NCBI GenBank assembly: GCA_009377605.1
Contig: WHTT01000011.1
Coordinates: 63,010 to 108,273, forward strand
Origin: Luteitalea sp.
GTDB taxonomy: Bacteria > Acidobacteriota > Vicinamibacteria > Vicinamibacterales > Vicinamibacteraceae
DNA length: 45,264 nt
Direction of reading: 5' to 3'
Under the pieces are notes generated by a model, which worked only from the letters and a program-made list of their open reading frames with translations, made no database searches and was not told where the DNA came from. The position numbers were made by a program, and so were the translations under genes. Shown here piece after piece: positions 1 to 45,264 of the stretch (positions are counted from its first letter, which is position 1; the number at the start of each line of letters is the position of its first letter).

Positions 1-135
1 CACCATTGCGCCGAGCCAGACCCGGGTCGCCCCGAACCGGTCGGCCAGCGCCCCACCGGTGATCAGCATCGCGCCGAGCCCGAGCGCGTACCCGCTGATG
101 ACCAGCTGCAGGCTGGCGATTCCGACCCCGAGGTC
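1..135 (-). other. In-frame MFS (DHA2-type) transporter segment joined to the receptor
   Basis: In the same minus-strand frame as the receptor, the last 45 or so codons read DLGVGIASLQLVISGYALG, then GAMLITGGALADRFGATRVW. This matches the TM2 to motif-A region of 14-TM drug:H+ antiporters (GG-L-ADR-G-R). TonB receptors contain nothing like this helix plus GGALADRFG loop. The change falls around DLGVGIA, a string plausible in both families, so the joint may lie in a short shared sequence. It could be a genuine recombination or an assembly misjoin. The rest of the transporter would lie left of the window. Confidence 0.75.
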
Positions 136-2325
136 CGAAAACTCGTCGCGCACGGTGAAGCCGGGATAGAGCACGATCCCGCCGAGATTGGAGAAGATCT
201 GGCTGTAGAAAATCCCAAAGCCGGAGCGCAGCACCGTCTTGTCGTCGAGCGAGTACGCCGCGCCGATTCGAGGCGCGAAGTTGACCTTGTCCCCTTCGAT
301 GTCGAGTGTCCGTGAGGCGTTCTGGTTGGCCACGAGCAGCCGGCCGGTCTCCGGGTCGAGCCGCGAGTAGATGTCATTGTCGACCCACATCGGCGACTCG
401 TACTCGTAGCGCACGCCCATGTTCAGGGTGAGCGTCGGGGTCACCTTCCAATCGTCCTGGACGTACACGCCGAGGTTGTAGTTGCGCCGCCCCGTCATCG
501 GCTGGGGCAGCTCGTAGTCGGCAGTCTTGGCCGCACCCAGGAGGAAATCGGCCATAGCGTTGACGGCGTTCCCCGAGGAGCTCGTCGGGGATGTGATCTC
601 GCCGTTGAAGTCGTAGATGCCGGCGAATCTGGCACCAGGATTGAGCACGTTGAACTGGTTGAAGCGGAGCTGCGTGCCGATCTTGAGCGTGTGGGAACCG
701 CGAAGCCATGTCAGGCCCATTGAGGCCTGGTAGTTGTTGTTGATCTGACGACGCAGCGTGTTCGAGTTCATGCCGAGATCATTGAAGCCCGAGATGTTCA
801 GATGAGGCGTGCCCGGAAAGGCGGAGCGCTCGATGCCGAGGACCTCCGGCACGTCGATCCCCTGGCTGCGCGGATCGATTCTCGGGTCGTCCCGCATGTA
901 GCCGAAGCGCGCTTCGGTGACGACCGTCGGTGACCAGGTATGGGTCCAACCTACGGCCGTCTGGTAGCCCTTGCTAGCGCTGTCACCGACGGCAGGGTCA
1001 AGTGGGCCTGGGATGATCTGCGCGGCTGGCGAGTCGACGCGGTAGTGCGTAAAGCGTCCAAACAATCGGGCTTGCCGGCCCGCGTTGTGATCCACGCGCG
1101 CCGTGAGCTCGTTCGTCGAGGGAACCCTGGACTCGCTGAACACGTAGTTCGAGACCCGTCGTCCGCTCGCCGGGTCTGGGGTGCCGGCAGCGTTCGGCTC
1201 TGGCAGCAGCGCCATGATCTTCGCGGCGGCCGGGTCGATGCGATTTGTCGGGATCCGATTGCCTGGGAATGGTTGGCCAGTCTGCGGATCAATCACAGTC
1301 ACCGGGGAGGCCGAGAAATCGCCGGATCGGAACGCCATGTCCGGAATCGTCGAGATCTCGGTCGATGGTTGGCTGCGCCTCAGCCCCTCATAGTTCGCGA
1401 AGAAGAAGGTCCGATCGCGACCGCTGAAAAGCCCCGGCAACGTGACAGGACCGCCGAGCGTGAAGCCGAACTGATTGTAGCGGTCCCGAGGCTTCGGGTC
1501 GCCTCGCAAATTGTTGAAGAAGTTGTTGGCGTTGAGCTTCTCGTTCCGGAAGTACTCATAGAGGCTGCCTCTGAACGCGTTTGTGCCCGAGTCGACCACC
1601 GCGTTCACGGAACCGCCGGAGGTGCGGCCGTATTCGGCGGAGTAGCTCGCCGTCAGCACCTTGAACTCGCGGAGCGCCTCGGTGGATGGGCGGCGCGTGA
1701 GGCCGCCCGTCGAGCCGGAGACGACCGAAACCCCGTCCACGGTGAATTCGCTGTTCAGCGTGCGGCTGCCATTGATAGAGAGCTGGGCCGGGTTGATGCC
1801 TGTCGCGGCGCCGCCACTCGACACGCCGCCGACCAGGGTCAGGAGGCTCAGCACGTCGCGACTGGGCAACGGCAGATTCTGCACCTGTGACGTGTTGATC
1901 GTGAGCCCCTGCGAGGAAGTCTCGGACTCGAGGCGACCGAAGCTCTCACCGACCACCGTCACGGTTTCTTCCAGCTCACTCGGATCGAGCGTCGCGTTCA
2001 CGCGTGCCCGCTGGTCGACCTGCAGGCGGACGCCCTGGATCGCAACCGTCTTGAAGCCTTCGAGCTCGACGAGCACATCGTACGTGCCGACCGCCAGTGC
2101 CGGCGCGAAATAGGCCCCGCCGCTGTTGGTGACGTCTTGCCACGCCACCACGTTCGTGGCTGCGTTCGTGAGGGTGACCGTCGCGCCGGGGAGGACGCCA
2201 CCGGTCGAGTCCGAGACAGTCCCGGACAGCGAGGCGGTCAATGTCTGCGACTGGAGGGCTGCCGCGCTGGCGAGCATGAGCAGGCAGGCAGCAAGCCAGA
2301 GCCTGGAGTACCTGACGAATGTCAT
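1..2325 (-). CDS. TonB-dependent receptor (Oar-like), 3' end replaced or cut by window edge
   Basis: Outer-membrane receptor of the Oar/CarboxypepD_reg type, which imports large substrates with energy from TonB. The frame is open from the ATG at 2323-2325 to base 1. A GGGGTGG box about 8 bases upstream supports this start. Residues 1-27 are a signal peptide. About 28-110 form the carboxypeptidase-regulatory beta-sandwich (LSGTVSDSTGGVLPGATVTL). The plug follows (VQNLPLPSRDVLSLLTLVGG, then FTVDGVSV and SAEYGRTSGGSVN), then barrel strands such as RTFFFANYEGLRRSQP and APRIGAAYSLDDKTVLRSGF. About 730 residues of receptor are present, while the family usually exceeds 1000. Near base 110-150 the reading frame changes character without a stop and reads as a major-facilitator transporter (separate entry). 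The barrel C-terminus is therefore missing here. Receptor identity is firm; the substrate is unknown. Confidence 0.9.
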   Translation of the reverse strand, partial: MTFVRYSRLWLAACLLMLASAAALQSQTLTASLSGTVSDSTGGVLPGATVTLTNAATNVVAWQDVTNSGGAYFAPALAVGTYDVLVELEGFKTVAIQGVRLQVDQRARVNATLDPSELEETVTVVGESFGRLESETSSQGLTINTSQVQNLPLPSRDVLSLLTLVGGVSSGGAATGINPAQLSINGSRTLNSEFTVDGVSVVSGSTGGLTRRPSTEALREFKVLTASYSAEYGRTSGGSVNAVVDSGTNAFRGSLYEYFRNEKLNANNFFNNLRGDPKPRDRYNQFGFTLGGPVTLPGLFSGRDRTFFFANYEGLRRSQPSTEISTIPDMAFRSGDFSASPVTVIDPQTGQPFPGNRIPTNRIDPAAAKIMALLPEPNAAGTPDPASGRRVSNYVFSESRVPSTNELTARVDHNAGRQARLFGRFTHYRVDSPAAQIIPGPLDPAVGDSASKGYQTAVGWTHTWSPTVVTEARFGYMRDDPRIDPRSQGIDVPEVLGIERSAFPGTPHLNISGFNDLGMNSNTLRRQINNNYQASMGLTWLRGSHTLKIGTQLRFNQFNVLNPGARFAGIYDFNGEITSPTSSSGNAVNAMADFLLGAAKTADYELPQPMTGRRNYNLGVYVQDDWKVTPTLTLNMGVRYEYESPMWVDNDIYSRLDPETGRLLVANQNASRTLDIEGDKVNFAPRIGAAYSLDDKTVLRSGFGIFYSQIFSNLGGIVLYPGFTVRDEFSDLGVGIASLQLVISGYALGLGAMLITGGALADRFGATRVWLGAMV

Positions 2326-2576
2326 GACATACCACCCCTGTCAGTAGAGAGCGAATGGGAATTCCTGTGACAGGACTCTACTGGTAGACTCCTCACCTCG
2401 TCAACTCCAATGGCACTGGTGATTGCGCGCATGATCACGCACACTGGCGAGGAGGTACGCGGCTGTGCCAGAACGTGATCGTTCCCGAAGATAGATTACC
2501 TCTTGGAACCTGTGGCAGCTCTATGGCTTTGCAACGTGGCCTGCGTCGCCGTTCCCGTTGCGCTCCCCTTCCCCAC

Positions 2577-5210
2577 TCATTCGCTTCTAAGTGCAAGGTT
2601 GGGATCGATGCGTGTCGCGCGCCAGGCCGGGCGTGCCGCAGTGAGCACCGCGACGATTGCGACCACAGTGGCGGATCCCACGAGCGTGACGCGGTCGAAC
2701 GGCTCGACGTGGTAGAGAAGGAAACGAAGGGTGGCGGTGACGGCAAGCGCACCGAGAAGACCGATGGACGCGCCAATGACGGTGAGCACCGCACCCTCGC
2801 GAAGGACCATGGCCAGGATGCGGCTGGCCGAGGCGCCGAGCGCCATGCGCACGCCGAGCTCCCGCGTCCGTTGGGAGACGAGATACGCCAACGTGCCGTA
2901 GAGGCCGACGCCAGTGAGGAGCAGCGCGGCGGATGCAAATCCCATGAGGACGAGCATCGTGAACCGCGTGTCGCTCATGGCGTCGGCGACGTACTCGCTC
3001 ATCGGCCGGATATCGAACACGGCGCGACCGGTGCGGAGAGGCTCGATCGTGCGTTTGATAACCGGGCCAATTGCTTCCGCGCTCTGCCGTGTCTCGATGA
3101 CGAGCGACATTTCGACGGCGTAGACATGATAGGGGACGAAGAAATGTGGCGTGGATTCGTCGTCAATCCCCGACATGCGAACGGCATTCGTCACGCCAAT
3201 CACCTCGAGCACCTCACGGTCCCGGCCTTGCTGCATGACCAGACGCTTGCCGAGTGCGCCTTCCGGCCAAAGCTGTCGCGCGATTCGTCGATCGATGACG
3301 ACGACCGGCCGCTGGGCGTCGAGGTCGTGCACTGTAAAGTCTCGTCCCGCAAGCAGCGTGATCTGCGCGATTCGCAGATAGCCGGGCATGATCGTCTGCA
3401 TTGTCCCCAGCGACAGCGGTGCTCCCTCATCTCCGTCTCGTCCGTAGCGCCTCGTGAGCGGGGCGAACGGCAGCGGGTATGCGGCGCTCACCGCCTCCAC
3501 GTCAGGCAATTCCCGCACGCGCTCCATGGCTTCGCGGTAGAAGGCCCAGCGATGCGAAGCGTCCGGAAACTGACGCAAGCTAAACGGGACCTTGGCCGTG
3601 AGCAGATTGGAGGCGTCGAAGCCAATCGGGGCATACACGAGATTCACGAACGTGCGAATCATCAAGCCGCCGCCCACCAACGGCACAATCGATAGCGCCA
3701 CCTCCGCAATCACGAGCCCATGCTGGAGCCTACGCGTGGCCGGTGCTGACGTCTGCGATCGAGTGGCTCCCAGCGCGTCGGGCCGTTGGCGGGCGGTCGT
3801 CTTCAGTGCAGGCAGCAGGCCGACGACGAGGCTCGTCGCTGCCGAGAGCGCCACGGCATAGACAACAACCGGGCCGTCCATCCAAATGTGTGACTGCCGC
3901 GGCAAATGGACCGGACGCAGCCACTCGACCAGATACAAACCGAGATAGCCTGCCAACAAGCCAACACTGCCACCGACAGCGCCGAGCAGCACGCTCTCGG
4001 TGAGCAGTTGTCGCGCGAGCCGTGCTCTGCCAGCGCCCAGGTCGAGACGAATCGCGAGCTCGTGGTCACGACTCCTATTCCGCGCCAACATCAGGTTCGC
4101 GACGTTCACGCACGCGATCAGCAACACGAAGCCGACCGCACCGGCCAGGGCGACGAGCGCTGGCCTCGCCTCCGCGGTCAGTGCTTCGCGAAGCGGGCGC
4201 ACGGCCAGCCGTAGCGTCTTGTTCCGATACGCGTCGGGATGATCTCTGACGAAACGTGCGGCGAGGGCGTCGAGCTCCGCTTGTGCCTGGTCGAGAGTCG
4301 CACCGGGCGCCAGCCGTCCCAGGAGCGGATAGCCCCGGTCGGTCGGCGAGTCACCGATGTCAGGCCATGGGAACCAGACGTCAATCTGTTCGGTGATCCC
4401 CGCTGATCGCGGAAGAAACAGCTGCATGCCGGGGCGAAGCACGCCAACGATCTGCATTGTCTTGTTGTTGACGTTCACGGAGCGTCCCACAATGTCGGGA
4501 TCCGCGCCGAATCGGCGGCGCCACAGATCGTGGCTTATTACAATCCGCATGAGGCCGTTACGAAAGTCCTCCGCTGTGTGCAGCTCACGGCCGAGCGCCA
4601 GCGGCACGGCACCGAAGAGCGGGAGCACATCGTTGGTCACGCTGGCGGCAGCGACCCGTTCTACCTCGCCATCGACGTTCACATGGGCATCTGGGCCGGC
4701 GATCGTCGAGACGTGGTCGATGAAGCGACTCTGCCCGCGAATGTCCCAGAACTCCGCCGACGCCGCGCCCGCGTCCGGCACACCACCGACATCGACCCTC
4801 ACGAACACGATGCGATCCGCATCCGGATACGGGAGCGGTCGCCACAGCACCGACCGCACGACGCTGAAGGTCGTCACGTTCGCGCCGATACCGAGCGCGA
4901 GTGTGAGCGTCACGACGAGAGCGAACCCCGGCGAGCGCCAAAGGCTGCGCCATCCATACCGAAGGTCCTGCAGCGTGGTTTCAACCGCCGATCCGACCCA
5001 CGCGCGCCGAACGCCTTCCTTGACCTGCTCGACGCCGCCCAGCTCGATGAGCGCCTGCCGTCGCGCCTCGTCTGGTGCCAAGCCGCTTCGTTGGTTGCGC
5101 GCTGCCAACTCTTCGATGGCCCCCTGCAGCTCCTCGGCAAGGTCGCGCTCGAGGCGCGATCTGCCCAGAAGCGTGTTGAAGAAGCTCGCAATCCTGCGCG
5201 TCAACGGCAT
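2577..5210 (-). CDS. ADOP-family ABC transporter permease (MacB/FtsX-like), 877 aa
   Basis: Inner-membrane permease of the Acidobacterial ADOP type, thought to pair with a MacB-like ATPase in efflux or lipoprotein work; the substrate is unknown. Residues 1-75 are the charged N-terminal prefix (GRSRLERDLAEELQGAIEEL, EARRQALIELGGVEQVKEG). TM1 follows at about 100 (GFALVVTLTLALGIGANVT), then the periplasmic MacB_PCD domain (about 115-330). A first FtsX block lies at about 355-450 (LIACVNVANLMLARNRSRDH), then a second periplasmic domain and a second FtsX block (about 745-870) ending in the typical TRIDPNLALRSE tail. The length fits the full two-FtsX family. It lies 69 bases downstream of the padR gene on the same strand, with a hairpin repeat in the gap, so the pair is probably one operon controlled by that regulator. 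No ATPase gene is adjacent. Confidence 0.93.
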   Translation of the reverse strand: MPLTRRIASFFNTLLGRSRLERDLAEELQGAIEELAARNQRSGLAPDEARRQALIELGGVEQVKEGVRRAWVGSAVETTLQDLRYGWRSLWRSPGFALVVTLTLALGIGANVTTFSVVRSVLWRPLPYPDADRIVFVRVDVGGVPDAGAASAEFWDIRGQSRFIDHVSTIAGPDAHVNVDGEVERVAAASVTNDVLPLFGAVPLALGRELHTAEDFRNGLMRIVISHDLWRRRFGADPDIVGRSVNVNNKTMQIVGVLRPGMQLFLPRSAGITEQIDVWFPWPDIGDSPTDRGYPLLGRLAPGATLDQAQAELDALAARFVRDHPDAYRNKTLRLAVRPLREALTAEARPALVALAGAVGFVLLIACVNVANLMLARNRSRDHELAIRLDLGAGRARLARQLLTESVLLGAVGGSVGLLAGYLGLYLVEWLRPVHLPRQSHIWMDGPVVVYAVALSAATSLVVGLLPALKTTARQRPDALGATRSQTSAPATRRLQHGLVIAEVALSIVPLVGGGLMIRTFVNLVYAPIGFDASNLLTAKVPFSLRQFPDASHRWAFYREAMERVRELPDVEAVSAAYPLPFAPLTRRYGRDGDEGAPLSLGTMQTIMPGYLRIAQITLLAGRDFTVHDLDAQRPVVVIDRRIARQLWPEGALGKRLVMQQGRDREVLEVIGVTNAVRMSGIDDESTPHFFVPYHVYAVEMSLVIETRQSAEAIGPVIKRTIEPLRTGRAVFDIRPMSEYVADAMSDTRFTMLVLMGFASAALLLTGVGLYGTLAYLVSQRTRELGVRMALGASASRILAMVLREGAVLTVIGASIGLLGALAVTATLRFLLYHVEPFDRVTLVGSATVVAIVAVLTAARPAWRATRIDPNLALRSE

Positions 5211-5230
5211 GCCGCACCTTTCCCAGGGAG

Positions 5231-5250
5231 GCCCGACCTTTACGTCGGGC
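5231..5250. repeat. Hairpin repeat GCCCGAC-N6-GTCGGGC
   Basis: Perfect 7-bp inverted repeat with a 6-base loop (CTTTAC), in the gap between padR and the ADOP gene. A near-identical hairpin (GCCCGACC TTGA GGTCGGGC) occurs at 14806-14825. The two copies suggest a dispersed palindromic (REP-like) repeat. Lying inside a probable operon, it could also trim or attenuate the transcript. There is no T-tract. Confidence 0.6.
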
Positions 5251-5279
5251 GTCGATATAGCACGAGAGCACGGACGTCG

Positions 5280-5627
5280 TTACGTCGATTCGAGCACGAG
5301 ATTCATTGCGGCGACGATGCGCTGCCAGCTGGCCGTTTCGGCCTCGAGCTGACGACGACCGGCGCGCGTGAGCGTGTAGGTCTTGACCCGCCGCTTATCG
5401 ACGGTCTCCTCCCATCGTCCTTCGATCCAGCCTTCTTGCTCGAGGCGATGCAGGGCGGGAAAGAGCGATCCCGCCTTCACCTGGAACGTTCCACGCGTTG
5501 TCTGGAAGATGCGTTCTGCCACGGCAACCCCGTGAAGTGGCTGAAGCTCGAGCGTCCGCAGAATCAGGAGGTCGAGTGTGCCCTTCAGCAGCGCCGTCTG
5601 GGGCTCCGGTATTTGATGCTTCGCCAT
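5280..5627 (-). CDS. PadR-family transcriptional regulator, 115 aa
   Basis: DNA-binding repressor with a PadR winged helix. The fold is visible as TALLKGTLDLLILRTLELQP, LHGVAVAERIFQTTRGTFQV, then KAGSLFPALHRLEQEGWIEG and the wing (RRVKTYTLTRAGRRQLE). The short C-terminal helix (SWQRIVAAMNLVL) is the dimerisation helix of the small PadR subfamily. The ATG at 5625-5627 has GGGGAG six bases upstream. The gene precedes the ADOP permease, the classic PadR-ADOP arrangement in Acidobacteria, and is divergent from the secreted protein at 5751. A palindrome in the shared upstream region (5685-5701) is the likely operator for autoregulation. The effector is unknown. Confidence 0.93.
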   Translation of the reverse strand: MAKHQIPEPQTALLKGTLDLLILRTLELQPLHGVAVAERIFQTTRGTFQVKAGSLFPALHRLEQEGWIEGRWEETVDKRRVKTYTLTRAGRRQLEAETASWQRIVAAMNLVLEST

Positions 5628-5684
5628 GATGTCTCCCCAGAGCCATCCTTGTCTGGTGTGGTTGACTAAGAGTATCGAACAGCA

Positions 5685-5701
5685 ATATAGTTATTCTATA
5701 T
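5685..5701. promoter_or_regulatory. Candidate PadR operator (ATATAG-N5-CTATAT)
   Basis: Perfect 6-bp inverted repeat ATATAG TTATT CTATAT in an AT-rich island between the divergent padR (start 5627) and the secreted-protein gene (start 5751). It lies 58 bases upstream of padR. The position and AT-rich dyad fit an autoregulatory PadR site. TATAG/CTATA half-sites recur upstream of the second ADOP gene (39682-39705). Function is inferred. Confidence 0.55.
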
Positions 5702-5750
5702 CACGGGTGACTGTCGCGGCAAAGGGATTCTGAGAGCAGGAGGAGGTAGC

Positions 5751-6191
5751 ATGGTTCGCACAGGTATATCGATACTGGCAGTGGTACTGACGCTGGCTCT
5801 GTTGGACGCCGGCGCGAATGACGTAGCGGGGATGCCCGCGCGAGCGGTTCCGGACGCCCCGGAGTCCAAAGTCAAGACATGGACTGGTTGGTTCTCGGAT
5901 CTTCAATGCGCGGCGCCCCGCATTGCGCGAGGCGATATCGGTCCGAACAACCCTGACTGCGTCAAGCGCTGCCTGAAGGATGGTGTCACGCCAGTCTTCA
6001 TCAGCGAGCAAGCCAGGGCGCTGTTCGAGGTAAGAGACTACCCATCCGTCAGCGCCGACGTGGGGTACCACATCGAGTTAACAGGCACGCTAGACGAGGC
6101 AGGCAAGGCAATCTCCGTGCGGTCGGTGAAGCGCCTCGAGTACGTTGGGGCGTTCTGCGCCTTGCCCAACAAGAACGCAGGAAGGAAGTAG
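5751..6191 (+). CDS. Secreted cysteine-containing conserved protein, 146 aa
   Basis: Small exported protein of a family common in Acidobacteria, without known function. The ATG is preceded by AGGAGG with seven bases between. Residues 1-23 are a signal peptide (ILAVVLTLALLDAGAN). The mature part carries the family pattern GWFSDLQC, then NPDCVKRCLKDGVTPVFIS, then a beta-rich end (YHIELTGTLDEAGKAISVRS). Relatives read G-W-(I/V)-(S/T)-D-xx-C, xxxC-xxxC, xGxxVxxxG, which suggests a small OB-like or beta-barrel domain with paired cysteines. It is divergent from padR across the palindrome at 5685, so it may be co-regulated with the permease operon. Family assignment is by pattern only. Confidence 0.75.
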   Translation: MVRTGISILAVVLTLALLDAGANDVAGMPARAVPDAPESKVKTWTGWFSDLQCAAPRIARGDIGPNNPDCVKRCLKDGVTPVFISEQARALFEVRDYPSVSADVGYHIELTGTLDEAGKAISVRSVKRLEYVGAFCALPNKNAGRK

Positions 6192-6251
6192 AGGTTCTCG
6201 AGCACGACTTTGTCAGCCCCGACAATTCATTTCGGAAACCAAGAAATCCAA

Positions 6252-7754
6252 CTATTGCCCGTCACGTGGGGACGCCTTCTTCCACGAGCGACATCGCGAC
6301 CGACCTTTCATCGGAAACGCCCCGACTGGGGGGACGGCCACTGGGCGATCTCGTAGCACGTCGAGCGCGTAGGCCAGGTCGAGCCGTTCACCGAACCAGT
6401 CGGGGGTGGCCGTGCGCGGGCCAATCCTGATGCCCGCGGCCATCAAGCGCCCGGTATTCGGCGCGAGTGGATCACGGACATGACGGTCACAACCGTTCCA
6501 GCGCGCGACGGGCGGTGAGGCTGGCAGCGGCCGGCCATCGGGGCGGCAGACGTCGACCGTGCCATCCAGGCCTCGCGTGAGCGTGAAGCCTTCTTCATGT
6601 ACCGCCCGATGGTGGCGTTTGCAGAGCAAGGCAAGATTGGTCAGCCGCGTCGCGCCGCCGGCGGACCAATGGTGAAGATGGTGGGCGTCACAGTGCCGCG
6701 CCGTGCAGCCGGGAAACTGGCAGTGGCGATCGCGGGCGGTCAGTGCGCGGCGGATCGCTGGGGGAATCGTCCGCCGCTTCCGGCCGACATCGAGCACGCT
6801 GCCGTCTGGCGCATGCCGCATCACCACGGTCGACGCATCGCAGGCCAGGCGCCGCGACGTTTCAGGTGAAACGTGCGTCCCATCCATATCCTCCAGCACC
6901 GCTTGGCCGGCGTCGGACGCAACCGCCTCCCCGTCGGCCGTTCCAGCGTCCGCTGTCAGCGTGTCCTCGTCGACGTGGACGACCACCTGATACCGATCGC
7001 CCGCTGTCCCCCGATCCAGGTCACTCGCCAAGGCGCTCTCGGCGAGGAGCCCGAGGGCATCCGCCCGGCGTTGGGCGGGGGTCACTTCCGCCGTGGCGTC
7101 GTCGCGCGGGTCGGCCACGCTTTCGCGGAACAGCCGGTCGCTCGCCGCCTCGAGCGCCCGTTGCACCACGGCCCCGAGCTCCGGTGTCAGCCGGCCGCGG
7201 ATCACCAGCATCCCGTCGTCATCCACCCAGGTCTGGAGCGATCGCTGCTCGTGGCGCCGCGCGGTCTCCCGGGCCTCCTCCAGCCGGTCGGCGCGGCGCC
7301 ATGCGCGGACCAACCGCTCCACGTGCGCTGCGGTGCCGCCCCGCGCCGCCCCCACGAGGCGCGTCTCATTGTCAGGGGTCGCGATCCTGGTGACGGCGCG
7401 AACCTTCGAGTACGAGAGCTCGCCCCGTTGCATCGCGGCACTGATTAGAGGCAACCTCGCGAGGGCGCGCGCCACGCGCACCTTCTCGCGCGCCGCGCCA
7501 GGGTCGAGGCCGGTCCGCCAACTGAGCCAGTGCGCGCAGGAGAGACAGCCGCCGTCGTTCCAGCCGGCACGCTCATCGAACCGGCGGATCAAGACCAACA
7601 GCTCATAGGTGGCCGCCTGGATGCGCGCGGAGAGCTCGGCGATGGCATCGCCCAGTCGCCCGATCTCTTCCTCGGCCGGAGGAGTCGCGCCGCCGGGCAC
7701 CGGCGTGGGGATCGAGGGATCAGGGGTGGGATCGAGGCGTGCTGACGTCGACAT
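6252..7754 (-). CDS. DUF222 / HNH endonuclease-domain protein, 500 aa
   Basis: Member of the DUF222 plus HNH (13E12-repeat) family, abundant in actinobacteria and some Acidobacteria and often suspected of links to mobile DNA. Residues about 35-330 are the helical DUF222 part (SCAHWLSWRTGLDPGAAREK, VARALARLPLISAAMQRGEL). The nuclease lies at about 345-395: RDRHCQFPGCTARHCDAHHL, HHW, NLALLCKRHHRAVHE. This contains the two CxxC-like zinc pairs and the H-N-H catalytic residues, so it looks active. The C-terminal 70 residues are low-complexity and basic. The start at 7752-7754 is the first ATG of the open frame; its ribosome-binding site is weak. It stands alone, with no toxin, transposase or integrase beside it. 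Confidence 0.85.
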   Translation of the reverse strand: MSTSARLDPTPDPSIPTPVPGGATPPAEEEIGRLGDAIAELSARIQAATYELLVLIRRFDERAGWNDGGCLSCAHWLSWRTGLDPGAAREKVRVARALARLPLISAAMQRGELSYSKVRAVTRIATPDNETRLVGAARGGTAAHVERLVRAWRRADRLEEARETARRHEQRSLQTWVDDDGMLVIRGRLTPELGAVVQRALEAASDRLFRESVADPRDDATAEVTPAQRRADALGLLAESALASDLDRGTAGDRYQVVVHVDEDTLTADAGTADGEAVASDAGQAVLEDMDGTHVSPETSRRLACDASTVVMRHAPDGSVLDVGRKRRTIPPAIRRALTARDRHCQFPGCTARHCDAHHLHHWSAGGATRLTNLALLCKRHHRAVHEEGFTLTRGLDGTVDVCRPDGRPLPASPPVARWNGCDRHVRDPLAPNTGRLMAAGIRIGPRTATPDWFGERLDLAYALDVLRDRPVAVPPVGAFPMKGRSRCRSWKKASPRDGQ

Positions 7755-8137
7755 GCACCATCATAACCCCCGGCATTTTCCACCGCGTGTACGCCCCTAG
7801 GTGCCACGACATCGGTCCGAGGGTCTCCGCGACCTTCACTGGGCCGGCGCCGGCCGCCATATGGGTCGCATGCGTCTCGAGGAGGCATTCAGGCGCGGGG
7901 ACCGAACTGCGACGCACTCGTCGACAAAATCCTGTCAAGCGAAATCGTGGGTCTCGGATTAATTTCGGATGTGAGAAAGAAGTGCCGGCGGGAGCTCGGC
8001 ATCCATCTTGCCCTTGCGAAGCCAAGTTAGGAGAAGAGCACCTCTCCACGTTCCAGCTAGTCCCCAAGGATGTTCTCTATTGCTATCCCACAGGTCTTGT
8101 GGCAATCTTGTGTGGTCATCCAATAGGGAGGCGTCGC
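7755..8137. other. Intergenic stretch, no gene recognised
   Basis: About 380 bases between the HNH gene and the ADOP stub. I see no convincing coding frame. A 14-bp perfect palindrome (GGCCGGCGCCGGCC, 7842-7855) is the only notable structure. Confidence 0.5.
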
Positions 8138-8256
8138 GTGAGGGGACTGTGGCGATTCTGGAGCCGCGTGCGTGGCATGGTCGGCACGCGCGGCGATGCG
8201 GAACTGGCGGACGAGATCGAGTCGCATCTCCGGATGCAGGTTCGCACCACTCATGA
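8138..8256 (+). pseudogene. ADOP permease N-terminal stub (truncated)
   Basis: GTG at 8138-8140 with GGGAGG six bases upstream begins VRGLWRFWSRVRGMVGTRGD, then AELADEIESHLRMQVR. This is the charged N-terminal prefix shared by ADOP permeases (compare GRSRLERDLAEELQ in the gene at 2577). After about 38 codons the similarity stops and no membrane domain follows. The rest of the permease has been lost. The frame stays open by chance into the next gene. The intact start signal suggests a recent deletion. Confidence 0.7.
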
Positions 8257-8341
8257 AAGAGCCGTCGTAAGGCGGCGCGTAGGCGACTCATATGGGATTG
8301 CAATAGAGATGACACAACTCCGCGCCGGCCGGCAACCCGGA

Positions 8342-8362
8342 AAAAGGAACCCGGTTCCTTTT
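8342..8362. repeat. 21-bp perfect palindrome (AAAAGGAACC C GGTTCCTTTT)
   Basis: Ten-base arms around a single C, 48 bases upstream of the DUF1684 start. It could fold as a hairpin with an 8-bp stem and 5-base loop, and the T-rich arm makes it terminator-like for plus-strand transcripts. It could also be a dimeric protein site or a palindromic repeat; the sequence alone does not decide. Confidence 0.5.
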
Positions 8363-8409
8363 CGGCCCGGGAGCTTCTGTTTGGGACCGGGAGCAGGTAC
8401 ATTGAGACG

Positions 8410-9393
8410 ATGAGCCACGGTGTCGACAGCACGGGGCGGGGGAAGTCCTCTTTTCGTCGAACGCTAAACTTTGGCTGGTTGATCGGCGTCGCGCTAACGC
8501 TCGGATGCTCGCAGCCAGCGGCAGAAACGTCCAGTGGCGCGCCAAACGACGAGTACCGAGCAGAGGTCGAGCGCTTTCGCGCGGAGCGAGAGGCGTCGTT
8601 GAAGTCAGACGAAGGATGGCTCAGCGTCGCCGGCTTGTTCACGCTCGAGGAGGGCGCTTGGAAGATGGGCTCAGCGGACGGGAATGACATTGTCCTCCCA
8701 GGTGACGCGGCACCGCCGCTCGTCGGGACGGTAGAGCGCAGTCGCGATCGCGTGTTCGTCACCCTCGCGGAGGGGGTCACACCGAAGCTCAACGACGAGC
8801 CGGCACCCGAGGCCTTCGAGCTGCGCTCGGCGGAGGCCAACCCGGAGCGACCGGCCGACCAACTGCGGCTCGGCCGCCTGACGCTGTTCCTGCATCGGAG
8901 CGGACCACGACTCGCGCTCCGCTTGCGCGACCCGGAAGGACCGGTGATGCGCTCCTTCACCGGCATGCGCTGGTTTCCAATCGACGCACGCTACCGGATC
9001 GAGGCGCGCTTCACCGAATACGCCGCGCCACGTCAAGTTCCTGGCGTCAACATCCTGGGAGACCCGATCTCGATGGAGAGTCCAGGCGAGGCAGAGCTGA
9101 CCATCGATGGCCGCGCGGTGCGCCTGCAGGCGTGGGACGACAATGGGCGTGTGTGGTTCGTGTTCCGCGACCGCTTGGCCGGTTCGGAGACCTACGGTAT
9201 CCGCGAGCTCTATGCCGACTCGCCGCAAGACGGTCGCCTGTTGCTGGACTTCAATCGGAGCTACAACGCGCCGTGCGCCTATAACCCCTATACGACCTGC
9301 CCGACGCCGCCGTCACAGAACGTCCTGAGCGATCTGGCGATTCCAGCCGGCGAGCGTCTGTATGAAGGCAAGCCGTTGTCATCGGGGAACTGA
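8410..9393 (+). CDS. DUF1684 domain lipoprotein, 327 aa
   Basis: Exported protein of the DUF1684 family, whose biochemical role is unknown. The N-terminus has a positively charged region, a hydrophobic stretch (FGWLIGVALTLG) and a lipobox-like LTLGCS, so Cys at about residue 34 is probably lipidated. The family body is complete: a conserved start (YRAEVERFRAEREASLKSDE, GWLSVAGLFTLEEGAWKMGS), a central beta-rich part (RWFPIDARYRIEARF), and the hallmark C-terminal block LLLDFNRSYNAPCAYNPYTT, CPTPPSQN. The conserved D-F-N-x-x-x-N-P-C-(A)-Y residues are present. Length is normal. It is followed within 20 bases by the dinB-like gene, and the two may be cotranscribed. Confidence 0.9.
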   Translation: MSHGVDSTGRGKSSFRRTLNFGWLIGVALTLGCSQPAAETSSGAPNDEYRAEVERFRAEREASLKSDEGWLSVAGLFTLEEGAWKMGSADGNDIVLPGDAAPPLVGTVERSRDRVFVTLAEGVTPKLNDEPAPEAFELRSAEANPERPADQLRLGRLTLFLHRSGPRLALRLRDPEGPVMRSFTGMRWFPIDARYRIEARFTEYAAPRQVPGVNILGDPISMESPGEAELTIDGRAVRLQAWDDNGRVWFVFRDRLAGSETYGIRELYADSPQDGRLLLDFNRSYNAPCAYNPYTTCPTPPSQNVLSDLAIPAGERLYEGKPLSSGN

Positions 9394-9409
9394 CGACACA
9401 TCTCTAAAG

Positions 9410-9928
9410 ATGACACCGATGAGCGAAACACCCACACAGTACACACAGCGAATCTTGTCGAATGTTGGAGATGCCGACCCGTGGGAGGTCTTGACTTCCA
9501 CGGCAGGGCGTCTTCGTCAACTGGTCGAAGGACGTTCGGAGGACATGCTGCGGCAGAAGCCAGCACCAGGTCGCTGGTCCGTTGCCGAGATCCTCGCGCA
9601 TCTCGCCGACTGTGAGGTGGTCGCCGGCTGGCGGCTTCGCAGTATTCTCGTGAGCAGCGGCACCGCGCTGCAGCCCTTCGATCAGGACCGCTGGGCGGAG
9701 GTGTTCACATACGAGCAGACGCCCCCGGGCGAGTCGTTGGATCTCTTCGAAGCAAACCGTCGCGGGACCCTACGTGTCCTGCGCAGTGTCGACCCGGCGC
9801 TGTACGAGAACTTCGGGATGCACGAAGAGCGGGGCCGCGAGAGCGTGTCGCATCTCATCCGGCTCTACGCCGGCCACGACCTCAATCATTTGCGCCAGGT
9901 CGAAGGGCTACTCAGCAAGCCCGCCTAG
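9410..9928 (+). CDS. DinB family protein, 172 aa
   Basis: Four-helix-bundle DinB/YfiT-like protein, a fold of putative metal-dependent enzymes often handling thiols. Signature pieces are PGRWSVAEILAHLADCEVVA (first metal His in AHLADCE) and the C-terminal LYAGHDLNHLRQVEGLL, which supplies two more histidines. The metal triad therefore looks intact. I take the ATG at 9410; the frame is open from 9362, but that would overlap the upstream gene, and ATG 9419 is also possible. No strong ribosome-binding site is visible, so it may rely on coupling to the DUF1684 gene 16 bases upstream. Its 3' end overlaps the convergent oxidoreductase gene by 21 bases. Confidence 0.88.
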   Translation: MTPMSETPTQYTQRILSNVGDADPWEVLTSTAGRLRQLVEGRSEDMLRQKPAPGRWSVAEILAHLADCEVVAGWRLRSILVSSGTALQPFDQDRWAEVFTYEQTPPGESLDLFEANRRGTLRVLRSVDPALYENFGMHEERGRESVSHLIRLYAGHDLNHLRQVEGLLSKPA

Positions 9929-11059
9929 CCGCTGCGCGTCCTTTTCGGCCAGGAGCGCGAGCTCCATGGCCAGGAAGACGTGCGCCTGCGGCATCGACGT
10001 CTCGGTGCGGTTCACGATGTCATCGACCAAGCGCTCGCCGTAAGGCAGCGTCACGTCGCTCGAGTCGACGTATCTCGTTTCCTTCTGGTCGACGAGGAAC
10101 AGGTGACTGCCGCCGGGGCGCCCTCCGATGTCGATGTTCTTCCGGATCTCGATGAAGCCGTCGCTGCCGAGGATCGTCAACCGGCCATCACCCCACGTGC
10201 CGAGACCATCCGGCGTGAACCAGTCCACGCGAATGTACCCGGTGCCCTCGTTCCCGCGGACCATCACGTCGCCGAAGTCCTCGAGCCCCGGATATTGCGG
10301 GTGGTGGACGTTGCCGACCTGGGACGCCACGATCTCGGCTTCCGTCGAGCCGGTGAAGAACAGGAACTGATCGAACTGATGAGAGCCGATGTCGGTGACG
10401 ATGCCGCCGTACCGCTCCTTCTCGAAGAACCACGGCGGACGGCTGTCTGGGTTCATGCGATGTGGCCCGAGTCCTATGGTTTGAATCACCTTGCCAATCG
10501 CGCCGCCTGCGACCAGCTCTCCTGCCTTGACGGTGGCGCGGTTCTCATGCCGCTCGCTGTACAGGATCGAATAGATGCGCTTCGTCTCCGCCTGCACCTT
10601 ACGAGCTTCTGCAAGCTGTTCCAGCGTCGTGATGCCCGGCTTGTCGACCATGAAGTCTTTGCCGTGGCGCATGGCCTCGACACCGAGTGGGGCGCGCTCA
10701 TTGGGGATGGAGGCGCTGACAACGAGCTGGATCGACTCGTCCTCGAGAATCTCGCGCTCGCTCTTGGCCAGCGTCGCCTGCGGAAAGCGCTTGGTGAACT
10801 CCTGTGCCAGGTCGCTCTCTTTGGCGTAGAACGAGACCAGCTCGCCGCCTCCGCGGATGACCGCTTCCACCTGGCCGTAGATGTGGCCATGATTCAAGCC
10901 GATCGCTGAAAAGCGGATGCGAGGCGGCCCCGCTGGCGGCTTCGGCTGCGCCTGCGTGGATGCGACTCCGACCTGGGCCTGGCTCCACGCCACCGCTGCG
11001 GCCGTGGTGCCGAGTGACGACTTCAGGAACTCGCGTCTGTCCTTCCAGTTCGCCTTCAT
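9908..11059 (-). CDS. Tat-exported Gfo/Idh/MocA-family oxidoreductase, 383 aa
   Basis: NAD(P)-dependent sugar or cyclitol dehydrogenase-like enzyme. The start is the ATG at 11057-11059 with GGAGGA upstream; a further open stretch to 11086 is not needed. Residues 1-40 are a twin-arginine signal (WKDRREFLKSSLGTTAAAVA), so the enzyme is folded before export, usual for the Acidobacterial and Planctomycete secreted members. The Rossmann part begins at about 45 (IRFSAIGLNHGHIYGQVEAV). The family EKP motif appears as DKPGITTLEQLAEA. The C-terminal domain has YGGIVTDIGSHQFDQFLFFT, with the D-I-G-xH motif of the active site. The substrate cannot be told. It stands alone and is divergent from the peroxiredoxin gene, with two perfect hairpins between. 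Confidence 0.9.
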   Translation of the reverse strand: MKANWKDRREFLKSSLGTTAAAVAWSQAQVGVASTQAQPKPPAGPPRIRFSAIGLNHGHIYGQVEAVIRGGGELVSFYAKESDLAQEFTKRFPQATLAKSEREILEDESIQLVVSASIPNERAPLGVEAMRHGKDFMVDKPGITTLEQLAEARKVQAETKRIYSILYSERHENRATVKAGELVAGGAIGKVIQTIGLGPHRMNPDSRPPWFFEKERYGGIVTDIGSHQFDQFLFFTGSTEAEIVASQVGNVHHPQYPGLEDFGDVMVRGNEGTGYIRVDWFTPDGLGTWGDGRLTILGSDGFIEIRKNIDIGGRPGGSHLFLVDQKETRYVDSSDVTLPYGERLVDDIVNRTETSMPQAHVFLAMELALLAEKDAQRLGGLAE

Positions 11060-11144
11060 GCGCTCCTCCGTGGATGTCACCGACATCTCCTAAGGCCTCC
11101 ATCGTAACGAATGTAGCAAGTTTCTTGGTCCTGAGGAGATGTCA

Positions 11145-11198
11145 GGCCCCGCGCAGCGGGGCCCAGCCAATAGATGGATACCAGCGAAGCTGGTATCC
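11145..11198. repeat. Tandem pair of perfect hairpins
   Basis: Two back-to-back palindromes between divergent genes. GGCCCCGC-GCA-GCGGGGCC (11145-11163) has 8-bp arms and a 3-base loop. GGATACCAGC-GAA-GCTGGTATCC (11176-11198) has 10-bp arms and a GAA loop. Neither is followed by a T-tract, and both lie upstream of starts, so they are not ordinary terminators. They look like REP/BIME-type palindromes or a dyad regulatory site. Confidence 0.6.
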
Positions 11199-11306
11199 TG
11201 AACCCTCGACGCCCGTAGAAGCGTCTCACGCGCTACAAGCCGGTGTCTATGGCGGCGCACGCGATCGCGCACCGGGCGTACCCATGGGTGGTGGAAGGAG
11301 GACGGT

Positions 11307-11834
11307 ATGCGTGGATGGCTGACGATTGGATTGGCGGTGATACTCGGAGGGAGCCTCATGGCGCAGGAGAACGGGCCGCAGGTCGGTGACATGGCGCCCG
11401 ACTTCACGCTCCAAGCCTCAGACGGGAAGACGTATCAGCTTGCCGACTTCCGAGGCAAGCAATCCGTGGTTGTCGCATGGTTCCCGAAGGCCTACACGAA
11501 AGGCTGCACAATCGAGTGCAAGTCGCTAGCGGAGAAGGGGCACCTGATTCGGGAGTACGACGTCACCTACTTCATGGCGAGTGTCGACCCGCTCGAGGAC
11601 AACACCGGCTTCGCGAAGGAGCAGGAAGCCGACTTCCCGCTCTTGAGCGATCCCACCACGGAGACAGCCAAAGCCTACGGAGTGCTGAATGACCGCGGCG
11701 TCGCCAGCCGCTGGACCTTCTACATCGACAAAGAGGGGCGCATTGCCGCGGTCGACAAAGAGGTCAACCCGGGGACGTCGGCAGAGGATATGGCCGCGAA
11801 GCTCGGGGAGCTAGGCGTACCCGCGACGGAATGA
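11307..11834 (+). CDS. Secreted peroxiredoxin (AhpC/TSA, Bcp-like), 175 aa
   Basis: Thiol peroxidase that reduces peroxides outside the cytoplasm. AAGGAGG lies just before the ATG at 11307. Residues 1-19 are a signal peptide (LTIGLAVILGGSLMAQ). The thioredoxin-like domain starts at VGDMAPDFTLQASDGKTYQL. The active site reads WFPKAYTKGCTIECKSL, fitting PxxxTxxC, with the peroxidatic Cys in KGC and a second Cys four residues on (ECK) that may act as resolving Cys as in some Bcp proteins. Later blocks (FPLLSDPTTETAKAYGVL, then RWTFYIDKEGRIAAVDKEVN) complete the fold. Length is normal for an exported Bcp-like protein. It is a single gene with no reductase partner beside it. Confidence 0.92.
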   Translation: MRGWLTIGLAVILGGSLMAQENGPQVGDMAPDFTLQASDGKTYQLADFRGKQSVVVAWFPKAYTKGCTIECKSLAEKGHLIREYDVTYFMASVDPLEDNTGFAKEQEADFPLLSDPTTETAKAYGVLNDRGVASRWTFYIDKEGRIAAVDKEVNPGTSAEDMAAKLGELGVPATE

Positions 11835-11871
11835 TGACAGGACCACTAGTCGCTGCCACAACGTGACATCG

Positions 11872-11895
11872 CGCCGCGGCCCCGTCGCCGCGGCG
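11872..11895. terminator. GC-rich hairpin, possible bidirectional terminator
   Basis: CGCCGCGG and CCGCGGCG form a perfect 8-bp stem with an 8-base loop, 37 bases after the peroxiredoxin stop and beyond the end of the convergent large gene. There is no T-run, so intrinsic termination is only suggested by position and strength. Confidence 0.4.
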
Positions 11896-11910
11896 TGGTC
11901 CCCCGTAATA

Positions 11911-11987
11911 TCACTCATCACGAAGCGCCACCGTTGGGTCCACACGTGAGGCGCGGCGAGCCGGAAGGTAAGCTGCCGAGCTCGCCC
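11911..11987 (-). pseudogene. ADOP permease C-terminal scrap (about 25 codons)
   Basis: Minus-strand codons read ASSAAYLPARRASRVDPTVA, then LRDE and a stop at 11911-11913. This is the invariant tail of ADOP permeases (compare AAYLPARRASRVDPMVALRAE at the 40.8-41.0 kb remnant and TRIDPNLALRSE in the intact gene). Nothing upstream in frame resembles the FtsX membrane block, so only the tail survives between two unrelated genes. Confidence 0.75.
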
Positions 11988-12029
11988 CGGGGCCAGCTCG
12001 GCATTGATCTTGCGCAGCCGAATGTCACT

Positions 12030-14750
12030 TCACCTGATACGGATGTCGTGTCGAGCCGGGCCGACAGAATCGATCCTGAACGACGTTATCTTGCCATCTC
12101 GTGAGGCCCTCACCGGTTTGCTGTCGACGAACACGTCACGATCGGCGAATCCCTCCACGGCGATGTCAACGCGTCCCGAAGCGTAGGTGGTGATCGCGAA
12201 GGCGAGCTCCCTGTTAGGTTGGAACGTCCTCACATCCACGTCGAGCGCTGTCCCGGATTGCACCGTGAGCGGGAACGGTGCGAGCGTTGACGTGCCGTCG
12301 GCGCTGTAATACGACACCGGGAGCCGTTGCGCGTCTGCCTTGATGGCGAGCCGATAGGCATCCACATAGCGGTGCTCGGTAAGCGCACGGCGCGCCGCGG
12401 CCAGCGTGTGTTGCGCGTCGGTGTCGCCCGGCGTGAGATCCGCGGTTACGTGCCGGATCGCATCGGCGGCGTCTCGCCGCCAGGTGATGACCATGCTGCG
12501 GTCGCGTTCGGCTTCCAGGTCGAGACCAACCCGATAGAGCAAGGAACCGGTCGCCGTCGGAAACACGTAAGCTGGGCTTCCGTCGCCGAGCTGCTCGATT
12601 TCGACGAGGTACGTCTGCCCGCGCTCGAGCTCGACGATGGGGAAGGAGAACGCCACCCAGCCGTCCGCGACGATCTCGCTCGCGGCCAAATGTCTCATAG
12701 CGACGACCTGCGTCTTGTCGGGAGCGTTGTAGATGGTCAGGCGTAGTGGCGCGGGTTGACCATCCCGGTGGAGACGCGCGTCGATCCGGTTCGCCAGCCG
12801 CAGCTCCCCGGCGGTGAGCTCCTGCGAGACGATGATCTGGCCGCTGACCTCACCATCCGGCTCTGTGTCGTGAACGACGTCCCACGGCATCAGGTCGTCG
12901 ACGAAGGGATTAATCCATTCTGCGGCGGACCCGACATGCCAGTTGTAGGGTGACGTGTAGCGCGAGCCGTTGACGTACGCCTGACGCAGGAGGAGCGTCT
13001 TATCTGGCGGGTGGCCGGACACGGAGCTCTCCAGATTTGGGTTGGCGATGCGGCCGAACTCACGCAGCTTCTGCAGGTGATAGAAGCCGCCCGGGTTGTA
13101 GTTGTTCAGCGAGATGTACTGCGCACCAGGTCTCGCGCGTTCGACGACCCCTTGAGCGGTGCTCGGGAAGACGCCGCTATAGTACGGCTCCTGCATGCGC
13201 GAGTAGATCTCGCTGTGGATGTTGTGACGCAGCATGTCCTTGGGATAAACGAGCCTTCCATCGATGACCTGGATGCGCTCCCGCGGCATGCCCCAATAGA
13301 ACGCGTCGGCGAAGAGTTGCTGGTGATGTGACTGGTTCTTGTAGAGCCACGCCTTTTCCGCGTCTGATAGGCCGTCAGTCGGGTCGAGCGTGACGCCATC
13401 TTCGGCCGCGGCAGCCACGGTGTAGGGGTTGTAGTCGGCATAGAGGTCGCGGCGCTCTACGCCTCCGTTGTGCTCCGTGTAGGCCCTGTCTGCGACGCCG
13501 ATCCCGCTGCGCTTCGACCAGTAGACGCTCTCGTTCGCTGTCGAGAATGGCAGGATCCGCCACGCCTCGCCTTGACGCTGGAGCTCCGACAGCAGGCGAC
13601 CGACCTCTTCGAGCGATTCGTTGGCCTTGCGCTCGTAGTACGCATTGAGATCCGGATGACGCCAGGTCAGCCAAGGCGTGTTACCCCAGATGTTTGGGAC
13701 AGACAATCCATAGTGCTGCTCGTAGTCCTCTCCGAGCAGGTCAGTGAGGCGTTGCGTCTCACCTCCGGGATTGACGTAAACGTCCTTGTCCGGACCGGTC
13801 TGGTCTTGAGGGCTCCACAGGATCTGCTGGTATTGCAGGTCTCCGAAGTAACCGCCTTTGCCGTCGGGAATCCCTCTGGGCGTGCCTTCCCAGTCGGCCG
13901 TTGACTCGATCGCGAACGGCAGGCCGTACTCGCGACTGAGGCGCAGGTAGCGCTGGTAGTTAGCCGCCATCTGCGCACCAGTACGCACGGTGAAGTAGTC
14001 CAGGAAGCCCATGCCGAGCCCGACCCGGTCGCTCGAGTGGATGTTCTCTTTGATGTCGTCGAGGCGCTCGCGGAACAGCTCGTCTGAAAGGTAGTCCTGA
14101 CCGAGGACGAAGACGAGCCGGTCCGGTACGCGCATGTCCTGTCGCGTCACCATCCTGGTGAGGTCGGCGTAGCTCCAGATGTCGCTGAAGTAGGCGGGCT
14201 CGGCATCCGTGCCCTCCACGGTCACCTCAACCCAACCGTCTCGCAGGATCTCAGGGTCACGCGTTTCGAGGAAGAAGCTGCTGTAGGGGCCACCGCCGGG
14301 ATCAGGAGACGCCGGATCACGAACGTAGTGCAGCTGACCATCGAGGTAGACACGGAATCCGAACCCGGCGCCCCAGGCATCATTCGGCCGCAGCTCCCGA
14401 AACTGCAAGGTCAGTGGCTGTTCCTCAGCGGCTTGCAGGCGAGCGGTGAAGCGTCCACCCGCAGCGACCGATCGCGCCGTGACGCGCTCGGTCAGCTGGC
14501 CTTGCTCGATGGTCTCCATCTGCATCTCGCTCCCGCCGTCGCTGGTGAGCTGGTGCGCGGCCTCGCTTTCCGCATCACCCAAACGGACGCGGTCTGCGAC
14601 GCTTCCCCGCAGCACAACGGGTGCGCTCATCGTCGCCTCGGAGTCCCGCGCCCGCACGGCTTTGTCACCCGCCAGCGGCACGCTGGCTGCGAGCACGGCC
14701 ATGGCGATTGCCGTTCTCATTCTGTTAGTAACGGTAACATTCACGGTCAC
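12030..14750 (-). CDS. Large secreted protein of unknown function, 906 aa, possibly glycosidase-like
   Basis: I do not recognise a named family. The start is the GTG at 14748-14750 with GGAG seven bases upstream; the ATG at 14720 would also leave a good signal peptide (MRTAIAMAVLAASVPLAG). About 40-190 looks like a beta-sandwich (FGFRVYLDGQLHYVRD, GWVEVTVEGTDAEPAYFSDI). About 210-600 is mixed alpha/beta with many aromatic and acidic residues (SREYGLPFAIESTADWEGTP, LPFSTANESVYWSKRSGIG), as in secreted TIM-barrel glycoside hydrolases. About 660-760 reads like a carbohydrate-binding jelly roll (RLTIYNAPDKTQVVAM, RGQTYLVEIEQLGDG), followed by a short helical hairpin and a last beta domain. A polysaccharide-degrading role is my inference only. 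It is divergent from the secreted protein at 14876 and ends near the ADOP scrap. Confidence 0.7.
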   Translation of the reverse strand: MTVNVTVTNRMRTAIAMAVLAASVPLAGDKAVRARDSEATMSAPVVLRGSVADRVRLGDAESEAAHQLTSDGGSEMQMETIEQGQLTERVTARSVAAGGRFTARLQAAEEQPLTLQFRELRPNDAWGAGFGFRVYLDGQLHYVRDPASPDPGGGPYSSFFLETRDPEILRDGWVEVTVEGTDAEPAYFSDIWSYADLTRMVTRQDMRVPDRLVFVLGQDYLSDELFRERLDDIKENIHSSDRVGLGMGFLDYFTVRTGAQMAANYQRYLRLSREYGLPFAIESTADWEGTPRGIPDGKGGYFGDLQYQQILWSPQDQTGPDKDVYVNPGGETQRLTDLLGEDYEQHYGLSVPNIWGNTPWLTWRHPDLNAYYERKANESLEEVGRLLSELQRQGEAWRILPFSTANESVYWSKRSGIGVADRAYTEHNGGVERRDLYADYNPYTVAAAAEDGVTLDPTDGLSDAEKAWLYKNQSHHQQLFADAFYWGMPRERIQVIDGRLVYPKDMLRHNIHSEIYSRMQEPYYSGVFPSTAQGVVERARPGAQYISLNNYNPGGFYHLQKLREFGRIANPNLESSVSGHPPDKTLLLRQAYVNGSRYTSPYNWHVGSAAEWINPFVDDLMPWDVVHDTEPDGEVSGQIIVSQELTAGELRLANRIDARLHRDGQPAPLRLTIYNAPDKTQVVAMRHLAASEIVADGWVAFSFPIVELERGQTYLVEIEQLGDGSPAYVFPTATGSLLYRVGLDLEAERDRSMVITWRRDAADAIRHVTADLTPGDTDAQHTLAAARRALTEHRYVDAYRLAIKADAQRLPVSYYSADGTSTLAPFPLTVQSGTALDVDVRTFQPNRELAFAITTYASGRVDIAVEGFADRDVFVDSKPVRASRDGKITSFRIDSVGPARHDIRIR

Positions 14751-14805
14751 TCACTGACTCCAGGCTCCGTTCTGCTGCGACACTGACCTACCTGGGACAT
14801 CTGTA

Positions 14806-14825
14806 GCCCGACCTTGAGGTCGGGC
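14806..14825. repeat. Hairpin repeat GCCCGACC-TTGA-GGTCGGGC
   Basis: Perfect 8-bp stem with a TTGA loop in the 125-bp gap between divergent genes. It is the second copy of the palindrome at 5231-5250, sharing GCCCGACCTT. This supports a dispersed repeat family in the genome. It lies about 50 bases before the start at 14876 and would be within that gene's leader if transcription begins upstream. Confidence 0.6.
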
Positions 14826-14875
14826 CAGTCTTGAACATCCGTCAATGGCTGTCAAAGGAAGAAAAGGAGACTGCT

Positions 14876-16021
14876 GTGCGCAAGCTAACGAGAGTGGCCA
14901 TCGTGGCGATGATCGTCCTGGCGATCTCGACGTCCAGAACGGCCACCGAGAACGCAACTGATCTCATCGTTCACGAGTGGGGCACGTTCACCTCCATTGC
15001 TGGAGAGGAAGGCCACGCGGTCCCGTGGTTTCCGCTCGCTGGCCCGCCGGACCTGCCAAGCTTCGTCCAGCGAGCGTGGAACGTCCCGCCCAAGGCGCGG
15101 TGTATTGCCACCGTCCGCATGGAGACGCCTGTTCTTTACTTCTACACGCCTCACGAGCTCGTCTTGAACGTTAACGTTGGCTTCCCGCAGGGCTTCATCA
15201 CCGAGTATTTCCCGCGCGCCACGGTCGGTCCCGCTCACGTCGAGCCCAGCAGTATCACGACGGCTGGCTTCAGGAGCACCATAACTTGGGACGGCGTCAG
15301 AATCGTTCCGCACGCCGAAGCGCGATTCCCGACCGAGAGCGCTCCCAACCATTACTACGAGGCGCGCGACACGGATGCGGCACCGCTCCTGGTCGGCGCG
15401 GAGCGTGAGCGATTCTTGTTCTACCGCGGCGTGGGCACCTTCCCGCTGCCTCTCAGCGCGCGCGTCGCCCCGGGAGGGGAGATCGAGGTCGCAAATCTGG
15501 GGAGCGACGAGATTCCGGCCTTGCTGCTATTCGAGAGCCGCGACGGCCAGGTCGGCTATGAGCTGCATCCGGCGCTGGCCGACCGCGCGACGCTCCGGCC
15601 GCCGGCGTTGGACGACGAGCCGGCGTCCGTGCGGACGACGCTCGAACAGATCCTCGTGGCGCAGGGCCTTTACCCGAAAGAGGCTAGTGCCATGGTGGCG
15701 ACCTGGAGCGACGCGTGGCTCGAGGAGGGCACGCGTCTCTTCTACATCGTTCCCCAGCCTGTCGTGGATCGCACTTTGCCCTTGGAGATCGATCCGGCAC
15801 CGGCACGCGTCGCCCGGGTGTTCGTGGGACGGCTCGAGCTGGTCACCACTGCCACGCTGACTGATCTCGAGGATGCGCTCTGGACGAACGACCAGGCGAG
15901 GCTCGCCAAGCTTGGACGCTTCCTGCAGCCTTTCGGCAATCGTCCTCCTACGCGCTATCTACGGAACGGTGAGTACGCCGATGCCGTTGGGGACGGGGCG
16001 CTCGAAGTCACCTGGCGCTAG
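14876..16021 (+). CDS. Secreted conserved protein with HEWGTFTS motif, 381 aa
   Basis: Exported protein of a family seen in Acidobacteria and Planctomycetes, without a known activity. I place the start at the GTG 14876 because AAGGAG lies six bases before it and the resulting N-terminus (RKLTRVAIVAMIVLAISTS) is a clean signal peptide. The frame is also open from a TTG at 14831. The mature protein opens with the family signature LIVHEWGTFTSIAGEEGHAV, then CIATVRMETPVLYFYTPHEL. A middle beta-rich region follows (FLFYRGVGTFPLPLSARVAP), and then WLEEGTRLFYIVPQPVVDRT. Length matches relatives. Its 3' end overlaps the convergent NAGPA-like gene by 63 bases, an unusually deep overlap. Confidence 0.8.
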   Translation: MRKLTRVAIVAMIVLAISTSRTATENATDLIVHEWGTFTSIAGEEGHAVPWFPLAGPPDLPSFVQRAWNVPPKARCIATVRMETPVLYFYTPHELVLNVNVGFPQGFITEYFPRATVGPAHVEPSSITTAGFRSTITWDGVRIVPHAEARFPTESAPNHYYEARDTDAAPLLVGAERERFLFYRGVGTFPLPLSARVAPGGEIEVANLGSDEIPALLLFESRDGQVGYELHPALADRATLRPPALDDEPASVRTTLEQILVAQGLYPKEASAMVATWSDAWLEEGTRLFYIVPQPVVDRTLPLEIDPAPARVARVFVGRLELVTTATLTDLEDALWTNDQARLAKLGRFLQPFGNRPPTRYLRNGEYADAVGDGALEVTWR

Positions 16022-17185
16022 GTTCTTCACGGTGATCTCGGACGCCCCCGGCTCGCGGGCCACCAGAGTCGAAGAGCCGCCGCCGTCGAGGTTGACGCCC
16101 GAGGCAGCACCCCGTGACAGCAAGAGCGCCGCGAGCTCTGCGTAGGTCATACCTGCCGCGTTTCGATCCAGCGCGAGGAGGAACAACTTCCGGCCGTTCG
16201 CGCTGACGCCAGCCCCGCTGCGCACCGCCGCCACCGAATCGTCCAGACCGGGGAGCGGCGCGCCGTCGCGCAGGATCGGATGCCCGCCAACCGCGAAGAG
16301 GAACGGCACGCGTTCGGAGGAGGCCAAATAGTAGCTGACGTGCACCTGATCACCGACCTGGAGCAAGCGCAAAGTGCTTGCGCCCTCTTCTCGGCCGAGC
16401 AGCACCACGCTGTGCTTCGGGATGCTGCCAGCTCCCGGTTCGGTAGACACCGCGACGACCTCTCCCTGCCGCACCGTGACCTCGTGCACGTCCAGGCTAC
16501 AGGGGTCCTCGCGCCGTTCGTCGGTGCCACAGATGGCCCGCTTCCGAGACACGTCTCCCCATGCTGCGTTGAATGCCCCAATGCCACCCTCGGCGAGCGC
16601 GTACTGATTCAGCCCGCGTACGTCGTAGGCGCCGTATGGCGTGCTCAGCCTTCCACGCAAGGTGAGTCTGCCGAGGCGACCCACCCGGTCCGCGCCGACC
16701 CCGAGCACGTCTTCGACCGTGGTGCCCGGCGGCAACGACGGCCCGAAGCGCTGGCTGGTTGGCACCGCCGCCTTGAGCGACATGCCCGTGGCCTTCGCCG
16801 GGCCGACCGGCGCGTCGGTCGGCACCACGTCGGGCTGCGTCACGCTGATGTTGAAGAAGTCGCCGTTGACGCCAGCCACCGCGTGTCGCTCGTCTGCCAT
16901 GTCCGAGAGTGGTTGGCGCTCCGCCACAACACCGGGATAGAGGAGATCCACCAGCACCCGTCGATTCCACAGATCCGCTTCGACGATGTGGGCACGCGCT
17001 GTCCCGCGCGGTGTCGTGACGTCGAGCGATTCATACGTCACACCGGGGGCGAGCCATTGACCGCTTGCAGCTTCGGTCGGCAAACTAGCCAGGGGCGCGC
17101 CCATCAGGGCCACCACGATCAGTAGTGTCAGCAGCTTGAGCCGGTGGGGTAGTGTCGTCGTGCGTGCGTACACTGGTGAGCGCAT
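15959..17185 (-). CDS. Secreted phosphodiester glycosidase (NAGPA/DUF2233-like), 408 aa
   Basis: Exported enzyme related to the N-acetylglucosamine-1-phosphodiester alpha-N-acetylglucosaminidase domain, which removes sugars linked through phosphodiesters. The ATG at 17185 follows an AAAGGA box. Residues about 15-40 are a signal sequence (LKLLTLLIVVALMGAPLASL). Domain landmarks are HAVAGVNGDFFNI (family NGxFF), VAAVRSGAGVSANGRKLFLL (R-T/S-x-x-G), GMTYAELAALLLSRGAASGV, and the catalytic-region signature NLDGGGSSTLVAR. All key blocks are present. The bacterial substrate is unknown; cell-wall or capsule phosphodiesters are plausible. It is divergent from the macro-domain gene, with less than 90 bases between. 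Confidence 0.9.
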   Translation of the reverse strand: MRSPVYARTTTLPHRLKLLTLLIVVALMGAPLASLPTEAASGQWLAPGVTYESLDVTTPRGTARAHIVEADLWNRRVLVDLLYPGVVAERQPLSDMADERHAVAGVNGDFFNISVTQPDVVPTDAPVGPAKATGMSLKAAVPTSQRFGPSLPPGTTVEDVLGVGADRVGRLGRLTLRGRLSTPYGAYDVRGLNQYALAEGGIGAFNAAWGDVSRKRAICGTDERREDPCSLDVHEVTVRQGEVVAVSTEPGAGSIPKHSVVLLGREEGASTLRLLQVGDQVHVSYYLASSERVPFLFAVGGHPILRDGAPLPGLDDSVAAVRSGAGVSANGRKLFLLALDRNAAGMTYAELAALLLSRGAASGVNLDGGGSSTLVAREPGASEITVKNLAPGDFERPVPNGIGVLTVP

Positions 17186-17272
17186 GCGAGATCCTTTCGA
17201 ATGGCGCCGCAGCCAGGGGCGGCGAGTGGCGCCTTATCCTAAACTGCGAACGTGGAGAGCGTGAGACGAGCC

Positions 17273-17821
17273 ATGAGCGAACGACGCATCGGTAACGTCA
17301 CCATCGAGTGTGTTCAGGGTGACATTACCCGCCAGTCAGACATGGACGCGATCGTCAACGCAGCCAATGCCCAATTGATGCCCGGCGGTGGTGTGGCGGG
17401 GGCAATCCACCGCGCGGCGGGAGCCGGCCTTGCCGCAGAATGTCAGCCGCTTGCGCCGATCCAACCCGGTCACGCTGTCATCACGGGCGCCCATCGTCTG
17501 CCGAACCGTCGTGTCATCCATTGCCTCGGCCCTGTCTACGGCCAAGACGAGCCAGCAGACGAGCTCCTCGCATCGTGTTACCGAGAGGCGCTTCGATTGG
17601 CGGACCAGGATCGATTGTCATCGCTGGCGTTCCCTGCGATCTCGACCGGCGCGTTTGGTTATCCGATGGAGCCCGCAGCGCGGGTGGCCTTCGGCATCCT
17701 CATCGCGGAAGCACCGCATCTGGGCCACGTGAATCGTATCCGCCTCGTATTGCGTACGCGTATCGACTTGGAGCTTCACGAGCGTATCCTGCACCTCACT
17801 TGCAGCGACACGCCATCATGA
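17273..17821 (+). CDS. Macro-domain protein (ADP-ribose binding), 182 aa
   Basis: Cytosolic macro domain of the MacroD/YmdB type, which removes ADP-ribose from proteins or hydrolyses O-acetyl-ADP-ribose. Motifs are GNVTIECVQGDITRQ, then DAIVNAANAQLMPGGGVAGA (the NAAN and GGGV ligand loops), then IHRAAG, and SLAFPAISTGAFGYP, the conserved phosphate-binding loop. The catalytic Asn and the GGGV loop are intact. The ATG at 17273 gives the usual short N-terminus; a GTG at 17252 in the same frame is possible. It ends 12 bases from the convergent M48-like gene. No ADP-ribosyltransferase is near, so its partner is unknown. Confidence 0.93.
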   Translation: MSERRIGNVTIECVQGDITRQSDMDAIVNAANAQLMPGGGVAGAIHRAAGAGLAAECQPLAPIQPGHAVITGAHRLPNRRVIHCLGPVYGQDEPADELLASCYREALRLADQDRLSSLAFPAISTGAFGYPMEPAARVAFGILIAEAPHLGHVNRIRLVLRTRIDLELHERILHLTCSDTPS

Positions 17822-17833
17822 AACGAGAGCGCG

Positions 17834-18763
17834 TCATCTCATGAGCGGTACCAGCAACGCCATCATCGCGGCCGTGAAGAACACGGCCGACACCACACCG
17901 AACATGAAGATGGCCGAGAAGGCGAAAGCGCTCAGCACGCCTGCGATCGCCATCAGCGGCGCGATGATCAGCATGCCGAGTGTCTTGCTCACCATCGGCC
18001 GCAGACTAGCAGGCGTGGGTGTGCGGACGCTCTGCGAGCCCGCCCGATAGCGCGTTGCCCCCTGGGCGGCAAGGCGCTCCAGACGCGTCGCAATTGGCGG
18101 GTGCGAGCGCGCGCCACCGAGCTCCTCGGTGAATGCCCTTCCTCGTGTGTTCTGCTCCGCCGCACGCGCGGCCAGAATCTGACCGACCGTTGCCACGGCA
18201 TCTGCGGTTCCGCCGGCGGCGCGCTGTCGGGCCACCTGCAAGCGCTCTTGGAGCGCCGCCGCCTGCCGCATCTCCGCAGCTTCCGGACCGACCACGAAGA
18301 GGTGCGAGAACCACTGTCCGCCCGGCACCACACCGCCCTCCGCCGCCAGGTGCGTGAGCCCGCGCGCCAATCCGTCGGGGTGACGAGTGAGCTCGACCGC
18401 GGTGGCGTCCGCCAGATAGCGCCGAGTGCGCCAGACCCGCATCACGAGTGGACCGACGACGGTGAATCGCACGAGCCAGACCTGCATCCGCAGCAGCAAC
18501 AAGAGGACGTAAGAGATGAGAAAAGGAAAGAACACGACTTGCAGCATGGGCACACGCTTGAACAGCCTGCCCAAGTAGGCGACCGGTGAGATGAACGTCG
18601 CCATCGGCATCCCCACCATGGCGGCGGCCACGGCACAGAGTGCAGTGTACCGCCACGTCTGGCGGCGGCGAGTGCGCTGCTCGGCGTAGAAGGTGACGCG
18701 GTCGACCGGGCCGGGAACCATCAGCTGCAGGGGTGCTTGACGCACCTGTCCCTTGGTGATCAA
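17834..18763 (-). CDS. M48-like membrane protein lacking the HExxH zinc site, 309 aa
   Basis: It resembles HtpX/M48 membrane metallopeptidases but not their active site. Residues about 40-65 and 70-110 are hydrophobic helices (VAAAMVGMPMATFISPVAYL, VVFFPFLISYVLLLLL). Then comes the family block WRTRRYLADATAVELTRHPD, later GGARSHPPIATRLERLAAQG, and two C-terminal helices. In active enzymes HExxH lies between the second and third helices and the third zinc ligand is Glu in SRxREYxAD. Here no HExxH occurs anywhere, and that Glu reads Arg (RTRRYLAD). So either an internal deletion left a pseudoenzyme or this is a degrading gene. The open frame argues for some retained role. The start is uncertain: TTG at 18763, or ATG at 18721. 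Confidence 0.75.
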   Translation of the reverse strand: MITKGQVRQAPLQLMVPGPVDRVTFYAEQRTRRRQTWRYTALCAVAAAMVGMPMATFISPVAYLGRLFKRVPMLQVVFFPFLISYVLLLLLRMQVWLVRFTVVGPLVMRVWRTRRYLADATAVELTRHPDGLARGLTHLAAEGGVVPGGQWFSHLFVVGPEAAEMRQAAALQERLQVARQRAAGGTADAVATVGQILAARAAEQNTRGRAFTEELGGARSHPPIATRLERLAAQGATRYRAGSQSVRTPTPASLRPMVSKTLGMLIIAPLMAIAGVLSAFAFSAIFMFGVVSAVFFTAAMMALLVPLMR

Positions 18764-18808
18764 CGAACGGCGTGAGCCGCAGCGAACTGTCAGCAGCTAT
18801 CCCCGGCG

Positions 18809-18937
18809 CTCACGTCGGTCGTCAATCCCGCCCGCTGTAGCGATCAGCCGTCAGCGTGTCACGGCAAGGCCGACGTGAGAGCTGTCCGCGAACGCTGACA
18901 GCTACCCGGAATTCTTGGCAACTCAAGTGAATTCCGG
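18809..18937. repeat. Nested inverted repeats in intergenic gap
   Basis: Three perfect inverted repeats crowd the 190-bp gap. CTCACGTCGG (18809-18818) pairs with CCGACGTGAG (18870-18879). AGCTGTC (18880-18886) pairs with GACAGCT (18897-18903). CCGGAATTC (18906-18914) pairs with GAATTCCGG (18929-18937). Together they could fold into a long structured RNA or mark a decayed palindromic element between two minus-strand genes. There is no T-tract. Confidence 0.55.
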
Positions 18938-18952
18938 ACTGAATGCGTCTGA

Positions 18953-20170
18953 TCACACAGAGGTCGCCGGATGTGCTGGCGACGCTTCGACGACGTCAAT
19001 CTGCCATGTTGGATTGGTCGCGGGAATCTCCGTCGTCGGCAATCCAAGCTCGGCACGGACGATATTGCAGCCCTGAGCGATTGCCGTGGCCTTGTAGAAC
19101 GCGATCTCACGATTACATCCCTGACGGCCGAAGCCACAGTCGCTCGAGATGATCAATTGCTCTGCCGGAATGTGTTTCAACGCGCGGCGAATTTCGGCCG
19201 CCACGTCCTCGGCGCGGTCGGCCTGCAGCGTACGGTGACTCACGGCACCGACACAGATCTTCTTCTGAAGATCATCGCGGAACGGCGCCAACAGCTCGAG
19301 GTCTTTCTGATTGCGGTCCTTCATTTCCAGGGACCATACATCGCCCCGGCACCGCTCGAGATAGATCTCGATCGAGTTGGCGTAGCTCGTGTCCTCCATC
19401 ACCCGTTGCATGTTGGGGTTCCCCCAGCAGGTGTGGATCCACAGCTCCACATCGTCGAGGCCTTGCACCTCGCGATTGAAGGCCTCGATGAGGAATTTGA
19501 CCTCGTCGTGGTCCTTCCCATAGGTGTTTGCCATGAAGTGGAACGTGGGCTCTTCGATCTGGATCAGACGGCAGCCGGCGTCGCGTAGCGCCAGGAGCTC
19601 GGTGTTCATGGCTTCGGCCATGTCCCAGATCACCTGGCGCTTGTCACGGTATTTCGGCGTGTGAATATCCAAGAACAGCGCCATCACCTGCGAGCAGCAG
19701 GTGCCGAACCGCACGGGCTTCTGCGTCTTGCCCTGGGCGATGCGCCAAATCTTGGGGTAGCCCAGCGGCCGGTGCTCGATGGTGTCCACCACGTGCGGCC
19801 AGCGCCAGGCAGTGTAGATCTCGTTGAGCAGGGTGCCGGGCGGATAGCGGAGCCATGGCGCCCGCGTTTCGTCGGTCTGCAGATAGTCACCTTCGAAGCC
19901 GGCCCACCGCTGCAGCGGGTAGTGATGCCAGGAGCGGCCTGCCATGTCCTCGTCACAGTGATAGTCGCCATGGGTCAGTAGATCCAGCCCCGCCCGTTCC
20001 TGATCGCTGATGACGACGGCGAGCGCGTCCTGGAACTTCTCGCGAAAGTTGATGTCCATCATGCACGTGTCGAGCGGCTTGCCCCAGGCGCTCACGTCGA
20101 ACCATCGCGGACGCGGCCAGGATCCGGTGACCGTGCAGGGCAAGATGAGGTTTGCGGTCGCAGTGAACAT
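18953..20170 (-). CDS. MetE C-terminal-like methyltransferase (cobalamin-independent methionine synthase family), 405 aa
   Basis: Zinc-dependent enzyme of the Meth_synt_2 family, which transfers a methyl (or alkyl) group to a thiol. I start at ATG 20170, with GGAGG seven bases upstream; the frame is open further 5' but that part is a shadow of the dinB-like gene. The fold starts at LPCTVTGSWPRPRWF. Zinc ligands fit the family: HTC in VELWIHTCWGNPNMQ, Glu in DVWSLEMKDRNQKD, and Cys in LIISSDCGFGRQGC. ICVGAVSHRTLQ matches the GvvdvHs region. At about 405 residues it has only the catalytic half and lacks the N-terminal half of E. coli MetE, as in core-MetE or epoxyalkane:CoM-type relatives. The true methyl donor and acceptor are open. 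Confidence 0.88.
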   Translation of the reverse strand: MFTATANLILPCTVTGSWPRPRWFDVSAWGKPLDTCMMDINFREKFQDALAVVISDQERAGLDLLTHGDYHCDEDMAGRSWHHYPLQRWAGFEGDYLQTDETRAPWLRYPPGTLLNEIYTAWRWPHVVDTIEHRPLGYPKIWRIAQGKTQKPVRFGTCCSQVMALFLDIHTPKYRDKRQVIWDMAEAMNTELLALRDAGCRLIQIEEPTFHFMANTYGKDHDEVKFLIEAFNREVQGLDDVELWIHTCWGNPNMQRVMEDTSYANSIEIYLERCRGDVWSLEMKDRNQKDLELLAPFRDDLQKKICVGAVSHRTLQADRAEDVAAEIRRALKHIPAEQLIISSDCGFGRQGCNREIAFYKATAIAQGCNIVRAELGLPTTEIPATNPTWQIDVVEASPAHPATSV

Positions 20171-20315
20171 TCGGCGCCTCCAGCGTCTACACAACTCGTC
20201 TCGAGGGATTGACTTCGGTATCATACCCGCTTGAATCGACAGTCGTGACGTAGGCCTTACCACAGGCATCTGGGCAAGGCTCGGGTTAGCATCGTTCTCG
20301 TAACGGTAGCGAAGA

Positions 20316-20798
20316 ATGGCCACTCGCCAGCCATTGGACGTCGGAAGAGAGCTGCTGCACGCGTTCGAGCACAGCACACGCGTGAGCGAGCATCTGGTTA
20401 GCGTGCTCCCTCCCCAGCTGTGGCACGCGGAATCGCCGAACAAGCGGCGGGATATCGCGGCAATCGTGGCGCACATGCAGAGCCTGCGACGCACCTTCGC
20501 GAAACTGGGTGGTGCGCGGCCGGTTGCACCGCCGTTGAAGGCCGCCAGCTCCACGCCGCTCGAGGCGTGCCGAGCGCTGCAGCAGAGCCGTGAGGCCCTG
20601 ACGAAGCTCTTTGAAGGGGCGCTTGCCCGTGGCGAGGGGAGGATCAAGGGCCTGCCTCGCCGCACGGTGAACATGATGCTGTACCTCGTTCAGCACGAGG
20701 CGCACCATCGCGGACAGATTTGCGGGCTTGCGCGCGACCTCGGACACCGGCTTTCTTCAGACGATGTGATGCGAATCTGGGGATGGAAGAAGCTATAG
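20316..20798 (+). CDS. DinB family protein, 160 aa
   Basis: Second DinB-type four-helix bundle in the window, divergent in sequence from the one at 9410. Landmarks are LLHAFEHSTRVSEHLVSVLP, then RDIAAIVAHMQSLRRTFAKL (first metal His in AHMQS), and MMLYLVQHEAHHRGQICGLA (QHEAHHRGQ carries the other two histidines), so the metal site is intact. The C-terminus ends WGWKKL, common in this subgroup. The start ATG has only a weak GAAGA upstream. It lies between the divergent MetE-like gene and the convergent mocR-like gene and probably has its own promoter. Substrate unknown. Confidence 0.88.
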   Translation: MATRQPLDVGRELLHAFEHSTRVSEHLVSVLPPQLWHAESPNKRRDIAAIVAHMQSLRRTFAKLGGARPVAPPLKAASSTPLEACRALQQSREALTKLFEGALARGEGRIKGLPRRTVNMMLYLVQHEAHHRGQICGLARDLGHRLSSDDVMRIWGWKKL

Positions 20799-20812
20799 AG
20801 GGATCCTGCTCC

Positions 20813-22336
20813 TCACTGGGCCGTGCGGTTTCTCCGGCGGCCGCCAAACGCCGTGGGGCGTCTGGCCGCGTCGATGGCTGCGGCGAGCTGCTCCATGCCT
20901 TGGAAGAGCTCTTCCCCACGAACCGCGCCGAAGCCCAGCACCAAGCCGTTGGCGCCGCTGGGGCGCTCCGCGTAGTAGGCGGAGAGTGGCATCACCTCGA
21001 CGCCGCGGGCGGCGGCCTCGTCGAACACGCTCTCGGCATCCACATCCTCCAGGTCGGCGACCGCATGGAGGCCCGTTCGCACCGGGCGCAGCCGAAGGGC
21101 TCCGCGGCAGTAACGATCAGCCGCATCCACGAGAGACTCTAGTCGCTCGCGGTACGCGGCGCGCATCCGGCGAAGATGTCCATCGAAGTGCCCGTCGCTC
21201 ATGAGATCGGCCAGCACGAGTTGATCGAGCAGCGGAGGAGATGCCGGTGCACTCCGGCGCATGGCCAGGAACGGCTCCCGGAGCCCCCTGGGGACGATCA
21301 GGAAGCCGAGCCGCAAAGCCGGGAATAGTGTCTTGCTGAAGCTGCCGACGTAAATCACGCGCTCGTCGGCATCCAGGCCGTGTAAACACGGAACGGGCCG
21401 CGTGCTGTACCGGAACGCGCCGTCGTAGTCGTCCTCGATTACCCACGCCTGCGCACGGGTCGCCCATCTGAGCAGCGCCAGCCGCCGGGCGAGGCTCATC
21501 GGCACCCCCAGAGGAAACTGGTGTGAGGGCGTCACATACGCCAGACGCGCATCGCCCGCCTGTCGCGCGCCGGCCTCGACATCCAGACCGTCCTGGTCGA
21601 CGCGAACCGGCACGATCCGCGCGCCCGCTCCTACGAGGGCGTTGCGCGCACCGGGATAGCCCGGTTCCTCCAGCCATGCGCCGTCACCAGGATCCAGCAG
21701 CATCCGGCAGGCCAGCTCCAGGCCACACTGCGCGCCGGCAACGACGACGATCTGATCGGGGTCGCACTCGGTGCCACGCGCGACCTGGATGTGCATGGCA
21801 ATCGCTTCACGGAGTGACGGTATTCCGGCCGCGTCACCGTAGTCGAGCTGCGCGAGCGTCACCGATCGCAGTCGCCGGTTGACCAGTTGTGTCCAGAGCC
21901 TTGCTGGAAACAGGTCGAGCGCTGGGGTCCCGATGCGAAAGGCTCGCGGCGGACCACCGAGCCGCCAGGCCACGCGAGGGGTCGAGGCGAGCGCCGCGCC
22001 GCGCCGAGACATCGGGGGATGGTTTGACGCGCCTTGCCGCCGGGAGATGCGACCGTGCAGCAGGTCGTCGGGCAGCTCGCCCGCCACGAAGGTGCCGGAC
22101 CCGGGCCGCGCGCTGAGATAGCCTTCTGCAATCAAGCGCTCGAACGCCAGCAATGTCGTCGTGCGCGAGACATCGAGGTCTGCCGCCAGCGTGCGCGACG
22201 AAGGAAGTCGTGTGCCCGGTACCAGTATCCCATCGAGAATCGCACCGCGAATCTCGCCGTAGATCCGCTCCTGCAACGATCCTCGGACGTGTGGCTCCAG
22301 ACGTACGCACAAGCTGCTGGCCACAGAGGTGCCCAT
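20813..22336 (-). CDS. MocR/PdxR-type regulator (GntR HTH fused to PLP aminotransferase), 507 aa
   Basis: Transcription factor whose C-terminal fold-type I aminotransferase domain senses PLP or an amino compound. Residues about 15-85 are the GntR winged helix (LQERIYGEIRGAILDGILVP, GTRLPSSRTLAADLDVSRTT, ARPGSGTFVAG). The aminotransferase-like part runs from about 125 to 490: LDYGDAAGIPSLREAIAMHI, WLEEPGYPGARNAL, VIEDDYDGAFRYS, and the PLP lysine in YVGSFSKTLFPALRLGFLIV. Length and order match MocR proteins. Targets are often divergent neighbours; here that is the small gene at 22526 with the serine hydrolase behind it, 190 bases away. A role in their control is inference. Confidence 0.93.
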   Translation of the reverse strand: MGTSVASSLCVRLEPHVRGSLQERIYGEIRGAILDGILVPGTRLPSSRTLAADLDVSRTTTLLAFERLIAEGYLSARPGSGTFVAGELPDDLLHGRISRRQGASNHPPMSRRGAALASTPRVAWRLGGPPRAFRIGTPALDLFPARLWTQLVNRRLRSVTLAQLDYGDAAGIPSLREAIAMHIQVARGTECDPDQIVVVAGAQCGLELACRMLLDPGDGAWLEEPGYPGARNALVGAGARIVPVRVDQDGLDVEAGARQAGDARLAYVTPSHQFPLGVPMSLARRLALLRWATRAQAWVIEDDYDGAFRYSTRPVPCLHGLDADERVIYVGSFSKTLFPALRLGFLIVPRGLREPFLAMRRSAPASPPLLDQLVLADLMSDGHFDGHLRRMRAAYRERLESLVDAADRYCRGALRLRPVRTGLHAVADLEDVDAESVFDEAAARGVEVMPLSAYYAERPSGANGLVLGFGAVRGEELFQGMEQLAAAIDAARRPTAFGGRRRNRTAQ

Positions 22337-22525
22337 ATTGAGTCTTCCAACTCTGCCTGAATTCTACGCTTGCCACGATACGGGCGTCGATGGGGTCGCG
22401 CCACGCGCTGCGTGGAGGTGAGCAAGGAACCAGGGGAACGTCGTTGCACGCGAGGGGGACGGTGCGTAAGAATCACCTGCACGCCACGGTGGTACTCCGC
22501 CGAAGAAGCCGCGAAAGGAGGGGAT

Positions 22526-22798
22526 GTGCGCCGCACAATCACGGTTGCTCACGCTGGTGCCTCGACATATCGCGTCACGGTCCAAGAGGATGGAGAGCGA
22601 ACCGAGCACGAGGTGACGATTACGCCTGAGCACGTTCAGCGATATGCACCAGGCACGACGACGAAACGGTTGTTGGAGACGTCGTTCGAGTTCCTGCTCG
22701 ACCGCGAACCGAAGGAGGCGATTCTGACGCAGTTCGAGCTGCCCGTCATCGAGCGGTACTTTCCCGACTATCCGCGGAAGATACGTGAGATGGTGTAG
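22526..22798 (+). CDS. Small conserved protein, 90 aa
   Basis: Short cytosolic protein of a widespread but uncharacterised family. The start is GTG 22526, with AAAGGAGG at 22514-22521; an ATG two bases earlier is out of frame. The sequence begins with a beta-hairpin (RRTITVAHAGASTYRVTVQE, then TEHEVTITPEHVQRYAPG), continues into a helix (KRLLETSFEFLLDREPKEAI) and ends in the family signature FELPVIERYFPDYPRKIREM. It lies 18 bases upstream of the serine hydrolase gene and is probably cotranscribed with it. The mocR-like gene is divergent. No function is known to me. Confidence 0.75.
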   Translation: MRRTITVAHAGASTYRVTVQEDGERTEHEVTITPEHVQRYAPGTTTKRLLETSFEFLLDREPKEAILTQFELPVIERYFPDYPRKIREMV

Positions 22799-22816
22799 TG
22801 TCCTGCGAGAGAACCG

Positions 22817-23740
22817 ATGAGTCACAGATACTGGACGACAATCCTGGCGGCCACGCTCCTGGTCGGCCATGCGGCGGCGGCAGAGGAGCCGGTTGCCAAT
22901 CAGGATCTGTTACGTGCACAGCTCGAACGGCGGATAGAGCAACGCCTTGCCGCAGTCGACGGCGTCATCGGTGTGTGGATCAAGGACTTGGTGAGCGGCG
23001 CCGAAATCGCCGTCAACGAGGACCGCGTCTTTCCAACGGCGAGCTCCATCAAGATCGCGATCCTCGTCGAGTTGTACCGCCAGGCCGAGCACGGCCGGCT
23101 GCGGCTCGAAGATCGTCATCGAGTGGCGGACAGCGACCGAGCCGGTGGCAGCGGCGTGTTGCAGCATCTTGGTGCTGCGGAGCTCTCGCTGAGAGACCTC
23201 GCCACGTTGATGATCGTGCTCTCCGACAACACTGCGACCAACATCCTGATCGACAAGGTTGGTATGGACACGGTGAACGCCACGCTGGATCGACTCGGCC
23301 TGCCAGCCACGCGTCTTCGCAGGAAGATGATCCGGCCCGACGAACAGGCCGCAGGTCGCGAGAACGTGTCCACGCCCGCCGAGCTCGGACGACTCGTCGA
23401 GCGGATTTACCGCGAGAAGGTCGTCACACCGCAAGCGTGTCGCGAGATGCTCCAGGTTCTCGCTCATCCGAAGAGTGGGCCGCTCAGGTCGCGTCTTCCG
23501 CAGGACGTGCGCGTGGCGCACAAGACCGGCGGGCTCGGCGGTGTCGTCAACGACGTCGGCGTCGTGTTGCTCGAAGGCCGTCCCTTCATCGTCTCGGCCA
23601 TGAGCACGCTCGTCGGTAACGGAGAGGAAGCGGGCCGGACGATCTCGGATGTGGCCCGTCTGGCGTACGACTACTTCGCCCGGCTCGAGCGCGCGAACGC
23701 CTACGGTGCTCAGCTTCCGCCTGGTCTCATGCGCCGCTGA
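22817..23740 (+). CDS. Secreted class A beta-lactamase-like serine hydrolase, 307 aa
   Basis: Periplasmic serine hydrolase of the class A beta-lactamase / PBP-A fold. Residues 1-22 are a signal peptide (TILAATLLVGHAAAAEE). Catalytic motifs are present: SxxK in FPTASSIKIAILVELYRQ, SDN in LMIVLSDNTATNILIDKVGM, and KTG in VAHKTGGLGGVVNDVG. The omega-loop region reads DEQAAGRENVSTPAELGRL, without the clear ExxLN of true class A beta-lactamases. It may therefore be a DD-peptidase-like or another hydrolase rather than a drug-resistance enzyme. It is probably cotranscribed with the 90-aa gene just upstream. A MITE-like element lies 31 bases after the stop. Confidence 0.88.
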   Translation: MSHRYWTTILAATLLVGHAAAAEEPVANQDLLRAQLERRIEQRLAAVDGVIGVWIKDLVSGAEIAVNEDRVFPTASSIKIAILVELYRQAEHGRLRLEDRHRVADSDRAGGSGVLQHLGAAELSLRDLATLMIVLSDNTATNILIDKVGMDTVNATLDRLGLPATRLRRKMIRPDEQAAGRENVSTPAELGRLVERIYREKVVTPQACREMLQVLAHPKSGPLRSRLPQDVRVAHKTGGLGGVVNDVGVVLLEGRPFIVSAMSTLVGNGEEAGRTISDVARLAYDYFARLERANAYGAQLPPGLMRR

Positions 23741-23771
23741 GCAAGTCCCGTGAGCTGGACGCGGGCCGTTC

Positions 23772-23936
23772 CTAGTGTGGTGTCTCCGAAATAGCTTGTG
23801 CACCGAGGGCGCCGATGCGCCCGGCCAGCAAGGCGCGACGATCGAGAATATTGGGCATATTTGAGGGAGGAGCAACGCCGCTGGCCGGGATGCAGCGGCG
23901 GCCGAATGCCAAGCTATTTCGGAGACACCGCACTAG
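23772..23936. mobile_element. 165-bp MITE-like element with 27-bp terminal inverted repeats
   Basis: The ends are CTAGTGTGGTGTCTCCGAAA plus TAGCTTG (23772-23798) and its reverse complement at 23910-23936, with 26 of 27 bases matching. A second perfect inverted pair lies inside (CCCGGCCAGC at 23820-23829, GCTGGCCGGG at 23880-23889). There is no open frame. CTAG at both outer ends could be part of the repeats or a 4-bp target duplication. Size, structure and lack of coding fit a miniature inverted-repeat element moved by an outside transposase. A long RNA hairpin is the alternative. Confidence 0.7.
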
Positions 23937-24010
23937 CCTGTTGCCGAGATTTGCTTACGGCTGTGCTTCGGTTTGCCCGGGACGGGCGTTCACTCTGAGT
24001 GGAGCTGGTC

Positions 24011-27000
24011 GTGCTACACATGGTACGCGGGGCTGTCGTCTGCACTGGGGTCCTCTCCGCGCTGGTCTTCGCCGTTGAGCCGTCGCCTGCGGCGGCGGAA
24101 CAGCTCGCCATTCGGTCCCTTGGTCTGCGGGATGGCTTGGTGCACCCTCGCGTCAACACCTTCTATCGGGACCACCTCGGTTACATCTGGCTCGGCACCT
24201 GGGAGGGCCTCAGCCGCTTCGACGGCGAGCGCTTCGTCAACTACGGCCCGAAAGACGGGCTGTCGGACGGCTCCATCACCGATATCACCGAAGATCGGCA
24301 CGGACAGCTCTGGGTGGCGACGCACGGCGGCGGCGTGGCCGTGCTCATCGAGCAGCCTCAGATGCGCACGCTCGCCGGTCAAGGCGATACAACGTCGCGT
24401 CCCCGGTTCGCCAGCTTCGACGTGGCTTCGTCACGCGAAGGCAACGTGGTGGACAGGGTCCTCGTGGATGGGCGAAACCGGCTGTGGTGCAAGACGCACG
24501 CCGGCATTTATCGAGCCGCTCTCAATCATGGCGGGAGACCCCGCTTCACTCAGGTGTGGCGCGGCGAAGCGGAGGATGTGCTCCTCGATGCTGCCGGTCG
24601 TCTCTGGGTCAGATCCGGCGCAGACATGATCGTCATCGACGAAGATCGGGTCGTCGAGCATCGGGCCGTCGTGCCAGCCTACTTCAAGGGCGCCTTCGAG
24701 CACACGAACAAGATCCGACCTGACGGGGCCGGTGGCTGGTATGTGTTGTACGAAAACGCGCTCATACGCATGCGCGTTCCCGCCAGCATCGACGAGCGTC
24801 ACTCGTGGGTGCCGACCCCCATCGAGGCACCGCCCGCGCATTCGTTGCGCGCGTTGGCCGTGGACCCGAACGGTCCGGTTTGGGTTGGGACGACGGCCGG
24901 CTTGATCCGCTGGACACCCGAACACACCGACCGCTACGGCACCGCGCACGGACTGCCCGATGATTACATCAGTGCGCTCTTCGTGGCAGATGATGGTGTC
25001 CTCTGGGGTGGGACAGACCGCGACGGCGCTTTCCGACTGCTCGACGAGGCGCTCGTCAGCTACACGCGGGCCGATGGCCTGCCGGATGCCAACGTGCAGC
25101 AGGTGGTCGAAGCTCTCGACGGCAGAATTTACGCGAGCACATGGGCCGGTGGGCTCGTCGAGCTGACCGACGCGGGCGTGGTGCGCGTGCCCGGCTCCAA
25201 CCAGCCACCGTTCAACCGGACGGGGCCGCGGCTAAGCCGCGATGGCCAGGGTGCGTGGCTCATCGGTACCAACGCGTGCATGTACCGGATCACAGGTCCG
25301 TCGCTCGATCTTCGGCGAGCACGCCTTGTGCCAACCGCCGATGGAAAGCCGGTGAACGTCTTCAGCGTCCCTCACGAACATGACGGCAGCATCTGGTTCA
25401 GCGGTTTCGACGATGCGTTACACCGCATTCCCCAAGATGCCGAGGTATACCGCATCGGTCTGGATGGTCAGGCTCCTCGGTCTGGCGTGCGCGCCGCCAC
25501 GCTTCCGCTGGTGCGCGGGTTCTTCACGACCCGGGCCGGCGCGCTGTGGGCGACGCCCTTCGTTGGGGTCTGGCGCTGGCACAACGGAAGCTTTGATCGG
25601 CTGCGGCCCAGTCCGGGCATTTCGGATCCGCACCTCAACACGCGCGCGCTGCATCAAGACCGTGCGGGGCGTCTCTGGATCGGGCTTCGCAACCACGGCC
25701 TCCTGATGACGACCGAGCCCGAGGCGGCGCGCCCGCGCTTCGTGAGCTACTCGACCGAGACCGGGTTGGCCAGCAACGCCGTATGGTGCATTGCCGAGGA
25801 CGCTGCCGGACGCCTGTACCTCGGCACATCGCGTGGCGTCGATCGTCTGGATCCGGCCACCGGCGCGATCCGCCACTTCACGACCGCCAGTGGTCTTGCC
25901 GGTGACGTCGTGAACCATTGCACGACCGATCGTGAGGGCCGCATTTGGATTGGGACCTCGAACGGGATCTCGCGTCTCGATCCGCGAGCAGCGGATCCCG
26001 AGCCGAAGCCACCCTCGGTGCTGGTCACGCGCGTGGCCGTGGCAGGGCGCGAGGCGCCGCTGCCCGAGCGCGGCACACGTGTCGCACCGGGGATTGAGGT
26101 TCCGCCTGGCCATGATCAAGTGCGCATCGAGTACGCCTCGATCCATCGGTGGCCAGAGTCCCCGGTGAAGTACGAGTACTGGCTGGAAGGCGTCGATGAC
26201 GACTGGAGCCAGCCGACCGACCTGCGCGCGGTGCAATACGGCTCGCTGGCCGCGGGGTTGTACACGTTTCGTGTGAGAGCAATTGGGTCGGGCGGTACGA
26301 GTCTGGAGCCGGCCCAGCTGACGCTTCGGGTTCTGCCGCCGATCTGGCAGCGCTCGTGGTTCTTGCTTGCTGTCGCTGGCCTGGCGTTGGGCAGCGGCTG
26401 GGGCGCACACCGCATTCGGCTCCAGCGTGCGCTTGCCATGGAGGGCATTCGCCGCCAGATTGCGATGGATCTGCACGACGAGATGGGATCCGGCCTCTCA
26501 CAGGTCGCGCTGCTCAGCGAGCTCGGCAAGCGTGCCGCGCCCGAAGAGAGTCCATCCACCTTCACCGAGACAGCACGTCTCGCACGCAGCATGCGCGAGG
26601 CCATGAGCGACATCGTCTGGGCCGTCGATCCGCGGCACGACTACCTGATGCATCTCATTCGGCGCATGCGTGAGACCACCTTCAATCTACTCGAAGCGGA
26701 AGGGCTCGACGTGACGTTCCGGGCGCCGTCGGACGCCGAGGTGAACGGGACGGACCTCGCGCCGGATCGCCGCCGGCACCTGCTTCTCATCTTCAAGGAG
26801 AGCGTGACGAATATCGTACGGCATGCCCGAGCGTCAGCGGTTCGCATCGAGCTGGCCTTGCTGCCCGCCACGGTGGTCTTGCGGATCGACGATGATGGCA
26901 GAGGATTCGACGCCGGGGAGGTCACCTGGGGACATGGCCTCGGAAGCATCCGGTCGCGTGCGGCCGCGTTGAATGCCACGTTGACCGTCGACACCGCTCC

Positions 27001-27151
27001 AGGCCGCGGGACACGTCTCTGTCTCGTCGTTCCGCTCCGTGGTGGCCGACCGATTCTGGATGTCTGGCGGCGGCGCCTGAAGCCAAGGAAGAAGGTCTCA
27101 CCCCGGCGGGACAACGTCCCGTCGGCACGCGAGTCGCCCAACCCGTCGTGA
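24011..27151 (+). CDS. Two-component propeller sensor histidine kinase, about 1046 aa
   Basis: Membrane sensor with a periplasmic beta-propeller. Start GTG 24011 has GGAG six bases upstream; GTG 23999 and ATG 24020 are alternatives. A signal segment (VVCTGVLSALVFAV) comes first. About 35-660 holds Reg_prop repeats such as DHLGYIWLGTWEGLSRFDGE, DRHGQLWVATHGGGVAVL and DREGRIWIGTSNGISRLDP. The Y_Y_Y domain follows (KYEYWLEGVDDDWSQPTDLR), then one TM helix (SWFLLAVAGLALGSGWGA). HisKA_3 has its phosphorylated His in QIAMDLHDEMGSGLSQVAL. HATPase_c has FKESVTNIVRHA (N box) and DDDGRGFDAGE, GHGLGSIRSRAA. No receiver domain is fused and no response regulator lies next to it, so it is an orphan here. 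The family usually senses sugars or glycan breakdown products; its signal is unknown. Confidence 0.93.
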   Translation: MLHMVRGAVVCTGVLSALVFAVEPSPAAAEQLAIRSLGLRDGLVHPRVNTFYRDHLGYIWLGTWEGLSRFDGERFVNYGPKDGLSDGSITDITEDRHGQLWVATHGGGVAVLIEQPQMRTLAGQGDTTSRPRFASFDVASSREGNVVDRVLVDGRNRLWCKTHAGIYRAALNHGGRPRFTQVWRGEAEDVLLDAAGRLWVRSGADMIVIDEDRVVEHRAVVPAYFKGAFEHTNKIRPDGAGGWYVLYENALIRMRVPASIDERHSWVPTPIEAPPAHSLRALAVDPNGPVWVGTTAGLIRWTPEHTDRYGTAHGLPDDYISALFVADDGVLWGGTDRDGAFRLLDEALVSYTRADGLPDANVQQVVEALDGRIYASTWAGGLVELTDAGVVRVPGSNQPPFNRTGPRLSRDGQGAWLIGTNACMYRITGPSLDLRRARLVPTADGKPVNVFSVPHEHDGSIWFSGFDDALHRIPQDAEVYRIGLDGQAPRSGVRAATLPLVRGFFTTRAGALWATPFVGVWRWHNGSFDRLRPSPGISDPHLNTRALHQDRAGRLWIGLRNHGLLMTTEPEAARPRFVSYSTETGLASNAVWCIAEDAAGRLYLGTSRGVDRLDPATGAIRHFTTASGLAGDVVNHCTTDREGRIWIGTSNGISRLDPRAADPEPKPPSVLVTRVAVAGREAPLPERGTRVAPGIEVPPGHDQVRIEYASIHRWPESPVKYEYWLEGVDDDWSQPTDLRAVQYGSLAAGLYTFRVRAIGSGGTSLEPAQLTLRVLPPIWQRSWFLLAVAGLALGSGWGAHRIRLQRALAMEGIRRQIAMDLHDEMGSGLSQVALLSELGKRAAPEESPSTFTETARLARSMREAMSDIVWAVDPRHDYLMHLIRRMRETTFNLLEAEGLDVTFRAPSDAEVNGTDLAPDRRRHLLLIFKESVTNIVRHARASAVRIELALLPATVVLRIDDDGRGFDAGEVTWGHGLGSIRSRAAALNATLTVDTAPGRGTRLCLVVPLRGGRPILDVWRRRLKPRKKVSPRRDNVPSARESPNPS

Positions 27152-27170
27152 CCGTGTTCACCGACCCCTG

Positions 27171-27311
27171 AAGCGTGGGGGCATCCGCGTGATCTACTAC
27201 CTGCGGTCAAGACAGGGGCAGGTGTGGATGTTGACCATGTACGCGAAGAACGTGGCCGAGAACATCGCAGCGCACGTACTGAAGAAAATCAAGGAGGAGA
27301 TCGATGGCTAA
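27171..27311 (+). pseudogene. RelE/HigB-type toxin, C-terminal remnant
   Basis: From 27171 the frame reads KRGGIRVIYYLRSRQGQVWM, then LTMYAKNVAENIAAHVLKKI, KEEIDG and a stop. This is the C-terminal half of a RelE-superfamily mRNA interferase (GGxRVIYY and YAKNxxEN are typical). The N-terminal half, with its start, is missing: only the end of the kinase gene lies upstream. It overlaps the antitoxin start at 27304 by eight bases, the native coupling of a toxin-first pair. Toxin activity should be lost. Confidence 0.8.
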
Positions 27312-27576
27312 GGCCAAGCGCAACATCGGTCTGGAGATTCTCGAGGGCATCCGGCAGCTCAAGCGAGGCGAGCATGGCCGCATCATCAATGTGCCCTCGG
27401 TCGCGAGTATTCGGGAGAAGACCGGCCTTTCGCAGGCGAGATTTGCACAGTTGCTAGGCGTGTCGGTCCGAACCCTCCAGGAATGGGAGCAGGGCCGCCG
27501 TGCGCCATCCGGCGCCGCGCGCACGCTGTTGTTGATTGCGGCGAAGAATCCGGATGCGCTGCTCGAGGTGGCGTGA
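27304..27576 (+). CDS. HigA-like XRE antitoxin, 90 aa, orphaned
   Basis: Helix-turn-helix antitoxin that would bind DNA and neutralise a RelE/HigB toxin. The HTH is IREKTGLSQARFAQLLGVSV followed by RTLQEWEQGRRAPSGAARTL, the classic XRE pattern; the N-terminal part (NIGLEILEGIRQLKRGEHGR) is the usual linker of HigA-type partners. AAGGAGGAG lies upstream of the ATG, within the toxin remnant's 3' end. The reading frame is intact although the toxin has lost its N-terminal half, so it is a surviving orphan that may still repress other promoters or protect against related toxins. Confidence 0.88.
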   Translation: MAKAKRNIGLEILEGIRQLKRGEHGRIINVPSVASIREKTGLSQARFAQLLGVSVRTLQEWEQGRRAPSGAARTLLLIAAKNPDALLEVA

Positions 27577-27592
27577 GCGCCCGCCACGCCGC

Positions 27593-27643
27593 AACAAGTC
27601 CGGGCGTGAGATTGCCACGCCGAAAGGCGATCTGGATCTAAGG
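27593..27643 (+). pseudogene. Scar of a second toxin type (ATPKGDLDL)
   Basis: Right after the orphan antitoxin the DNA reads NKSGREIATPKGDLDLR. This matches the C-terminal signature of the intact phage-type HigB toxin at 29936 (KKSRRAIATPKGELDL). Only about 17 codons remain, with no start. It is probably a leftover of another toxin gene that once sat here. Confidence 0.6.
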
Positions 27644-27667
27644 GTGTCGTCGAAATGGGAGCCTATG

Positions 27668-28346
27668 TCAGACGGCCGCCATCTCTGTGAAGCCCTGGCG
27701 CCAGGTCGGATACTTCGGCTGCCAGCCCAGCTCTCGCTTGGCTTTCGCGTTCGACGAGCCGCGGATCTCGTTCATGACCGACACCGCGAGGTCGCCGCCA
27801 ACCAGGCGTCCGAGCCACACCGGGGCGTGACGCGGCGGCTTCGCCCCGAGCGTCCAGGCCAAGTATGGAAGCCACTCGGAAATCGGTGCCGGGTTCGTCG
27901 TCCACGATGTTGTAGAGGCCGGGAGCACCCCGTTCGACCGCCGCCAGCGTGGCAACGTCCTCGATGTGGACGAGCGACCAGATCCCAGTCCCCCGGCCGA
28001 TGATCGGGAAGCGCCGTTTCCGAACCATCTCGACGTGTACGCCACCTGGCCACAGCGACGTTCCCGGGCCGTAGAACCCGCCGTACCTGAGCACGATCCC
28101 CTCGATGCCCTCTGCGGTAGCCACGGTGGCTTCGACGTACCGGATGGCTGCGATCGTCTCACGACATGCCTTCGGCGGGTCGGCGTCAAGGACGTCCAGC
28201 ACCGCGGGCTCCCCGCCTGCCGCCCGCAGCTCGTCCGCCACGGCGTCCGACCGCGTTGTCCCCACCACGTCGTGCCCGCCCTCGACCAGCCTCGGCACGA
28301 GCCGCCGACCGACCGCACCGGTGGCACCGGCAACGAAGATCCTCAT
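27668..28346 (-). pseudogene. NAD-dependent epimerase/reductase, frameshifted and internally deleted
   Basis: It starts well, with GGGAGG before the ATG at 28346 and the Rossmann motif MRIFVAGATGAVGRRLVPRL. Two lesions are visible. After AVLDVLDADPPKACRETIAA about 80-90 family residues, including the usual catalytic segment, are missing in frame. Near 27886-27892 the frame changes: VDDEPG continues in one frame, while the family ending (APISEWLPYLAWTLGAKPPR, then SNAKAKRELGWQPKYPTWRQ) is in another, ending at 27668. Relatives are atypical short-chain reductases with GFYGPGTSL and a C-terminal KAKRELGWxP motif. Not functional. Confidence 0.85.
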
Positions 28347-28731
28347 GAGTCCTCCCGATCCGTCTCACTACGAGAGACGATCAACCGTGTCGACCTGTGA
28401 CAGGAGAGGCGTATCGCGGATAGAGATCGTCTTCATGTGCACATTGTGCATCTGGCGACGCATGGGGTCCGAACCATTGGGGCATCGGCGAGGGAACCCT
28501 CCGTTGGTGTATGTGGGCGGGCATCAGCGTGGCGTCGACAGACGATTCCTACGTACGTTCGTAGTGACGTGAAGCCATATGCGGCGCACCCTCATTTGCA
28601 GGTCGCACGTGTCCGTGGCCCAGGCCCATCTCGGCGCTCTTCGAGCCGGACCAAATGCTCGGCGCCAGGCAACGGCAGCGGCGTGAGTAGCACGCCGTCG
28701 GCGACACTGAACATGAACGAGGAGTGTCGTC
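28347..28731. other. Intergenic stretch, no gene recognised
   Basis: About 385 bases between the epimerase pseudogene and the collagen-like gene. No coding frame looks real. ATGTGCACAT (28435-28444) is a perfect 10-bp palindrome of a kind some PadR proteins bind, but with no supporting context. Confidence 0.4.
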
Positions 28732-29406
28732 ATGCGCAAACATTGGTTGAGATCAGTCACGATTATCATTGCGGCGGTCACGACGGTCGCGATCGTCGTG
28801 GCCACGATTACCAGCGCCGTTGCCTCGATTCCGGCGGCCGACGGGCGCGTGGACGGTTGCTTCGCGGTGACCGACCGGACGTCGGGGACAGGACTGCTCG
28901 GTCCAATCGTCACACTGGATCGGCAAGGCACGCTGCGCGCGATCGACACGGAAGCTGGCGAGCAGTGCGGAGACGACGAGCAGGCCCTCACGTTCAACGC
29001 CAAAGGCGAGCAAGGGGATCCCGGGCCGCAGGGACCTCCGGGCGCTGTTGGCCCGCCCGGTCCAGTCGGCCCGGTGGGCCCGGTCGGACCCCAAGGCACG
29101 CCCGGCGATCAGGGACCGCCGGGCGAGCAGGGACCGCCGGGAGCTGGCCTTACGGGCTACGAGATCGTGACAAACTCCGGTGAAGTTCCGGACAATGGCC
29201 ATGAGCAACTGTTCGTCTACTGTCCAGACGGAAAGACAGTGCTCGGTGGCGGTCACTTCTCCTTCGTCGGGGTCAGGGCGGGCGTTTCCTTCCCAATCCA
29301 AGACTTTGCCTCTGGAGACGGCGAGGGATGGTCCGCGTCTTTCGAGGATAGCGGTGGCGACAATAGGAATGTCTCCGTTTACGCGATCTGCGCGGTGGTC
29401 GCGTAG
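28732..29406 (+). CDS. Secreted collagen-like protein, 224 aa
   Basis: Exported protein with a short collagen-type stalk. GAGGAG precedes the ATG. Residues 10-32 are a hydrophobic signal or anchor ([20 protein letters not shown]). A small domain follows with paired cysteines ([18 protein letters not shown]). Residues 92-136 are 15 uninterrupted Gly-X-Y triplets ([20 protein letters not shown] and on). The C-terminal beta domain ([20 protein letters not shown], then [18 protein letters not shown]) could trimerise and display at the surface, as in other bacterial collagen-like proteins. The gene is intact although it lies among pseudogenes. Its role, perhaps adhesion or matrix, is inferred. Confidence 0.85.
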
Positions 29407-29447
29407 GGCGTATCGTCGTTTCTCAGCCGGCAGTGATGGGCTCGGCC

Positions 29448-29473
29448 GGCGGTCGCCTGGGCGGCTGACCGCC
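29448..29473. terminator. Possible terminator hairpin after the collagen-like gene
   Basis: GGCGGTC and GACCGCC pair perfectly with a 12-base loop, 41 bases after the stop codon. There is no T-run. Assignment is by position only. Confidence 0.35.
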
Positions 29474-29587
29474 TGAGCCCGTATAGCGTGCCTCTACTCA
29501 CAGTGACTCCCTGCTGACACACTCCCCGGACTGCCGACACAGCCGGGTTTCTTCACGTGTCCGCGGGAAGGTAACGCCAAGACGCAG

Positions 29588-29780
29588 TATCCCTCCCTCG
29601 ATTTGCCAGACGCGTATGCCGTCATCGCGTACTGTCTGCGCCATCGCGTTTGAGGTTGATGTCTATCTAGAAGAGAGGCGCCAACATCGTGAGGTGGTTC
29701 GCAAAGACATCGAGTCGAGGTTCGATGCTCGAGGTATTCGTGATCGGTTGCTTGCCCGGTGCCATCAGCATCTGATCTGA
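29588..29780 (+). pseudogene. DUF433 antitoxin remnant, frameshifted
   Basis: First frame: YPSLDLPDAYAVIAYCLRHR (29588-29647). After a frame change at 29648-29651 the text continues EVDVYLEERRQHREVVRKDI, ESRFDARGIRDRLLARC, to a stop at 29778-29780. Together this is the C-terminal part of a DUF433-type antitoxin (yPxLxLxxvYaALAYyxxHrxEID). The 5' part with the start is missing or unrecognisable. A DUF5615 toxin start follows four bases after the stop, the native order of such pairs. Confidence 0.7.
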
Positions 29781-29783
29781 GCG

Positions 29784-29822
29784 ATGCTACGGCTGGCATC
29801 AGACGAGGATTTCAACAACCGC
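29784..29822 (+). pseudogene. DUF5615 PIN-like toxin, 13-codon N-terminal stub
   Basis: ATG at 29784 begins MLRLASDEDFNNR, matching the start of DUF5615 toxins (xLRLxxDExFxxR, with the first catalytic Asp). Similarity ends at once and no family sequence follows. With the frameshifted antitoxin just upstream, it marks a destroyed DUF433-DUF5615 module. An intact module of this kind exists at 44236-44764. Confidence 0.6.
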
Positions 29823-29908
29823 TCGATTTGTGGGCAAGCGCCTGGATCAGATTGTCAGCCGCAATCGAAGCAAGGTCTTGGCGTCTGTGGCGCGCGAGTG
29901 ACCGGCGT

Positions 29909-29937
29909 TTGGCGATATGCCTGTAGTGGCATACAAT
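29909..29937 (+). promoter_or_regulatory. Sigma70-type promoter with operator for the TA pair
   Basis: TTGGCG (29909-29914), a 17-base spacer, and TACAAT (29932-29937) form a good -35/-10 pair. Inside and over it lies the inverted repeat TATGCC-N6-GGCATA (29916-29933), placed where a bound HigA-type antitoxin would block polymerase. The downstream gene start overlaps the -10 box, so the true translational start may be slightly later or the message nearly leaderless. Confidence 0.6.
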
Positions 29938-30331
29938 GAGCATGCGGCCACCGAGGACGTCGCCCCAACCGGTCCCGAAGCCTGTTCGCTGGGTGGCCTC
30001 GAGCAAGGATGACCTGAGCGCGTTTCCGAACGACGTCAAGACCCGGGTCGGCGGCGCGCTGTGGGATGCGCAGATCGGCCTAAAGTCGTCGACGGCAAAG
30101 CCTCTGAAGGGGTTCGGCCACGCCGGAGTGCTCGAGGTGGTGGTGGACTTCGACGGGAACACGTTTCGGACGGTCTACACAGTGCGGTTCTCGAAAGCTG
30201 TCTACGTCCTTCACGCGTTCCAGAAGAAATCTCGGCGTGCGATTGCCACGCCGAAGGGCGAGCTGGATCTCATCGGAGCTCGGCTCGCTCGCGCCAGAGA
30301 GGACTATGAAGCATGGCTAAAAGGCCGCTGA
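29936..30331 (+). CDS. HigB2/Gp49-like toxin of a type II TA pair, about 131 aa
   Basis: RelE-fold ribosome-dependent mRNA interferase of the phage-derived Gp49-like group. The core reads PKPVRWVASSKDDLSAFPND, then KPLKGFGHAGVLEVVVDFDG, YTVRFSKAVYVLHAFQKKSR and RAIATPKGELDLIGARLARA. The K-G-F-G, Y-T-V-R-F and HAFQKKS motifs carry the conserved basic residues of the family, so it appears active. ATG 29936 or ATG 29942 may be the start. It overlaps the antitoxin gene by 19 bases, so toxin and antitoxin are translated together. It is the only complete TA pair within the 27-31 kb graveyard. Confidence 0.9.
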   Translation: MSMRPPRTSPQPVPKPVRWVASSKDDLSAFPNDVKTRVGGALWDAQIGLKSSTAKPLKGFGHAGVLEVVVDFDGNTFRTVYTVRFSKAVYVLHAFQKKSRRAIATPKGELDLIGARLARAREDYEAWLKGR

Positions 30332-30657
30332 TTCCCGTGGCGCCCAGTTCCGGCAACGTGTTCGCCGATATCGGCGTTCCGGAGCCGGAAGAGGAGTTGG
30401 CTAAAGCACAGCTCGCGAGCCGAATTCGCGAGATCGTTCGGAGCAGTCGCCTCACTCAGGTCGCCGCTGCTGCCGTGATGGGCATCGATCAGCCCAAGGT
30501 CTCGGCCTTGCTGAGTGGCCGACTGACAAACTTCTCGAGCGAACGCCTGATGCGTCTCCTGACCAGGCTCGGGCAGGACGTGGAGATCGTGGTCAAGTCG
30601 AAGCCGCGACGACGGCAGCGCGGTCGCATTCGCGTTGTTGAAGAAGCCCGCGCCTGA
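30313..30657 (+). CDS. HigA-like XRE antitoxin, 114 aa
   Basis: Antitoxin partner of the toxin at 29936. The N-terminal arm (NVFADIGVPEPEEELAKAQL) is the typical NVFxDLGxxxxEExxxKAxL of this antitoxin group. The HTH follows: ASRIREIVRSSRLTQVAAAA, then VMGIDQPKVSALLSGRLTNF, and SSERLMRLLTRLGQDVEIVV. The end is very basic (KSKPRRRQRGRIRVV). It should neutralise the toxin by binding and repress the pair through the inverted repeat at 29916-29933. The start overlaps the toxin 3' end, as in other toxin-first pairs. Confidence 0.92.
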   Translation: MAKRPLIPVAPSSGNVFADIGVPEPEEELAKAQLASRIREIVRSSRLTQVAAAAVMGIDQPKVSALLSGRLTNFSSERLMRLLTRLGQDVEIVVKSKPRRRQRGRIRVVEEARA

Positions 30658-30700
30658 TTGAGTACCACCGCGACGACGCCATCGCGCACCGCATGGCAAT

Positions 30701-31178
30701 GAGACAGCAGGTGGCGCGGGTCGATGCCCGCGCGGGCGGGCCGCTGCGGCACCGTGACCGTGATCGTCTGCGGCCCGGTGGCTATGCGATGCATCGCCAG
30801 GAAGAGTGGCGCGCCCTGTGTCTCGCCGGCTTCCGCCGGCGCGTAGACGCCGATCTCCAACAGGTCATGCATCGGCATGTCCGTCTCGGTGCCCGCCGTG
30901 TCCACCACGACCTTTCGCGCGTCCACCTCGAGCGTGACCTGCCAGGTGCCTGCTTCGGTCTCCGCCGTGGCCCGCTCCGTCTCGAGCTCCCAGAACGTGT
31001 TCTTCTCGAAGAGGTCGTGTAGCAGGTATTGGAACGAGTCTGGCGTGACCGCCTGCAGCTCCCGGTAGAGATCCAGTGAGGTCGGCAGGGGCGGCGCTCC
31101 GGAACCATGCTTCTCGAACAGGCGCCGGAGTACATCGTCGACCCGCTCCTTGCCGATGTACTCGCGCATCGCTGGTTC
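30701..31178 (-). pseudogene. C-terminal remnant of ABC permease / M1 aminopeptidase fusion
   Basis: Minus-strand text AMREYIGKERVDDVLRRLFE, then DLYRELQAVTPDSFQYLLHD, LFEKNTFWELETERATAETE, and a beta-domain (GTWQVTLEVDARKVVVDTAG) to GIDPRHLL. This matches the end of the large membrane proteins that combine an ABC-2 permease with an M1-peptidase ectodomain. The permease and the zinc-peptidase active site (HExxH) are absent. Past HLL the native end is lost and the frame drifts on. It joins the ATPase remnant across a palindromic repeat. Confidence 0.75.
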
Positions 31179-31195
31179 AGCACGTCGATGGCCTG

Positions 31196-31262
31196 CCCTG
31201 AGCTTGCCGCCCCTCGACTCTGCTCGGGGCGACCCTGAGGTGCTCGAAGGGCCGAAGGGTCG
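31196..31262. repeat. Palindromic repeat at the pseudogene junction
   Basis: Contains GCCCC-N12-GGGGC (31209-31230) and two direct CCCTGAG units (31196-31202, 31233-31239) followed by GTGCTCGAAGGGCCGAAGGG. It resembles the widespread intergenic CCCTGAGC..TCGAAGGG type palindromes. It lies exactly between the ATPase head and the peptidase tail, so it may have entered at, or helped create, the deletion. Confidence 0.55.
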
Positions 31263-31448
31263 CCGAGGTGGATGTGGCCCTCGTCCGGCTCCTGCAGGGT
31301 CGCGATCGTGCGCATCAACGTGGACTTTCCCGACCCGTTGGGGACCGAGCAGGCCGTACATCCCCACCGGAATCGTGAGCGTCACGTCCTTCAGCGCTTG
31401 CACGCCGTTCGAATAGGTCTTGGATACATTGCGAATGCGCAACTCCAT
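31263..31448 (-). pseudogene. ABC transporter ATPase, 5' remnant with frameshift
   Basis: Start MELRIRNVSKTYSNGVQALK, then DVTLTIPVGMYGLLGP is a standard ABC ATPase head. One extra C in a CCCC run (31340-31343 on the plus strand) breaks the frame. Removing it restores the Walker A region GPNGSGKSTLMRTIATLQEP followed by DEGHIH. Signature, Walker B and the rest are gone. It lies 12 bases behind the DUF4173 gene and was probably the third gene of that operon, with the permease/peptidase as the fourth. Confidence 0.85.
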
Positions 31449-31460
31449 AGCCGTCTCCTG

Positions 31461-33158
31461 TCAGGCGGCACCGGGCGCCGCGCATTTCTGATCCGACCCC
31501 ACCATCGACCGCAGCCGCGCCTCGTGCGCGCGCACCGCGTCACTCGCCCGCGCCGCCGACCAGTTCCAGCTGCGGATCGAGCGATCGCGGTCCGGCGGCC
31601 AGCGCCGCAGCATGTGTCGCGCGAGCGGACACTGCACGTCCTGTGGCAGAGCGGGCAGCGCATCGATCAGCACGGGCACCGCGTCTGCGCTCAGCGACGT
31701 CGCGTACGCGACGTCGAATCGGACGGGCGCGTCGGCCGACGCCATCCGCGCCACGTTCGCGCGCGCGATGACCGCGTCCGGGTTGATGACGAACAGCAGC
31801 GCGACCGTCGCGAGGCCGGATGCCAGCGTCCCGAACGCGAACGCGCCGCGGCGGCCGCGCAGCACGGTCGCGGCGAGCCAGCACAGCATCGCGCCGATCC
31901 AGATCAGCAGCACCATCGCGTAGAACCGCGACTCGGTGAGCCCGTAGCTCGCGTGGTAGAGGCGCAGCCGCTGGAGCGCCGACGCGGTGATCGCAAGCAC
32001 CAGCCCGATCTGCACGCCGGCGAGACCGCGGAACACGAGGACGTCGCTCTGGCTGCGACGGTCGAGGAGCCAGTCGGCCGCGAGTAGGACCGGCACGACG
32101 AGGACGACCGCGAAGACCAGCTCGAAGAAGCCGCGCCGCGCGTATTCGGCATACGTCAGGTCGGGCGTGATCTGGACGAGCGTGTCGGCGCCGAAGAGAT
32201 ACCGGAACTGCACGATCACGAAGACCAGGAACAGCAGGTCGATCGCGGCCAGCGCCGTCGCGACCTCGGTAATGCCGAACGGCTGCCATTTCGGCGCCGG
32301 AACGCCTCGGCCGTCGATCCCTTGCCTGCGATCCGCGGGCGACGGCAGCTCCGTGCCCGTCAGAAAGCCGCGCAGGTACCCGGTCGAGAGCCACGCAAGG
32401 ATCGAGAACAGCAGGATGTGACTCGCGATCCGCTCGAAATCGAAACGAAGCACGTTCGCCACCAGCTCCGCGAACACGGCGTCGGCCGACATGAACAGCG
32501 CCCCGAACACCACAACGAGAGGCGCCGCGATCACGAGGCCGCGCGCGACGGCCGCGGCACGGCGCCACCCGGCCGCGCGGCCGGTCTCGACACGCGGGGT
32601 GGACCGCGTCGCATCCACAAGCGCAAGCGCCGCGGCCGTCCACGCGTGCAGTGCGCCCAGCGCCAGCGCGCCGGCGTATCGAAGCACGCCCGCGCGACGC
32701 ACCCAGGCCGCGGCGAGACGATGAGCCGCGAGCGCGAAGGTCAACGTTGCGCAGCCAAGCGCGAGCAGCTTCAGCGGCGGAGCGTCGCGCCACGCGAGCC
32801 CGGCCGCAAACACGACGCCGATCACCAGCCACGCGACGCGCTCGCGGTCCAGTGCGAGAGCCGCGCGGCGGTGCAGCGCGAGCGCGGCGACCGCGACCGA
32901 CGCGACCCACAGCGACAGGTTCAGACCCACCGGGCCGTCCGGAGCGCGCAGCAGCGCATCGCCCACCGCGCCGAGGACCACGCCCGCCACGAGCAACGCC
33001 GCGACGGAGGCGCGTGGCACGGGATAGAGGCGAGCCGCCCCCACGAGCGCCTGGCCAATGACGCTACTGTCGGAGTACCCGTCGGAGGTGCCGTGGCCGA
33101 CTCGTTCGTCTTCGATCCGCCCGCGACCCGCCTGCCCGGAAACCGCGTCGTCACTCAT
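31461..33158 (-). CDS. DUF4173 (DUF4153-like) membrane protein, 565 aa
   Basis: Polytopic inner-membrane protein with roughly twelve hydrophobic segments, e.g. [40 protein letters not shown] and [20 protein letters not shown]. The family hallmark [20 protein letters not shown] is present, followed by [28 protein letters not shown] precedes the ATG at 33158. Its ATG overlaps the stop of the UppS-like gene (ATGA), so the two are translationally coupled. The ABC ATPase remnant behind it was the next gene. Function is unknown; association with regulators and transporters suggests an envelope role. The frame is intact, though the downstream partners are broken. Confidence 0.88.
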
Positions 33159-33814
33159 ACGCTCCGCCTCCTCCCATCCCCATTCATCGGTGTCGCACCA
33201 GGCACGCGGCCGAACCGCCGCTCACGCCCGTGATAGTCCGCCAGCGCTCGCGCCAGGTGGGACGCGTCGAAGTCCGGCCATCGCCCATCCGTGAAGTACA
33301 GCTCCGCGTACGCGCACTCCCACAGCAGGAAATCACTCAACCGCTGCTCGCCGCCCGTCCGGATCAGCAGGTCCACGGCCGGGAGCAGCTCGCCTCTGCC
33401 GATCGCGTCCCGCGACGAATAGTCGACGGCCAGGTTCAACCGCAGCCGATCGCACGCCGCCGTCGCGGCCTCCGTCGCTTCGATCGCACGTACCAGCCGC
33501 TTCGCCAATCGATCGCGACGGCCGATCACTCGCACGCGCACGCCTTCCGCCACGCAGCGAGCCGTTTCGCCGCGCAGGAACTGCTCGAACACCTTCATCA
33601 GCGGACGGACCTCGGACGCCGGCCGATGCCAGTTGTCCGACGAGAACGCGTAGAGCGTCAGCATCCCGATGCCGTGCGCGGGCGCGCACTCGACCGTGCG
33701 CCGCACCGCGCTCGCGCCCGCGCGGTGTCCGTCCGTTCGCGGCCGCTGTCGCGCGGCCGCCCATCGCCCGTTCCCGTCGGGGATCACCGCCATATGCAAG
33801 GAACTTTGTATCAT
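33155..33814 (-). CDS. Undecaprenyl diphosphate synthase-like cis-prenyltransferase, 219 aa, shortened
   Basis: Makes long-chain cis-polyprenyl diphosphate, the lipid carrier for wall and glycan precursors, if active. Motifs are [17 protein letters not shown] (catalytic Asp and the GNGRWA loop), [40 protein letters not shown] and [20 protein letters not shown]. Between SRDAI and PAVDLLIRT it lacks about 30-40 residues that normal UppS proteins have, so it is shorter than the usual 245-255. This could be a specialised paralogue or an in-frame deletion. I take ATG 33814; a TTG at 33829 and an ATG at 33793 are alternatives. It heads the DUF4173 operon. A housekeeping UppS probably exists elsewhere. 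Confidence 0.85.
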
Positions 33815-33819
33815 AAAGT
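33803..33819. promoter_or_regulatory. Imperfect dyad ACTTT-N7-AAAGT at the operon start
   Basis: ACTTTGTATCATAAAGT is an AT-rich dyad overlapping the presumed start of the UppS-like gene. Similar dyads are common at PadR-controlled promoters in Acidobacteria, and DUF4153-type loci often come with PadR. No padR gene is adjacent here. Operator role is inferred. Confidence 0.4.
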
Positions 33820-33857
33820 AGGCTCGCAAAAAAAGGGTACGCCTCGCGGACGCGACG

Positions 33858-35178
33858 TCACTCCCGTCCAGCGAATGCCTCAGCCGCCGCGAGCGCCAGT
33901 GAGCGCACCGCGTCTTCCGCGAACGAGACGTTCGACGTAACGGCGATCACGAGGCCGTGATCGGGGAAGGTCATGAAGGAGGTCGAACCGCCCACCGCAC
34001 TCCCGCCGTGGCCGATCAAGCGAACCAGGCTTCCGTTGAGAGGAACACGCCGCACGAACCAGCCGAGGCCGTAGCCGGTCGGATCGCCCGATTCGAGCTG
34101 GCCTTCCGTCCGCAACAACTCGATGGTGCCGGGTTCGAGCAGGTCGTCTCGCGACATCGCCACACCGAATCGAACCAGGTCACTCGGCGTGGAGATGAAG
34201 CCGTCGGTGCCCCAGAGACAGGTGTGGTCGACGTTGGGCGCATCCTGAAGGCCAAACCGCGTGTTCATGGCGAACCCAGGGAAGTAGAGGCCGGCCCGGT
34301 TCGGCACGGTGTGAGCGTAACCGCCCGCTGGGCCGCCCGGAGCGTCGAGCATGGTGTTCCTGCATCTGGAGGGGCGCGAAGACCTTGCGATCCATGAAGT
34401 CGAGGAACGGTTCGTCCGCCTCTGCTTCAACGACAGCGCTGACCAGGACCCACCCGTAACTCGAATAGCGGTAGGCCGTGCCGGGTTCGAACAGCAGTGG
34501 GTCGCCTGCGAAGAGGTCGAATGCATCGGTCACCCCTTCGCAGGTCCGGTGAGCAACCGGAAGCTCGTCGTCGGGGTTGATCTGCGCGTCTTCTCCGGCC
34601 CCGTAGTGGCCGAAGCCAGCCACATGTTCCATCAACTCCCGCGTCGTGACCGGCCACCGCTTTTCGGGGAAGCTCGGCAGGTAGTCCTGCACGGGGGCGT
34701 CGAGGTCGACGAGGCCTTGCTGATGCAGCAGGCCCACCGCGGCCGCGGTCATGGGCTTGGACACGCCGCCAATGCGAAAGCGCGTTCGTGGCGTGATCGG
34801 TACGCGCCCCCGGAGGTCCGCCCACCCAAGCGCCTCGGCCCACGCGAGCTCACCGTCGACCGCCACCGCGATGGACACGCCGGGCAGGTTCTCATCGATG
34901 ATCAGATTCCGCGCGAGGAGCTGGACGTGCTCAACCGCGTCGGCGTATCTGGCGGCCGGCGGAGCGAGGACTTCCGACGGCAGCGCCAGCGGGTCGTCGC
35001 CGGGGCTCGGGACGAGATAGTAGCCACAGGCGGCAAGTATCGGCGCGGTTGCCAGTGTGAGCAGCAGGCGGCCTGCCGTCCCGCGGATCGATGTGGATGT
35101 CGCCACGGTTCTTCGTAGAGTCATCTGGTTCCTCTCAACCTCAATCGTCGGGTTCGAAGCGGGCGTGAGCGTGTCCAT
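33858..35178 (-). pseudogene. Beta-lactamase-fold (class C / serine hydrolase) lipoprotein, broken
   Basis: Family S12-like hydrolase with a lipoprotein signal (LLLTLATAPILAACGYY; starts at 35178 or, with GAGAGG upstream, 35124). The first frame runs through LARNLIIDENLPGVSIAVAV and HQQGLVDLDAPVQDYLPSFP to KVFAPLQMQ. At 34359-34360 one extra base shifts the frame, and the family end continues in the other frame (MLDAPGGPAGGYAHTVPN, then IGHGGSAVGGSTSFMTFPDH) to a stop at 33858. The active-site SxxK also reads GVSK (RIGGVSKPMTA), so the nucleophilic Ser is Gly by a single-base change, and YxN reads YSS. Both point to loss of function. The HGG motif survives. Confidence 0.85.
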
Positions 35179-35543
35179 CGATGGCCTCCCGCAGGAAGCA
35201 TCGGTGGTCGGGCGGCGGAAGTCCTCACCGGGCCGTGAGCGTCGCGTGAGATCTTCGTGAGATCGCGAGAGGATGGGTCAGGCTCCAGCGGTCCAGCCAC
35301 TGCGCGGCCGAACCGGCCAGGCCGCCGCCAAGGGCGGCGCGGCCGATGAGGGCTGCGGTGCGCCAGGACCGAGCGATGGACTCGGCCACCGACAGACCCG
35401 CGCCGATGCCCGCTCCGCCGCCGGCGTCCGGTGGGCCACCTCGACGCGTCCAACCTCGCTGAACCCGCCGTTACCTATGTGCTACCTAGGCCGGAGAACG
35501 GCCCAGCGCATGAGGTGCGATGTCACGTTTGTCGTAGGAATTG
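35179..35543. other. Intergenic stretch with a possible unrecognised coding fragment
   Basis: About 365 bases. On the minus strand one frame reads AGIGAGLSVAESIARSWRTA, then ALIGRAALGGGLAGSAAQWL, which has the composition of a membrane-protein fragment. It has no family match I can name and no clear start. Otherwise I see no gene. Confidence 0.35.
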
Positions 35544-35590
35544 TGGAGGCGGCGGTCGGACTCGAACCGATGACCTGCTGATTACGAAGC
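35544..35590 (-). tRNA. tRNA-Thr(CGT) 3' half: probable attachment-site scar
   Basis: Minus strand from the anticodon loop (TTCGTAA) through the anticodon 3' stem TCAGC, the T-arm (ATCGG TTCGAGT CCGAC), seven acceptor bases (CGCCGCC), discriminator T and encoded CCA. The 5' half (acceptor 5' strand, D-arm, anticodon 5' stem) is absent: the sequence beyond 35590 is unrelated. Integrases that use tRNA genes rebuild exactly such 3' halves, so this is most likely an att site of a lost or decayed integrative element. It is not a working tRNA. Confidence 0.75.
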
Positions 35591-35689
35591 CCCTGCTTGT
35601 CAAAAACTAAGTGATTGATTCCGCAAGAGTTAACGCGCAGGTCGCCGCCAGACACTTTTTCAAGGGGCCCTGGTGGCGTGGTTCGCTCT

Positions 35690-36085
35690 GCCGCCGGCCT
35701 ATGCCGCAAACATGTCCTGCAGACGTTGCAGCACGCCCAAGATCGTCTCCGAACCAAGCCGTCCAAGCCGCTTCAGAAGGCGTTCTGTGTCGACCGTTCG
35801 GAGCGGCGGCTGCAGTGCCCGCCGGTCGTCGAATCGCTCGAGGAGGCGGGCGACGACCTCTTCACGTTTCTGCGCTTTCCGCGCGGGCAGTGGAAGGCCC
35901 TGCGCACCACGAATGCGCTTGAGCGGATCAACGAGGAGTTTCGCCGACCGACCAAGACGCAAGCCAGCCTCCCCAGTCAGGATGCCGTGTTGCTGCTCCT
36001 CTTTGGTTTGCTGCGCACCGGGCAAGTCAAGCTGCGGGCGCTCGATGGGTACCATGAGATGGGTGCGGTGCAGGAGGCCGCGTGA
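35690..36085 (+). pseudogene. IS256-family transposase, C-terminal fragment
   Basis: Tail of a mutator-type (Transposase_mut) DDE enzyme. The clear part is VVESLEEAGDDLFTFLRFPR, then WKALRTTNALERINEEFRRP and LPSQDAVLLLLFGLLRTGQV, then KLRALDGYHEM. The final catalytic Glu sits in NALERINEEF. The region before (RKHVLQTLQHAQDRLRTKPS) is only weakly family-like, and the first two catalytic Asp residues are absent, so more than half of the enzyme is gone. The element's right inverted repeat survives at 36137-36157. It lies directly beside the tRNA-Thr scar. Confidence 0.88.
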
Positions 36086-36136
36086 TGTCTTTTCCTAATT
36101 GCTGATCTTTGTCGCGACGGATGATGACATTACGCT

Positions 36137-36157
36137 TTTCCACCACTTGACAGACAC
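36137..36157. mobile_element. Right inverted repeat of the IS256-type element
   Basis: TTTCCACCACTTGACAGACA plus C, the reverse complement of the GTGTCTGTCAAGTGG-type tip typical of IS256-family ends, 51 bases after the transposase stop. No matching left end is visible upstream, in line with a truncated copy. Confidence 0.6.
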
Positions 36158-36163
36158 GGCCGA

Positions 36164-37183
36164 TCAATGAAGGCTCGCACGGTGTTGTTTCAAGACGTCC
36201 ATCGTATCCCTGAGGCTGGTTTCTAGGGAAACCTCTTGGCGCCAGCCCAGCTCACGCTTGGCGCGCTCGTTGCTCGCATTCCAGATTCTCCCGCGTACCG
36301 TCGCCAGGAGCTCCGGAATCATCACCCGCGGGGACCCCAGGAGGCGGTGGTTCAGGCGATCGAACAACGGCACGACGCCCAGCATGAAATCCGGCATTGT
36401 CATGAGCGCCCGCCTGACATGCGGATCGATCCGGTGCATGGTCTCGATGATCTCGATGAAGCTGGGCAGTCTGTCGTTGCACACGATGAAACGCCCCCCG
36501 CAGTCGCTCTCGGCCGCGAGGACATGTCCGGACACCACGTCGCGAATGTCCACATAGGGGAGATTCGACCTTGGCGCGCCGAGGCGCATCGTCCCCAGCA
36601 TGATCCCCTCGATGACGTCGATGGTAGGGGTGTTCCGCGTGAAACCGGGTCCCCCGATCGAGCCTGGAAGCACGATGACGAGCGAGAGCCGAAGGTCGCG
36701 TGCAAGCTCCCAGGCTCGCGTCTCGGCCAGCGTCTTGGCCCGAAAGTACGGCACCGAGAGGTCAGTGGCCCAGTCTGCTTCTGTGCTCGGTGGCGCGCCG
36801 GGCGCCGTCAGCGGAAGCGTGACGAGCGACGAGGTCAGCACGATCTTACGGACCTTTGCGTCAGCTGCGGCACGCAGCGCGTTCTCCGCGCCTTCGACGC
36901 TCGCGCGGAGCACATCATCCGCGTCGTGGCCCCCGGGTACGTACGCGTATACGGCCGCCACATGGAACAGGACGTCGGCTCCGTCGAACGCGGCGCGCAA
37001 TTGATCGGGCCGATAGAGGTCCGCTTCCACCAGCTCGAGACCTTCCATCGCGACGAGATGCGCCGTCTTTTTCTGATCCGCGAGCGAGCGCACGCCGGCC
37101 CGTACGGTGTAACCGCGCTGGAGCAGGTGCTTGCACAGGTTGTTCCCGAGATGCCCGTTGGCGCCAGTGACGACTGCCCGCAT
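36164..37183 (-). CDS. NAD(P)-dependent dihydroflavonol-4-reductase-like epimerase, 339 aa
   Basis: Extended short-chain dehydrogenase of the DFR/3-beta-HSD group. The Rossmann motif is MRAVVTGANGHLGNNLCKHL, the DVLFHVAAVYAYVPG block is typical, and the catalytic YxxxK is in SVPYFRAKTLAETRAWELAR with the upstream Ser in VLTSSLVTLP. The family ending is NERAKRELGWRQEVSLETSL. All key residues are present and the length is normal. The substrate, an aldehyde/ketone or nucleotide sugar, cannot be told. Its stop is only a few bases from the IS256 inverted repeat. It starts 19 bases from the end of the upstream ADOP gene and may share its transcript. Confidence 0.9.
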   Translation of the reverse strand: MRAVVTGANGHLGNNLCKHLLQRGYTVRAGVRSLADQKKTAHLVAMEGLELVEADLYRPDQLRAAFDGADVLFHVAAVYAYVPGGHDADDVLRASVEGAENALRAAADAKVRKIVLTSSLVTLPLTAPGAPPSTEADWATDLSVPYFRAKTLAETRAWELARDLRLSLVIVLPGSIGGPGFTRNTPTIDVIEGIMLGTMRLGAPRSNLPYVDIRDVVSGHVLAAESDCGGRFIVCNDRLPSFIEIIETMHRIDPHVRRALMTMPDFMLGVVPLFDRLNHRLLGSPRVMIPELLATVRGRIWNASNERAKRELGWRQEVSLETSLRDTMDVLKQHRASLH

Positions 37184-37202
37184 CGCTTCCCTCCGTAAAC
37201 GA

Positions 37203-39647
37203 TCACTCCTGGCGCAGCACCCGAGCTGGCTCCATGCGCATCGCGCGGAGGGCCGGTATCACACATGCCGCCGTGGCGACCATCACGAGGACGAGGATCG
37301 TGCTGACGTAGGCCGTGCCGTCGGTCGGCGGCACCTCGAAGAGCAGCGACGTGAGGAGACGACTCAACGCGAAGGCTCCGAGGACGCCGAGGACGAGACC
37401 AACCATCGCCACTGTCAGCCCTTGGCGCAGAATCATGCCGAGCACGCGTCCGCCGTCGGCCCCGAGGGCCATCCGGATCCCGATCTCCTGCCGTCTCTCG
37501 GTCACGGTGTACGACATCACACCGTACGTGCCCACGGCTGCCAGCGCCAGCGCGACACCCGCGAAGATGCCGAGTAGCAGCGTGAGGAAGCGCGGCTCGG
37601 CGACCGAGGCGCTGACGACGCCCTCGAGTGTGCGCGGATCACCGAGTGGCAGGCTTGCATCCAGCCGAGCCACTTCTCGCCTGACCGCAGGGAGCATGCC
37701 GAGCGGAGACGAGGCCGTGCGGAGCACGACGTTCATGCTACGCGGAATACTAAACGCCGCGGCCTGCGGGATGTGGAAGTACATCTCGGTGCCGGTCTCT
37801 TCCTCGAGCCCTCCCTGCTTCACGTCCTTGACGATGCCCACGACCGTTAGCCACGGCACGTCCGAGTCCGGCCGGATCCGTCGTCCGATTGGGTCTTGAT
37901 CCGGATAGAAGACGCGTGCGAAGGTCTCGTTGATGAGTAGAACCGGCGCGCCCCCGGCACCATCTGCGGGACCGAAGGCCCGACCGTCCACGAGCCGAAT
38001 GCGCATGGTCTCGAGATAGTCGGTCGTGACGAACTGCCAGTAGTCCACGTTCGGAATCGCCATCCCGGACGCGGGCTGATAATGATAGCCCTCGAGCTCC
38101 ATGTCGTTCGCGTTCACGTCGCGATGCGGCGGCAGCCCGCTCATGACCGCAACGCCGCTCACGGCCGGGAGCCCGCCAAGGCGATCGCGGAGGCGATCGT
38201 AGAAGGCGACCTGGGATGCACCATCCGGATAGGTCGCCTCCGGCAGGAACAGCCGAAACGTGAGCAGGTTGTTCGGGTCGAAGCCCGGATCCACGCGTAA
38301 GAGCGTAGAGAAGCTCCGCAGCATCAGCGCCGAGCCAACGAGGAGCACGACGGCCAGCGCCATCTCGGAGACCACCAGCAGCCGCCGTGCGCGCAGCCGC
38401 GCCGAGCCAGCGGTGGCACGCTGGCCACCCTCGCGCAGGGACATCGCGACAACACGCGCGGAGAGATTCATGAGAGGCGCCAAGCCGAACAGCACACCGG
38501 TGAGCACCGACACCGCGGCCGTGAAAGCCAGGACGTTGCCGTCCACGGTGATCTCATCAAGGCGCGGGATGCTCTCACCGCTCGTGGCGAGCAGCACGCG
38601 AAGGCCTACCCAGGCCAACAAGACGCCGAGTCCTCCACCCACAGCGGCGAGCATGAGGCTCTCGGTCAGAAACGGCCGCAGGAGGCGCCACCGCCCGGCG
38701 CCAAGCGCGGCGCGAACCGCGATTTCCTTCTGGCGTGACTCTGCACGCACGAGCAGGAGATTGCCGACGTTGGCGCAGGCGATGAGCAGTACGAACCCGA
38801 CGGCGCCGAGGAGCAGGAGCAGTGCGGGCCGGACGGTTCCGACCATCTCATCCTGCAGGCCGTGTGCAATCACGGCGTGGTTCTCCGGGTGTGGCGCGTG
38901 TGTGCCTCTAAACTCCTCCTGCCACCGCCCCATGAGCGAGCCGAGCTCGGCCCTCACACCCTCGAGGGTGACACCGTCGCGCATGCGTGCGATGACGTTC
39001 AGAAAATGACTACCGCGGTTCTCCCGATTCGCCGGATCGAGCGCCACGGGCGTCCAGACCTGCACACCGGCATCGTCGATGTCGAACCCAGGCGGCATGA
39101 CGCCGACGACCTCCCGGCTCTCCCCATTGACGGGAATGCTCCGTCCAACGACCGCCGGGTCGCCGCCGAGCACAGCGCGCCATAGCTCGTCGGAGATCAC
39201 GGTGACGTCCGGACCACCGGGCAGGTCTTCTTCTTCCGTGAACGTGCGCCCTAACTGCGGCCGCACACCAAGCGTGGTAAAGAAGTCAGCGGTCGCGGCC
39301 GCCGAGGTCACACGCACCGGCCGTTCGATGCCCCCGACGCTCGCGAGGCCGGTGCGATATCCGCCGAGACTCTCGAACGAGCGGTTCCACTCCCGAAGCT
39401 CGAGAAACTCAGGCGGTGAGATCCAGAACCGATCGAACCCGAGCGATGGGAACTGGCTGGCCACGGAGAGGAGTCGGCTGGGTTCGGCGTACGGCAGCGG
39501 ACGCAGGAGCACGCCGTTGATCACGCTGAAGATGGCGGTGTTCGCGCCGATGCCCAGCGACAGGGTCAGGATGGCCACCGCGGCGAAGCCAGGGCTCCGT
39601 CGCAGAGCAGCGAGCGCGTAGCGGAGATCTGCAAGAATTCCGGACAT
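37203..39647 (-). CDS. ADOP-family ABC transporter permease (MacB/FtsX-like), 814 aa
   Basis: Second full ADOP permease. It lacks the charged N-terminal prefix of the copy at 2577 and opens directly with MSGILADLRYALAALRRSPG and TM1 (GFAAVAILTLSLGIGANTAI). The MacB periplasmic domain includes SLGFDRFWISPPEFLELREW and VNGESREVVGVMPPGFDIDD. The first FtsX block has LIACANVGNLLLVRAESRQK and the second GVALALAAVGTYGVMSYTVT, ending MRMEPARVLRQE. It is probably complete. The gene is followed by the reductase at 19 bases. Upstream, TATAG/CTATA half-sites at 39682-39705 resemble the PadR-linked palindrome of the first ADOP locus, though no padR gene is adjacent. Confidence 0.93.
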   Translation of the reverse strand: MSGILADLRYALAALRRSPGFAAVAILTLSLGIGANTAIFSVINGVLLRPLPYAEPSRLLSVASQFPSLGFDRFWISPPEFLELREWNRSFESLGGYRTGLASVGGIERPVRVTSAAATADFFTTLGVRPQLGRTFTEEEDLPGGPDVTVISDELWRAVLGGDPAVVGRSIPVNGESREVVGVMPPGFDIDDAGVQVWTPVALDPANRENRGSHFLNVIARMRDGVTLEGVRAELGSLMGRWQEEFRGTHAPHPENHAVIAHGLQDEMVGTVRPALLLLLGAVGFVLLIACANVGNLLLVRAESRQKEIAVRAALGAGRWRLLRPFLTESLMLAAVGGGLGVLLAWVGLRVLLATSGESIPRLDEITVDGNVLAFTAAVSVLTGVLFGLAPLMNLSARVVAMSLREGGQRATAGSARLRARRLLVVSEMALAVVLLVGSALMLRSFSTLLRVDPGFDPNNLLTFRLFLPEATYPDGASQVAFYDRLRDRLGGLPAVSGVAVMSGLPPHRDVNANDMELEGYHYQPASGMAIPNVDYWQFVTTDYLETMRIRLVDGRAFGPADGAGGAPVLLINETFARVFYPDQDPIGRRIRPDSDVPWLTVVGIVKDVKQGGLEEETGTEMYFHIPQAAAFSIPRSMNVVLRTASSPLGMLPAVRREVARLDASLPLGDPRTLEGVVSASVAEPRFLTLLLGIFAGVALALAAVGTYGVMSYTVTERRQEIGIRMALGADGGRVLGMILRQGLTVAMVGLVLGVLGAFALSRLLTSLLFEVPPTDGTAYVSTILVLVMVATAACVIPALRAMRMEPARVLRQE

Positions 39648-39681
39648 AAGCGTCTCTCGTCATGCTGGCTGATGCGACGAA

Positions 39682-39705
39682 TATAGTGGCTCCGATTGTC
39701 CTATA
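39682..39705. promoter_or_regulatory. TATAG/CTATA half-sites upstream of the second ADOP gene
   Basis: TATAG (39682-39686) and CTATA (39701-39705) form an inverted pair with 14 bases between, 35 bases upstream of the ADOP start. The same half-sites, with a shorter spacer, occur at 5686-5700 between padR and its neighbour. A shared PadR-type regulator acting in trans is possible. Confidence 0.35.
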
Positions 39706-39864
39706 GCAAGCGGTGTGTGCGTACCGTTTGGCATCAAAGCTAGGAACAGGTGGTGTGCTAGCAACTTCACACACTACGCCTCATCGGTCCGAGCGTCCAT
39801 GCGCTGTTCGACCGGGAGTTGGCTGCAGTTGGGGCGCCGGACGCGACTACTTCTTCACCACGGA

Positions 39865-40566
39865 CTACCTGCCGCTCTTCTTGACGGCGGTCTTCCTGAT
39901 GGTCGACAGGTCCCCGACGACGGTCGTGGTTATGCCGACGTTGGAGGGATCTTCAAAGCGGACGCCGACGCTGCGTATCTCGAGAAAATCGCCACGGGCT
40001 GAGACCGCCGCGATCAGCAACGACACCGTGACGCCGAAGTAGATCTCTCGGGGGACCAGGCGCTGCGTGGACAGACGTGTCGGCGCCGTCGTCGGCGTGC
40101 TGTTGGCATTAGTGGTGTGGCCGCGGATACCTCCGTCAGCACCGAGGCGGGGAGCGACGAACCGGTTATTCGCAAAGATCCGCCGGTTGCCATCCCAGAT
40201 GTGCGTGGCCCGAATGTCCAGTCGGTCCTTGTCGGTCGTTTCGTAGTTGATGAACAGCTCCCGCGCAACCGTACGTCGTCCGGCATTCAGCGCAATCGCG
40301 GTCGGTATTGCAAAATGACACCAGAAATTGCCGGACTTTTGTTGGTCTTCGGTGCCGGAATCGAAGATCACGAACCGTGAGGCCCAACCGATGCGAAAGC
40401 ATGCAGCGGCTCCGTGGCCACCCAGGTGGATGATGTCGCCGGTTGCGTCGATGTTCACGTTGTTCCTGAGGGCGTTCCGCACGGTACGCTTGCTTCGGGC
40501 GTTCGGTGCTCCCACTCGCTCCAGCAGAACGCTGTTGCCGTGCACCCACGAATCACGAATGCTCAT
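39865..40566 (-). CDS. Unrecognised protein, 233 aa
   Basis: I cannot name the family with confidence. AAAGGGGAG precedes the ATG at 40566, a good start. The sequence has MSIRDSWVHGNSVLLERVGA, a beta-rich centre (FRIGWASRFVIFDSGTED), then NFWCHFAIPTAIALNAGRRT and RLDIRATHIWDGNRRIFANN. The pattern S-W-x-H-G-N ... W-x-H-F-A-I-P-T ... H-I-x-D-G is shared, from memory, with small bacterial beta-sandwich proteins of unknown role. The last 75 residues are less conserved in style, with a hydrophobic stretch (IYFGVTVSLLIAAVSA). No signal peptide. It is a single gene between the ADOP promoter region and the IS200 stub. Confidence 0.65.
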   Translation of the reverse strand: MSIRDSWVHGNSVLLERVGAPNARSKRTVRNALRNNVNIDATGDIIHLGGHGAAACFRIGWASRFVIFDSGTEDQQKSGNFWCHFAIPTAIALNAGRRTVARELFINYETTDKDRLDIRATHIWDGNRRIFANNRFVAPRLGADGGIRGHTTNANSTPTTAPTRLSTQRLVPREIYFGVTVSLLIAAVSARGDFLEIRSVGVRFEDPSNVGITTTVVGDLSTIRKTAVKKSGR

Positions 40567-40630
40567 TCGTCTCCCCTTTCATTGACACAGCCTGCCCGAT
40601 TCGAACCGCGTCGCACTATTGTAGAGCTAT

Positions 40631-40800
40631 CTCGGCCTCCGCGGATCGCTGTATGCGGAATTGCGACGGTACCTGGGCGAGGTCTTCCCGAAGCTGGCGA
40701 CGCAAAAGGAGAGCCGGATTGAAGAGCGGCACCTGCTGCCCGATCATGTGCACATGCTGATCGCAATTCCGCCGAAGTATGCCGTGGCACCCTACGCGAA
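40631..40800 (+). pseudogene. IS200-like TnpA (Y1/HUH transposase) fragment
   Basis: The frame reads LGLRGSLYAELRRYLGEVFP, KLATQKESRIEERHLLPDHV, HMLIAIPPKYAVA. This is the central part of IS200/IS605 TnpA, with the HUH motif in PDHVHM. The N-terminus is missing, and after KYAVA the family sequence (IGFIKGKSA and the catalytic Tyr) is replaced by PYAKRL. From 40801 an ADOP tail continues in another frame. Not functional. Confidence 0.85.
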
Positions 40801-41019
40801 GCGCTTGCGCTCGTGCTGATCGGTCTGCTCGTTGGGCTCCCGTCGGCTTTCCTTGTCTCGCGCACGATGGCGACACTCTTCTACGGTATCCCGCCGTCAG
40901 ATCTTGCGGCGCACGGTGCCGCTGTGGCCACGCTGATCGTCATCGCTGGTTTGGCAGCCTACCTACCTGCAAGACGGGCTTCACGCGTCGATCCTATGGT
41001 GGCGCTCCGCGCGGAGTGA
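40801..41019 (+). pseudogene. ADOP/FtsX permease C-terminal remnant
   Basis: From 40801 the frame reads ALALVLIGLLVGLPSAFLVS, RTMATLFYGIPPSDLAAHGA, AVATLIVIAGLAAYLPARRA, SRVDPMVALRAE and a stop. These are the last two helices and invariant tail of an ADOP permease. It abuts the IS200 transposase stub with no gap, so two unrelated gene ends were joined. Nothing else of the permease lies in the window on this strand. Confidence 0.9.
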
Positions 41020-41865
41020 CGCGTACTACGCCGACCGTGTTAGCGATGCCTCATCCTTCGCGACATCAAAGCAGCGACCGGAGCGCTCGATTGAGTGAGC
41101 GGGTTCGGTGAAGTCTTCGGCCAGGCTTCAACCACATATGAGCTTGTTGAAAACCTCAGGGTTGGTTAACCTCCTCTTCCGTGTCGCCCAGGAAGTCAGG
41201 GTCAGCGTCATTATGCCGCGATTGTCCGTAGCCGATAAGTCCAGCAGCCGGAATACGCCACCGATTCCATGCGTCACAGCCACGAAAACCAGCCAGCCCG
41301 ATAATCACGCGACTCCTGGTCGGTCGGTGGCGCCATTTGGTGGGTGTGGCTCGGCTCGGGTCAAACCGCGAAGGATTATTCCCGCATCGCCCAGTAGCGA
41401 TCATCCCATGCGACAATCCTCGCGAGCACGATCAGCGACTGCAGTCTGAGACAACGGGCACTTAGAGGCTGTCGATCGCGGCAAGCTCCCACTGCAACTC
41501 TTCGCCTTCGAGCTGGAAGCAGGGGACGCCCTGTTTGAGGCGTATCGCATGCTCCCATTCACCGACGCGCCCGAACGGCTTCTGGAGGCTCAGAAGGCGC
41601 AGCAGGACCGGCTGAGAGCAGAGGCGTCAATTCTTCGGAAATCTTGGAGGCACCGCCGGATTTGAACCGGGATGGAGGTCTTGCAGAGCCATCCGCGGTG
41701 CTTTTCTCGCGATCACCATGCCGGCCGGAGTCCTCGGAAATCACACCTTCTCGATCGGATGCGGGGAATCGCCCCCGCGGTCATCGTGTGCGACGTTGGT
41801 GAAATTGGCCGTCTATGGATCGGCGTGGGCACAGTCCTGGCCAAATCAGCAGGAGCAGCGTCAGT
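41020..41865. other. Gene-poor stretch between mobile-element debris and the DUF4062 operon
   Basis: About 850 bases without an intact gene. One plus-strand frame (41450-41665) has coding-like composition: HLEAVDRGKLPLQLFAFELE, AGDALFEAYRMLPFTDAPER, LLEAQKAQQDRLRAEASILR, with a stop inside the tRNA-Cys scar. It has no start codon at a sensible place and I do not recognise it. It may be the end of a lost gene of an integrated element. The rest shows nothing I can support. Confidence 0.45.
41645..41686 (-). tRNA. Degenerate tRNA-Cys(GCA) 3' half: possible attachment-site scar
   Basis: Minus strand: anticodon loop CTGCAAG, anticodon 3' stem ACCTC, T-arm CCCGG TTCAAAT CCGGC, acceptor GGTGCC, T and CCA. 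About one base is missing in the acceptor and one in the variable region, and the 5' half is absent. Similarity begins at the anticodon loop, as for the tRNA-Thr half at 35544. It is probably an att remnant of a second integrated element; not a functional tRNA. Confidence 0.55.
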
Positions 41866-44211
41866 CTAGGACATGACTTCCTTTAGCTCCCCATCGAGCT
41901 TCGTTGCGTAATAGCCGGACATCGGTTCTGGAGCGTACAAGAGGCGATCGAGCCAAGTGACGACGTTGTAGTAGTACGTGCCTTTTCCGATATAGTCCCG
42001 CAGGAGTTCCAAAAGCTGTGCGTTCTCCAGCCGCATACGCAATAACGCCACGGCCGTGAGGCGAGCCTCTTCGTCATCGTGTGACAGCAACTCCTTGAGG
42101 AACCGCACCACCTCAGCATCGTCAACGTCCCGCACTAATGCGAGAGCAGCGCGACGCATGTCGCGGGTTTCGGCCGCGATCAAGACTTTCGCGGTGGCAA
42201 GCCTGTCCGACGCCAGGCGACGAATCCCTTTGAGAGCGGTAATCCGGTCGTCACCGAAACTGGTCCGCGCGATCTCCAGCAGCCGCTGAACATCACTGGC
42301 GTCACCGTTGGCTGCGATGATCTCAAGAGCAGCACTGCGCGTCCTGTCGTTGGTCAACAGTTGCCGCGCGACAGCCACATCATCCCGCGTTGAGTCGAGG
42401 GCCAGTGCAGCGATGGCCTTCTCGATAGACTGTTTAGCGATAAAGTCGTGCAGTTCAGCGAAGTCTTGCCTTATCTTGGCGGCCGCCGCAGGTCCAAACA
42501 CACTCTCCAAGTGTTCGTCTGACGACTCACGGATCCGCTGAAACCCATGGTTGATGTCGGCTCGAACGACTTCTCTTGAGATCTCGCCGCGCTCCGTTAG
42601 CAACTGATAGCTGATGCGGCCATCAAGCGAGTACCAGTCTAATGCAAGCTTCAGCTCATCACTACTCTGTCGGCCGAGACGCTCGTACCGCTCGTCGTCA
42701 GCGTCTCGCGCCTCCGGACTTCCGCCAAACAACGGACCGACGCTTAACAGCGATGGCCAATTGGCACGGCGGCGCCTGCGCCGCGGTCCTGCTGCGCCGC
42801 TTGCGGGCCCGGGACGCTTTCTTTCCATCTCCGCGGCGGCTTTCTCGCTCAAGTCCGTGACTGGCATGCTGCTGAGGGCTCCCAGCGATGGGTCCGACAG
42901 CTTGGGAATGCTCTCGGCAATCAACTGTTTCAGTGGGTTAGATAAGAACTGTGGATCTGGGCTCTTAGGCAAGAACTGATCTAAATCGCGACCGGCGTCG
43001 AGCCAGGCTTGCAGCCAGCCGACGCGCGATTCGAGCCACGTTCCGCTGGCACGACCGAGAGTCTTGACGTCTTCAGCTGTGGCCACATCGACCAGGTACG
43101 CCCAAGCCTCATCGTGAACTTGCGCTGGAAGCGCCGGAAATGTCTCGGTGAGAAGTGATTCACGAAATTGAGGAAAGATGGGAACGGCTGCCCCGCGCAG
43201 GACGGAAAAACTAGTCGCTCTGGCTCCAGAATTGTCGTCGTAGACGATGACACTCAACAAGCGTACGATAATCGCCCGCGTGCCAAGATCTTTTAGCCAG
43301 AACCATCCTGGACTCACATCGAACTCGTCAGCCAGGAGCGTCCGAAACAGGACGTACATCTCATCGTCTGTGGCCAGCAGGCGCTCGCGGTAGCGATAGA
43401 GAGTATTCAATTCATGAGGTGGCATCAGGGAGGCAGACGTTCGGGACGCTGCCACGAGAGCCACGGACAACAGGAACACGCGAACCGCAAGGAATGCGGT
43501 CTCGTCTGGATCGTCGATCGACTTGGCAACTTCGTCTAGATCCCCGCTCGCGAACGCTGGGGCCAACGAGTGAGCGAGCTTCGCGAGTTGGTCACCGGCA
43601 CCCGGAGTAGCAGTCCCCGAGGGTTCACAGGGAGCATTCGACCCTACGACAGAGGCGGGTTCGGATGGCCCCTGCGGCCATCTGGTTGAGCCGCTGCTCA
43701 AGTCGAGTACGTGCCGAATTAGGTAGGTCCTCAGCATCTTCTCCCATGCGGCGACGTCTTCGAATTCCTTGAAGAGAACCGTCTTGCTCGCCACGAGGGA
43801 TTCCCTGAAAGCGATGACGCGCTGCAGCTGTGCTCCCGCGTCGGCAATCTGTGCGAGGTCAACCTTCTTAAAGAACACCCAGATTTCTGGAGACGGTGTT
43901 CGGTCACGGCGCTTCACCGCAATCGAGAACTCTTCTTCGAGCCCAGAAGAGAAGAGGGAGTCGGTGGCAGGTGCGGTTCCCCATCGCCGCCAAACCGCGC
44001 CAATAAACAAGTCACAACGTTCGACGTCCCTATTAATCAGAGCTTGCGGACGCCCGTACCCTGGAAGCGTGTCTTCCCAACCCAACAACTCGATGGCCCA
44101 GTTCGTTGGTCGCAATACGTCATTGACGTCGGCAACCACGTCAAAAGCGCGCTGTCGCTCGGGAGCCAAATCAGAGGGCGAGGCGATGAAAACGGTCAAT
44201 ACATTACGCAT
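41866..44211 (-). CDS. DUF4062/TIR-like N-terminus with C-terminal HEAT-like repeats, 781 aa
   Basis: Large cytosolic protein, third gene of the operon behind the DUF433/DUF5615 pair (24 bases after the toxin stop). I take ATG 44211; a TTG at 44223 is possible. About 1-165 is DUF4062-like: NVLTVFIASPSDLAPERQRA, NRDVERCDLFIGAVWRRWGT, then SGLEEEFSIAVKRRD (conserved Glu) and PEIWVFFKKVD. This fold is related to TIR and nucleoside-deoxyribosyltransferase-type domains often found at the N-terminus of bacterial conflict proteins. About 210-475 is helical and unassigned. About 480-505 is a very basic linker with six Arg in a row. About 590-781 are HEAT-like helical repeats (SAALEIIAANGDASDVQRLL, TRDMRRAALALVRDVDDAEV). 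I see no NTPase motif. A sensor (HEAT) plus effector (DUF4062) design is inference. Confidence 0.8.
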   Translation of the reverse strand: MRNVLTVFIASPSDLAPERQRAFDVVADVNDVLRPTNWAIELLGWEDTLPGYGRPQALINRDVERCDLFIGAVWRRWGTAPATDSLFSSGLEEEFSIAVKRRDRTPSPEIWVFFKKVDLAQIADAGAQLQRVIAFRESLVASKTVLFKEFEDVAAWEKMLRTYLIRHVLDLSSGSTRWPQGPSEPASVVGSNAPCEPSGTATPGAGDQLAKLAHSLAPAFASGDLDEVAKSIDDPDETAFLAVRVFLLSVALVAASRTSASLMPPHELNTLYRYRERLLATDDEMYVLFRTLLADEFDVSPGWFWLKDLGTRAIIVRLLSVIVYDDNSGARATSFSVLRGAAVPIFPQFRESLLTETFPALPAQVHDEAWAYLVDVATAEDVKTLGRASGTWLESRVGWLQAWLDAGRDLDQFLPKSPDPQFLSNPLKQLIAESIPKLSDPSLGALSSMPVTDLSEKAAAEMERKRPGPASGAAGPRRRRRRANWPSLLSVGPLFGGSPEARDADDERYERLGRQSSDELKLALDWYSLDGRISYQLLTERGEISREVVRADINHGFQRIRESSDEHLESVFGPAAAAKIRQDFAELHDFIAKQSIEKAIAALALDSTRDDVAVARQLLTNDRTRSAALEIIAANGDASDVQRLLEIARTSFGDDRITALKGIRRLASDRLATAKVLIAAETRDMRRAALALVRDVDDAEVVRFLKELLSHDDEEARLTAVALLRMRLENAQLLELLRDYIGKGTYYYNVVTWLDRLLYAPEPMSGYYATKLDGELKEVMS

Positions 44212-44235
44212 CGGGGAATTCAAGCGACGGGTGAT

Positions 44236-44556
44236 TCACGCAGTCACGAAGACGACTGTGCGTGGCGCTAGAGTCTTGAGAACCTCTAGGACCCGCGGCA
44301 CCAGTGGTCGTAGATCGTTCATGCTATTGCTCTTCGCCACCAAGACGATTACGGCGATGTTGAACGCTGGCAGATTCTGCTGGTGCGACAGGTTTCGATC
44401 GCTGGTCGCGAAAACGTCGAAGTCTACAGCAGCGAACGCGAGCAGCTCGCCATTCGTCTTGCCGGCCCAACCCATCTCGGGCACGGTTCTCGCGTGATGG
44501 CCGACGAGCTCGCGTTTGAGGCGACGAGGGAGGCACTCGTCAAGCAGGACGCGCAC
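44236..44556 (-). CDS. DUF5615 PIN-like toxin, 106 aa
   Basis: Small nuclease-fold protein of the DUF5615 family, taken to be the toxin of DUF433/DUF5615 modules. GTG start at 44556 overlaps the antitoxin gene by 17 bases, so translation is coupled. Key parts are MRVLLDECLPRRLKRELVGH (first Asp-Glu), ARTVPEMGWAGKTNGELLAF (W-x-G-xx-(N/D)-x-E-LL) and AAVDFDVFATSDRNLSHQQN (T-S-D-R-(N/D)-L, further acidic residues), then NIAVIVLVAKSNSMNDLRPL. The acidic set of the PIN-like active site is complete, so it looks active. It is followed closely by the DUF4062 gene. Family role is established only by association. Confidence 0.92.
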   Translation of the reverse strand: MRVLLDECLPRRLKRELVGHHARTVPEMGWAGKTNGELLAFAAVDFDVFATSDRNLSHQQNLPAFNIAVIVLVAKSNSMNDLRPLVPRVLEVLKTLAPRTVVFVTA

Positions 44557-44764
44557 GGGCGAGGAGCGCCTCCTTGGCCTGCTCCAGGGCTGCTACGGCC
44601 CGCTCGCGGGTCACGGTAGGGAAGTCTTCAAGGAACTCGGATAGCGGCTGGCCCGCTTCCAAATAGTCGAGTAGCGTCGTAAGCGGCACACGGGTGCCGG
44701 CGAACACAGGTGTGCCGCCCATGATTTCCGGATCGCTATGAATGACCGGCTCGTTCCCCTTCAT
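44540..44764 (-). CDS. DUF433 antitoxin, 74 aa
   Basis: DNA-binding antitoxin-like protein of the DUF433 (VapB-related) family. The complete short form is seen: PVIHSDPEIMGGTPVFAGTR (I-x-x-(D/N)-P-x-I-x-G-G-x-P-V-x-x-G-T-R), VPLTTLLDYLEAGQPLSEFL, EDFPTVTRERAVAALEQAKE. The helix-turn-helix follows the T-R-V-P strand. It is the first gene of a three-gene operon with the toxin and the DUF4062 protein. Upstream, an inverted repeat ATCGCA-N15-TGCGAT (44795-44821) is placed as an operator for autoregulation. The next element outward is an IS21-type end. Confidence 0.92.
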   Translation of the reverse strand: MKGNEPVIHSDPEIMGGTPVFAGTRVPLTTLLDYLEAGQPLSEFLEDFPTVTRERAVAALEQAKEALLARARPA

Positions 44765-44794
44765 GTTCGACGTCCGAGGTTCTGGGCCCAGTTT

Positions 44795-44821
44795 ATCGCA
44801 CCTATGCGGTCAGGATGCGAT
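44795..44821. promoter_or_regulatory. Candidate operator upstream of the DUF433 operon
   Basis: ATCGCA (44795-44800) and TGCGAT (44816-44821) form a perfect inverted pair with a 15-base centre, 31-57 bases upstream of the antitoxin start. I cannot point to a convincing -35/-10 pair. An antitoxin-bound operator is the natural guess. Confidence 0.4.
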
Positions 44822-44896
44822 CAACCGTGTCGGCGTACCGAAAGTCGTCAAGTTCCCCGCCGGAGTTCGCGGCTTTGCTGCTCGAGAGCTGGAGGC

Positions 44897-44932
44897 GCCG
44901 CTCGGAAACTAGACCAGTCCGCCGCTCGGAAA
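44897..44932. repeat. Direct repeats at the IS21-type element end
   Basis: GCCGCTCGGAAA occurs at 44897-44908 and again at 44921-44932, a 24-base period, followed by GTGATCCACC. IS21-family ends carry such repeated transposase-binding units, and GTGATCCAC is a usual piece of their tips. This places the element boundary near 44.88-44.90 kb, about 120 bases outside the DUF433 gene. Confidence 0.55.
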
Positions 44933-45056
44933 GTGATCCACCTGAAGGATGTTCATTCTACGCTGCTTCTTCTCCGGGCGCTGATGGTCCGTGGCCAGGC
45001 GGCGTGATCGGCCGTTCTTCAGGCCGAGCACGCCGCCTGACTACGGACGCGCGCGG

Positions 45057-45264
45057 CTAGCCCGGGCCGCGCCGCTTTCGCATCCGATAGCTCGTCCCCT
45101 TGGTGGTGATCACGGTGGCGTGGTGGGCGAGGCGGTCGAGTAACGCCGTCGTCAGCTTCTCATCGCCCGCGAAGACCGTCACCCATTCCGCAAACGCGAG
45201 ATTCGTCGTCACCACGGTGGCCCGCCGCTCGTAGCGATCAGTGATCAGATTGAAGAGCAGCTCG
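45057..45264 (-). CDS. istB: IS21-family helper ATPase IstB, C-terminal part (runs off window)
   Basis: The frame is open from the right edge to a TAG at 45057-45059. It reads ELLFNLITDRYERRATVVTT, NLAFAEWVTVFAGDEKLTTA, LLDRLAHHATVITTKGTSYR, MRKRRGPG. This is the end of IstB, the AAA+ helper of IS21 transposases: TTNLxFxEW with sensor-1 Asn, LLDRLxHHAxVI, and GxSYR. The Walker motifs and the istA gene lie beyond the window. The frame is intact here, so the element could still be active. Confidence 0.93.
   Translation of the reverse strand, partial: ELLFNLITDRYERRATVVTTNLAFAEWVTVFAGDEKLTTALLDRLAHHATVITTKGTSYRMRKRRGPG

Follow-up and report, generated by a model that had tools for sequence, protein, structure and literature searches.

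How did the 3' half of a tRNA gene come to stand by itself in this stretch of DNA, and what does it mark? The stretch, called the window here, comprises 45,264 nucleotides at the right end of contig C11 (G000:C11:63010-108273). The initial annotation had described a sequence that is tRNA-like exactly from the anticodon loop to the encoded CCA and has no 5' half, and had read it as an integration scar at tRNA-Thr(CGT). Our analysis indicates that 35544-35588 is very probably an attR-type scar left by a tyrosine-integrase element at tRNA-Thr(CGT), and that it probably lies at the far end of stacked insertions.

The tRNA-Thr(CGT) half in the window

The features on both sides of the half are listed below; G001 is another genome of the same genus.

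35544-35588, minus strand: displaced 3' half of tRNA-Thr(CGT), tRNA positions 32-76, from the anticodon loop to the encoded CCA; very probable attR-type scar
35589..35634, minus strand: element-side end next to the half, putative attP arm; agrees with the arm at G001's distal half in 38 of 47 alignment columns
35608..35621, minus strand: 14-mer GAATCAATCACTTA, within the element-side arm of the scar
35615..36085, plus strand: open frame encoding a C-terminal fragment of a Mutator/IS256-family transposase (PF00872, residues 67-134, profile positions 303-370 of 379)
36164..45264: rest of the island present on C11, with an NAD-epimerase, a MacB/FtsX permease, a DUF4062-HEAT protein, a DUF5615 protein and the istB of an IS21 element
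1..35543: non-island side of the scar; blocks near 8410-11834 and 20813-22336 match G001:C22, reversed, to the right of its distal half

The half is identical to the intact tRNA-Thr(CGT) of its own genome at 43 of 45 bases, and the observation in the initial annotation was confirmed. The two changes are T to C at position 65 and G to C at position 71. In the standard tRNA numbering, position 65 pairs with position 49 in the T-stem and position 71 with position 2 in the acceptor stem. Since each change removes a pair, the T-arm and the acceptor strand, which had been described as intact, are not fully so, and the half seems to be in decay at the cost of one stem pair per difference. Neither ARAGORN nor Rfam at its gathering score called a tRNA in the window.

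A scan of the 6.79 Mb assembly with a 31-base core, allowing up to 3 mismatches, found three copies, all of them perfect and one inside the intact gene, and 0 matches were obtained with the reversed pattern as control. As there are three copies in the genome, one of which is the gene, the half is not a dispersed repeat occurring in unrelated contexts.

The GC content to the right of the scar (35590-45264) is 62.2%, compared with 65.1% to its left (1-35543), and we place the island that ends in the scar on the right, which refines the first reading. The IS256 debris that had been noted beside the half is real and consists of a C-terminal piece only (Mutator family, IS256 group; E = 4.6e-13); its frame lies inside the island end, where the start of the frame overlaps the arm. 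The istB gene is cut off by the end of contig C11. A strong hairpin was observed at 44987-45048, just downstream of the cut istB (about -55 kcal/mol, 80 bases folded). None of the 21 PF00589 matches of the genome lies on C11, and none lies in the tail of contig C2 beyond the second half described below.

The intact gene and the proximal element

The intact gene, a second half and an integrase gene were found on contig C2.

C2:162674-162749: sole intact tRNA-Thr(CGT) of the genome
C2:162750-170207 (L035:9750-17207): element between the intact tRNA and the C2 half, 7.5 kb, 64.7% GC
C2:168873-170126, minus strand: tyrosine integrase (PF00589 with arm-binding PF13356), starting about 80 bases from the C2 half
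C2:170208-170252: second 3' half, perfect over 45 bases, downstream of the intact tRNA and in the same orientation

The window half is thus a 3' fragment whose parent tRNA gene is present in full at another place in the genome, as is the case for attR sites at island boundaries, and the sole intact gene carries the same 3' half save for the 2 substitutions. A BLAST search with the C2 stretch as query also hit the window (E = 8e-14). With the intact gene, a matching direct repeat and a tyrosine integrase beside that repeat all present, the reading as an integration scar stands.

The C2 element also encodes a replication-initiation-like protein, a gene in which prohead protease and capsid are fused (PF25209; phrog_4523) and one weak match to a small terminase subunit (E = 8e-4), while no large terminase, portal or tail gene was found among the 7 ORFs searched. 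Judging by its gene content, it is a putative prophage remnant or satellite. Relatives of its integrase in named genomes were found at 7 loci (32-36% alike; six in Alphaproteobacteria and one in an Oligoflexales record), and relatives of its capsid protein at 46 loci in viral contigs. The tail of C2 beyond the half has a GC content of 61.8%, compared with 65.7% outside on C2, and is thereby as low in GC as the DNA to the right of the window scar (62.2%).

Layout in a related genome

In G001 the intact tRNA, an integrase-bearing element, a half, an island and a further half follow each other on one contig of 318 kb, C22.

G001:C22, at 173828: intact tRNA-Thr(CGT)
G001:C22, at 189896: half 1, next to an integrase gene (188369-189796)
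G001:C22, 204184-204228: half 2, the distal half

The DNA left of the tRNA on C2 is collinear with the DNA left of the tRNA in G001 (78-84% identity). If one repeated gene is counted a single time, C11 and C22 have eight DNA matches of at least 100 bp, each of them in reversed orientation. Five of them are in monotone order, at 71.5k, 72.9k, 74.3k, 83.9k and 98.5k of C11 against 317k, 306k, 305k, 227k and 204k of C22. The blocks off this order lie at 26.5k (77%, 304 bp), at 69.2k (84%, 1.7 kb, a gene that C22 carries twice) and at 90.2k of C11 (86%, 407 bp, with its partner within the proximal element of G001), and the weaker protein matches between the two contigs (26-45%) are likewise out of order. 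Window positions 20813-22336 have an 81% orthologue on G001:C22, the next best match in the four genomes searched being 45%. The roughly 13 kb directly left of the scar have no DNA match to the right of G001 half 2. An HTH/antitoxin-like gene region at 27171-27577 of the window is 86% identical to C22:187735-188141, inside the proximal element of G001.

Moreover, the scar and G001 half 2 have a 46-bp element-side arm in common. Because C2 and C11 both match the flanks on G001:C22, C11 in reversed orientation, and because the distal arm is common to both genomes, we infer that a single array most plausibly spans both contigs, C2 forming one end in forward and C11 the other in reversed orientation. 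The window scar is then probably the att site at the distal end of a tandem array, the intact gene of which is on a different contig. In G001 the distal island has att sites at both ends, halves 1 and 2 on one contig, which is the arrangement expected of a cis-mobilizable element; in G000, if this is one island, the halves on C2 and C11 would be the corresponding ends. The distal interval of G001, from half 1 to half 2, contained no relative of the C2 integrase.

Between C2 and C11, no overlap of contig ends and no assembled sequence linking them was found. C2 ends in a repeat of 53-55 bp that is common to seven other contigs and stands at a contig end at least six times. We considered whether C2 and C11 end in the same IS copy and rejected this, since the letters of the C2-end repeat are absent near the end of C11.

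Sequences beside the halves

Three copies of the 14-mer GAATCAATCACTTA were found in the genome, one in the arm of the scar, one at C2:162753-162766, where three bases separate it from the CCA of the intact tRNA, and one on contig C31. Close versions of it follow the CCA of the intact tRNA and stand in the arm of the distal half in G001. We consider GAATCAATCACTTA a probable candidate for an arm-type binding site of the integrase.

Of 56 distinct intact genes in the order, 14 carried a related 9-mer, ACTTACGGG, within the 60 bases that follow the CCA; upstream it was present in 2/56, on the other strand in 2/56 and in shuffles in 3.5. The 9-mer had been picked after the sequences had been seen and was searched with up to 2 mismatches. 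At 26 halves it was found downstream six times and upstream twice. These counts are suggestive of putative integrase arm sites, and since other arm types exist, the assignment stays a cautious one.

Survey of the order

We scanned 162 genomes of the order for 3' and 5' patterns of tRNA-Thr(CGT). More than one 3' copy was present in 16 of the 116 genomes with the 3' pattern (25 extra copies), whereas more than one 5' copy was present in 1 of the 113 genomes with the 5' pattern (Fisher p = 1.7e-4). Leaving out G100:C17 and G013:C53, which lie at a contig edge, 15/116 genomes with 23 extra copies remain (p = 3.4e-4). The G013:C53 copy is the intact gene split by a contig break and overlaps the end of contig C98 by 55 bases. 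The extra 5' match in G079 reads TTTGTAATC at the anticodon and belongs to another threonine tRNA, and the other 5' match of this genome is at a contig edge. Taken together, the survey shows one tRNA gene in repeated use as an insertion point across the order.

We examined 26 halves from 23 stretches, the contig-edge copies G011:C86, G013:C53 and G023:C40 having been excluded beforehand. An integrase frame was found within 0-124 bases on the 5' side of six of the 26 and on the 3' side of none; these six integrases were also the seeds of the profile, so that the number six is circular and the side is not. The upstream DNA was shorter than 3000 bases for five of the 26 halves (183 bases for G001 half 2) and the downstream DNA for three. 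An integrase piece does lie 3' of two of the excluded copies, G013:C53 and G023:C40. At G013:C53 (L184), this piece is on the 3' side of the intact tRNA-Thr gene, and some elements may have their integrase at the other end.

In G161, where the intact tRNA-Thr(CGT) is on contig C8, four 3' halves are found on C10, C26 and C46, and three of the four are followed by an AT-rich arm resembling the one at the intact gene.

Discussion

We infer the position of strand exchange and the order of events as follows. The attP of an element would have recombined with the single tRNA-Thr(CGT), within its anticodon loop, by means of a tyrosine integrase. At the left end, the gene would have been restored by the copy of the 3' half that the element brought along. 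The original 3' half would have been pushed to the opposite end, and it can still be recognised there. Further elements entering the same gene would let scars stack up. The resulting array would consist, in this order, of the intact tRNA, the 7.5 kb prophage-like element with its integrase, the perfect half, the integrase-less low-GC island, the old half and the chromosome.

That the scar is real and lies at some other chromosomal place, either by insertion of a half-carrying element at a secondary site or by a rearrangement that moved the island end, is unlikely. C2 and C11 are separate contigs without overlap, three of the eight C11 blocks are off order against G001, and G161 has four halves on three contigs apart from the contig of the intact gene, all of which would fit such a displacement; however, G001 matches the flanks of both C2 and C11 on one contig, all eight blocks of C11 have the fitting orientation, and the arm is alike. 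It is very unlikely that the half is an artefact of a mis-join at a repeated tRNA half. The G000 assembly is fragmented (382 contigs), but the C11 half has two private changes and an arm of its own and so is not a copy of the C2 half, and a like junction of arm and half is independently present in G001. With only three near-identical copies in the genome, one being the gene, and the control pattern giving no match, a chance tRNA-like stretch or a dispersed tRNA-derived repeat is hardly conceivable.

A real possibility, to which we give somewhat less than even weight, is that the C11 half and the G001 distal half arose separately, from related elements that inserted in parallel after the species split. 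The two distal halves are alike at 43 of 45 bases, which exceeds the expectation from neutral drift (p = 0.003 at an assumed divergence of 20% and 0.012 at 17%), and they may for this reason be separate insertions; the arm, at 38 of 47, is less alike than the half. Moreover, the island interiors of G000 and G001 have a single DNA match of 76 bp in common, and directly beyond the distal half no sequence common to both was found. Yet orientation and neighbourhood are the same and the arm is similar, and a turnover of cargo driven by IS elements could equally give unrelated interiors. The scars in G000 and G001 would represent either parallel insertions of related elements or a renewed site. Parallel insertion, if true, alters the age of the scar and not its identity.

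The scar is of an ordinary and known kind, and what it probably marks is the outer limit of stacked islands at a repeatedly used tRNA gene. In the Islander report, 2083 islands fall in an anticodon-centred crossover class, and the 3919 islands include 125 tandems of two or more and 4 of three or more (PMC4383910). As in the islands described there, we found on C2 an intact tDNA and a displaced 3' fragment in the same orientation with a tyrosine integrase between them, and the crossover class is likewise anticodon-centred; unlike in those islands, the part of the island beside the window scar has no integrase match and the array is split over two contigs (PMC4383910). Since there is no integrase match beside the scar, the integrase filter of Islander would reject the window island.

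An apparently integrase-less island with att sites at both ends and an integrase-bearing neighbour also resembles the cis-mobilizable elements and tandem accretion described in another study (PMC5704250). The elements treated there are decayed conjugative or mobilizable ones, whereas here the neighbour resembles a prophage remnant and a mobilisation is putative, by analogy (PMC5704250). In a study on Dehalococcoides, many 3'-end repeats of one RNA gene, ssrA, lie within 100 kb, and islands with and without an integration module occur together with a conserved motif beside the repeat, as in our case; that system uses a serine recombinase and a 20-bp tmRNA repeat, whereas a tyrosine integrase and a 45-bp tRNA-Thr half are found here (PMC3146451). 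Partial tRNA genes have been recognised as attR sites before; those fragments were predicted as tRNA genes, whereas the window half was called by neither of the tRNA searches run here (PMC9897764). Our literature search, whose reach did not extend to subscription journals, found no paper on tandem genomic islands at tRNA-Thr in Acidobacteria, and the accessible text of a Vicinamibacter paper that mentions tRNA and integrase names no tRNA insertion site (PMC5900883).

The scar fixes one end of an island at base precision despite silent tRNA searches and no nearby integrase. Arrays of this type record gene gain in layers, which allows a comparison across species, and small units that apparently have no integrase make the movement of islands in trans a testable question.

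Such small units were observed in G040, on contig C61 (L074, G040:C61:332001-345632), where halves at 6112-6156, 7334-7378, 10118-10162 and 11032-11078 lie within 5 kb, at spacings of 1.2, 2.7 and 0.9 kb. Three are clear Thr halves with a common right end that runs on for about 100-117 bp past the half and are 85-91% alike including the half; the fourth combines the same Thr 3' part with anticodon letters that resemble Lys (CTT). One unit contains a DUF433 and a DUF5615 gene, another a Gp49-like toxin-type gene and an HTH gene, and these two pairs are putative toxin-antitoxin systems. The third pair consists of an HTH-like gene and a partner without a Pfam match. Neither an integrase match nor a relative of the C2 integrase turned up in these units. 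Because their right end occurs in only two of the 162 genomes (at three places in G040, and in G122 as a weak 47-base match), no integrase could be tied to them.

It is conceivable, if rather doubtful, that tRNA-Thr(CGT) acts in this order as an array platform at which integrase-less units are captured serially and moved in trans by the integrases of other elements, in a manner resembling integrons. The case is made by the 0.9, 1.2 and 2.7 kb units, two of three with a gene pair of the toxin-antitoxin type. By comparison with integrons, the tRNA half may then correspond to the recombination site, and the DUF5615 gene of the window island may be cargo of the same sort.

Further loci were seen in G000 itself. 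Another tRNA 3' half, with the anticodon-loop letters CCT and 89% like the Thr half, is found at G000:C13:76659-76704 (minus strand), 12.4 kb from an intact tRNA-Lys(CTT) at C13:89106-89181 (minus strand). Beside this tRNA-Lys(CTT) lies a weak integrase piece (C13:88407-88550), below the Pfam cut-off. At G000:C113:12460-14950 and at C175:593-3029 there are three tyrosine-recombinase matches in a row on each contig, resembling recombinase-in-trio elements.
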